This document shows positions 1 through 43,263 of a DNA stretch of 43,263 nt, in pieces. The stretch comes from Polyangia bacterium. GTDB taxonomy: Bacteria; Myxococcota_A; Polyangia; Polyangiales; Sandaracinaceae. The position numbers and the translations under genes are program-made. Within the stretch, counting starts at the first letter, position 1. The number at the start of each line of letters is the position of its first letter. Below the pieces are notes generated by a model. It ran no database searches, had not been told where the DNA came from, and saw only the letters and a program-made list of their open reading frames with translations. The stretch is from contig JAUHXR010000034.1 of NCBI GenBank assembly GCA_030426845.1, positions 1 through 43,263 on the forward strand, in the 5' to 3' direction.

Positions 1-212
1 TGAGCCAGATGCTCGAAGACCAGATCGCGGCCATGCAGCGCAAGATCGAGATCCTGCGCCGCCTCCGCGAGGAGCTCACGCTCACGATCACGATGATCCA
101 GGACTGCAAGTCCTGCGACAGCGCCGCCTTCCCCCGCAACTGCGGCGCGTGCGACGTCATGCACCGGCCCGGGCTGCCGCGCGCCATGCGCCTGCTCTGG
201 GACTCCGACTGA
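1..212 (+). CDS. MerR-family-like transcriptional regulator, C-terminal part (left edge of window)
   Basis: The reading frame is open to the left edge, so only about the last 69 residues are present. The part seen begins with a charged amphipathic helix (LEDQIAAMQRKIEILRRLRE), as in the dimerisation helix that follows the DNA-binding domain of MerR regulators. A Cys-rich tail follows, with two CxxC pairs (CKSC, then CGAC ten residues later), and the protein ends in LLWDSD. Paired cysteines at this end of MerR proteins often bind metal or sense redox state, but which applies here cannot be told. The winged-helix DNA-binding domain lies outside the window, so the family call rests on the helix and tail only. 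A different coiled-coil protein is possible. Confidence 0.55.
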   Translation, partial: SQMLEDQIAAMQRKIEILRRLREELTLTITMIQDCKSCDSAAFPRNCGACDVMHRPGLPRAMRLLWDSD

Positions 213-223
213 GCCGCGGCGCC

Positions 224-898
224 ATGCCCGAGGTCAGCCCCCTCACCGCGGACGAGCTCGCCGCGCTGCCGGTGTTTCCTCTGCCCCGCGCGGTGTTCTT
301 CCCCGGCGCGACGCTGCCGCTCCACGTCTTCGAGCCGCGCTACCGCGCGATGATGGAGGCCTGCGTGACTACCGGGCCGCTCGCCATGGCGGTCGCGCGC
401 CTCGAGCCGGGCTACGAAGACGACTACGACGGCCACCCGCCGATCGCGACGATCGCGGGCGCGGGGCGGATCGTCGACTGGCGGCGCCGGGGCGACGGGC
501 GCTTCGACCTCCTGCTCCACGGTCTGACGCGCGTGCGCCTCGAGGAGCACCCGCGCGAGCGGACGGAGTTCCGCGTCGCCACCGCCACCCCGATCCCCGA
601 CCGCGCCCCGCACCCCGACGCCGTGCAGCGTGAGCTCACCGGGGTCCTCGCCACCGCGGCCGCGCTCGGCGCGCTCCTCCGCGAGCGTCACCCGGACTTC
701 GAGCTCGGGCTCGGCCCGGGGCTCTCCCCCGGCGCGGTGGCCGACCGGATCGCCGATCGCGTGATGGCCGACACCGACGCCCGGCAGCGGCTGCTCGAGA
801 CCGCCGACGTGAAGGTCCGCCTCGCGCTCGCCCACGAGGCGATGGTGGAGCTCACCGCCCTCCTGCGCGCCCAGGGCCTCGGGGGCCCGCTGCATTGA
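224..898 (+). CDS. LON substrate-binding-domain protein (stand-alone, no protease)
   Basis: This 224-residue protein resembles the N-terminal substrate-binding domain of Lon protease. It opens with the typical strand PVFPLPRAVFFPGATLPLHV, followed by FEPRYRAMM, which is the conserved LHIFEPRYR-type motif. The second half is helical (ADRIADRVMADTDARQRLLE), as in the helical part of Lon N-domains. There is no AAA or protease domain, so it belongs to the stand-alone LON-domain proteins, whose role is poorly known (substrate recognition is assumed). The ATG at 224 is preferred over the upstream start at 149, because the longer form adds an Arg/Ala-rich stretch and overlaps the upstream gene. Its stop overlaps the start of the next gene, which suggests translational coupling to the Rieske protein. 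Confidence 0.8.
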   Translation: MPEVSPLTADELAALPVFPLPRAVFFPGATLPLHVFEPRYRAMMEACVTTGPLAMAVARLEPGYEDDYDGHPPIATIAGAGRIVDWRRRGDGRFDLLLHGLTRVRLEEHPRERTEFRVATATPIPDRAPHPDAVQRELTGVLATAAALGALLRERHPDFELGLGPGLSPGAVADRIADRVMADTDARQRLLETADVKVRLALAHEAMVELTALLRAQGLGGPLH

Positions 899-1209
899 GC
901 GGCCGCGAGGTGGCGCGGCTCCCGTCCGCCGCCGTCCCCGAGGGCGCCCTGGTCCGTCTGCCGTGGCCGCCCTACGACGTGCTGCTCACGCGGGTCGACG
1001 GCCGGCTCTACGCCATCGAGGACGCCTGCCCGCACAGCGGGCGGAGCCTCTGCGAGGGCGCGCTCGCCGGGCGCAGCGTGGTGTGTGCGGGGCACGGCTG
1101 GGCGATCGATCTGGTGACCGGGGACGTCACGACGCCGGCGGGTCGAGGCCGGTCCAACCCGCGCTTCGAGGTGCACGAAGGGGACGCGGGGATCGTGGTG
1201 CGGGGCTGA
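895..1209 (+). CDS. Small Rieske [2Fe-2S] ferredoxin
   Basis: This 104-residue protein is essentially one Rieske domain. The cluster ligands are visible as C45-P-H47 and C64-A-G-H67-G-W with 16 residues between the pairs, which matches the CxH-x(15-17)-CxxH rule of Rieske ferredoxins and NirD-like subunits. There is no signal peptide or membrane anchor, so it is a soluble cytoplasmic electron carrier or small redox subunit. The start is probably the TTG at 895, which overlaps the TGA of the LON-domain gene; a GTG at 910 is the alternative. The redox partner is not evident from neighbours. The full-length Rieske oxygenase at 19025-20146 is far away and encoded on the other strand. Confidence 0.85.
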   Translation: MSGREVARLPSAAVPEGALVRLPWPPYDVLLTRVDGRLYAIEDACPHSGRSLCEGALAGRSVVCAGHGWAIDLVTGDVTTPAGRGRSNPRFEVHEGDAGIVVRG

Positions 1210-1274
1210 CCCGGGCTCGCTCGACGGCCGGCGCAGTCGCCGAGAGGCGGACGTGGACGCGCGGGTGCGGGGGC

Positions 1275-1940
1275 CTACTCGGCGTCGAGGAGGACGTCGT
1301 CGAGGACGCTAGCGCTGAGCAGGTGCCCCATCCGCGCCCGCTTGGTCAGCAGGTAGTCGCGGCTGTGGGGGTTAGGAGGGATGTGCACCGGCAAGCGGTC
1401 CTTCACCTCCACCCCGTGCTCTCGCAGGCCGTCGACCTTGGCGGGGTTGTTGGTGAGCAGGACGATCGACCGGACCCCGAGATCCTCGAGCATGTCGGCC
1501 GCGATGTCGTAGCGCCGCTCGTCTTCGCCGAAGCCGAGCTGGGTGTTCGCGTCGACCGTGTCGACGCCACGCTGCTGCAGCGCGTACGCGCGGATCTTGT
1601 TGCCCAGGCCGATCCCGCGGCCTTCCTGGCGGAGGTAGAGCACCACCCCGCGCTCCTCGTCGCCGATGTGGCGCAGGCCGTAGTCGAGCTGCTCGCGGCA
1701 GTCGCACTTGAGGGAGTGCAGGACCTCGCCGGTGAGGCACTCGGAGTGCACCCGCACGTGCAGGCCCTCGGCGCCGCGGGGGTCGCCGCGCACGATCGCG
1801 ACGTGCTCGACCAGGTCGGGCCGGCCGGTCTCGCGGTAGACCACGATCTGGAAGTGCCCGTACTCGGTGGGCACGTCGGCGGCCGAGTACCGCGTCACGG
1901 AGGTGGCGCGCGTGGAGGGGTTCGGGTCGTCAGTCGTCAT
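1275..1940 (-). CDS. ribA: GTP cyclohydrolase II (riboflavin synthesis)
   Basis: This 221-residue protein catalyses the first committed step of riboflavin synthesis: opening of GTP to 2,5-diamino-6-ribosylamino-pyrimidinone phosphate, with release of formate and pyrophosphate. The zinc ligands are C68, C79 and C81 in HSECLTGEVLHSLKCDC. The catalytic and GTP-binding segment YLRQEGRGIGL lies at about residues 102-112, and TNNPAKV, another conserved GTPase motif, lies near residue 165. There is no DHBP synthase (RibB) domain, so this is the single-function form. It is slightly longer than the E. coli enzyme owing to an N-terminal extension of about 14 residues. The ATG at 1940 is the natural start. 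It is convergent with the Rieske gene, and no other rib gene is in view. Confidence 0.95.
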   Translation of the reverse strand: MTTDDPNPSTRATSVTRYSAADVPTEYGHFQIVVYRETGRPDLVEHVAIVRGDPRGAEGLHVRVHSECLTGEVLHSLKCDCREQLDYGLRHIGDEERGVVLYLRQEGRGIGLGNKIRAYALQQRGVDTVDANTQLGFGEDERRYDIAADMLEDLGVRSIVLLTNNPAKVDGLREHGVEVKDRLPVHIPPNPHSRDYLLTKRARMGHLLSASVLDDVLLDAE

Positions 1941-1974
1941 GGCGCGGAGACGGAGGCGCAGCGGTCGAGAGCGC

Positions 1975-2065
1975 GAGGTGTCGTCGCGAGCGGTCTCTGT
2001 TTCGAGGGCAGTCTCTGATGCGAGGCGGGTCCTTGTCGCGAGGGCAGGTCCTTGTCGCGAGGGGA
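1975..2065. repeat. Degenerate 17-19 bp tandem repeat between ribA and the alkyl-DHAP synthase gene
   Basis: The divergent intergenic region holds about four or five tandem copies of a 17-19 bp unit. The two best copies, at 2028-2046 and 2047-2065, are ggtccttgtcgcgagggca and the same with one change near the end. Degenerate copies lie at 1992-2010 and 2011-2027, and perhaps one more at 1975-1991. The array lies between the two start codons, about 35 bp from ribA and about 90 bp from the rightward gene, where it could affect the promoters of either. Confidence 0.75.
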
Positions 2066-2152
2066 GTCTAAACCGCTCCGACCCGGAACGCCCTCGACTC
2101 TAGGGCGGGGTGGGGTTGAGTCAACCCGGGTCGCGGGCCACCCTCGCGGCTC

Positions 2153-3814
2153 ATGGGGTACACGCGCGACGAGCTTCGCTTCAACGGCTGGGGCCTCTCC
2201 CGGCAGACCTTCGACATGCGCGGGCGCGACGACGAGGTCTGGGGCTTCGTCCGCGAGGCGCTCGGGCTGGACGAGCTGCCCACGACCCCGGCCGCGCCCC
2301 TCGACGCCCTGCGCTTGCCGCCGGTGGCGCTGGGCGAGGACGTCCTCGACGGCCTCCGCGCGATCACCGACGCCGACCGCGTCCGCACCGACCGCTACGA
2401 GCGCGCCTTCCACGCGGTCGGCAAGAGCTACTACGACCTCGTCCGCATCCGCGCCGGCGCGCTCGAGCACGCCCCCGACGCGGTCGTCTACCCGACCTCC
2501 CACGAGGAGACGGAGCGCTTGCTCGCGTTCTGCGCCGAGCGCCGCGTCGCGGTCGTCCCGTTCGGCGGCGGCTCGAGCGTGGTTGGCGGGGTCGAGGCGC
2601 GCGCGGAGGGCGGCCAGGCGGGCGTCGTGACCCTGGACACCACCCGGATGACGCGGCTGATCGCGATCGACGAGACCAGCCTCACCGCGACCTTCGAGGC
2701 CGGCGTCTACGGGCCCGACCTCGAGGCGGCCCTCGGCGCGCGCGGCTACACCGTCGGCCACTTTCCCCAGTCCTTCGAGTTCTCGACCCTCGGCGGCTGG
2801 ATCGCGGCCCGGGGCGCGGGGCAGCAGTCGAACCGCTACGGGAGCGCGGCCAAGCTCCTGGTGGGCGCGCGCGTCGCGACCCCGCGGGGCGAGTGGCGCA
2901 CCACGCCGTTTCCGGGCTCCGCCGCCGGGCCCGACCTGAACCACCTCGTCGCGGGGAGCGAGGGCACGCTCGGCGTCATCACCGAGGCCACGGTGCGGAT
3001 CCGGCGGCTCGCGGAGGCGCGCGACTTCGTCTCGTTCCTCTTCCGGAGCTGGTCCGAGGGCGCCGAGGCGGTGCGCGCGATCACCCAGGCCGAGCTCCCC
3101 GTCGCGACCCTCCGGCTCAGCGACGTCGACGAGACGCGCTTCTACGGCGGGTTCAAGAACGTGCTCAAGCCGTCCAAGGTGCAGGAGCTCGCGCTGAGCG
3201 CGCTCGGCGGCGCCGGCTTCGACGCGCCCTGCGTCCTGATGGTCGGCTTCGAGGGCGCGCCCGGCACGGTGCGGCGCGCGTGGCGCAAGGTGCTCACGAC
3301 CGCGACCCGCGGCGGCGGCCTCTATGTCGGGCGGAGCCCCGGTCACGCCTGGTACGAGCAGCGCTTCGCCATGCCCTACCTGCGCGATCCGTTGATGGAC
3401 CGCGGGGTCGGCATCGACACCCTCGAGACCTCGACCCTCTGGGCGAACGTGCCGCGGCTCTACGAGGCGGTGACCGGCGCGATCCGCGGCGCGCTGACCG
3501 CCTGGGGCACCCCGGGGATCGTGCTCGCCCACATCAGCCACACCTACCCGGCGGGGACGAGCCTCTACTTCACGTTCCTCTTCCCGCGGGACCTCGACGA
3601 CGAGGTCGGCCAGTGGCGCGCGGCCAAGGAGGCGGCGTCGCGCGCGATCAGCGAGCACGGCGGCACGATCAGCCACCACCACGGCGTCGGCCTCGATCAC
3701 GCGCCGTGGCTCGCGGCGGAGAAGGGCCCGCTCGGGATCGATCTGCTCGAGGCGGCCAAGCGCAGCGTCGACCCGGAGGGCGTGATGAACCCGGGCAAGC
3801 TGATCGGCGGTTGA
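2153..3814 (+). CDS. agpS: FAD-dependent alkyldihydroxyacetonephosphate synthase (ether lipid synthesis)
   Basis: This 553-residue protein belongs to the FAD-linked PCMH oxidase family. It most resembles alkyl-DHAP synthase, which swaps the acyl chain of acyl-DHAP for a fatty alcohol and so makes the ether bond. The FAD pyrophosphate loop VVPFGGGSS is at 134-142. The stretch FPQSFEFSTLGGWIAARGAG followed by QQSNRYG is characteristic of this enzyme rather than of D-lactate dehydrogenases. LVAGSEGTLGVIT is the usual second FAD segment. Near the C-terminus a triple His (508-510) in HHHGVG corresponds to the catalytic His cluster of alkyl-DHAP synthases, and the end VMNPGKLIGG is typical of the fold. 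In Myxococcus, ether lipids are tied to development; extending that here is inference. The next gene starts 33 bp downstream on the same strand. Confidence 0.85.
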   Translation: MGYTRDELRFNGWGLSRQTFDMRGRDDEVWGFVREALGLDELPTTPAAPLDALRLPPVALGEDVLDGLRAITDADRVRTDRYERAFHAVGKSYYDLVRIRAGALEHAPDAVVYPTSHEETERLLAFCAERRVAVVPFGGGSSVVGGVEARAEGGQAGVVTLDTTRMTRLIAIDETSLTATFEAGVYGPDLEAALGARGYTVGHFPQSFEFSTLGGWIAARGAGQQSNRYGSAAKLLVGARVATPRGEWRTTPFPGSAAGPDLNHLVAGSEGTLGVITEATVRIRRLAEARDFVSFLFRSWSEGAEAVRAITQAELPVATLRLSDVDETRFYGGFKNVLKPSKVQELALSALGGAGFDAPCVLMVGFEGAPGTVRRAWRKVLTTATRGGGLYVGRSPGHAWYEQRFAMPYLRDPLMDRGVGIDTLETSTLWANVPRLYEAVTGAIRGALTAWGTPGIVLAHISHTYPAGTSLYFTFLFPRDLDDEVGQWRAAKEAASRAISEHGGTISHHHGVGLDHAPWLAAEKGPLGIDLLEAAKRSVDPEGVMNPGKLIGG

Positions 3815-3847
3815 CCGGCGGCTCGGGCGGACCCACCGCCCGGTCCG

Positions 3848-4552
3848 ATGGGGGAGCTCGTGCACTGGGTGCGACCGTCGCTCGGCGCGACGGTCGCATT
3901 CCTCGCGGTGGTGACGCTGGTGGTCGTCGCGATCGCGGTCGGGCTCGCGCGCGCGCTCCCGCGGCGGCGGGCCGTCGCCTGGGGCGGGCTCGCCCTCTGG
4001 GTCGGGCTGACCGCGCTGCCGAGCGCGAGCGGGGTCGTACGGGCGATCGACGGCCCGGGCCCGCTGATCGCGTTCTTTGCGATCTCCAACCTGACCGCCC
4101 TCGCGCTCGCTCTCTCGCCGGTCGGCGCGCGCCTCGCGGAGCTGCCGGTCGGCGCGCTCGTCGCGTTCCAGGCGTTCCGCCTCCCCCTCGAGCTCGTCCT
4201 CCACCGCTGGCACGCCGAGGGCGCCATCCCCGTGCAGATGACCTTCGAGGGACACAACCTCGACATCGTCACCGGCGTCCTCGCGCTCGTCCTCGGCCTA
4301 TGGGCGACCCGCGCGCCGCTGCCTCGCGCGGCCGCGTGGCTCTTCAACCTCGTCGGCTCGGCGCTGCTCCTCGCGGTGATGTTCATCGCCCTCACCTCGA
4401 GCCCCGTGCCCGCGCGCCTCTACGACGGCCCGCCGCTCCTCCTCGGCTACTTCTTCCCCTACGCCTGGATCGTCCCGCTCTGCGTGGCGCCGGCCCTCGC
4501 GGGCCACGTGGTCCTGTTCCGCGCCCTCGTCGCGCCAATGAAGCGCCGGTGA
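3848..4552 (+). CDS. Conserved multi-pass membrane protein, function unknown
   Basis: The 234-residue product has six or seven hydrophobic segments (about residues 13-34, 42-62, 68-90, 96-115, 138-157, 163-185 and 200-225) and no soluble domain. It carries the stretch FRLPLELVLHRWHAEG followed by IPVQMTFEGHNLDI, which looks like the conserved core of an uncharacterised bacterial membrane protein family, but I cannot name a function. It lies 33 bp after the alkyl-DHAP synthase gene and is probably cotranscribed with it. A link to membrane lipid handling is therefore possible but unproven. Confidence 0.8.
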   Translation: MGELVHWVRPSLGATVAFLAVVTLVVVAIAVGLARALPRRRAVAWGGLALWVGLTALPSASGVVRAIDGPGPLIAFFAISNLTALALALSPVGARLAELPVGALVAFQAFRLPLELVLHRWHAEGAIPVQMTFEGHNLDIVTGVLALVLGLWATRAPLPRAAAWLFNLVGSALLLAVMFIALTSSPVPARLYDGPPLLLGYFFPYAWIVPLCVAPALAGHVVLFRALVAPMKRR

Positions 4553-4611
4553 CGAGGGAGCGTGTCTCGTTCGCGAAGGCGACCCGAGGGGGCGCCGACC
4601 CGGTTGTTGCG

Positions 4612-4617
4612 TAGACT
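4612..4617 (+). promoter_or_regulatory. Probable -10 element 8 nt before the start codon (leaderless type)
   Basis: TAGACT at 4612-4617 fits TANNNT and lies 8 nt before the ATG at 4626, about the distance at which transcription starts. The mRNA would begin at or very near the start codon. No clear -35 is visible in the GC-rich sequence upstream, and no Shine-Dalgarno sequence fits between the hexamer and the ATG. Confidence 0.4.
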
Positions 4618-4625
4618 GTCGGGCG

Positions 4626-7211
4626 ATGGAGCTCACCCCCGGACAGGTCTTCGAGGCGCAGTACCGCGTACAGCGCAGGGTCGGGTCGACCGACGCGTAC
4701 ACCGACTACGAGGCGCGGAGCGAGGAGCGGCTCCGCAACGTCACGCTCCGCGTCTTCACCGCGGCCGGCGACGCCGCGCAGGCCCTGGTCGAGCGCGCGC
4801 GCGCGGTGGGGCAGCTCGAGCACCCGGGGATCGCGCAGGTGTACGAGGCGGGTCTCTGCGACGGCGCGGCCTGGGTCGCGATGGAGCACGTGGACGGTGA
4901 GACGCTCGCGCAGCGCATGAAGTGGGGCCGCCCCCTCGCGCCGGGCGAGGCGGTGAAGATCGTCGACCAGCTCCTGTCCGCGCTCGAGGTCGCCCACGCC
5001 GCGGGGCACCTTCACGGGGACCTCCACGGGGGGCGGGTGCTCGTCGAGCGCGGGACGGAGCGCGTGAAGATCGAGGGTCTCGGGCTGGCGCCGCCCGGCC
5101 CAGCGATCGACGGCGGCGGCGCGACCGCGGCCGCGCTCGAGGTCCCGCTGCACGCCGCCCCGGAGCTCGCGCTCGACCCGCAGCGGGTTGGCCCGGCGGC
5201 CGACCTCTACGGGGTAGGAGCGATCCTCTACGAGCTTCTGAGCAGCCAGCGGCCCTACGACGCGGCGACCCACGGCGCGCTCGTGCAGCAGATGCAGCGG
5301 CGGGGGCCCCGCCCGATCCAGCAGGCCGCGCCGGCCGTGAGCCCGGCGTTGGCCGCGGTGGTCGATCGTCTGCTCGCGGTCGATCCTGCGCAGCGGGCCA
5401 GCTCTGCGGCCGAGGTGCGGGCCAGCCTCCAGGCAGCGCTGTCCGCGCCGGCACCGGAGGCCGGCAGCGCCTCGGCGCCCGGCCTCCCGCGCACGGTCGC
5501 GCTGGACTCGGCGTCGTTCGCCGGGCCCACTCCGCCCCCGGGCGAGCCCGCCCCGCCCGCCACCCCGCCGCCGGGAGGCTTCGGCACCCTGCCGCAGGGC
5601 GGCTTCGGCACCCCGTCGCCCGGCGGCTTCGGCGCCCCGCCGCCCGGCGGCTTCGGCGCCCCGGCCGGGGCCGCGACGCCCCCGCAAGGCGGCTTTGGAT
5701 CTCCAGCCGGCGGCTTCGGCGCGCCCAGCCAGCCTCAGAGCGGCTTCGGCGCCCCGCCCGCCGGCACGGGCCTCGGCCCGCCCCCGCCGGGTGTCGCGCC
5801 CCCCACGCCCAGGAGCGGCGCCAGCCCACTGCTCATCGTGGGGGTCCTCGGCGGCGGCTGCCTCGCGCTCGTCGCGGTCTTCGTCGTGGCTGGCGCGGTC
5901 CTGGGCCTCGTCGTGGCCAACCGCGCGAGCGAGGAGGTGATCGTCGAGCCGATGCCGGCGCCCGTGCCCGCGCCGATGCTCGCGCCGGGCGGCGTGTCGG
6001 TCTCCTCGCTCGGCCTGCCCGGCGCGTCGGCCGAGCGCGTCCGGATCGCGACCGACGACGCCCCGGCCCGCGGCGGCGCCGAGCCGCTCGTCACCATCGT
6101 CGTGTTCAGCGACTTCGAGTGCCCCTTCTGCCAGCGCGTCGAGCCGACCATCTCCCAGCTCCAGGCGACCTACGGCGACCGCGTCCGCTACGTGTGGCGC
6201 GACAACCCGCTCTCCTTCCACACCCACGCGCTGACCGCGGCGGAGGCCGCGCGGGAGGCCTACGTGCAGGGGGGCGACGATCGCTTCTGGGCGCTCCACG
6301 CGATCCTCTTCGAGAACCAGCGCGCGCTCGAGCGCCCCAGCCTCGAGCGCTACGCGGCCGCGGCCGGGGTCGACGTCACGCGCCTGCGCGCCGCGCTCGA
6401 CGCGCGCACGCACCACGCGCGGGTCCAGGCCGACATGAACGCGGCCCGCACCGCGGGGGCGCGGGGCACCCCGACCTTCTATCTGAACGGCCGCCGCCTC
6501 GGGGGCGCGCAGCCCTACGAGCGCTTCCGCGAGGTCGTCGACGAGGAGATCGCGCTCGCCGAGGAGCTGATGCGTCGGGGCACGCCGCGGTCCGCGCTCT
6601 ACGCGACCTTCCAGCGCGACGCGGTGACCACCGGCACCCAGGACCCGCCGAGCACGCCGGCGCCGCGCGAGCCCGACACGGCGCGCCACACCCTCACCGT
6701 CCCGTCCGACGCGCCGACCCTCGGCCCCGCGAGCGCGCCGGTGACGATCCACGTGTTCAGCGACTTCCAGTGCCCCTTCTGCGCGCGCGTCGAGCCGACC
6801 CTCGCGCAGGTCCGCGCAGCCTACGGCCAGCGCGTGCGCCTCGTGTGGCGCCACTACCCGCTCGCGTTCCACCAGCGCGCGATGCCGGCCTCGATCGCGG
6901 CGATCGAGGTGCAGCGTCAGGCCGGCGACGCGGCGTTCTGGCGCTACCACGACATCCTCTTCGAGAACCGCACCGCGCTCGAGGACGAGGACCTCGTCCG
7001 CTACGCCTCGCGCGTCCCCGGCGTGAACCCGGCCGAGGTCCGCGCCGCGATCCAGACCCAGCGCCACCGCGCGCGCGTGCAGGCCGACATGGACGCCGGC
7101 CAGGCGCTCGACTCGCGCCTCGGCACGCCGACGTTCTACATCAACGGCGTCCAGCTCCGCGGAGCTCAGCCGTTCTCGCAGTTCCAGCAGCGCATCGACG
7201 CGGAGCTCTGA
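4626..7211 (+). CDS. Kinase-like (probably pseudokinase) membrane protein with two C-terminal DsbA-like thioredoxin domains
   Basis: The 861 residues show an unusual order: Ser/Thr-kinase fold (about 10-275), Gly/Pro linker with GGFG repeats (about 316-380), one membrane helix (about 397-424), then two DsbA-like domains (about 465-645 and 680-861). The kinase fold is seen in MEHVDGETL, PAADLYGVGAILYELL and the C-lobe. The catalytic signature is eroded: no glycine loop, the VAIK lysine is Arg42, HRDLKxxN reads HGDLHGGR (130-137), and DFG reads EGL (150-152). Only Asp132 remains, so phosphotransfer is unlikely. Each thioredoxin domain has a CPFC active site (C499/C502 and C719/C722) and a cis-Pro loop GTPTFY, so both look active. 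Topology would place the kinase fold in the cytoplasm and the redox domains in the periplasm. The two DsbA domains are clearly duplicated. The fusion could couple cytoplasmic binding to periplasmic disulfide or redox state. Confidence 0.85.
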   Translation: MELTPGQVFEAQYRVQRRVGSTDAYTDYEARSEERLRNVTLRVFTAAGDAAQALVERARAVGQLEHPGIAQVYEAGLCDGAAWVAMEHVDGETLAQRMKWGRPLAPGEAVKIVDQLLSALEVAHAAGHLHGDLHGGRVLVERGTERVKIEGLGLAPPGPAIDGGGATAAALEVPLHAAPELALDPQRVGPAADLYGVGAILYELLSSQRPYDAATHGALVQQMQRRGPRPIQQAAPAVSPALAAVVDRLLAVDPAQRASSAAEVRASLQAALSAPAPEAGSASAPGLPRTVALDSASFAGPTPPPGEPAPPATPPPGGFGTLPQGGFGTPSPGGFGAPPPGGFGAPAGAATPPQGGFGSPAGGFGAPSQPQSGFGAPPAGTGLGPPPPGVAPPTPRSGASPLLIVGVLGGGCLALVAVFVVAGAVLGLVVANRASEEVIVEPMPAPVPAPMLAPGGVSVSSLGLPGASAERVRIATDDAPARGGAEPLVTIVVFSDFECPFCQRVEPTISQLQATYGDRVRYVWRDNPLSFHTHALTAAEAAREAYVQGGDDRFWALHAILFENQRALERPSLERYAAAAGVDVTRLRAALDARTHHARVQADMNAARTAGARGTPTFYLNGRRLGGAQPYERFREVVDEEIALAEELMRRGTPRSALYATFQRDAVTTGTQDPPSTPAPREPDTARHTLTVPSDAPTLGPASAPVTIHVFSDFQCPFCARVEPTLAQVRAAYGQRVRLVWRHYPLAFHQRAMPASIAAIEVQRQAGDAAFWRYHDILFENRTALEDEDLVRYASRVPGVNPAEVRAAIQTQRHRARVQADMDAGQALDSRLGTPTFYINGVQLRGAQPFSQFQQRIDAEL
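5571..5763 (+). repeat. Gly/Pro-rich coding repeats (GGFG units) in the kinase-DsbA linker
   Basis: Seven or eight copies of a short unit encoding GGFG or SGFG, flanked by proline (PPGGFGAP, PQGGFGT), recur mostly every 8 codons. They form a flexible linker between the kinase fold and the membrane helix. Some neighbouring copies are nearly identical in DNA, for example around 5619-5660. Confidence 0.8.
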
Positions 7212-7270
7212 CGCGAGGCGACCTGCGGGCGCCGTCCGCGGAGTTTCGGGCCGCGCTCTCGGTCTTTGTA

Positions 7271-7288
7271 GGCGGAGCGCCGGTTTTT
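7271..7288 (+). terminator. Weak hairpin plus T-run after the kinase-DsbA gene
   Basis: GGCG-GAG-CGCC at 7271-7281 is followed by GG and five T residues (7284-7288), 60 bp after the stop codon. The stem is only 4 bp, so this is a weak candidate for an intrinsic terminator. It is the only T-run in the gap. Confidence 0.3.
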
Positions 7289-7328
7289 GGGCGGCGGAGA
7301 GCGCGGCGCTCGGGCAATGCTCGGGCGC

Positions 7329-8618
7329 ATGGCTAGACTCGTTGTCGCGCTCTCGGTCTCGGTGGCTCTCGCGTCGGTCGGGTGTGGAGACTCCCACCCA
7401 CCGGGCGACGACGCGGGAGGCGGGCCCGACGCGGGCGCCCCCGACGCCGGCGCGCCGTCGGTCGACGCGGGCCCTCCGCCCGACGCCGGTCCGCCACCCG
7501 AGTCGGCCTACCCCCTCCTCGGGATCGACCGGACGAGCTCCGGTGAGATCCGCGTTCGCCGCGCGGACGACGGGAGCGTCCGCCTGCTCGGGTTCGTCCC
7601 CGCGCCGACCGGATACGCCAACGGCCTCGCCCTGCGCGAGGCGGGTTGGGTGGTGGTCACCGTGTGGACGGGGGACGGCGCGCCGACCGAGCGACTCTGG
7701 CTGCTCTCGCTCGAGGACGGCCGCGTCGAGGAGGCGCCGTGGCCCTCGAGCCTGGGCACGTGCGCGCGGTCGGGCGCGCGGCTGAACGTCTACCGCCTCG
7801 CCCGGGAGGAGGGCTACGACTTCGCCGCGCGTTGCCAGGAGACGAGCGACACCACCGGCGCGAGCGTCGAGATCGTCCTCTTCGCGCTCGCGTCCGGCTC
7901 CGCCCAGGTCGTGCCCGACCGCTCGGGCTGCGCGATCCGCGCGGCGGGAGGTAGCCCGATCGAGGTCACGTACGCCTGCGGAGATGCCGTCGTGTTCGTC
8001 GAGCTCGACGGCTCGAACGAGCGCCGCTTCGACGACGCGCCTGAGTTCTGGGTCCGCGTCGCGCCCGACGCGCTCGCGGGGACCGTCGAGCGCGAGGGCT
8101 TCACCGCGTTCGTGCGCCTCACGGTGGACGGGATGTCCGAGGAGCTGGACACGTGGCCCACGTCCGGGACCCCGCCGGCGCACGTTCTGGGGACCTTCTC
8201 ACGGAGCGGGACCTGGGCGCAGGTCAGCTTGCCCGCGTCCGAGTTCGGCCGGGCCGACCTCCGGATCTATCCGCCTCGAACGGGGGTGGGCCGCGGCGAG
8301 AACCGCTGTGGCGCGATGACCAGCGGAGGCCGCGGCTTCAGCACCGGCGTCACGTGGTCGCCGGACGAGCGGAGCGCGGCGGTGAGCTGCCCCAGCGGCC
8401 TCTGGCACATCGACCTCGAGACGGGCACGCGCACACAGATCAGCGAAGGGGACTCCAGCTCGACCAGCTGGCTGGCGACCTACTCCCGGGACGGCACGCG
8501 CATCCTCGCCGCGCACGTCGGCGACGAGCCCGCGGTCGTCTTCGACCTCGCAACGCGCCGAGGCGCGCGGGCGTGGCCCGAGCGTCCCGACCCCGACCGG
8601 ATCAGCTGGTTCGAGTGA
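7329..8618 (+). CDS. Exported lipoprotein with WD40/TolB-like C-terminal repeats
   Basis: A 429-residue protein with an N-terminal signal MARLVVALSVSVALASVGC, where the Cys would be lipidated. The lipobox (SVGC) is not the classical Leu-x-x-Cys, so the anchor call is moderate. An Asp/Ala/Gly/Pro linker follows (residues 25-55), of the type common on myxobacterial surface lipoproteins. The rest is beta-rich; the C-terminal part has repeats such as VTWSPDERSAAVSC, LWHIDLETGTRTQIS and ATYSRDGTRILAAH, which look like PD40/TolB-type beta-propeller blades. A binding role on the cell surface or in the periplasm is inferred. ATG codons at 7287 and 7317 are alternative starts, but the one at 7329 gives the cleanest signal peptide. 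Confidence 0.75.
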   Translation: MARLVVALSVSVALASVGCGDSHPPGDDAGGGPDAGAPDAGAPSVDAGPPPDAGPPPESAYPLLGIDRTSSGEIRVRRADDGSVRLLGFVPAPTGYANGLALREAGWVVVTVWTGDGAPTERLWLLSLEDGRVEEAPWPSSLGTCARSGARLNVYRLAREEGYDFAARCQETSDTTGASVEIVLFALASGSAQVVPDRSGCAIRAAGGSPIEVTYACGDAVVFVELDGSNERRFDDAPEFWVRVAPDALAGTVEREGFTAFVRLTVDGMSEELDTWPTSGTPPAHVLGTFSRSGTWAQVSLPASEFGRADLRIYPPRTGVGRGENRCGAMTSGGRGFSTGVTWSPDERSAAVSCPSGLWHIDLETGTRTQISEGDSSSTSWLATYSRDGTRILAAHVGDEPAVVFDLATRRGARAWPERPDPDRISWFE

Positions 8619-8761
8619 CGGGGGGGCGGCTCGGCGGCGCGCGGTCGAGCTGACGGGTCGCCACGGCCGCGACAACGCGCCATCCCGGCGTAGCCCGCTC
8701 GACGTCGTGGCGTAGGGGCGCTGTGTGCCGACGTCGGATTGTTCTGCCGAGATGAGGGTTG

Positions 8762-8776
8762 ACGGTCAGTCACCGT
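8762..8776. promoter_or_regulatory. Inverted repeat ACGGT-N5-ACCGT upstream of the LuxR pair
   Basis: Perfect 5-bp arms are separated by 5 bp, directly adjoining TTGAC (8759-8763), which resembles a -35 element. It could be an operator for one of the two LuxR-type proteins. The arms are short enough that chance is possible. Confidence 0.25.
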
Positions 8777-8861
8777 AATCCGGCTGGAGCGTCCAGCGCC
8801 GGATGCCTTCCTTCGGACAGTGCAAGGACCCTCTCGATTCGACAAATTGCCTATTGCATGT

Positions 8862-8873
8862 CCCAGTCCTGGG
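8862..8873. promoter_or_regulatory. Inverted repeat CCCAG-TC-CTGGG upstream of the LuxR pair
   Basis: A 12-bp dyad lies 118 bp before the first LuxR gene and 18 bp after TTGCCTATTGCATG, part of the least GC-rich patch of the gap. It is a possible regulator-binding site; the evidence is the symmetry alone. Confidence 0.22.
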
Positions 8874-8991
8874 GTGACTATCGGGGCCCGATGGCTGGGG
8901 AAACCCGTTTCGCCCCGCTGCGGGCTCTTGGAAGGCGCGGCGGGCGGCCCGGGGGGGCCCCGCTCGCCGCGCCCGACCGGAGCCTGGCGAG

Positions 8992-9318
8992 GTGAGCGGA
9001 GAGACCGACCACGACCACCGCCTGCGGAGCGGGGCCGAGGCGGTCGAGCTCGCGGACGGCCTGGTGCTCATCCGGTTGCCCGAGGCGGATCCGCGGTTCC
9101 CGCCGGGCCTGCTCACCGCCACCGAGCAGGAGGTGGCGCGCGAGGTGTTCGGCGGCGCGTCGAATTCGGAGGTCGCCGAGCGACGCGGCGTGAGCGTCAA
9201 GACGATCGCCAACCAGCTCCGCAGCATCTACGACAAGCTCGGCGTCACCTCGCGGGTCGAGATGGTCGTGGCGCTCCTCGGCCCGCCTGCGTCGCCCGGC
9301 GACGACGGCTCGGGCTGA
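8992..9318 (+). CDS. Small LuxR-type (GerE HTH) regulator
   Basis: A 108-residue protein that is little more than a LuxR/GerE DNA-binding domain. The helix-turn-helix runs from LTATEQEVAREVF to about residue 100, with the canonical pieces SNSEVAERRGVSVKTIANQL and IYDKLGVTSRVEMV. About 40 N-terminal residues have no recognisable receiver or ligand domain, so there is no phosphorylation or autoinducer site. The GTG at 8992 follows GGCGAG closely. The next gene, another LuxR-type protein, begins one base after this stop codon, so the two are almost certainly cotranscribed and may act together. Single-domain LuxR proteins of this size can act as constitutive DNA-binding proteins or heterodimer partners. 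Confidence 0.85.
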   Translation: MSGETDHDHRLRSGAEAVELADGLVLIRLPEADPRFPPGLLTATEQEVAREVFGGASNSEVAERRGVSVKTIANQLRSIYDKLGVTSRVEMVVALLGPPASPGDDGSG

Positions 9319-9319
9319 G

Positions 9320-10372
9320 GTGGCCAACAGCGACGCGGTCGCCGCGGTCGAGGCCTGCTACGCGCTCGACGTCGACGATGACACCTGGCTCCAGCAGCTC
9401 GCCGACGCGATGCACCCGCTGCTGCAGCCCGAGATCGGTCTGCTCGCCTACCAGCTGCTGCCGCCCGGTCCGTCGGCCGGCTACCGCATCGGGCGCATCT
9501 GCCAGTCGGCCGACTCCGCGCTCGAGCTGGTCCCGAAGATGGCCCAGGTCCGAGACCTCCTCGAGCGCCGCCACGCCGGCGCCGCGAACTTCATCGAGCT
9601 GGCCCAGGCGGCGGTGCTCGACCGGATCTTCCAGACCGGCGTCGAGGAGCCGGTGAACAAGGTCCTCTGGTCCGAGCGCGAGACGGTGGGGCCGCGGTGG
9701 ATGCACACCCTCTTCACGCCGATCGAGGACCAGCACGTGCTGCTCGCGCGTCACCTCGCTGGGGGCGGGGTCACGGCGTTCGTCAGCGGCCTCGCGTCGC
9801 GCCGCACGGTCGAGCCGCGGGACCGCGAGCTGTGGACGATGATCCTTGCTCATGTAGATGCAGGGCAGCGGCTCCGCGCGCGGCTCGCGGGCGCGCTGGG
9901 GGATGGGCTCGACGCGCCGCCCGGTGGCGCCGTGCTCGACGACGGCCGGGTGGTGCACGCCGACGGAGACGCGACCGTCCCCGACCTGCGGGCGGCGCTG
10001 CAGCGGGCGGCCCAGGAGATCGATCGCGCGCGCGCCTCCAAGGGCGGCCGCGGCGTCGACGCGGTCGAGGTCTGGCAGGGGCTCGTGGACGGCCGCTGGT
10101 CGCTCGTCGAGAGCTTCGACACCGACGGTCGCCGGTTCGTGCTGGCGCACCGCAACGAGCCCGGGGTGGGGGACGCGCGCGCGCTCACCGAGCTGGAGAC
10201 CTGGGTGGTGGGCCTCGCGGTCCGCGGCTGCTCCGACAAGCTCATCGGCTACACGCTCGGGATCGCGCGCTCCACCGCGGCCGGCCACCTCGCGAGCGCG
10301 ATGAAGAAGCTCCAGATCGCGCGTCGGGTCGACCTCGTCCGCTACCTCGGACCGCGCTTCCCCGAGGGCTGA
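9320..10372 (+). CDS. LuxR-type regulator with large unidentified N-terminal sensor region
   Basis: A 350-residue protein starting at a GTG one base after the preceding LuxR stop. The C-terminal 65 residues form a GerE-like helix-turn-helix (LTELETWVVGLAVRG, then IGYTLGIARSTAAGHLASAM and KKLQIARRVDLVRYL). It departs from the LuxR consensus, for example CSDKLIGYTLG where NKEIA.xL. is usual. The first 270 residues are alpha/beta with no motif I can name; a PAS- or GAF-like sensor is plausible. The layout is like myxobacterial LuxR proteins with a private sensor domain. Its lack of a receiver domain means the input is probably a ligand or a partner protein. Confidence 0.8.
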   Translation: MANSDAVAAVEACYALDVDDDTWLQQLADAMHPLLQPEIGLLAYQLLPPGPSAGYRIGRICQSADSALELVPKMAQVRDLLERRHAGAANFIELAQAAVLDRIFQTGVEEPVNKVLWSERETVGPRWMHTLFTPIEDQHVLLARHLAGGGVTAFVSGLASRRTVEPRDRELWTMILAHVDAGQRLRARLAGALGDGLDAPPGGAVLDDGRVVHADGDATVPDLRAALQRAAQEIDRARASKGGRGVDAVEVWQGLVDGRWSLVESFDTDGRRFVLAHRNEPGVGDARALTELETWVVGLAVRGCSDKLIGYTLGIARSTAAGHLASAMKKLQIARRVDLVRYLGPRFPEG

Positions 10373-10391
10373 CCCCCCTGCGCGTGGCCGT

Positions 10392-11078
10392 TCAGGGGCA
10401 GGTCAGCACGCGACCGATCGCGAAGTCGTCGTAGTCCTCGCGCGTCGTCCCCGCGGTGTCCGGCAGCCGGGCGAGGTTGTAGCCGCCGCCGAAGAGCATG
10501 TTGGTGCAGGGGCCCGACCAGACGCCCGCCGCCTCGGCGTCGGTCCGGACGGCGGAGCCGCTGACGCCGTCGCCCCAGCAGACGTAGTCGACGATCTCGG
10601 TCGCGCTCGCCGGGCGGGCGATCGCGAGCTCGCCCATCTCGATGGCGTCGGGGAAGCCGGCGGGCCACCCGAACAGCGTCTGGACACCAGGCGCGAGGGT
10701 GCTGGAGCCGCCGAGCGCCTCGAGCGCGCCGACCGTGGTCTCCATCGCGCCGTAGCGGAGACGGTACGCGCTGACGTCCATCGGCGCGTCGGTCGGGTTG
10801 AACAGCATGAGCTGGCCGAGCGGATCGATGTCGGCAAGGATCGGCTCGGTCCCCTGGCAGTGCACCGGCTCGCCGCCGGGCGGCCCTGCATCCGTCCCGC
10901 CCGGTCCCGCGTCGTTCCCCGGCGCGGGGCCGGCGTCGCTTCCCGGCGCACCCGCGTCGGTCTCCGCGATGGGCCCCGCGTCGGTCCCGGGGCTCACGCC
11001 GCCATCCTCGCCACCGCCGTCGTCGCATCCCAGAGAAGCGAGGCCGAGCGCCAGCACCAGAATCGAAGTCGTCTTCAT
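10392..11078 (-). CDS. Lipoprotein with lamin-tail-like C-terminal domain
   Basis: The 228-residue product begins MKTTSILVLALGLASLGC, a lipoprotein-type signal ending at a Cys (SLGC, a loose lipobox). An Asp/Gly/Pro/Ala linker follows to about residue 70. The C-terminal domain (about 80-228) has features reminiscent of bacterial lamin-tail domains: LMLFNPTDAPMDVSAYRL, VDYVCWGDGVSG and a WSGP segment, with four Cys that could pair. Such domains are found on exported proteins and may bind DNA, sugars or membranes; the function here is unknown. The ATG at 11078 is chosen over 11120 because it has a GGAGGT sequence 4 nt upstream and opens directly into the signal peptide. Confidence 0.7.
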   Translation of the reverse strand: MKTTSILVLALGLASLGCDDGGGEDGGVSPGTDAGPIAETDAGAPGSDAGPAPGNDAGPGGTDAGPPGGEPVHCQGTEPILADIDPLGQLMLFNPTDAPMDVSAYRLRYGAMETTVGALEALGGSSTLAPGVQTLFGWPAGFPDAIEMGELAIARPASATEIVDYVCWGDGVSGSAVRTDAEAAGVWSGPCTNMLFGGGYNLARLPDTAGTTREDYDDFAIGRVLTCP

Positions 11079-11081
11079 GTC

Positions 11082-11087
11082 ACCTCC
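11082..11087 (-). promoter_or_regulatory. Strong Shine-Dalgarno site deciding the lipoprotein start
   Basis: On the minus strand GGAGGT ends three bases before the ATG at 11078. It is one of the few strong ribosome-binding sites in the window and supports the shorter reading frame. Confidence 0.7.
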
Positions 11088-11113
11088 ATCGAGGCGACCT
11101 CTCAGCACGGTCC

Positions 11114-11199
11114 GTTCCACGCCAAGGCGCGCATCGGGCGACCGCGCGAGTGTCCCAAACGTGTTCCACGGGCCGCTCCGCCGCCCCGCGCGTGGAACA
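11114..11199. promoter_or_regulatory. Three copies of GTTCCACG upstream of the lipoprotein, two forming a 9-bp inverted repeat
   Basis: GTTCCACG lies at 11114-11121 and 11163-11170 in direct orientation and at 11191-11198 inverted. The last two extend to TGTTCCACG / CGTGGAACA (11162-11170 and 11191-11199) with 20 bp between. This could be the hairpin terminator of the TlpA-like gene, which ends at 11205, although no T-run is present. It could equally be a set of operator half-sites for the lipoprotein gene. The third, isolated copy favours protein binding. Confidence 0.4.
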
Positions 11200-11204
11200 G
11201 CCCG

Positions 11205-11765
11205 CTACCGCGCCGCGGCGGAGGGCTCGCCGCGGGCCTCCTCGATCGCCTCGAGGAGGGTGCCTTCGCTCGCGGTGCCGGTGATCGCGCGGGCGACCGT
11301 GCCGTCGGGGGCGATGACGTAGATCGTGGGTAGCAGCTCGACCTGGTAGCGGCGCAGCGCGTCGGGGGTCGCGAGGGCGATCGGGTAGCGCATGCCGAGC
11401 CGATCGGCGGCGACGCGGACCTCGTCGATCGGCATGGTGTCGACGCTCACGCCTACGACCCGGTCGCCGCTCTCCCGGATGCGGTCGGACACCCGACTCA
11501 ACACCGGCGCCTCGGCGCGGCACGCCTGGCACCACGTCGCCCAGAACGCGAGGACCACGACGTGGCCGCGCTCGGCCTCGAGGTCGAACTCGCCGTCGTT
11601 GGTGGTGAGGGTCACGCTCGGCGCGGGCTCGCCCTCGGGGAGCTCGGCGCCGCCGGCGTGCTGGAAGCTCTCGATCCCCCACAGGCCCAGCGCGACCGCG
11701 AGGAGCAGCCACGGCCAGGCCGCGCGGAGGGTGCGGCGCGCGGGCGAGTGGTAGGGATGATCCAT
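11205..11765 (-). CDS. TlpA/ResA-like membrane-anchored thioredoxin
   Basis: A 186-residue protein with a membrane helix (about 15-33) and a thioredoxin domain of the AhpC/TlpA group behind it. The redox motif is WC79QAC82. LLPTIYVI carries the cis-proline, and the insert IDEVRVAADRLGMRYPIAL is usual for TlpA/ResA. The orientation places the redox domain in the periplasm. Members of this family reduce disulfides in apocytochrome c or copper proteins, but no cytochrome maturation gene is near, so the substrate is unknown. It is divergent from the PEGA-domain gene, with 71 bp shared between the two start codons. The ATG at 11765 is preferred; its mRNA would carry a leader, unlike several neighbours. 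Confidence 0.88.
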   Translation of the reverse strand: MDHPYHSPARRTLRAAWPWLLLAVALGLWGIESFQHAGGAELPEGEPAPSVTLTTNDGEFDLEAERGHVVVLAFWATWCQACRAEAPVLSRVSDRIRESGDRVVGVSVDTMPIDEVRVAADRLGMRYPIALATPDALRRYQVELLPTIYVIAPDGTVARAITGTASEGTLLEAIEEARGEPSAAAR

Positions 11766-11821
11766 GGCTGACCTGCAAGACGCGCGAGGCGACGACCCGT
11801 TACGCTGAAGCGTATCTCGGC

Positions 11822-11827
11822 TACTCT
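11822..11827 (+). promoter_or_regulatory. Probable -10 element 9 nt before the PEGA gene start
   Basis: TACTCT at 11822-11827 fits TANNNT and ends 9 nt before the ATG at 11837, as in a leaderless promoter. TTACGC about 16 bp upstream could be a poor -35. No Shine-Dalgarno sequence is seen. Confidence 0.4.
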
Positions 11828-11836
11828 CGCTGCGCG

Positions 11837-13381
11837 ATGGGAGCTCGAGGATACGCGGCGGCGGCGCGGTCGGCAGCGCTGTGGACAGCGCTAGGGACAG
11901 CGCTAGGGACGACCTTGTGGCTCGGCTTCGCGGCGGCCCCGTGCGCGGCCCAGCCGTCGGACGAGCCCCCCGCGGACGAGTCGACCGACGAGGCGCCGCC
12001 CGAGCCGCGCGCGCCGAACCCGATCGAGCGGGCGCGCAGCCACATGGAGCGGGGTCAGGCGCTCTACCTCCAGGCCCGCTTCGAGGAGGCGGCGACCGAG
12101 TTCCAGGCCGCCTACGAGGCGCAGCCCTTCAGCGCGTTCCTCTTCAACGCCGGCGTGGCGCTCGAGCGCGCAGGTCAGCCGGGCCGCGCGGCGGACTTCT
12201 TCCAGCAGTACGTCGACCGCGACCCCGAGGCCTCCGACCGCGCGGAGGTGCAGGCCCGCATCGGGCGCCTGCGCGAGGCGGCCCAGCCGGCGGCTGCTCC
12301 GCCCGACGGCGCCGAGCCCCCGCCCGAGAGCGCGCCGCCCGAGAGCGCGCCGCCGGACGCTCTCCCCGAGGAGTTCAAGTCGCTGCTCTCCGTCCGCACC
12401 AACCCGGAGGGCGCGACCCTCACCGTGCTGCAGGGCGGCGAGGCGGTGGCGAGCGGGCCGGCTCCGTTCGCGCACACGCTCGTCCAGGGTCGCTACACGA
12501 TCCGCGTCGAGCACCCCGACTACCAGACCGTCGAGCAGGAGATGCGGATCGAGCCGGGCAAGGTCTACGTCGTCATCGTCGAGATGAGCCAGGGCCAGTT
12601 CCTCGGCTACCTGCGCGTGAGCAGCAACGTCGCCGGCGCGAGCGTCTACATCGACGACCGCGAGCAGGGCCCGCGCGGCCAGACCCCGTTCGAGGCGCCG
12701 ATCCCCGTCGGCACCCATCAGATCTGGGTCGAGCGGCCCGGCTATCGCCTCGAAGAGACGGAGGCCGAGGTCGGCATCGGCGACGACGTGACGGTGCGTA
12801 TCGACCTGAGCCGCGTCGACTTCGGGCGGCTGCGGGTGGTGAGCAACGTCTCGGGGGCGCGCGTGGTCGTCGACGACCAGCCGGTCGGGGTGGTGCCGTT
12901 CGAGGGCGAGCTGTCGGGCGGGCCGCACCGGCTCCGCGTCGAGGCGGACGGGATGAAGAGCTACGAGGCGGTGGTCGAGATCCAGAACGGTCAGCTCACG
13001 CCGGTTCGCGCGCGTCTTCGCCCGGACGTGGGGCGCGGCGGCGGCGTGGTGGCGGCGATCTTCGCCGGGGTGTTCCTCGCGGGCGGGGTCACCGCCGCGC
13101 TGATCGGCAACGACCTGATGGGCACGCTCCAGGCCGAGCGGGACGCGGGCCGCCTCACGAGCGACGACCCTCGGATCGACACCGGCCTGTTCCTCTACAT
13201 CGGCGCCGACGCGGGCTTCGGCCTCGCGCTGATCGTCGGCGCGCTCTCGCTCTACTACTTCCTCTACGACCCGCTGCCGCCCTCGGAGGGCACGGTGCTC
13301 GAGGCCCGCGACTGGGCGTTCGCGCCGATGCTGGACCCGCAGCGCGGGGTGGCCGGCGTCTCGCTCGGGGGGCAGTTCTGA
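11837..13381 (+). CDS. Exported TPR protein with three PEGA domains and a membrane end
   Basis: The 514-residue protein starts with a Sec-type signal (residues 1-39, hydrophobic core ending in CAAQ) and a short acidic linker. A TPR-like pair follows (about 58-130: ARSHMERGQALYLQARFEEA, FLFNAGVALERAGQ). Three PEGA domains come next at about 182-255, 256-330 and 331-400, each with the pattern NPEGA or NVxGAxVxxDD, a Gly turn and a strand such as RVEHPDY or WVERPGY. Two hydrophobic segments (about 405-425 and 445-475) lie near the end. PEGA proteins are usually envelope-bound and may act in cell-surface assembly or sensing; a specific role cannot be given. The stop TGA overlaps the ATG of the FG-GAP lipoprotein gene by one base, so the two are likely translationally coupled. 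Confidence 0.85.
   Translation: MGARGYAAAARSAALWTALGTALGTTLWLGFAAAPCAAQPSDEPPADESTDEAPPEPRAPNPIERARSHMERGQALYLQARFEEAATEFQAAYEAQPFSAFLFNAGVALERAGQPGRAADFFQQYVDRDPEASDRAEVQARIGRLREAAQPAAAPPDGAEPPPESAPPESAPPDALPEEFKSLLSVRTNPEGATLTVLQGGEAVASGPAPFAHTLVQGRYTIRVEHPDYQTVEQEMRIEPGKVYVVIVEMSQGQFLGYLRVSSNVAGASVYIDDREQGPRGQTPFEAPIPVGTHQIWVERPGYRLEETEAEVGIGDDVTVRIDLSRVDFGRLRVVSNVSGARVVVDDQPVGVVPFEGELSGGPHRLRVEADGMKSYEAVVEIQNGQLTPVRARLRPDVGRGGGVVAAIFAGVFLAGGVTAALIGNDLMGTLQAERDAGRLTSDDPRIDTGLFLYIGADAGFGLALIVGALSLYYFLYDPLPPSEGTVLEARDWAFAPMLDPQRGVAGVSLGGQF
11883..11906 (+). repeat. 12-bp tandem duplication in the signal peptide coding region
   Basis: ggacagcgctag is repeated twice head to tail (11883-11894 and 11895-11906), giving the duplicated TALGTALGT stretch inside the signal peptide of the PEGA protein. 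The unit is a whole number of codons, so the frame is kept. Confidence 0.85.
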
Positions 13382-14847
13382 TGCCGCGCGCAAACCCCAC
13401 GCCGGCGTCGTCGTCGAGCACCTCCCCGTGCACGTCCTCGTACCCGTGCACGTCCTCGTACCCGACAGGCCCCACCCGGACCGCCGCCCCGCGAGCCAGC
13501 CGTGTCATCCGGCCCTCGAGCGGCCTCCTTCTTCTCGCCGCCGTCGCGCTCGTCGGCTGCGTGCCCACCGAGTTCGAGGACCTGCGTCAGGAGGCGAGCA
13601 CCGTCGCCTACGAGCGGCCCGACGAGCTGTCGGTGGCGGGCATCGGCCGGGCCCTCGCGGGCTACGGCGGCGCGATCGACGGGGTGCGCAACACGCGCGT
13701 CGTCACGAGCGCGGGCCTCGACACACCCTACGTCGCCTACAACGTGGTCCGCGCGGGCGAGCTCCGCACCGAGGGCACCGCGGCCGACGCCTGCACCGCG
13801 TCGCGCGCGTGCCCGCCGGGGGCTTCGGTGAGCCTCGTCGGCTTCCCCGCCTGGGGCGCGGACACCGTCTGCGCGGCGACCCCGTCGACCGTCGGCGGCG
13901 AGGTCACCATCCGCTGCGAGGGCGTGGCCGAGGGCTCGAGCGGCGTCCACGTCGCGATCGGCGCGGCCGGCGAGCGCTTCGGTGAGGCGGCGGCGAGCGT
14001 CCCCGTCGATCACCCCTTCGGCCGCGCGGTGTTCGGCGCGCCGGGCGCGGCCGGGGGCGGCGCGGTGTACCGGCTGCCCGACGGGGCCGCGGCGGAGGCG
14101 CTCGACCTCAGCGCGGGCGCGGGGATGGGCGGCGAGATGGGCCTCGCGGTCGCGGTCGGGGTGGTCGACGCGGACACCGCGCTCACCGCCTCGGCGGGCT
14201 CGGGCGGTCGCGTGATCGTGGCGACCCACGACGTCGCCGGCGGCGCGGTCACTTCGACCGTGATCGGCTGCATCGACGACGCGGCCGAGGGCTTCGGCCT
14301 CGCGCTCGCGGTGGCGGACTTCGACGGAGACGGCGCGGTCGACGTGGCGGTCGGCAGCGGCCCGGGCGCCGGCCGGCTCGAGGAGGTCCGCGTCTACGGC
14401 GGCGCGGACGCGCCCGGGAGCTGCGCGGCCTGGACCCCGGCCACCACCCTGACCTGCGCCAGCGACGACCCCCTCGTCGACTGCGCCGGGGCGGAGTTCG
14501 GCGCCTCGCTCGTGGCCGGGGACGTCAACGCGGACGGCCTCGCGGACCTCGTCGTCGGGGCACCGACCGCCACGGTCGACGACGTCGCGGGCGCGGGCGC
14601 GGCCTTCGTCTTCGCGGGCGCGGCGCGGCTCACCGACCTCGACGACGACGTGCGCACCCTGCGGCACCCGGCGCCCGCGACGAACGGGGACCTCGGGCGC
14701 ACGCTCGCCGCCGTGCCGGGCGCCGAGGCCGACCGGGTCGAGGTCGCCGTGGGTGCCCCGGGCGCCGACCGGATCTACGTCTTCCTGTGCACGGGCCTCG
14801 ACGGCGACTCGCCCGCGACGGTCGGCCCGCGCTGCCAGCCGCAGTAG
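13381..14847 (+). CDS. FG-GAP (integrin alpha-like) repeat lipoprotein
   Basis: A 488-residue protein with a long N-terminal stretch (Ser/Pro/Thr-rich, about 38 residues) before a hydrophobic core and the lipobox VALVGC. At least two FG-GAP-type calcium-binding motifs are clear: VADFDGDGAVDVAVGSG and VNADGLADLVVGAP. A less exact one, VPGAEADRVEVAVGAPG, lies near the end. They indicate a seven-bladed propeller of the integrin-alpha type in the C-terminal half. It is probably an outer-membrane or surface lipoprotein that binds ligands. The ATG at 13381 shares its A with the stop of the PEGA gene. No other in-frame start was found that would remove the unusual N-terminal extension. An NtrC gene follows after 9 bp. 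Confidence 0.8.
   Translation: MPRANPTPASSSSTSPCTSSYPCTSSYPTGPTRTAAPRASRVIRPSSGLLLLAAVALVGCVPTEFEDLRQEASTVAYERPDELSVAGIGRALAGYGGAIDGVRNTRVVTSAGLDTPYVAYNVVRAGELRTEGTAADACTASRACPPGASVSLVGFPAWGADTVCAATPSTVGGEVTIRCEGVAEGSSGVHVAIGAAGERFGEAAASVPVDHPFGRAVFGAPGAAGGGAVYRLPDGAAAEALDLSAGAGMGGEMGLAVAVGVVDADTALTASAGSGGRVIVATHDVAGGAVTSTVIGCIDDAAEGFGLALAVADFDGDGAVDVAVGSGPGAGRLEEVRVYGGADAPGSCAAWTPATTLTCASDDPLVDCAGAEFGASLVAGDVNADGLADLVVGAPTATVDDVAGAGAAFVFAGAARLTDLDDDVRTLRHPAPATNGDLGRTLAAVPGAEADRVEVAVGAPGADRIYVFLCTGLDGDSPATVGPRCQPQ
13425..13460 (+). repeat. 18-bp tandem duplication near the FG-GAP gene start
   Basis: cccgtgcacgtcctcgta occurs twice in perfect tandem (13425-13442 and 13443-13460) and begins a third copy (cccg). 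It encodes the repeated PCTSSY of the N-terminal extension. The frame is kept because 18 is a multiple of three. Confidence 0.9.
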
Positions 14848-14856
14848 GCACCCACC

Positions 14857-16267
<1,411 letters not shown>

Positions 16268-16269
<2 letters not shown>

Positions 16270-16307
16270 GCCGGATAGCCGGGGACCGAGCCGGATAGCC
16301 GGGGACG
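16268..16307 (+). repeat. 20-bp direct repeat starting inside the NtrC stop codon
   Basis: gagccggatagccggggacc at 16268-16287 is repeated at 16288-16307 with one change at the end. The first copy starts at the second base of the stop TGA. The unit is not a whole number of codons and lies outside the coding sequence. Confidence 0.9.
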
Positions 16308-16311
16308 GTCC

Positions 16312-16360
16312 GAGCTCTTCGAGCTCTCGTGGCCAAGAAGCTCGAGACGCTCGGAGCGTC
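16312..16360 (+). terminator. Two small hairpins after the NtrC gene
   Basis: GAGCTC-TTC-GAGCTC at 16312-16326 and GACGCTC-G-GAGCGTC at 16346-16360 can each fold into stable stems. Neither is followed by a T-run, so they may be factor-assisted terminators or processing sites rather than classical intrinsic terminators. Confidence 0.35.
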
Positions 16361-16376
16361 CCCACCTCGGCCGCGG

Positions 16377-16406
16377 ATGACAGGGTCTCGGGCGCTTTGA
16401 TAGGCT
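16377..16406 (+). promoter_or_regulatory. Sigma-70-type promoter (leaderless) for the small TPR-like gene
   Basis: ATGACA (16377-16382) and TAGGCT (16401-16406) are separated by 18 bp and match a housekeeping -35/-10 pair well for such GC-rich DNA. The -10 ends 7 nt before the GTG at 16414, so transcription should start at or near the start codon. Confidence 0.5.
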
Positions 16407-16413
16407 GACGCCC

Positions 16414-17217
16414 GTGCGTGGGAGTGTCGCGCTCGCGGTCGCGCTCGGGGTCGCGCTGGCGGTCTCGGCGGTCGGCGTCCGGGTCGAGGCGCAGTCCTCG
16501 TCGGAGGTCGCGGCCGCGCGGCGGCTGTTCCAGGAGGGCCTCGAGGCGGCGCGGGGCGGCGCGTGGGACGAGGCGGTGCGGCTCTTCGAGCGCTCCTACG
16601 CGATCGCGCCGCGCCCCAGCACGCAGCTCAACCTTGCCGGGGCGCTCGCCCAGACGGGGCGCCTCGTGGCCGCGAGCGAGGCCTATCGCGGCTTCATCCA
16701 CGGCGCCGACCGCCGCTCGCGCCGGTTCGTGCCGCGGGCCGAGGCGGAGCTGCACGAGCTCGAGGAGCGGCTCGCCCACGTGACGCTCCGCGCGCCGGGG
16801 CTCGAGGACGACGACGCGATCCTGCTTGGCGACCGCGAGCTGTCGCGCGCGGTGGTCGGCGTCGAGATGCCCGTCGATCCGGGGGCCGCGGTCTTCGTGG
16901 TGCGACGCGATGGGCGCGAGGTCACGCGCGAGGCGCTCTCGCTCGCGGAGGGGGAGTCGCGCGAGGTCACCCTGCGCGTGGTCCCCGAGGTCCGCGCGGA
17001 GGCCGGCGCGTCTGCGCGCGAGGTCCCGGCGGCCGCGCTCGAGGCCGACCCGGCGACCGACGATGGCGGCGGAGACGACACCGGCCTCATCGTCGGCGTC
17101 ACCGTCGCGGCGGTCGTCGCGGTCGCGGCCGCGGTGATCATCCCGACGGTCGTGGTTCTGGAATCGCAGGGCCCGTTCCAGGGCGACTTGGGCGACGGCG
17201 TGATCACCTTCGAGTAA
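16414..17217 (+). CDS. Small exported TPR-like protein with a C-terminal membrane helix
   Basis: A 267-residue protein starting at GTG (no ATG nearby gives a signal peptide). Signal sequence at 1-28 (ending VRVEAQ). A TPR-like helical pair spans about 32-120 ([43 protein letters not shown]). A beta-rich PEGA-like stretch follows to about 190, then an acidic linker, and a hydrophobic segment near 228-248 ([19 protein letters not shown]). The layout is a reduced version of the PEGA/TPR protein upstream (TPR, then PEGA-like, then membrane end), so they may be functionally linked. The function is unknown. It is convergent with the kinase gene, 22 bp away, with a hairpin between. Confidence 0.75.
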
Positions 17218-17224
17218 GACGCGC

Positions 17225-17239
17225 GCCGCTTCGAGCGGC
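17225..17239. terminator. Hairpin between convergent genes
   Basis: GCCGCT-TCG-AGCGGC at 17225-17239 forms a perfect 6-bp stem filling the 22-bp gap between the converging TPR-like and kinase genes. It could end transcription from both sides. There is no T-run. Confidence 0.4.
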
Positions 17240-18997
17240 TCAGAACTCGTCGGTGAGGAACACGCCGCCGCCGCCGTTTCGGCTGCGCCCCGCGCCGGCC
17301 CGTCGCCCCGCGCGCCGCCGCCCGGCGGGCGTGGCGGGGCCGGGCCGGGTCACCTCGGCCTGGGGCACCTCCTCCGGCGCCGAGCCCTGCTCGGGCAAGC
17401 CCTGCTCGGGCAAGCCCTGCTCGGGCGAGCCCTGCTCGGGCGGATCCTGGCCCGGCGGATCCTGCGTCGTCTCGGTCTCGGTCGCGTCCGCGCGCGCCTC
17501 GTCGCCGGTCGCGTCACTCGAGCCGCTCGGCGTCGCCTCCGCCCCCGTCGCCGGGTCCTCCAGGGTCGGATCCTCCAGAGTCGGATCCTCCAGAGTCGCG
17601 CCGGTCGGCGTCGCCGGATCGGGCGCCTCCACGTCGGAGCGCGCCGGCCCTCGCCCGAGCTCGGTGGCGGTGATGTCCTGCTCCGGCGAGAAGGCGAGCA
17701 CCGCGACCACGCCGCCGAGGCTCGCGAGCCCGATGCAGATCAGGCCGACCAGCGCCCACATCACCGGCCGCGACGTGCCGGTGGCGCGCGCCAGCGGCGT
17801 CGGCTCGGCCGGGTCCAGCGCGGCCGGGGCGCGCGTCGGGCCGAGCTCGCCCGGCGAGCGGCTCTCCGCCTCGAGGTAGCCCCCGGGGGCGCTCACCTCG
17901 GTCGCGGCGACGTGGTCGACCTCTTCGATCGAAGGGATCGACGGCTCGGACGGGGGCGTCAGCCCGGCCGCGCTCACGGTGAGGGTCTGGACCAGCTCCT
18001 CGCCGCTCACCCCGGTCATCTTGAAGGCGACCCCGGAGACGCTCTCGGGGAGCTGCGCGAGGTCGCGCTCGATGGTGTCGGCCATCACGGTCGTCACCAG
18101 GCGCTCGAGGTCGGAGTCGTCGAGCGCGAGGGCGCTCGGGATGGCGCGGGCGAGCGCCTTGCGGAGCTCCTGCGCGGAGGGGTAGCGGTCCTCCGGCTCC
18201 TTCGCGATCGCCTTGGCGATCACCTGATCGAGCGTCTCGGGGACAGCCGGGTTGAAGAAGCTCGCGAAGGGGATGTTCGGGTTGCGGACCGCGTCGAGCA
18301 AGAGCAGCTCGTTGTCGCCCGAGAAGGCGCGCCGGCCGGTGAGCATCTCCCAGAGCACGATGCCCAGCGCGTAGACGTCGGTGCGCGCGTCGACCGGCTT
18401 CCCGAACGCCTGCTCGGGGCTCATGTAGCGGATCTTGCCCTTGAGCGAGCCACCGGTGGTCTGCTGAGCGCGGCCCTCGGCCTTGGCCACCCCGAAGTCG
18501 ATGAGCTTGACGTGGCCCTTGTAGGCGAGGAGCACGTTCTGCGGGCTCACGTCGCGGTGGACCACGCCGAGCGGCATCCCGTCGCTGTCGGTCGCGGTGT
18601 GGGCCGCGTGCAGCCCCTCGGCGACCTTCACCGCGACGTAGGCGGCCAGCTCGGGGCGCATCGTGCGCTGCCGCTTGCCGAGCGTGCTCATGAGCTGCCC
18701 GAGCGAGCAGCCGTGCACGTACTCCATCACGAGGAAGTAGCGGCCGTTGACCTTCTTGAGCTCCTCGACGTGCACCACGTTCGGGTGGTGGATCTTCGAG
18801 CTGAGGAGCGCCTCGTCGACGAACATGCGCACGAAGGTCGCGTCGCTCGCGAGGTGCTCGTGGACGAACTTGATCGCCACGTGCCGGCTGAACCCGGCCG
18901 CGCCGGTGCGCTTGCCGAGGAACAGGGTCGCCATGCCCCCGGACTTCAGCTTCGCGACGATCTCGTAGTCGCCGACCTTGTCGCGGGCCTGGAACAA
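17240..18997 (-). CDS. Membrane Ser/Thr protein kinase (active type)
   Basis: A 585-residue kinase with an intact N-terminal catalytic domain (about 10-285): a loose glycine-rich loop KLKSGGMATLFLG, Lys43 in VAIKF, HRDVSPQN at about 145-152, LIDFG and MSPEQAFGK. HRDVSPQN is the form typical of myxobacterial kinases. A juxtamembrane region follows, then a membrane helix (about 410-431) and a disordered tail of acidic and Pro-rich repeats, (TLEDP)x3 and (EQGLP/EQGSP)x4, ending GGGGVFLTDEF. The tail should be outside the cytoplasm. The start is a TTG at 18997, 7 nt after a TACAGT -10 element, so the message may be leaderless. The Rieske oxygenase gene lies 27 bp upstream on the same strand and may partly share its transcript. 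Confidence 0.9.
   Translation of the reverse strand: MFQARDKVGDYEIVAKLKSGGMATLFLGKRTGAAGFSRHVAIKFVHEHLASDATFVRMFVDEALLSSKIHHPNVVHVEELKKVNGRYFLVMEYVHGCSLGQLMSTLGKRQRTMRPELAAYVAVKVAEGLHAAHTATDSDGMPLGVVHRDVSPQNVLLAYKGHVKLIDFGVAKAEGRAQQTTGGSLKGKIRYMSPEQAFGKPVDARTDVYALGIVLWEMLTGRRAFSGDNELLLLDAVRNPNIPFASFFNPAVPETLDQVIAKAIAKEPEDRYPSAQELRKALARAIPSALALDDSDLERLVTTVMADTIERDLAQLPESVSGVAFKMTGVSGEELVQTLTVSAAGLTPPSEPSIPSIEEVDHVAATEVSAPGGYLEAESRSPGELGPTRAPAALDPAEPTPLARATGTSRPVMWALVGLICIGLASLGGVVAVLAFSPEQDITATELGRGPARSDVEAPDPATPTGATLEDPTLEDPTLEDPATGAEATPSGSSDATGDEARADATETETTQDPPGQDPPEQGSPEQGLPEQGLPEQGSAPEEVPQAEVTRPGPATPAGRRRAGRRAGAGRSRNGGGGVFLTDEF
17385..17444 (-). repeat. Four 15-bp tandem repeats in the kinase C-terminal tail
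   Basis: Units of 15 bp (ccctgctcgggcaag and near variants) at 17385-17399, 17400-17414, 17415-17429 and 17430-17444 encode the repeated EQGLP/EQGSP tail of the kinase. The first two copies are identical, which points to recent slippage or recombination. Confidence 0.9.
17556..17600 (-). repeat. Three 15-bp tandem repeats (TLEDP) in the kinase C-terminal tail
   Basis: Units at 17556-17570, 17571-17585 and 17586-17600 (tcctccagagtcgga and variants) encode (TLEDP)x3. This is a second, unrelated repeat array within the same protein tail. Confidence 0.9.
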
Positions 18998-19004
18998 CCT
19001 GCCT

Positions 19005-19010
19005 ACTGTA
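19005..19010 (-). promoter_or_regulatory. Probable -10 element 7 nt before the kinase TTG start
   Basis: On the minus strand TACAGT fits TANNNT and lies 7 nt before the TTG at 18997. No good -35 is seen. It would be a private promoter for the kinase within the short gap after the Rieske gene. Confidence 0.35.
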
Positions 19011-19024
19011 GCCTTTCGCGGGGC

Positions 19025-20146
19025 TTACAGCACCTTCGTGCGCGTCTGCTCCGCGAGGTCCGCCTCGGACAGCGACCCCGTCCGCTGGTACTCGAGGTGC
19101 TGCTCCCACTTGCGCACCGTCAGCTCGTTGAACCGCTTCACGGCGGGGTTGGGCTCCGGGATGGGGCGGTCGATGTGCCTGAGGTAGGAGATCTGCTCCT
19201 CCTCCACGGTGAAGCCGTCCTGCCGGAAGATCTCGGCCGCGACCGGCTTGAGCGCGGGCATCGCGAGGTCCCACAGCGGCCGCGGCACCTTGCGGCCGGC
19301 CAGGGTAGGGGGCTCCCAGAGCTGGAAGGTGAACACCCGGGTCGTGGTGTCGTCCATCGGGAGCATGAAGTTGGTCGACCGGACCCGCCGGTTGCTCAGC
19401 GCGCTCTGGTACGGGTAGTCGTAGATCATGAAGGTGTCGCTCTCGTTGGAGCCCTTCCCCTTGCGGAAGAACCGCGAGGTGAACGGGTGCATCCAGTCGC
19501 GGCGCAGGTCGTGCTCCCAGAGCAGCGTGATCTTGTCGCCGACGAGCGTGTGGTCGGCGAGGACGGTGTCGCCGTAGGGCACCCAGCTGCCGTGCACCCA
19601 GAGGTGGGTGAGGTTGCAGAGGTTGTCGATGATCATCGAGTGGTGCGCGCGCCAGGTGTAGTGGAAGCGCAGGCTCGCCCACTCGTCGGCGTGGGGGATC
19701 TCGACGAGCGGGGTCACCGTGGCGAGCTCGGGGTCGCCGGGGAAGAACCACACGATGCCGTAGCGCTCGCGGGTCGGGTAAGCGCGGACCGAGACGACGG
19801 GGAGGCGCTTGCCGAAGTGGTCGTGCTTCATGTCGACGAGGGCGCCCGAGCGGTCGAACGTCCAGCCGTGGTAGAGGCACACCAGGTTGCACCCCTCGAC
19901 CGAGCCGTGGCTCAGCTTGATCTGCCGGTGCGGGCAGCGGTCCTCCACGACCTGCACGACGCCATCTGCGCCTCGGTAGACCGCGAGGTCGTCGCCGGAG
20001 AAGCGGGTGGAGGTGACGCCGCCGCGAGGGATCTCGTGGCTGAACGCGGCGGGGTACCAGTGGTGGGGGCTCATGCCGGCGTCCCGCGCGCGGCGCGCGA
20101 GGCTGCCGCCGCGGGGCGCGGCTCGGGCGGTCTGGGTCTGGGTCAC
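19025..20146 (-). CDS. Rieske non-heme iron oxygenase (PaO/VanA type)
   Basis: A 373-residue protein with an N-terminal Rieske domain (CPHRQ and CLYHGW, the CxH and CxxH pairs with 16 residues between). The C-terminal catalytic domain has the iron site near NLCNLTHLWVHG (the two His of the 2-His-1-carboxylate site; a distal Asp/Glu is expected but not pinned down). It resembles Rieske monooxygenases that act on aromatic or steroid-type substrates with a separate reductase; neither substrate nor reductase is evident. The start is taken as the GTG at 20146, which has TTAAAT 9 nt upstream; an ATG at 20074 (MSPHHWYPAAF) is the alternative and removes a basic N-terminus. The Ser/Thr kinase gene follows 27 bp later. 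The small Rieske ferredoxin at 895-1209 could be an electron donor in principle. Confidence 0.85.
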   Translation of the reverse strand: MTQTQTARAAPRGGSLARRARDAGMSPHHWYPAAFSHEIPRGGVTSTRFSGDDLAVYRGADGVVQVVEDRCPHRQIKLSHGSVEGCNLVCLYHGWTFDRSGALVDMKHDHFGKRLPVVSVRAYPTRERYGIVWFFPGDPELATVTPLVEIPHADEWASLRFHYTWRAHHSMIIDNLCNLTHLWVHGSWVPYGDTVLADHTLVGDKITLLWEHDLRRDWMHPFTSRFFRKGKGSNESDTFMIYDYPYQSALSNRRVRSTNFMLPMDDTTTRVFTFQLWEPPTLAGRKVPRPLWDLAMPALKPVAAEIFRQDGFTVEEEQISYLRHIDRPIPEPNPAVKRFNELTVRKWEQHLEYQRTGSLSEADLAEQTRTKVL

Positions 20147-20155
20147 TGCGCGGCC

Positions 20156-20185
20156 ATTTAACCCCCGATCCGCCCATCGGAACAA
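20156..20185 (-). promoter_or_regulatory. Promoter for the Rieske oxygenase (leaderless type)
   Basis: Minus strand: TTGTTC (20185-20180), 18 bp, then TTAAAT (20161-20156), which is 9 nt before the GTG start at 20146. The A/T-rich -10 stands out in the GC-rich sequence. Confidence 0.45.
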
Positions 20186-20195
20186 GCGCGCGGGG

Positions 20196-20225
20196 TTGGC
20201 CCGTTGACTGGACTCCGCATACCCT
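20196..20225 (+). promoter_or_regulatory. Promoter for the second NtrC gene (leaderless type)
   Basis: TTGGCC (20196-20201), 18 bp, then TACCCT (20220-20225), 8 nt before the ATG at 20234. It lies back to back with the Rieske oxygenase promoter; the two -35 elements are only 10 bp apart. Confidence 0.4.
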
Positions 20226-20233
20226 CGCAGACC

Positions 20234-21604
<1,371 letters not shown>

Positions 21605-21994
21605 CGGTCATCCGCGGCGTCTCGCCCTCCACGCCACCACCCCGCCGGAGCCCGGGCGCGCGCCGCCACCGGTCAGCAAACTCCTTGCGAGTGTCCGACT
21701 CCCTGGAACACCCGTTGACCGTTCTTCGCGACGCTCCGCGCCCGTGCGCGTCGCGGACGGAGGACGTTGGCGTGCTCGCGGCCGGCGCGGGCAGCGCGGC
21801 GACGACGCTGACGCGCGCTCGGGTACCGAGCCCCGAGCCAGTCCCCCCCGGCGCGGGTCACCCCGCGGTAGTCGGCGCGACGGCCTGCGCGTTGCGCTCC
21901 GCGCGTTGGGTAGCGCCGACGTAGGCCGGTCCACGCGCGAGCGCGCGACGGACTCGGGTCCGCCGCGCGCCGCGCGAGCCTCAGTGAGCTGTCG
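21605..21994. other. 390-bp convergent gap with no recognised gene
   Basis: The region lies between the end of the second NtrC gene and the end of the leftward Cys-rich lipoprotein gene. ORFs here are short and very Arg/Pro-rich, typical of shadows in GC-rich DNA. I see no hairpin with a T-run. TGGAACACCCGTTGA near 21704 resembles part of a sigma-54 promoter but lacks the essential -12 GC. Confidence 0.6.
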
Positions 21995-24673
21995 TCACTG
22001 GATGGAGATCAGCTCCTGGGTGTCGTCGTCGTAGCCCCAGAGCACGGGGGTGGCGCCGTCGAGGAAGCCGAGGCCGTAGTTGCTCGTCCCGGTGCCCCAG
22101 TTCGTGAGCTCGGCGGTGAACGTAGTGCCCCCGAGGCCGCACGTGTAGTAGGCGCGCTCGGTCGCCGCGCTCGTGTAGACGACGTCCGCGACGCCGTCGC
22201 CGGTGGTGTCGTCCACGCGCAGCATGTTGTGCGTGGACGACAGCGTGATGCTGGTGTCGAGCACCTCGACCGCGCCGGTCGTGCGGTTGACCCGGATCAG
22301 CTCGTCCGGGCTCGCGCCCGTGCAGGCGGTGTAGAACCACGTGCTGTCGACCGCGAGGCCCGTGCACGAGTCGTTCGGGATCGTGTGCAGAAGCGTCGCC
22401 GGCGCGGGGAGGACCGCCGCCCCGAGCGGCACGCTCCAGATCTCGGTCTCGATGGTGTCCTGCGTGATCAAGAACACCGAGGTGCCGTCGCTCGCCGCCC
22501 CGCGGAAGTCGTCGTTCGGCGCCGTCGCGAACGAGGCGTAGTCCTCGCCGCCCGCGATCCAGGTCGCGCCCCCGTCGCTGCTGATGCGCCAGAGGCGGCC
22601 GGTGGTGGAGGTGGTCGACTGGTCCACGGTGAAGATGTCGTTGCCCGCGATCAGCATCGTGTAGCCGAGCTGCGTCGTGCCGATCGCCGCGAGGGCCTCG
22701 ACGTCCTCGAGCGCGCCGCCCCCAGTCGGGACGCGGTAGAGCTCGCTCTGGCCGCCGAAGTAGGTGAACCCCGTCGGGCTGCCGTCGAGCTCGACGTAGT
22801 ACTCGGTGAACGACGCCGCGGTGGTGGGGATCCGCGCGACCGTGGTCCCGACGACGCCCATCGCGCCCGGAGAGCAGGGCGGCACGAACTCGTTGATGTC
22901 GATGGTCAAGGGGTTGTCGAGGGGGCCGCTGCCCGAGGTCGTGTCGGTGACGTAGAAGTAGTACGTCGTGCCCATCGTCACGGGGAACGAGCTGGTGAGC
23001 ACCGCCGGGGAGAAGTCCGTGACGCACTGGATCTCGGGGCTGACCGTCCCGCACGCCGCGTCGCTCACCACCACCGCCCAGCGCTGGCTGGTCGGCTTGT
23101 CGAGGGTCCAGGTGAGCACGCCGTTGCCCGTCGCGGTGTACTCGAGCACGACGTCGGGGCCGTCGAGGGCCTGGGTGGTGCACGAGAGCGGCGAGCTGAG
23201 GTAGTCGGCCCCCGCGGCGACCCAGTTGACGGTGTTGGGCCCGGCGCTGAGCACGACGGAGTTGCTGCAGTCGTCGCCGACCGGGACGGCCTCCGCGATG
23301 TCGATCATCAGCGGGTTCGACAGCGGGTTGGTCCCCGACGTCGTGTCCGTGACGTAGAAGTAGTAGGTCGTGCCCGTCGTGACGGGGATCGTCCCGGTGA
23401 GGGCGGTTCCCGAGAACTCGGAGACGCAGTCGAGCTCCGGCGTTAAGGTGCCGCAGGCGGCGTCGCTGACCACGACCGCCCAGCGCGTGCTGTCGGGCTT
23501 GTCGAGCGTCCAGGTCAGCTGACCGTTCAGCGTGGCCGTGTACTGGAGGACGAGGTCCGGCCCGGTGCTGGTGCCGGTGGCCACGCACGCCGGGGTCGTC
23601 GTGAGGTAGTCCGAGGCCGTCGCGACCCAGTTGACCGTGTTCATCCCCGACGACAGCACGAAGGCGCTGCCGCAGTCCTCCGCGACCGGCGCCTCGCAAG
23701 CGCCGCCGTTGCAGAACTCGCCCGCCCCGCAGGCGGTGCCACACGCGCCGCAGTTCGCCACGTCGCTCGTGACGTCGACCTCGCAGCCGTTGCCGGGCAT
23801 CAGGTCGCAGTCGCCGAAGCCCATGCTGCACATCGTGACCGTGCACGCGCCCATCGCGCAGCCGGGGCTAGCGTTGGGGAGCGAGCACGCGATCCCGCAC
23901 GCGCCGCAGTTCATCACGTCGGTCGCCGTCATCGTCTCGCACCCGTCGCCGCCCGTCACGCCGAGGTCGGCGTTGCAGTCGCCGGTGCCGACGTCGCAGA
24001 CGGTGCGGCACGCGCCCGCCACGCAGAGCCCGAGCGCGCCGGCGTCCCCGGCGCAGACGTTGCCACACGCGCCGCAGTTGCCGGGGCTCGTCGTCGTGTC
24101 CACGCACGCGCCCGCACAATCGGTCGTGCCGGGGGCGCAGCTCGTAGCGCAGCTGCCCGCGCTGCAGACCTCACCCGCGCCGCACGCCGTCCCGCACGCG
24201 CCGCAGTTGCCCGGGTCGCTCATCGGGTCGCTGCAGAACGAGCCGCACAGGACCTGACCGGTCGGACACGAGAGCTCGCAGGCGCCGGCGTTGCAGCGCT
24301 CGCCCGCGCCGCACGCGGTGCCGCAGGCCCCGCAATGGTTCGTGTCCGACATGGTGTCGTGGCAGGTCGCGCCGCACGCCTCTTGGCCGGACGGACACGC
24401 GAGCTCGCACATCCCGCTGACGCACGCTTCCCCGGCCGCGCAGACGGTGCCGCACGCGCCGCAGTTCTCCCGGTTGGTCGAGGTGTCGACGCACGAGTCG
24501 TCGCACCGCGTCTCGCCCGCCCCGCAGGTGATCGGCCCGGCGTCGTCGTTCGGACCTGCGTCGGACGCGCGGCCGGAGTCCTCCACCTCGCCCGCGTCTA
24601 CCGTCGTCCCGTCGTCGTCGCACGCGGCGAGGACGCCGGACAGAGCCAGCGCCACAATCCACACTCTCTTCAT
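21995..24673 (-). CDS. Large Cys-rich surface lipoprotein with duplicated beta-sandwich domains
   Basis: An 892-residue protein: signal MKRVWIVALALSGVLAAC (lipobox LAAC), an acidic linker, then a Cys-rich region (about 37-325) of about seven units built on NCGACGTxC with CxxxxxxC spacing, as in myxobacterial Cys-rich surface proteins. Two tandem beta-sandwich domains of about 135 residues follow (about 328-461 and 462-600). They share VVVSDAACGT, LTWTLDKP and GTTYYFYVTDTTSG, so they come from an internal duplication; they resemble bacterial pre-peptidase C-terminal domains. The last 290 residues are beta-rich and may form a propeller or similar. It is probably an outer-surface protein stabilised by disulfides. 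The ATG at 24673 starts the signal peptide; the frame runs on to 24793 but that extension is not plausible. Confidence 0.85.
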   Translation of the reverse strand: MKRVWIVALALSGVLAACDDDGTTVDAGEVEDSGRASDAGPNDDAGPITCGAGETRCDDSCVDTSTNRENCGACGTVCAAGEACVSGMCELACPSGQEACGATCHDTMSDTNHCGACGTACGAGERCNAGACELSCPTGQVLCGSFCSDPMSDPGNCGACGTACGAGEVCSAGSCATSCAPGTTDCAGACVDTTTSPGNCGACGNVCAGDAGALGLCVAGACRTVCDVGTGDCNADLGVTGGDGCETMTATDVMNCGACGIACSLPNASPGCAMGACTVTMCSMGFGDCDLMPGNGCEVDVTSDVANCGACGTACGAGEFCNGGACEAPVAEDCGSAFVLSSGMNTVNWVATASDYLTTTPACVATGTSTGPDLVLQYTATLNGQLTWTLDKPDSTRWAVVVSDAACGTLTPELDCVSEFSGTALTGTIPVTTGTTYYFYVTDTTSGTNPLSNPLMIDIAEAVPVGDDCSNSVVLSAGPNTVNWVAAGADYLSSPLSCTTQALDGPDVVLEYTATGNGVLTWTLDKPTSQRWAVVVSDAACGTVSPEIQCVTDFSPAVLTSSFPVTMGTTYYFYVTDTTSGSGPLDNPLTIDINEFVPPCSPGAMGVVGTTVARIPTTAASFTEYYVELDGSPTGFTYFGGQSELYRVPTGGGALEDVEALAAIGTTQLGYTMLIAGNDIFTVDQSTTSTTGRLWRISSDGGATWIAGGEDYASFATAPNDDFRGAASDGTSVFLITQDTIETEIWSVPLGAAVLPAPATLLHTIPNDSCTGLAVDSTWFYTACTGASPDELIRVNRTTGAVEVLDTSITLSSTHNMLRVDDTTGDGVADVVYTSAATERAYYTCGLGGTTFTAELTNWGTGTSNYGLGFLDGATPVLWGYDDDTQELISIQ

Positions 24674-25168
24674 GAGATGCCCCCCTCTTGGTTGGGGCCA
24701 GACTAGAGCGCCGAGCGGTTTGGAGAGTCGAGAAAGTTCGGAGCGCGACGGCCGTTCGGCGTGGTCAGACGTGACGAGGCGATGCTCAGGCATCGTCGAG
24801 GAGCGGCTGGCCGCGCCGGACGGCTGTCCCGCCCGTGATTTGCGGCGGTTTCAAACCGATCGGCGCTCTGGTCGGCCTCGGGCGGCGCGCGACGGGGCGA
24901 CGCGGACGAGAAGTGAGTCAACGCACGATGCGTCATGCCGCCCAGGGCCGGCGCGAGACCCCGTCGTCGGTCCGTCCGCCCGAAGGCGGATCCTCGGCCG
25001 GCGGGTCCGCGGAGACCACGGGTGCAGGCTCGACCGCCGGCGCGGGTGTCGGCGCCTCCGGTGAGCCCCCGCCGCGCGCAGACACGGCCGGCCAGAGGAG
25101 CAGCGTGCCCTGCACCATCCGGTCGTCTACTCGATGCCGTGTACTCGATGCCGTGTACTCGATGCTGT
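24674..25168. other. 495-bp region between two leftward genes; low-confidence small ORF and tandem repeats
   Basis: It contains the promoter side of the Cys-rich lipoprotein gene (about 24674-24930; on the minus strand GAGGGGGG lies 7-14 nt before its ATG and may serve as a ribosome-binding site). It also contains a 61-codon ORF (24933-25118) and a four-copy 14-bp repeat running into the end of the kinase gene. I see no other gene. Confidence 0.55.
24933..25118 (-). CDS. Possible small Pro-rich exported peptide (uncertain)
   Basis: A 61-codon frame starting MVQGTLLLWPAVSARGGG with a short hydrophobic stretch, then rich in Pro, Ala and Glu (PEAPTPAPAVEPAP), lies 51 bp after the stop of the large kinase gene on the same strand. 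It could be a small secreted peptide, a remnant of a kinase tail, or chance in GC-rich DNA. The tract resembles the Pro-rich linkers of nearby lipoproteins, but the hydrophobic segment is too short for a good signal peptide. Confidence 0.2.
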   Translation of the reverse strand: MVQGTLLLWPAVSARGGGSPEAPTPAPAVEPAPVVSADPPAEDPPSGGRTDDGVSRRPWAA

Positions 25169-25183
25169 CTACTCGATGTCGCC
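25128..25183. repeat. Four 14-bp tandem repeats spanning the kinase stop codon
   Basis: Units at 25128-25141 and 25142-25155 are identical (tactcgatgccgtg). Those at 25156-25169 and 25170-25183 are variants (tactcgatgctgtc, tactcgatgtcgcc). The stop codon of the kinase-ATPase gene (25169-25171) sits at the junction of the third and fourth copies. The unit is 14 bp, so it does not preserve frame. Confidence 0.9.
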
Positions 25184-28100
25184 GTCGAGCTCGATCAGCC
25201 GCCGGTTCACCGGCACCTCGACGAGGAAGCGCGCCCGCCAGCTCGTGTCCTCGATCCGCCCGGCGAGGAACTCGAGCCGGCTCGCGCCGCGGGCCACGAC
25301 CTCGCGCGCGCGGTCCGTCTGACCGAGCGCCCGCAGCGCCTCGGCGAGGGCGAGGAAGATCTCGGCCTCGTCCTCCTCCATCGTCCCGATCTCGTCGCGC
25401 AGCTCCATCGCCCGCTCCGCGTCGGCGAGCGCGCCCTCGGGGTCGTCGCCCTCCAGGGCCGCGCGCGACGCGAGGGCGAGGGCGCTGGCCGCGAGCGCGG
25501 GGAGCCCCGTCGCCTCGGCCTCGGCGGCCACCCGGCGGGCCTCGTCTGCGACCTCGAACGGGTTGTCCTGGGCGAGGCTCGCCCGCGCTCGGTAGAGCCG
25601 GGCCGCCACCGCGAGCCGCGGCCGACCGAGCTCGGTCGCGAGGGCGAGGGCCTCGTCGAACGCGACCCGCGCCTCGGTCGGAAGGCCCCGGCCCGCGAGC
25701 GCGTAGCCCAGGTTCGCGAGCGCGTAGCCCTCCACCACGCGGTTCCCGACGCGGCGACACGACGCGACCGCCTCACGCAGCGCCGCCTCGGCCTCCTCGT
25801 AGGCGCCCACACGGTTGAACGTGTCGGCGAGGTTGCACTCGGAGGTCGCCGCGCGCCGCAGGTCCCCGATCGCGCGGAACGCCGCCACCGCCTCCTCGAG
25901 CGCCGCCTTGCGCTTGCCGAGGTCGCCCATCGCGGTGAAGAGCTGCCCGCGCCACGCCGCGACCATCGCCGCCGTCTCGCGCGAGAGCCCGGGCATCGCC
26001 GCGGCCTCCCCGATCGGTACGCTCGCGTCGCTTACCCGGCCCGCATACAGCAGCCCCCAGCCGAGCCGCGCGAGGGCCAGCGCCAGCAGATCTGGGTCGC
26101 CGGCCACGCGCGCCGCCGCCACCGCCTCTTCGGCCAGCCGGAGCCCCTCCTCCTGAGCCCCGCTCGCCACGAGCAGCGCGCCCTTCTCCACCAGCGCGCG
26201 GGCCCGCTCGAGGGTCGAGCCGGCCAGCTCGAGCGCGGTCTCGATCGACGCCCGCTGCGCGGCCTTGTCCCCGAGGAAGAAGAGCGCGTCGGCCCGCGTC
26301 ACGTGCAGCTCGAACGCGTGGCGGTCGTCCACCCCGAGCGCGATCGCCCGCTCGCTGCACCGGAGCACGCTCGGGCTGTCACCCCGCTTGGACGCGGCGA
26401 GGGTCGCCTCGACGTAGGCGCGCGCGGCCTTCGCCGGCTCGCCGCCGCGCTCCCAGTGCCGCGCGAGCTCCTCGCGGTCCGAGCCGGGCATGCCTTCGAG
26501 GAAGCTGGCCGCGAGCCGGTGCAGCGCCCGGCGCGCCTCCTCGCTGTTCATCCGGTAGGCGACGTCGGCCACGAGCGCGTTGCGGAAGCGGTACTCCCGC
26601 TCGTCGGGTCCGCGCGACGACCCACCGCCGGCGTCCGCGACGAGCCCGCGCTTGGCGAGCGCCCCGAGGTGTCGCTCTGGCTCGGGCTGCTCGAGCGCGC
26701 GGAGCGCCGGCCCCGTGAAGCCGCTCGTGAGCACCGCCGCGCGCTTGCAGAGCTGCTTCTCGTTCGACGGAAGGTGGTCGAGCCGCGACTGGACCGCGCC
26801 CTCGACGTCGAGGGGGATCGGCAGCTCCTCGATCGGCCGGTCGAACAGATCCTGCTCGACGATCTCGCGCACGATCTGCTCGACGAAGAACGGGTTGCCC
26901 TCGGTGCGCGCCGCGATCTGCCGCGCGATCGCGGGCCGCAGCGCCCGCCCGGCGATCGCCTCGGCGAGGGACGCGACCTCGCGCTCGGAGAGGCCGCGCG
27001 GCCGGATCCGCAAGACGTCCTGCCCGTGGAAGAGCTCCGGCGCGCGCTCGTCGAGCTCCGGTCGCGCGGCGAGGCAGACCAGGAGGCGCTCGCCGGTGAG
27101 CCGGCCCGCGAGCTCCTCGAGCAGCGACAGCGAGCTGTCGTCGGCCCACTGCACGTCGTCGAGCACGAGCGCGAGCGGCCCCTTGCGCGCGAGCGTCCCG
27201 ATCACGTCCGCGAGCGAGACGCGCAGCTTGTCTGCGAGGAGCTGCGGATCGCTCCGGCGCCGCGCGGGCTGGGTGTCGTAGTCGTCGGGGAAGCCCATGA
27301 GCCGACCCAGCGGCTCGGTGCACTGGCGGGCCCAGACCTCGTCCTCGAGCACGCGGGTGAGGAAGTCCGAGAGCGCGCGCCGCCGGCGGCCCACGCTCAC
27401 CCCCGGGTTGAGGAAGAACGGCTCGAGCATCGGCTCGCTCCGCAGCGCGCCCGCGATGAGGTGGAACGCGGCGCCGCGGCGGTGGGACTCCCCGCGTCCT
27501 GCGAGGACGTGCACGCCCCGTTGACGGAGCCGCCGCTCGAGCTCGCCCCGCAGCCGGCTCTTGCCGATGCCGGGCGGTCCGCTCATCCACAGGACGGTGC
27601 CGCGGGCCTCGTCGAAGGCGGCCTCGACCGCCCGCTCGAGCTGGGCGAGCTCCGCCTCGCGCCCGAGCAGCGGCAGGTCGTCGCGGACCGTGGGGAAGCG
27701 GCCGGTCTCGCGCCGGCTGAGCGCGCGCGGCACCTCGAAGACGTGCTCGGAGATCCGGCGAAGCTCGAAGTGCGCCTCGAGCCCGCGGGCCGCCACCGTG
27801 TCGACGGCCACGCCCTTGAGCCGCGCCTCCACCGCCCGCTCGACCGCGTCGACCGCGTCGCCGCTCACCGCGCCGCCAGCGCCGGTCGCCCGCCCCGCCG
27901 CCACCGCGACGAACCCGGCCGAGTCGCGCGCCTCGAGCGCGGCCTGGACGGCCCGCACCGTCTCGTCCCCCTCGTAGGTGCGCCCCCCGAACACGCCCAC
28001 CGCGCCGCCGAGCATCGGGATCGACTCGCCGCCCCACTCGCGCACCGCGCGCCGCAGCGCGGGCAGGTCGTGCACCTCCGTCGCGAGCACGAGCGCGACC

Positions 28101-28990
28101 ACCCGCTGCTCGTCCATCGGCAGGCTGACCGGGGCGGACGGCGGCGGCTCGGCGGCGACGGCCGACTGTGACAGGTCCAGGCTGGCGAGCGCGTCCCCCA
28201 GCTCGGTCGCGCTGCACCAGCGCTTGCTGGGGTCCTTCGCCAGGCAGCCCTGGACGATCTCGGCGAAGCCCGGGACGAGCGCCTCGCCGTCCTCGCCGAG
28301 GGTGGGCGCCTCCTCGAGCACGACCGCGAGGATCGTCGCGACCGCGGTCGTGCGGATGAACGGGTTCTTGCCGGCGACGGCCTGGAAGAGGATCACCCCG
28401 AGCGACCACAGATCGGCGGACGGCCGGATGTCGACGTCGCCCTTGGCCTGCTCGGGAGAGAGGTAGCCAGGGGTGCCGATCACCGAGCCGGCCATCGTGA
28501 GCTGGGGGCCGGCCTGGCTCATCGGGCGGGCGATCCCGAAGTCGAGGATCTTCACCGTCCCGTCCTCGCAGACGAACACGTTGCCCGGCTTGAGGTCGCG
28601 GTGGACGATGTTGCGCTCGTGGGCGGCGCGCAGCCCAGCGCAGATCTGGCGGCCGATGTCGACCACCTCCTCGATGGGCAGCGGCGCGTGCTCGAGGCGC
28701 TTGTTCAGGGGGACGCCCTCGAGCAGCTCGAAGGCGATGTAGCTCACGCCCTGGTCCTGGCCGGCGTCGACGACCTTGACGACGTTCGGGTGCTCGATGC
28801 GGATCTCGCCCTCGCGGCGGAAGCGCGCGATGGTCTCCTCGCTGTCCGCGTGGGGCGCGAGCACCTTGAGCGCGACCTTGCGGCCCTGGCCGTCGGTCGC
28901 CCGGTACACCGTGCCGAAGCCGCCCGAGCCGAGGATGCCCCCGAGGGTGAAGTCGCCGAGGACCTTGGCGGGTCGCGGATCGCTGCTCAA
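25169..28990 (-). CDS. Multidomain Ser/Thr kinase with degenerate cyclase-like, AAA-ATPase and TPR domains
   Basis: A 1273-residue cytoplasmic protein. The kinase domain (about 13-275) is intact: GSGGFGTVYRA, Lys42 in VALKVL, HRDLKPGNV, ILDFGIA and GTPGYLSPEQA. Residues about 295-435 resemble a class III nucleotidyl cyclase domain in outline (ALVLATEVHDLPALRRAV, GGAVGVFGG, LKGVAVDTVAA) but lack the metal-binding Asp pair, so it is probably inactive. An AAA ATPase of the MalT/AfsR type follows (Walker A GPPGIGKSR near 470, Walker B LALVLDDVQWADD near 605-617). TPR-like repeats fill about 800-1273. This order is known in PknK-like proteins and matches large cytoplasmic sensor-transducers. It starts at TTG (28990) with GGAG 7 nt upstream. 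The upstream genes in the same direction include two FHA proteins that could bind its phosphorylated products. Confidence 0.88.
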   Translation of the reverse strand: MSSDPRPAKVLGDFTLGGILGSGGFGTVYRATDGQGRKVALKVLAPHADSEETIARFRREGEIRIEHPNVVKVVDAGQDQGVSYIAFELLEGVPLNKRLEHAPLPIEEVVDIGRQICAGLRAAHERNIVHRDLKPGNVFVCEDGTVKILDFGIARPMSQAGPQLTMAGSVIGTPGYLSPEQAKGDVDIRPSADLWSLGVILFQAVAGKNPFIRTTAVATILAVVLEEAPTLGEDGEALVPGFAEIVQGCLAKDPSKRWCSATELGDALASLDLSQSAVAAEPPPSAPVSLPMDEQRVVALVLATEVHDLPALRRAVREWGGESIPMLGGAVGVFGGRTYEGDETVRAVQAALEARDSAGFVAVAAGRATGAGGAVSGDAVDAVERAVEARLKGVAVDTVAARGLEAHFELRRISEHVFEVPRALSRRETGRFPTVRDDLPLLGREAELAQLERAVEAAFDEARGTVLWMSGPPGIGKSRLRGELERRLRQRGVHVLAGRGESHRRGAAFHLIAGALRSEPMLEPFFLNPGVSVGRRRRALSDFLTRVLEDEVWARQCTEPLGRLMGFPDDYDTQPARRRSDPQLLADKLRVSLADVIGTLARKGPLALVLDDVQWADDSSLSLLEELAGRLTGERLLVCLAARPELDERAPELFHGQDVLRIRPRGLSEREVASLAEAIAGRALRPAIARQIAARTEGNPFFVEQIVREIVEQDLFDRPIEELPIPLDVEGAVQSRLDHLPSNEKQLCKRAAVLTSGFTGPALRALEQPEPERHLGALAKRGLVADAGGGSSRGPDEREYRFRNALVADVAYRMNSEEARRALHRLAASFLEGMPGSDREELARHWERGGEPAKAARAYVEATLAASKRGDSPSVLRCSERAIALGVDDRHAFELHVTRADALFFLGDKAAQRASIETALELAGSTLERARALVEKGALLVASGAQEEGLRLAEEAVAAARVAGDPDLLALALARLGWGLLYAGRVSDASVPIGEAAAMPGLSRETAAMVAAWRGQLFTAMGDLGKRKAALEEAVAAFRAIGDLRRAATSECNLADTFNRVGAYEEAEAALREAVASCRRVGNRVVEGYALANLGYALAGRGLPTEARVAFDEALALATELGRPRLAVAARLYRARASLAQDNPFEVADEARRVAAEAEATGLPALAASALALASRAALEGDDPEGALADAERAMELRDEIGTMEEDEAEIFLALAEALRALGQTDRAREVVARGASRLEFLAGRIEDTSWRARFLVEVPVNRRLIELDGDIE

Positions 28991-29074
28991 GCGAGGCTCC
29001 AGGGCGGGGTGAGGGCCACCGCCCCCTGAGAACTACCGCGGATCGGGGGCGCGCGTCGAGCGGCGTCGGCCTGC

Positions 29075-29773
29075 TCAACCCCCTCCGATGCGGATCGGGA
29101 GGCGCGACGCCGGCGCCGGCCGCGGGCGCCGCCGGCCGCGGCGCCGCACGCGCTGCTCCTCCTCGAAGCGCTGGTCGAACGAGAAGACCGCGTCGTGGTC
29201 GGGGACCGTGAAGCTCATCACCGGGTCGCGGGGGCGGAGCAGCTCGTTGTCCGCGGTCGCGATGCGGATCTGGAACGTCGTCTGCGGCGCGGTGCGCATG
29301 TGGACGTGCGCGGCCCCGCTCGCGTCGGTGCGCGCGACCTCGCGGCCGTCGACGAGGACCGGCAGGCCGGCCTGGTCGTGGGTGCGCACGATGACGACCG
29401 CGTCCCGGTGCTCGGGCGGGCAGTCGAAGGTGACCTGGACGCCGCGCGCGGCCGCCGCCGGGTCGAGGCTCTGGATGGTCCGCAGGGTGACCTGCTGCGG
29501 CGCCTCGGGGGACCGGTAGCCCTCGGGGCAGGTCGCGCTCACGAGGACCGGGACGCCCTCGGGGCCGGTGAGGTCCTGGCGGAGCGTGCCCGACTCGTCG
29601 GTCGCGCCGAGCTCGGTGTCGTTCACGCGCACCGTCACGCCGCCGAACGGGCGTCCGTCGCTCGTGGTGTGGAAGGTGAACGGGAAGCGCGGCGGCGGCT
29701 GGGCCTCCTCCCCGCAGGCGGCGCCGAGCGCGACGCAGAGCGAGAGGCCGATGAGGCGAGAGCACATCGCCAT
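29075..29773 (-). CDS. Ig/PEGA-like lipoprotein
   Basis: A 232-residue protein with signal MAMCSRLIGLSLCVALGAAC; the Cys follows GAA, so the lipobox is imperfect. After a short linker come two beta-rich stretches: FHTTSDGRPFGGVTVRVND with TDESGTLRQDL (carboxypeptidase-regulatory-like), and VLVDGREVARTDASGAAHVH (PEGA-like). The end is very basic (RRRGRRRPRPAP). The start could be 29773, 29767 or, with a longer N-terminus, 29869, which would overlap the preceding FHA gene; the shorter form gives the proper signal. It lies between the second FHA gene and the large kinase gene. An envelope-side partner of the FHA proteins is a plausible role, unproven. Confidence 0.7.
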   Translation of the reverse strand: MAMCSRLIGLSLCVALGAACGEEAQPPPRFPFTFHTTSDGRPFGGVTVRVNDTELGATDESGTLRQDLTGPEGVPVLVSATCPEGYRSPEAPQQVTLRTIQSLDPAAAARGVQVTFDCPPEHRDAVVIVRTHDQAGLPVLVDGREVARTDASGAAHVHMRTAPQTTFQIRIATADNELLRPRDPVMSFTVPDHDAVFSFDQRFEEEQRVRRRGRRRPRPAPASRLPIRIGGG

Positions 29774-29850
29774 CTCGCGGAGCGCGCCGCCCGAGATCGG
29801 GCGCGAGGGCCGCCGCAAACCCGGAACGCAGTTCGGCGCGGGGGTACGGG

Positions 29851-31422
29851 TCAAGGGGTCGCGTCGCATGGGCCTCCTGTGGGGCTTCGGCCGTCCACGC
29901 AGCGCTCGGCGCGTCGCTCGAGCAGCTGGACCATCGCGCGGTAGGCGTCGTCGTCGGGGTGGCGCTCGAGGAGCCGTCGGTATCCCGTGAGCGCGTCGTC
30001 GTAGCGTCCGGCGAGGTAGGCGTCGGCCGCGAGCCGCTGCCACGACACGCCCTCCGCGTTCGCCTCCACCGTCTCGTCGGTCGCCATCTCCGTGCCCTCG
30101 GACGGCGGGGCGTCGCCCGAGCTTGGGGGATCGCCTTCGTCGGGCCCGGCCGGCTCGACCCCGCCTCCCGCCGCGACCGGGCTGTCCGGATCGGCTCCCT
30201 CCTGCGCGGCCGGGGTCGGCGTCTGGGTGGTCGGCGTGGTCGGCGTGGTCGGCGTGGTCGGCGTGGCACTGCCGGCGCCGACGTCGACGACCGGTCCCTG
30301 CGCGGGCGGCGCGGTGGGTTCGGGCGGCGGGTCCTCCTCCCAGAGCAGGAGCGCCATCGCCGCGACGACGGTGACCGAGAGCAGCGCCCAGGTCCGCATC
30401 GGGAGCGACTGCTTCTTGGCGCCGTCGTCCGCGGGCTTCCTGCCGCCGCCGAACAGGCGCTTGAAGAGGCCGGGCTTCGTGGCGGCGGGCGCGGCTCCTT
30501 GGGCCGGTGGCGGCGCGAAGGCGGCCGGCCCGCTCGGCGGGGCGCCGGGGCTCGACGGGGGCGCGGCGGCCGGCGGCTCGACCGGGGCCGAGGCGACCGG
30601 CGGAGGCGGAGGCGGCGGGCTCGGGGGAGCGAGCGCGGGGGGCGGCGGCGCGGGGGCCGCGCGCGGCGGCGCGGGCGGAGGCGCGACCACCGCCGCGGGG
30701 GGTGCGCCCAGCACGGGCGCGGGCGGGGCGGGGGGCTGCGCGATGGGGCGGGCCGCGGGCAGCGCGACCATCCGGGTCGCTCCCGCCGCGTGCGGGTCGG
30801 CGGCCGCCGGCGGCCCGCCCAGCTGACCGCCGAGCCGCGGGCGCAGGTCCTCCGCGAAGGGCGACCTCGCGGGCGGCGCGGGCACCCCGATGCGCATCGG
30901 CTCGGCCGACAGGCCCATCGGGGCGGCGAGCCGCGTCTTCTCCGCGTCGAGGTCCGGCACCGACTCGTCCCCGGCGGCGCCGCCGAAGGTCGCCGCGCCC
31001 GAGAGCAGCGGGACGCCGATGCTCGTGACGGTCACGGGCTTGGCCAGCTCGGGGCGGGAGCTCATCTGGTGCTGCAGCGGGGCGGAGGTCTCGATGTCGA
31101 GGGCGGCCTGGCCGAAGCGCAGCTCCGCCGGGCCCTGGATCTGCGTCCAGTCGGAGACCCGCGCGCCGTCGAGGAACACGCCGCCGACCGAGTGGATGTC
31201 GGCGACCCAGAGCGCCTGGCCGTCCCAGAACAGCTCGCAGTGGATCGGCCGCACCCCGTTGGCCTCGATGCGCCAGCCGGCGAGCGCGTCGATGCCGAGC
31301 GTCAGCCGCGCCTCGGGGTAGCCGCCGTCGATCTCCCAGATCTCGCCGGGCGAGCTTCCGCGCCGGAGGTGGGCGCGCGCCCACGCGGTCTCGGCGGAGG
31401 GATGTCCCTTCGGGGCTGCCAA
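29851..31422 (-). CDS. FHA-domain membrane protein with Pro-rich linker and C-terminal TPR-like part
   Basis: A 523-residue protein. The N-terminal FHA-like domain (about 28-110) has RLTLGIDALAGWRIEANG, HCELFWDGQALWVADIHSVG and VFLDGARV, in place of the usual SxxHA and NGTxVNG, so phosphothreonine binding may be altered. A very long Pro/Ala-rich linker (about 120-335) follows, then a membrane helix (about 340-358), Thr/Pro repeats (TPT)n and a helical TPR-like end (WQRLAADAYLAGRYDDALTG). It starts at TTG (31422). The layout (FHA - linker - TM - TPR) is the same as that of the first FHA protein in the cluster, so the two may be paralogues working on both sides of the CpaF ATPase. It likely spans the inner membrane with FHA inside. 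Confidence 0.82.
   Translation of the reverse strand: MAAPKGHPSAETAWARAHLRRGSSPGEIWEIDGGYPEARLTLGIDALAGWRIEANGVRPIHCELFWDGQALWVADIHSVGGVFLDGARVSDWTQIQGPAELRFGQAALDIETSAPLQHQMSSRPELAKPVTVTSIGVPLLSGAATFGGAAGDESVPDLDAEKTRLAAPMGLSAEPMRIGVPAPPARSPFAEDLRPRLGGQLGGPPAAADPHAAGATRMVALPAARPIAQPPAPPAPVLGAPPAAVVAPPPAPPRAAPAPPPPALAPPSPPPPPPPVASAPVEPPAAAPPSSPGAPPSGPAAFAPPPAQGAAPAATKPGLFKRLFGGGRKPADDGAKKQSLPMRTWALLSVTVVAAMALLLWEEDPPPEPTAPPAQGPVVDVGAGSATPTTPTTPTTPTTQTPTPAAQEGADPDSPVAAGGGVEPAGPDEGDPPSSGDAPPSEGTEMATDETVEANAEGVSWQRLAADAYLAGRYDDALTGYRRLLERHPDDDAYRAMVQLLERRAERCVDGRSPTGGPCDATP
30229..30264 (-). repeat. Four 9-bp tandem repeats (Thr-Pro-Thr) in the second FHA gene
   Basis: ggtcggcgt is repeated four times in perfect tandem (30229-30264), encoding (TPT)n in the region after the membrane helix. 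Confidence 0.9.
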
Positions 31423-31514
31423 TGCTTCGGGGGGTCGCGACGGGAGGGAGGGATCCGCAGCATAGCATCCGCGTCGTCGGACGCCGCCTTACGACCGGGG
31501 GCTCGGCCGCGGGC

Positions 31515-32624
31515 TCAGCCGTGGCCGGCCATGTAGATCGACCCGGGCAGCTCGTAGCCGTGTCCCTGGAGGACCTCGGTGGCGCGGGGGATGAACCCGG
31601 TCGGGCCGAAGGTGCTCTGGATCCGCCCGTCCGCGCCCTGCCCCTCGTAGCGGCGCTCGAACACGTTCTCGAGGTTGTAGCCGGCGTCGGGATGGTAGCC
31701 CTGCACCTCGGCGATGTGGGTGACGCACCGCGAGCCGTCCCGCAGGCGGCTCGTCTGGACGATGAAATCGATCGCGCTCGCGATCTGCGCGCGCATCGCG
31801 CGGAGCGGCATCTGCACGTCGCTCATCATCGCCATCGTCTCGAGGCGGTTCATCGTGTCGGTCGGGTAGGTGGCGTGCACCGTCGCGAGGCAGCCGCCGT
31901 GGCCCGAGGTCATCGCCTGCACGAGGTCGAGCGCCTCGGCGCCGCGGATCTCGCCGACCACGATCCGATCGGGCCGCATCCGGAGGGTCGCCTTGAACAG
32001 ATCGCGGATCGAGACCGCGCCGCGACCGCGCGCGTCCGGCGGCCGCGACTCCATCTGCACGACGTGGGTCTGCTGGCACTGGACCTCGCGCGTGTCCTCG
32101 ATCACCACGATGCGTTCGTCCTCGGGGATGAAGCCGGTGAGCGCGTTGAGGAGCGAGGTCTTGCCGCTGCCGGTGCCGCCCGCGACGATGATGTTCTGCT
32201 TCACCGCGACGATGCCGCGGAGCAGCTCCGCGGCGTCGGGGGTGAACGAGCCGAACGAGAGGAGCTTGTCGACGGTCAGGGTCTCCTTCGAGAAGCGACG
32301 GATCGCGACCATCGGCCCGTCGGGGGCGGCCGGCGGCAGGACCGCCTCGACGCGCGAGCCGTCGGGGAGACGCGCCTCGAGGATCGGCCGGTGCTCGTCC
32401 ACGTGGCGGCCGACGAACTGCGCGAGGTTGCGCAGCGCGGCCGTGAGCGCGTCGGTGCTCGGGAACCGCGCCTCGGTGAGGTAGAGCTTGCCTGCCCGCT
32501 CGACGAAGATCTGATCGGGGCCGTTGATCATCACCTCGGACACGGTGGTGTCGTCGAGGAACGGGCGGACCGGCTCGAGGAACTTGAGGAGCGACTGCTC
32601 GAAGACTTCGCGCGGGATCGTCAC
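31515..32624 (-). CDS. cpaF: CpaF/TadA-type secretion ATPase (VirB11-like)
   Basis: A 369-residue ATPase of the type II/IV secretion family. Features: TVSEVMINGPDQIFVERAG (N-terminal domain typical of CpaF), Walker A GGTGSGKT at about 148-155, Asp box IEDTREVQC, Walker B RIVVGEIRGAEALDLVQAM and His box GHGGCLATVHA. These are all intact, so it should be an active hexameric motor. CpaF/TadA powers Tad pili and related secretion or killing machines with TadB/TadC, RcpA secretin and Flp pilin. None of these is in the window, so the rest of the machine is elsewhere or the ATPase is repurposed. The start GTG at 32624 overlaps the stop of the TPR lipoprotein by 4 bp (GTGA), so translation is coupled. 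Confidence 0.95.
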   Translation of the reverse strand: MTIPREVFEQSLLKFLEPVRPFLDDTTVSEVMINGPDQIFVERAGKLYLTEARFPSTDALTAALRNLAQFVGRHVDEHRPILEARLPDGSRVEAVLPPAAPDGPMVAIRRFSKETLTVDKLLSFGSFTPDAAELLRGIVAVKQNIIVAGGTGSGKTSLLNALTGFIPEDERIVVIEDTREVQCQQTHVVQMESRPPDARGRGAVSIRDLFKATLRMRPDRIVVGEIRGAEALDLVQAMTSGHGGCLATVHATYPTDTMNRLETMAMMSDVQMPLRAMRAQIASAIDFIVQTSRLRDGSRCVTHIAEVQGYHPDAGYNLENVFERRYEGQGADGRIQSTFGPTGFIPRATEVLQGHGYELPGSIYMAGHG

Positions 32625-33352
32625 TCGCTCGTGTCCTCCTCGTCCGCGCCAGGGTCGGTCGACTCGGCGCCCGTCGACTCAGGGCCGGTCGACTCGGCGC
32701 CCGTCGACTCATGGCCGGTCGACCCCGCGCCGGTCGACTCAGACGTGGCGGTGATCGGCACTCCGTTCGCGTCGACCCGGATGGGCAGCCGGTGGGTGAG
32801 CGCCGGGATCGAGGCGCGCGCCTCCTCGGTGTGTGGGCCGCCGGGCGCAAGGGCCAGGTAGCGCTCGAAGTGGCGGGCCGCGGCGTCGCGGTCGTCGAGG
32901 CGGTCGCGGTACAGCACGCCGAGGAAGTAGTGGGCCTCGGGCGGCTCCTCGGGCGCGTCGCGCAGGACCCGCTCGAGGTGGTCGTGCGCGACCGCGTGGT
33001 GCTCGAGGCCCATGTGGATCGACGCCACGAGCAACCGCAGCGACCAGCGCGTCGGGTGGCGCTCGAGGAACGGCTCCGCGTAGGAGAGGGCGGCGACGAG
33101 GCGCTCGCCCTCGACGCAGGCGCGCAGGAGCGACGGCAGCGCGCGCTCCTCGGGGAAGCCGCGCCGGATCGCGGCCGCGTAGTACTGCTCGGCGCGGACG
33201 AAGTCGCCAGCCTGGGTGAGGATCTCGCCGCGGCGGAACAGCTCCTCGCCGCTGATCGAGTCGAGCGGGTCGTCCGCGGTCGTGGGGCTCCCCTCCTGGG
33301 CGGCGCCGCAGGCGGTGAGGGTGAGGACCGCGGCGGCGAGGCACGCCCTCAT
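32621..33352 (-). CDS. TPR lipoprotein with Thr/Ser-rich repeat tail
   Basis: A 243-residue protein with a good lipoprotein signal (MRACLAAAVLTLTAC). Helical TPR-like pairs span about 30-175 (SGEELFRRGEILTQAGDFVR, HAVAHDHLERVLRDAP, AHYFLGVLYRDRLDDRD), with a disordered tail of repeated ESTGA/ESTGP units. It is probably a periplasmic or outer-membrane assembly lipoprotein, like the TadD-type TPR lipoproteins that occur with Tad machines. The ATG overlaps the stop of the FHA gene upstream by 4 bp, and its own stop overlaps the CpaF start by 4 bp. The tail's 15-bp repeats suggest a variable-length spacer. Confidence 0.85.
   Translation of the reverse strand: MRACLAAAVLTLTACGAAQEGSPTTADDPLDSISGEELFRRGEILTQAGDFVRAEQYYAAAIRRGFPEERALPSLLRACVEGERLVAALSYAEPFLERHPTRWSLRLLVASIHMGLEHHAVAHDHLERVLRDAPEEPPEAHYFLGVLYRDRLDDRDAAARHFERYLALAPGGPHTEEARASIPALTHRLPIRVDANGVPITATSESTGAGSTGHESTGAESTGPESTGAESTDPGADEEDTSE
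32657..32741 (-). repeat. Five to six 15-bp tandem repeats in the TPR lipoprotein tail
   Basis: Alternating 15-bp units, ggtcgactcggcgcc and cgtcgactcagggcc with variants, run from 32657 to 32741, coding for the ESTGA/ESTGP tail. Identical copies at 32657-32671 and 32687-32701 suggest that a 30-bp dimer was also duplicated. Confidence 0.9.
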
Positions 33353-34212
33353 GCCGCCGCCGAGTCGATCGCGAGCTGGAGCTGACGCTCGAGCTGCTGG
33401 AGCCAGAGGACGTAGGGGTCGGCCGGCTTGTGCAAGAGGAGCTGTCGGAGCGCGCGGGTCTCGAGGAGCGCGTCGGGGAGCCGCCCCTGCTCGAGCGCGC
33501 GCTCGAGCCGGAGGCGGTGCGTGCGGTAGTCCTCCTCGATGCGCCGCTGCATCCGCTCGCCCTCGCTGTGCATCACCTCGGCCTCGGTGGTGCGCTCGAG
33601 GGCGCGGTAACAGGCCTCGGCGCGCCGGTAGCGCTCGACCGCCTGCACGCCGTCCTGGGAGCTGAACGGGTAGCGCTCGCTCTTGGCGATGGCCGCCTCG
33701 GCGTCCTGGTCCGCGCGGTGGCGGGTGTTGCCGCCGGTCGCGGGGCAGCTCGGCGCCTCCCCGAAGAGCGCAGGGGGCGGCGCGGCGGGCGTCGCGTCGA
33801 TCCCGCTCGTGTCGTCCGAGAGGAGCAGCCAGCCGACGAGGGGGATGATCACGAAGGCGGCGATGAGCACCGGGGCCGAGACGGGCTTGTCGCTCGGGTC
33901 CTTCTTCTCCTCGGGGAGCCGATCGGCGAGGCGCAGGCGCAGGGCCCCGACCTCGAGCTCGGTGCCCCAGGCGAGCATCCCCTGCGAGAAGGGCTCGCCG
34001 CGGACCTTCACGATCGCCCCGGCGCCCTGGGCCACCGCGACCCAGCAGCCGTCGGCCCGCGGCGCCAGGAGGAAGTGCTCCGGCTCGAGGCTGCGCGCGT
34101 CGGGGATCGGGATGCCCGCGCTCGGAGCGCGGCCCACCGTGACCTGCTCGCCCTCGATCCGCTGACGCTCGAGGGTCCCGTCCTCGCGGATGATCTCCAG
34201 CCAGACGTCCAC
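33349..34212 (-). CDS. FHA-domain membrane protein (first gene of the CpaF cluster)
   Basis: A 287-residue protein with an N-terminal FHA domain (about 1-97): VTVGRAPSAGIPIPDARSLEPEHFLL gives the GR motif at 27-28 and the S/H phosphopeptide positions near 41-46, although the usual NG is replaced by RG. A membrane helix follows (112-131), then a Pro-rich bend and a helical region with coiled-coil or TPR-like character (AVERYRRAEACYRALERTTE, ALEQGRLPDALLETRALRQL). FHA domains bind phosphothreonine, so the protein should report kinase activity to its neighbours. The start is GTG at 34212. The stop overlaps the TPR lipoprotein start by 4 bp. Confidence 0.85.
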   Translation of the reverse strand: MDVWLEIIREDGTLERQRIEGEQVTVGRAPSAGIPIPDARSLEPEHFLLAPRADGCWVAVAQGAGAIVKVRGEPFSQGMLAWGTELEVGALRLRLADRLPEEKKDPSDKPVSAPVLIAAFVIIPLVGWLLLSDDTSGIDATPAAPPPALFGEAPSCPATGGNTRHRADQDAEAAIAKSERYPFSSQDGVQAVERYRRAEACYRALERTTEAEVMHSEGERMQRRIEEDYRTHRLRLERALEQGRLPDALLETRALRQLLLHKPADPYVLWLQQLERQLQLAIDSAAA

Positions 34213-34297
34213 CGCGCCCGAATCATCCTCGCTGCGCCGCCCCAGGACAAGCGCCGAGAGGGCAGCGCGGGTGGAGTCCCGCGCGCGAGCCCGGCGC

Positions 34298-34320
34298 GGG
34301 CGACCTCGGGGAGGCCGCCC
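34298..34320 (-). terminator. Hairpin after the RCC1-repeat gene
   Basis: GGGCGACCTC-GGG-GAGGCCGCCC can form a 10-bp stem with a single A-C mismatch, 12 nt after the stop codon of the leftward RCC1-type gene (34333). There is no T-run. It would separate that gene from the CpaF-cluster promoter. Confidence 0.4.
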
Positions 34321-34332
34321 GCTCGGGTGACC

Positions 34333-37300
34333 TCAGAGCCCGACGGTCAGCGTCGGCCGCATCGGATCGAGGGTCGTGCCGTCGCCCAGCTGGCCGGCGC
34401 CGCGGTTGCCGACGCACGCCCAGCCGCTCGCGCGGCGCACGCAGGTGGTCGAGTTGCCCCCGACGATCTCGAGCGCGCCGGTGAGCCCCGGCCAGGACAC
34501 CGGGGTCGTGAAGCTCGTCATGCCGGTGACCGTCTCGCCACCGTTGCCGAGTTGGCCGTCGAGGCCGTAGCCCCAGCAGGAGACGCCGCCCGCCGTCTCG
34601 ATCGCGCACATGTAGTTGTACCCGGACGCGATCGCGGTCGCGCCGGAGAACGCGAGCACCGGGGTCGCCGAGTCGGTGGTCGTGCCCTGCGCGAGCTGGC
34701 CGTAGAAGTTGTCGCCCCAGCACCACACGTCCGAGCCGACGAGCGCGCAGGAGTGGGCCGAGCCGACCGCGATCTGGGTGGCCGCGCCGGCGGGCAGGCC
34801 CGTCACCGCGAGCGGCGTCGCCGAGTCGGTGCCCGCGGTGCCCGTGCCAAGCTGGCCCGAGCCGTTGTCGCCCCAGCAGGACACGCCGCCGCCGCTGCGG
34901 AGGAGGCAGCCGTGGTTGTTCCCGAGCGCGATCCGGGTCGCGTCGGTCACGCCCATGAGCGACACCGGCGTGCTCTGATCGTCGGTCGTCGAGCCGTCGC
35001 CGGCCTGGAAGTTGTCGTTGTCGCCCCAGCACTGGACGGCTCCCGCGACGCGGACGCAGGCGAACTGCCCGCCGACCGCGATCTCGTCGACCACCCCGAG
35101 GCCGGTCACCGGGACGGGCACCGCGCTGTCGGTGGTGCTCGTGCCGCCCTGGCCGAGCTGGAAGGCCGAGTTGTCGCCGAGGCACGCCACGCCGAGGGAG
35201 GTGCGGCCGCAGGAGAACGCCCCGCTGAGCGCGCCCTGGATCGTCCCGACGAGGCCGGGGATGACGGTCATCTGGTTCAGGTGCGAGCTGAACCCGGGGA
35301 ACACCCCGACCGCGCCGGTGACGGTGGACGTCGACACCGTGTCGCCGCTGCCCGCGCACTCGATGTCGCCGGTCCCGAAGGCAGCGCAGAGCTGGCCGAG
35401 GTAGGTGCTCTTCGAGATCGCGAGCTGGGTCGGCGCGCCCGCCGAGACAAACGCGACCGGCGAGCTCAGGTCGAGCTGGTAGCCGCTCTGGTGCCCGAGC
35501 TGGCCCTCCTCACCGTAGCCCCAGCAGAGCCGCTGGTTCGTGGTCGTCACCGCGCAGGCGCCGCGCCCGCCCGCCTCGACGTCGCGGAACGAGCGCCCGG
35601 TGAGCCCCGGGACGAGCTGCGGGGTGGTCTGGTCGAGGTTGCTCGCCTGGCCGGTCTCGTAGTCGGTCGACTCGCCCCAGCAGTAGATCGCGTCGTTCGA
35701 GAGGAGCGCGCAGACGAAGTCGGTGCCGACCGAGACGTCGACCGCGGTCGCGGGCAGCGTCACGAGGGTGGGCGTCGAGCGGTCGGTGGTGGTCCCGTCG
35801 CCGATCTGGCCGTCGAGGTTGTCGCCCCAGCAGTAGACCTCGCCCGCCATCGTGCGCGCGCAGGTGTTGTTGAAGCCCGTGTCGAGCTGGACCACGCCGG
35901 TGAGGCCGACCGCCACGGTCGGCGTCTCGGAGTCGGTCCCCGGGCTGCCGTCGCCGAGCTGGCCGTTGTCGTCGTCACCCCAGCAGGCGACGGTGGCGTC
36001 GTCGAGGAGCGCGCAGGTGTGGTCGCCGCCGGCGCTCACCGCGGTCGCCGTGCGGCCCGCCGGCAGGGTCACCGGGATGGGCGTCTCGCTGTCCGTGGTC
36101 GAGCTCCGCCCGAGCTGCCGGTTGTCGCCGTCGCCCCAGCACTGGATCTGCCCGAAGCTGTCGAGCACGCAGGTGTGGTCGCCACCGGCCGAGACCGCGC
36201 GCATGCCGGTGAGGCCCGCGATCTGCTGCGGCACCGGCTGGTCGTTCGCCGTGCCGGCGACCCCCTGCTGGAGGTTGCTGTTGTCGCCCCAGCACCAGAC
36301 GGTCCCGCCCGCGCGGAGCGCGCAGTGGTGCTCGTCGCCCGCGGTGATCTGGGTCGCGTCCGCGATCGAGGTGTCCGCCGGGACGAAGGTCTCGACGTTG
36401 TCGGTGCCGTTGCCGACCTCCGACTCGGTGTTGTCGCCGAAGCAGCCGACCCGGCCGGTCGCGGTGAGGACGCAGCCGCCGAAGCCGCCGAGGGCCACGT
36501 CGGCCAGCGTCTCGCTGAGCGTGCAGGTGCTCGGCCCGAGCCCGCTGCAGCTCCAGCCGAACTCGATCCCGCAGGTCGCGTCGCAGCCGTCGCCGTTGGT
36601 GATGCCGCCGTCGTCGCAGCCCTCGCCGCCGACCACCACGCCGTCGCCGCACGCGGTCGCGCACACGCTCGGCTCGCCGGTGCAGCGGAAGCCCGTCTCG
36701 GTCGCGCAGCTCGCGTCGCAGCCGTCGCCGGCGGTCGCGTTGCCGTCGTCGCAGGTCTCGGCCCCGACGATCACCCCGTCGCCGCAGCTCGTGGTGCAGA
36801 CGCTGGGCTCGCCCGTGCAGCTGTACCCGAGCTCGCTCTGGCACGACATGCTGCAGCCGTCGCCGTCGGTCATGTTGCCGTCGTCGCAGGTCTCGACCGC
36901 CGCGACGACGCCGTCGCCGCAGCCCGCCATGCACACGCTCGGTTCCCCCGCGCACGAGAAGCCGCGCTCGACCGTGCAGGTGTCCGAGCACCCGTCGTCG
37001 ACCGCCGTGTTGGAGTCGTCGCACTCCTCGATCGTCGCGACGACGCCGTCGCCGCACACCGCGGTGCAGACGCTCGGCTCGCCGGCGCAGGTCACGCCCG
37101 CCTCGACCACGCAGGTGTCGGAGCAGCCGTCCAGCGCGTCGGTGTTGCCGTCGTCGCACACCTCGGTGCCCGCGATCACGCCGTCTCCGCACACCGTCGC
37201 GCACGCGCTCGGCTCGCCCGTGCACATGTAGCCCGCCTCGACCTCACAGGCGTCCGAGCAGCCGTCACCGGCCGCGGTGCCGCCGTCGTCGCACGCCTCC

Positions 37301-37623
37301 ATCCCGGCGAGGATCCCGTCGCCGCAGATCGGCGCGCACGCGCTCGGGCTCCCCGTGCAGGTGAACCCGGCCTCGACCTCGCACGCGTCGGAGCAGCCGT
37401 CGCCCGAGTCGTTGTTGCCGTCGTCGCACGCCTCACCCGCGTCCATCGCCCCGTCGCCACAGACCGCGGCGATGGGGCCGCCGTCCGGCTCGGGCCCCGC
37501 GTCGCCAACGGGCGGGCCCGCGTCGCCGACGGGCGGGCCGCTGTCGGTGGGGGGATCGCCGTCGTCGCAGGCGCTCAGCGCGACGAGGAACGCGAGAGGC
37601 GTGAGGAATCTGAGGTGACGCAT
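34333..37623 (-). CDS. Lipoprotein with seven Cys-rich (DUF4215-like) repeats and about fourteen RCC1-like blades
   Basis: A 1096-residue protein. Signal MRHLRFLTPLAFLVALSAC (lipobox LSAC), an acidic Gly/Pro linker, then seven tandem Cys-rich units of about 44 residues (about 53-360), each with CGDG...E.CDDGN...GDGC....C......C. This pattern is the myxobacterial Cys-rich repeat family (DUF4215). The C-terminal two thirds (about 365-1096) hold roughly fourteen RCC1-like repeats, each carrying a WCWGDN-type motif and CAL or CVL before it. RCC1 repeats form seven-bladed propellers, so two propellers are likely. A surface-anchored, disulfide-rich binding protein is the best guess. It is separated from the CpaF cluster by 120 bp and from the downstream porin-like gene by 157 bp, on the same strand as both. 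Confidence 0.9.
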   Translation of the reverse strand: MRHLRFLTPLAFLVALSACDDGDPPTDSGPPVGDAGPPVGDAGPEPDGGPIAAVCGDGAMDAGEACDDGNNDSGDGCSDACEVEAGFTCTGSPSACAPICGDGILAGMEACDDGGTAAGDGCSDACEVEAGYMCTGEPSACATVCGDGVIAGTEVCDDGNTDALDGCSDTCVVEAGVTCAGEPSVCTAVCGDGVVATIEECDDSNTAVDDGCSDTCTVERGFSCAGEPSVCMAGCGDGVVAAVETCDDGNMTDGDGCSMSCQSELGYSCTGEPSVCTTSCGDGVIVGAETCDDGNATAGDGCDASCATETGFRCTGEPSVCATACGDGVVVGGEGCDDGGITNGDGCDATCGIEFGWSCSGLGPSTCTLSETLADVALGGFGGCVLTATGRVGCFGDNTESEVGNGTDNVETFVPADTSIADATQITAGDEHHCALRAGGTVWCWGDNSNLQQGVAGTANDQPVPQQIAGLTGMRAVSAGGDHTCVLDSFGQIQCWGDGDNRQLGRSSTTDSETPIPVTLPAGRTATAVSAGGDHTCALLDDATVACWGDDDNGQLGDGSPGTDSETPTVAVGLTGVVQLDTGFNNTCARTMAGEVYCWGDNLDGQIGDGTTTDRSTPTLVTLPATAVDVSVGTDFVCALLSNDAIYCWGESTDYETGQASNLDQTTPQLVPGLTGRSFRDVEAGGRGACAVTTTNQRLCWGYGEEGQLGHQSGYQLDLSSPVAFVSAGAPTQLAISKSTYLGQLCAAFGTGDIECAGSGDTVSTSTVTGAVGVFPGFSSHLNQMTVIPGLVGTIQGALSGAFSCGRTSLGVACLGDNSAFQLGQGGTSTTDSAVPVPVTGLGVVDEIAVGGQFACVRVAGAVQCWGDNDNFQAGDGSTTDDQSTPVSLMGVTDATRIALGNNHGCLLRSGGGVSCWGDNGSGQLGTGTAGTDSATPLAVTGLPAGAATQIAVGSAHSCALVGSDVWCWGDNFYGQLAQGTTTDSATPVLAFSGATAIASGYNYMCAIETAGGVSCWGYGLDGQLGNGGETVTGMTSFTTPVSWPGLTGALEIVGGNSTTCVRRASGWACVGNRGAGQLGDGTTLDPMRPTLTVGL

Positions 37624-37780
37624 CCAGAGCTCCGTTTCGTCCTGCGCGCGACGCGGGCAGGCAGCTGCGGCTCACGCATCGACCCCCGGCCACGACCGTC
37701 GCAACGCAGGGGCGAGCCGAGCCCGTCTACCGTTCGCGACAACAAAGCCGAGGCCACAGCGTGCGTCAAGGAGCAACCCC

Positions 37781-39070
37781 TCAGTCGTAGAGCCGCGCCT
37801 GGAGGACGAGGGTGAAGGGCGAGCTGCCGAAGTCGCTCGTCGGCACCCCCGAGACGGGCGCCGAGCCCCACGGGAACAGGCCGCTGAGGATCACGGTGAC
37901 GTTGTCGGAGTGGTTGTAGGTGAACGCGAGGCTCACCAGGCCCGAGCCGTCCACCGGGCTCTGCAGGTAGCTCAGCGCGGCCGCGAGCTCGTCGACCAGC
38001 TCCATCCCGAGCGCGAGGGCGAGCGCGTGACGGCCGAAGATCTGCGAGTCCCCGCGCGCGAACCGCTCGAGGAAGCGCGGCTCGAACAGGATGTCCGGCC
38101 GCTCGCCGACGTTCTCCACCCCGAAGCCGCTGTAGTGGTACTCGAGGTTCACCCGCAGGCCGCGGTGGATGTCGAAGACGTAGGAGCCGCCGAGCACCCC
38201 CTTGGCGACCACCGCGCGGGTGCCGAAGAGGCCGCCGTCGATCCCCTCGCCGTCGGTCCCGAAGAGCGCGAGCTCACCGTGCATCTCCGCGTCGCCCACG
38301 TTCGCGCTCAGCACCGCCCCGACCATCGTGTCCTCGCCGCGGCGCCCGAGCATCACGGCGCCGTCCACGTCGCCGACGATCGCGCGCAGCCGGCCGAGCG
38401 CGGCGTAGCTCGCGAGCCCGTCGGCGCTCGCCGTACCGAACGCGACGATGACGTCCGCGCTGAGCTCGCTGATGTCGGGGATCCGCAGCTCCGCGTGCAC
38501 CGCGTCCACGCCCCGCCGCCACTCGCGGTCGGCCTCGGTGGGCACAAACGGGGCGAAGATGTCGACCGCGCTGAACATGACCCCGCGGCCGAGCCCGATC
38601 GCCTGGCGGCCGACCGTCAGCTCGAGGAACGGGAGGTGGAGCGCGACGTAGGCCCGGTCGAGCTCGTGGCGGTGGAGGTAGCTCGGCGCGTCGTCGACGA
38701 TCGCCCAGTCGAGCTGGCGGAGCCGGAACGGGGCCGGCGTGGTCGGCGGCAGGATCCCCGCGCCAGTGCTGCCGCCCGAGGCCATCCGCGCGCGGTGCTC
38801 GTAGGCCACCGCGGCGCTGAAGTGCTCGGTGAGGTTGGCGGTCAGGTCGAAGCGCAGGCGGAAGAGGCCCGCGCCGGTCGGCGTCTCGGGCCAGAGCGCC
38901 GGGTCGTCGTAGAACGGCGTGGCGAGCAAGAGGGTGCTCTTGAACGCGCTCCGCAGCTCGAGCGTGTACTCGCCCTCCTCGAAGAGGGTGCGCGCCGAGG
39001 CGGGGGCCGGCGCCGCGAGCGCGCACGCCAGCGCGGCGGCCAGCGCGCAGGGGGCGGCGGCGCGCCTCAT
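37781..39070 (-). CDS. Outer-membrane beta-barrel (porin-like) protein
   Basis: A 429-residue protein with a signal peptide (1-26) and a beta-rich mature part typical of an outer-membrane barrel: alternating strands such as GLFRLRFDLTANLTEHFSAA, LTVGRQAIGLGRGVMFS and FTLVLQARLYD at the end. The GRQAIGLGRG motif is common in porin-type barrels. It is the last gene of the ABC-type export operon, and its start overlaps the TetR stop by 4 bp. It is a plausible outer-membrane exit or insertion partner for the exporter. The substrate is unknown. Confidence 0.8.
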   Translation of the reverse strand: MRRAAAPCALAAALACALAAPAPASARTLFEEGEYTLELRSAFKSTLLLATPFYDDPALWPETPTGAGLFRLRFDLTANLTEHFSAAVAYEHRARMASGGSTGAGILPPTTPAPFRLRQLDWAIVDDAPSYLHRHELDRAYVALHLPFLELTVGRQAIGLGRGVMFSAVDIFAPFVPTEADREWRRGVDAVHAELRIPDISELSADVIVAFGTASADGLASYAALGRLRAIVGDVDGAVMLGRRGEDTMVGAVLSANVGDAEMHGELALFGTDGEGIDGGLFGTRAVVAKGVLGGSYVFDIHRGLRVNLEYHYSGFGVENVGERPDILFEPRFLERFARGDSQIFGRHALALALGMELVDELAAALSYLQSPVDGSGLVSLAFTYNHSDNVTVILSGLFPWGSAPVSGVPTSDFGSSPFTLVLQARLYD

Positions 39071-39783
39071 CCGTCGTCTCGCGGGTCGTCTCCGTCATCG
39101 TCGGCCAGCGCGTCGCGCGGCGGTGGCGCCTGGAGCAGCCCGTGGAGCAGCACGTCGGTCATCGTCTCGGCGAACTCGTCGAGGTCGCGGCCGTGCCGCA
39201 CGCGCGGCTCGAGCAGCAGAGCCGTCATGTAGCGCATCGCGAGCATCACCTCGGCGCGGTCCCGCTTCTCCTCGCGGCTGAACTCGTCGGGCGCGGCGGC
39301 CTCGATCAGAGCGCTCAGCCACTGGATCCCGAGCTCCTCGCCGCGCTCCATGACCTCCGGGTCCATGTCCTCGAGGGCGACCATGAGCTCCCCGTCCTGG
39401 CGGAGCAGCCGCGCCACGAGCGGGAGGTCGCGCCCCACGGTGAGCATCTCGCGGACATAGAGGCGAATGCGCGTCTCGCCGTCGGTCTTCGCGTCGAAGA
39501 TCGGCTCGAAGCGATCCCAGAGGACCCGCTTCTCGAGCGCCACCGCGTGCAGCAGCAGCGCTGACTTCGTGGGGAAGTAGAGATACACGGTGCCCTTGGC
39601 GACCTCGGCGCGCCGCGCGATCTCGTCGACGCTCGCCTTGCGGTAGCCGCTCTCGCGGAAGACGTGCAGCGCCGCGCGGAGGATGCGCGCGCGCCGGCGC
39701 GCCTTCGGGCTGTCGGGGTCGTCGTCGGGGAAGAACTCCTTGTAGACGTCCTGGAACAGCTCCTTGGTCCACTTCCAGGCCAC
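39067..39783 (-). CDS. TetR-family transcriptional regulator
   Basis: A 238-residue protein with a clear N-terminal TetR helix-turn-helix (RRARILRAALHVFRESGYRK followed by ASVDEIARRAEVAKGTVYLYF; residues about 28-75), then an all-helical ligand-binding region (FAETMTDVLLHGLL) and an acidic tail. The GTG at 39783 is used. It is 2 bp after the ABC ATPase gene and overlaps the barrel gene by 4 bp. As a regulator inside an export operon it probably controls that operon in response to a small molecule, perhaps the exported substrate. Confidence 0.9.
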   Translation of the reverse strand: MAWKWTKELFQDVYKEFFPDDDPDSPKARRRARILRAALHVFRESGYRKASVDEIARRAEVAKGTVYLYFPTKSALLLHAVALEKRVLWDRFEPIFDAKTDGETRIRLYVREMLTVGRDLPLVARLLRQDGELMVALEDMDPEVMERGEELGIQWLSALIEAAAPDEFSREEKRDRAEVMLAMRYMTALLLEPRVRHGRDLDEFAETMTDVLLHGLLQAPPPRDALADDDGDDPRDDG

Positions 39784-39785
39784 GT

Positions 39786-40490
39786 TCAGCGCTCCTCGCG
39801 ACGCTCGTCGCTCGTGATCTTGCCGTCGACCAGCCGCACCACCCGGCTCGCGTGCGCGACGACCCGCGGGTCGTGGGTCGAGAACACGAAGGTGACGCCG
39901 TGCTCATCGTGCAGCGTCTCCATCGCCTGCATCAGCTGCTCGGCGTTGTCCGTGTCGAGGTTGGCGGTCGGCTCGTCCGCGAGCACGAGCTTGGGGCGCG
40001 AGGCCACCGCCCGCGCGACCGCGACGCGCTGCTGCTGCCCACCGGAGAGCTCGTTCGGGCGCCGGTCCGCCAGCTCGGCGAGGCCGAGCTCCCCGAGCAC
40101 CTCGAGGGCCCGCGCGCGTCGCTGCGCCTTGCCGACGCCCTGCAGCTCGAGCACGAACTCGACGTTCTCGGCCGCGGTCAGCACGGGCACGAGGTTGTAC
40201 GCCTGGAACACGAAGCCGAGCGAGCCGAGCCGCAGCTTCGCGCGCTGCGCCTTGCCGAGCTTCGTCAGCCGCTGGCCCACCAGCTCGACCTCGCCCGACG
40301 TCGGCTGGTCGAGGGCGCCGAGGAGGTTGAGGAGGGTGGTCTTGCCGCTCCCCGACGGGCCGACCAGCGCGACGAAGTCGCCCGCCTCGATCGAGAGGTC
40401 GATCCCGCGCAGGGCCTGCACCTCGAGCTTGCCGTTCTTGAACACCTTGGTGACGCCTTCGGCCACCGCCACGTAGGGCTTCGAAGTCAT
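39786..40490 (-). CDS. ABC transporter ATPase (LolD/MacB type)
   Basis: A 234-residue ATPase with Walker A GPSGSGKTT, Q-loop FQAYNLVP, signature LSGGQQQR, Walker B LVLADEPTANLD and H-loop STHD. The Q-loop plus the length fit the LolD/MacB/FtsE family, which works with FtsX-like permeases. The ATG at 40490 overlaps the end of the second permease gene by 4 bp. With the two permeases next to it, it should energise a mechanotransmission-type exporter rather than a classical importer. Confidence 0.93.
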   Translation of the reverse strand: MTSKPYVAVAEGVTKVFKNGKLEVQALRGIDLSIEAGDFVALVGPSGSGKTTLLNLLGALDQPTSGEVELVGQRLTKLGKAQRAKLRLGSLGFVFQAYNLVPVLTAAENVEFVLELQGVGKAQRRARALEVLGELGLAELADRRPNELSGGQQQRVAVARAVASRPKLVLADEPTANLDTDNAEQLMQAMETLHDEHGVTFVFSTHDPRVVAHASRVVRLVDGKITSDERREER

Positions 40491-41731
40491 CGGTCGACTC
40501 GCAGGGCGAGGGCCGGGTCCGTCTTCGTGGCGAACCAGGCGGGGTAGAGGGACGCGAGCACGGTGGCGAGCAACGAGAGCCCGAGCGCGGTGGGGACGAG
40601 CCACGCGCCGAACACCGGGTAGAACACCGGCTCGATGAGGACGCCGGCGAAGGCCATGCCCTCGTCCGACTTCCAGAAGGTCCTGAGGTCGATGCCGTCC
40701 TGGGCGAGGTGCCAGGCGATCGGCCCGGCCCACAGCAGCGCGAGGCCGGCCGCGGCCACGCCGATCGCGACGCCCTCGGTGAGCACCACCCGGACGAGGT
40801 GCACGCCGCGCATCCCGATCGCGGCGAGGACCGCGAACTCCTTGCGTCGCTCGAGCACGCCCGTGAGCTGGGCGCTCGCGACGCCGAGCAGGACGAGCAG
40901 GAGCACGACCATGATCGCGACGTTGTAGAAGCCGGCCTTGCTGTCGATGTTCTGCTTCAGCTCGGGGGCGACCTCGGCCCAGGTGACGACCTCGTCGCCG
41001 CCGAGCTCGAGCCCGCTCACCCGCTGCCGGAGCGCGTCGATCCGGGTGACGTCGTCGACGACGATCGTGATCTCCGCGAACCCGTCGCGCCCGCTGAGCT
41101 GCTCCACGTCCGCGAGCGGGACCTGGGCGATGCCGGCGTCGATCTCGCGGCTCCCCGTCTCGACGACGCCGACCACGACGAGGAGGAGGCTCTGCATCTC
41201 GCCCCCCGCGTCGAGCGCGGTCACCACGAGCTCGTCATCGAGCTCGGCGCCGAGCCGATCGGCCAGCGCCCGCCCGATCACGATCGCGCCGCGCTCGCCG
41301 GCCCGGAGGTAGCGTCCGGCGCTCACGTCGCGGACGTAGCGGAGCGCCTGGGGCTCGGTGCTCGGGTCGACCCCCGTGAGCTCGGCGTGGGCGGCCCGCG
41401 TGCCGAGCCCGAGCAGGCCCCCGACCCGGGCGCGCGGGCTCGCGACCGCGATCCCCTCGACGCCGCGGATCGCCGCCAGCGCGTCGGCCCCCGAGGCCAG
41501 GCGCAGGTCGTCGTCGCGCGACTCGGTCCAGCCGGCGGGGACCACGCGGAGGTGGCCCATCCCGCCGCCCGCGGCCGCGTTGATCGTCATCGAGTCGGCG
41601 CCCCTGATCATCGAGATCGCGAGCAGGCCGAGGCCCACGCCGACCGCGACGCCGATGATGGAGAGCGCCGTCCGCCGCCCGTTGCGGACGAGCGAGCGGA
41701 GCGCGTAGCGCGCGCTGACCGAGCCCGTCAT
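40487..41731 (-). CDS. FtsX/MacB-like ABC permease (second of two)
   Basis: A 414-residue permease: first membrane helix near 20-45 (TALSIIGVAVGVGLGLLAIS), a large periplasmic domain (about 50-270, with repeated strand-turn segments such as GRALADRLGAELDDELVVT), then three helices near the end (IMVVLLLVLLGVASAQL, VAIGVAAAGLALLWAG, and the last near 370-400). The 1+3 helix layout is the MacB/LolC/E form. It overlaps both neighbours by 4 bp. Two permeases with one ATPase form a heterodimer, as in LolCDE. Confidence 0.9.
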   Translation of the reverse strand: MTGSVSARYALRSLVRNGRRTALSIIGVAVGVGLGLLAISMIRGADSMTINAAAGGGMGHLRVVPAGWTESRDDDLRLASGADALAAIRGVEGIAVASPRARVGGLLGLGTRAAHAELTGVDPSTEPQALRYVRDVSAGRYLRAGERGAIVIGRALADRLGAELDDELVVTALDAGGEMQSLLLVVVGVVETGSREIDAGIAQVPLADVEQLSGRDGFAEITIVVDDVTRIDALRQRVSGLELGGDEVVTWAEVAPELKQNIDSKAGFYNVAIMVVLLLVLLGVASAQLTGVLERRKEFAVLAAIGMRGVHLVRVVLTEGVAIGVAAAGLALLWAGPIAWHLAQDGIDLRTFWKSDEGMAFAGVLIEPVFYPVFGAWLVPTALGLSLLATVLASLYPAWFATKTDPALALRVDR

Positions 41732-42966
41732 CCCCGCATCGCCTCCACCGGCTCGAGCCGCGCGGCGGCGAGCGCGGGCCAGAGCGCGGCGAGCACCGAG
41801 ATGACGGAGATGCCGACGAACCCCGGCACGAAGTCCCCCGCGACGAGGCGTGGGTACATGTCACGAGAAAAGTTGACGCCGTAGACGGCGATGCCGGCCG
41901 CGCCCTCCGCCGCGGGGTCGTAGAAGCTCACCCCGGTCTGGCCCTGGTAGACCACGATCAGCGCCCCGAGCGCGCTGCCGATGAGCACGCCGAGCAGCCC
42001 GAGGATCACCGCCTCGAAGACGATCATGCGCACGAGGCGGCCCGGCGTCGTGCCGAGCGAGAGCATCATCCCGATCTCGCGGCGGCGCTCGAAGGTGGCC
42101 ATGAGCATCGTGTTGATGACGCCGGCGGCGGCCGCGAGGAACACGATGAGCATCACGATGTAGCCGTAGGCGCCCGCGATCTCGAAGAACTGCGCGAGCT
42201 CCGGCGACAGCTCGTCCCAGGGGAGGACCTCGAGGCCGTCGAGCGCGGGGAGGGCCCCGAGGCGCCCGGCGAGCGCGGCGGCGTCCCCGGGCCCGCCCTC
42301 GCCGTGGACGGTGATCTCGTGGGCCTGGTCGGGCATCGCGAAGATGTCCTGCGCGCTCTCGAGCGGGACGATGAGCCCGCGGCGGTCGATCGCCTCGACG
42401 GGGGTCGAGAGGATCCCCGAGACCGTCAAGAGGTCGTTCGCGATCGAGCCGTCGGCCGCGGCGCCCATGATCGCGAGCTCGTCGCCGACCGACAGCCCCT
42501 GCTCGCGCGCGAGCCGCGCTCCGACGAGCACGCGCCCCGGCGCCGGCGAGGCCTCCGCCGCGAGACCCTGGAGCAGGCCGCCGCCCGCGCGCTCGGCGTC
42601 CACGTCGATCCCGACGACCATCACCGCGAAGCCGTCCACCTCGCGGGCCGCGAGCGCGGGCGCGTAGATCCGCGCGTAGGCCGACTCGACCCCGTCCACC
42701 GCGCGCGTCGCCTCGACCTTGGCCGCCGCGTCCTCGAGGACGAGGTCGGGGGCGCGCTCCTCGCGCCACTCGGGGTGGTGCACCTGGACGTCGCCCATCA
42801 TCGGGCCGGTGAGCGCCTCGAGGGTGCTGTCGACGAAGCCGTGCATCAGCCCGTCGACGAGGAGCACCGACATCTGCGCGATCGCGATCGCGGCGAGCGC
42901 GAGCGCGGTCCGGCGCCGGTTGCGCCCGAGGTTCCGCCACGCCATCGAGAGGGTCGAGCCCAGCAC
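41728..42966 (-). CDS. FtsX/MacB-like ABC permease (first of two)
   Basis: A 412-residue permease with the same 1+3 layout: helix near 23-45 (TALALAAIAIAQMSVLLVDG), a periplasmic domain (about 50-280), and three helices at the end (YIVMLIVFLAAAAGVINTM, VILGLLGVLIGSALGALI and a last one near 385-405). The GTG at 42966 is chosen; an ATG at 42945 (MAWRNLGRN) is also possible. It begins 10 bp after the LolA-like gene. The two permeases differ in sequence but have the same size and topology, consistent with a heterodimer. Confidence 0.88.
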   Translation of the reverse strand: MLGSTLSMAWRNLGRNRRRTALALAAIAIAQMSVLLVDGLMHGFVDSTLEALTGPMMGDVQVHHPEWREERAPDLVLEDAAAKVEATRAVDGVESAYARIYAPALAAREVDGFAVMVVGIDVDAERAGGGLLQGLAAEASPAPGRVLVGARLAREQGLSVGDELAIMGAAADGSIANDLLTVSGILSTPVEAIDRRGLIVPLESAQDIFAMPDQAHEITVHGEGGPGDAAALAGRLGALPALDGLEVLPWDELSPELAQFFEIAGAYGYIVMLIVFLAAAAGVINTMLMATFERRREIGMMLSLGTTPGRLVRMIVFEAVILGLLGVLIGSALGALIVVYQGQTGVSFYDPAAEGAAGIAVYGVNFSRDMYPRLVAGDFVPGFVGISVISVLAALWPALAAARLEPVEAMRG

Positions 42967-42976
42967 GGGTGCGTCC

Positions 42977-43263
42977 CTACCGGTGCCGCTCGAGCTGGGT
43001 GAGGGAGAAGGTGCTCGAGGGCACGTTCGCGTCGAAGTCGACCTCGAGGTAGCGCATCTCGGTGCGGTGGCCCTCGCGGTCGCGCGGCTCGATCGTGAGC
43101 CGCGTCGGGATCCGGCGACCGTCCATCTCGCGCACATCGCTGAAGCGCATCACGCGGGCGAGGCGCATCCGCCGGTCGTAGAAGCGCGCCTCGAGCGGGA
43201 TCGTCCCGCCGTCGTTGACCACGTACTCGACCCGGCGCCACAGGCCGACCACGCCATCGCGGG
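42977..43263 (-). CDS. LolA-like outer-membrane lipoprotein-sorting protein, C-terminal part (right edge of window)
   Basis: Only the last 95 or so residues are in the window; the frame is open to the right edge. The fragment has beta-strand character with PLEARFYDRRMRLARVMRF, REMDGRRIPTRLTI and the end VPSSTFSLTQLER. This resembles the LolA-like lipoprotein-sorting proteins often encoded next to MacB-like permeases. If so, it would carry the substrate across the periplasm for the permease-ATPase complex encoded after it. The signal peptide and N-terminal half are missing from view. Confidence 0.65.
   Translation of the reverse strand, partial: RDGVVGLWRRVEYVVNDGGTIPLEARFYDRRMRLARVMRFSDVREMDGRRIPTRLTIEPRDREGHRTEMRYLEVDFDANVPSSTFSLTQLERHR

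Follow-up and report, generated by a model that had tools for sequence, protein, structure and literature searches.

What does a Tad-type motor ATPase do inside a block of FHA and TPR proteins that ends with a giant protein kinase? The question is raised by a stretch of 43,263 nucleotides from a Polyangia bacterium of the family Sandaracinaceae, referred to here as the window. It is contig C39 (74% GC) of a genome of 9.4 Mb in 538 contigs. ORF analysis of the window shows six genes on the minus strand, all leftward, in the order FHA1, TPR lipoprotein, CpaF2, FHA2, Ig lipoprotein (LIPO) and kinase (Table 1), with 4-bp overlaps between FHA1 and TPR as well as between TPR and CpaF2. This is in good agreement with the initial annotation, which had described the same leftward block of six genes and the 4-bp overlaps of its first three members.

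The reading frames of the kinase, CpaF2, TPR and FHA1 are marked by a third-position GC content of about 0.97, and the coding frames of FHA2 and LIPO are backed by third-position GC as well. Domains of the window proteins were assigned with Pfam and NCBIfam profiles. Within the block, Pfam yields T2SSE (E = 5e-60), Pkinase (1e-47), AAA_16 (1e-22) and TPR repeats. FHA2 matches the Pfam FHA model at 5e-5, and FHA1 gives a match of 5e-5, below the cut-off, to Yop-YscD_cpl, an FHA-like domain. The predicted structure of LIPO shows generic Ig/CnaB-like matches only. A cyclase domain had been ascribed to the kinase protein, for which Pfam reports none at E<=0.1. Elsewhere in the window, a leftward run at 37781-43137 comprises a LolCDE-like ABC exporter (two FtsX/MacB permeases and one ATPase), a TetR regulator and a weakly Wzi-like protein, and a Rieske oxygenase with a VanA C-terminal domain and an N-terminal extension of about 500 residues is encoded at 19025-21562.

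Table 1. Genes of the block, in window coordinates.
Feature	Position	Strand	Basis or remark
FHA1: FHA-fold domain (1-100), one TM helix (~114-131), TPR-like helices in the periplasm; arranged as in YscD	33349-34212	-	
TPR lipoprotein; syntenic in relatives	32621-33352	-	ORF, Pfam
CpaF2: second Tad-type motor ATPase, NTD and catalytic domain only	31515-32624	-	Pfam, tree
FHA2: degenerate FHA domain, Pro-rich linker, TM, TPR	29851-~31422	-	TTG start uncertain
LIPO: lipoprotein, two Ig/CnaB-like beta-sandwich domains	29075-29773	-	ATG start
Ser/Thr kinase-AAA_16-TPR protein	25169-28990	-	Pfam

When 38 related genomes were searched with CpaF2, most gave two matches, as a rule separated by a few kilobases. 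The first is the CpaF2 orthologue, mostly 55-87% identical, while the second is a CpaF of 44-49% identity that carries an N-terminal FHA domain; the FHA-fused CpaF is called KilF here. KilF is present in all 29 genomes with CpaF2 (29/29) and occurs alone in two, with neither found in the other seven; these genomes are related, so that the counts are not independent. In relatives, the genes follow the order CpaB, CpaC secretin, KilF, TadB, TadC, FHA1, TPR, CpaF2, FHA2, LIPO. Of the best 80 GTDB loci listed, 72 extend more than 3.5 kb upstream from CpaF2, and in 59 of these 72 the profiles place TadC and KilF just upstream, in the same orientation. Judging from this gene order, the window block corresponds to the 3' half of an operon for a Tad-type (type IVc) pilus, a half that stands detached in this genome. 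The operon belongs to mostly predatory soil and marine bacteria. The relatives bear out the assignment of the block to a Tad or secretion module by the initial annotation, and they show conservation of the order FHA-TPR-CpaF-FHA, for which it had proposed a search. What it had called an undescribed regulatory collar reads instead as the second half of a Tad operon, and a stand-alone collar around a lone ATPase is ruled out by the synteny with that operon.

The window's own genome has the operon interrupted between TadC and FHA1. Its other half lies on contig C424 as CpaB-CpaC-KilF-TadB-TadC, followed by a VKOR gene, so that TadB and TadC, for which the initial annotation had suggested a look elsewhere in the genome, do occur there. 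The C424 secretin matches PF00263 and CpaB matches PF16976, and KilF combines FHA (E = 3.5e-12) and T2SSE (E = 2.6e-64) in a single protein. A third contig, C504, encodes a prepilin peptidase, TadE and a TadG-like gene (PF01478, PF07811 and PF13400, over their cut-offs), with a weak Flp-pilin match beside the peptidase (PF04964, 21.8 bits at a cut-off of 32.2). Since its parts sit on the window, C424 and C504, we conclude that this genome encodes a Tad machine in separate parts. The break point is occupied by a lipoprotein that combines DUF4215 with about ten RCC1 repeats (window 34333-37623), which precedes FHA1 exactly where TadC would adjoin. The split may be a misassembly of this MAG, but FHA1 without TadC upstream recurs in three further loci (L088, L092 and L095).

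Other interruptions and copies were observed as well. Two Sandaracinaceae loci are broken after CpaF2, one by a 5.6 kb insertion before FHA2 (L051, 5674-11290), the other lacking FHA2-LIPO downstream (L049, 1-7770). The window's genome holds a second Tad-like locus on C144 (L048, 1-5244), with the end of a kinase-PEGA gene, CpaB, TadB, TadC and an FHA1-like protein, and with no motor or secretin before the contig end. It resembles kil cluster II of Myxococcus.

The detachment raises the possibility that CpaF2, FHA2 and the Ig lipoprotein constitute a separate secretion or envelope machine, merely travelling with the Tad operon. Such a machine would account for the separation of FHA1-TPR-CpaF2-FHA2-LIPO from TadABC, which is seen in L088, L092 and L095 as well as in the window's genome. 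The Bradymonadia point in the same direction: in Bradymonas sediminis (L175), CpaF2 lies away from the Tad operon and is followed by a kinase-like membrane protein and then by LIPO, which remains adjacent to CpaF2 even in this group. The kinase-like protein (L175, 9876-11876) consists of a pseudokinase-like domain, a TM helix and a periplasmic part, and occupies the place that FHA2 has in Polyangia; its Pkinase match is weak, and HRD and DFG are not recognisable by eye. A separate machine is nevertheless at odds with the upstream position of TadC and KilF in most of the loci counted above, and the loci examined show no further platform gene in linkage with CpaF2. Moreover, five genomes (G005, G131, Bradymonas sediminis, Microvenator marinus and Persicimonas caeni) have KilF and CpaF2 but only one Tad-type TadB/TadC pair. 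We therefore regard this explanation as unlikely.

The initial annotation had further reasoned that a full Tad locus containing a CpaF of its own would expose this copy as a decaying duplicate. This holds in part, as the same genome does possess such a locus, which speaks for redundancy, but the copy is not decaying. In the maximum-likelihood tree, CpaF2 forms one clade (support 100/100, stem 0.64), which covers Polyangia, Bradymonadia and one Riflebacteria MAG and is set apart from other CpaFs and from KilF, itself a separate clade (89/89). The Walker A, arginine-finger and Asp-box residues are intact in the window CpaF2, in line with the motor motifs noted initially. Within the clade, the catalytic residues named in the CpaF structure papers, which are K287, T288, E312, R217, R223 and R347 in C. 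crescentus numbering, show 96-100% conservation, and dN/dS is about 0.26, compared to about 0.25 for KilF. Its ancient monophyly, its retained catalytic residues and this dN/dS rule out the decaying duplicate, which we grant next to no probability, and mark CpaF2 as an ancient, constrained paralogue. In the Riflebacteria MAG (L142), KilF, TadB, TadC and CpaF2 occur together, by horizontal transfer or binning error.

CpaF2 also differs in its architecture. Several stop-to-stop frames leave about 150 residues before Walker A, which is too few for a three-helix bundle, and the bundle is therefore taken to be absent. In C. crescentus CpaF it comprises residues 80-146, and its deletion was reported to leave no detectable CpaF (PMC12019362). 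A survey of 292 CpaF orthologues distinguished three architecture classes, each with the bundle, which was counted among the minimum elements of a CpaF (PMC12019362); CpaF2, having none, departs from all three published classes. With 55 bits against the PilT/PilU family model TIGR01420 (cut-off 319), it is not a member of that family.

A further difference concerns residues predicted to contact the platform, several of which vary little or not at all in KilF and other CpaFs yet are altered in CpaF2. R206 is lost, E331 is exchanged for K/R (85%), R198 for N (96%) and N329 for D (99%), while G204 and G334 are kept. The contact map derives mainly from an AlphaFold3 model and two C. crescentus mutants. 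When E331 was replaced by Lys along with changes to its three neighbours in C. crescentus, phage infection was reported as blocked, together with a caution about lowered expression (PMC11300603). Losses of ancestral invariants affect 6 of 13 positions in the platform-contact region versus 17 of 86 elsewhere, an enrichment that is not significant (Fisher p = 0.07), so that the changes are only a hint. They would suit the separate machine discussed above. They also bear on the idea of CpaF2 as a PilU-like accessory motor, or as a force booster or assembly ATPase, which would share the platform with KilF and support it without itself being the motor for retraction. Location in the same operon, near-obligate co-occurrence with KilF, intact catalytic residues and the minimal NTD-catalytic architecture are all compatible with such a helper, but the altered platform contacts fit an independent binding mode equally well, and none of the features observed sets a helper apart from a retraction motor. 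We consider this helper role rather improbable, though worth keeping in mind.

The two FHA proteins lead to the claim of phospho-control. An AlphaFold2 model of FHA1 (mean pLDDT 92) has the fold of an FHA domain, together with a single membrane helix and a periplasmic part made of helices, and matches phosphothreonine-binding FHA domains as well as YscD/PscD of the T3SS. The phosphothreonine-binding Arg is present in 10 of 57 FHA1 and 10 of 46 FHA2 homologues; Ser and Asn are absent as a rule, and His is kept. The FHA domain of KilF retains Arg in 65/72, Ser in 66/75, His in 67/76 and Asn in 57/62, i.e., in about 90% of the homologues with the domain aligned. According to these alignments, FHA1 and FHA2 have lost the phosphothreonine-binding residues that the FHA domain of KilF retains.

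This weakens the proposal of the initial annotation, namely a secretion module under phospho-control, with the giant kinase phosphorylating threonines that the FHA proteins then recognise. An intact kinase and FHA folds do share one block, the FHA domain of KilF is canonical, and FHA proteins are over-represented around Kil (PMC8460266). On the other hand, most FHA1 and FHA2 homologues lack Arg, Ser and Asn. So do both window proteins, which had been expected to bind phosphothreonine, and the canonical reader would be the KilF domain encoded on C424. The kinase had been counted as part of the module, but among the loci examined it is found at this place in only one relative, Sandaracinus amylolyticus (54% identical over the full length), and we regard it as accessory at most. 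Altogether, a module of this kind appears very unlikely; phospho-control, if any, is likely to act via the intact FHA domain of KilF.

The reading that we prefer, at somewhat below even confidence, is a detached half of a Tad operon with two motors, in which KilF extends the pilus and CpaF2 drives or assists its retraction on the same TadBC platform. The two-motor architecture as such is well supported. KilF, with its FHA domain, linker, three-helix bundle and CpaF core and its position beside TadB and TadC, would be the main motor and extend the pilus, its activity being gated through the FHA domain. CpaF2, reduced to NTD and catalytic domain, would be a stripped-down second motor, as PilT is relative to PilB. 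Acting on the same pilus and platform as KilF, it would most likely drive or assist retraction and disassembly. FHA1 and FHA2, as membrane proteins with degenerate FHA domains, are probably inner-membrane scaffolds that hold CpaF2, and two lipoproteins (TPR and Ig) are encoded with it as well. In C. crescentus, a single CpaF does both extension and retraction (PMC12019362, PMC11300603), and a second motor is consequently not required for retraction. A more far-reaching version is held more tentatively still: the Tad lineage of Polyangia and Bradymonadia may have evolved an antagonistic pair, with FHA-gated extension by KilF and dedicated retraction by CpaF2, the latter representing a fourth, bundle-less CpaF architecture with a rewritten platform interface; the pair would then be convergent with PilB/PilT.

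Several known systems resemble this arrangement. With the canonical Tad pilus (Cpa of C. crescentus) it shares the CpaF core, CpaB, secretin, TadB/TadC, prepilin peptidase and TadE. In the window's genome, KilF, TadB and TadC are consecutive on C424, and there are a secretin with CpaB and a prepilin peptidase with TadE/TadG-like genes; among the genes of the operon, no CpaE/TadZ localisation ATPase was recognised. Canonical Tad systems have a single bifunctional CpaF (PMC12019362, PMC11300603), whereas two motors are found here, KilF and CpaF2, which share one operon in relatives; one motor per system is a property of the studied members and not part of the definition. Because of its two motors in place of one, we file the system as a Tad variant. 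Our literature search brought up no two-ATPase Tad system, which is not proof of absence.

The Myxococcus xanthus Kil system, a contact-dependent killing apparatus (Seef et al. 2021, PMC8460266), is similar in its FHA-fused CpaF (KilF), CpaB, secretin, TadB/TadC, several FHA proteins and lipoproteins. The connection to this Tad-like killing machine that the initial annotation had drawn is thus real at the gene level. Kil was described with a single ATPase (PMC8460266), in contrast to the second, FHA-less CpaF2 here; for this reason, and as the present system is known from genes alone, it was not filed as Kil. No locus named Myxococcus is among the best 80 CpaF2 loci listed in the GTDB scan, nor was a Myxococcia genome recognised among those sampled from the phylum. 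The pairing of a long motor carrying N-terminal domains with a short NTD-catalytic motor recalls PilB/PilT of type IVa pili, but CpaF2 belongs to the CpaF/TadA branch and not to PilT, and is of independent origin. Finally, YscD/SctD of the T3SS and GltG likewise have a cytoplasmic FHA fold without phosphothreonine residues, a TM helix and a periplasmic domain; the window proteins differ in their helical (TPR-like) periplasmic part and in being encoded in a Tad operon.

Tad pili have been described with a single motor for extension and retraction alike. How one CpaF would drive both directions, and retraction in particular, has been called an open question, and bifunctionality across the CpaF family unknown (PMC11300603). 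A natural two-motor Tad system would allow extension and retraction to be separated by gene deletion, and cultured carriers exist in Sandaracinus amylolyticus, Bradymonas sediminis, Microvenator marinus and Persicimonas caeni. It would also mean that a dedicated second motor arose twice, independently. If the system takes part in predation, CpaF2 would revise the picture of Kil-like predation machines, which were described with one ATPase.
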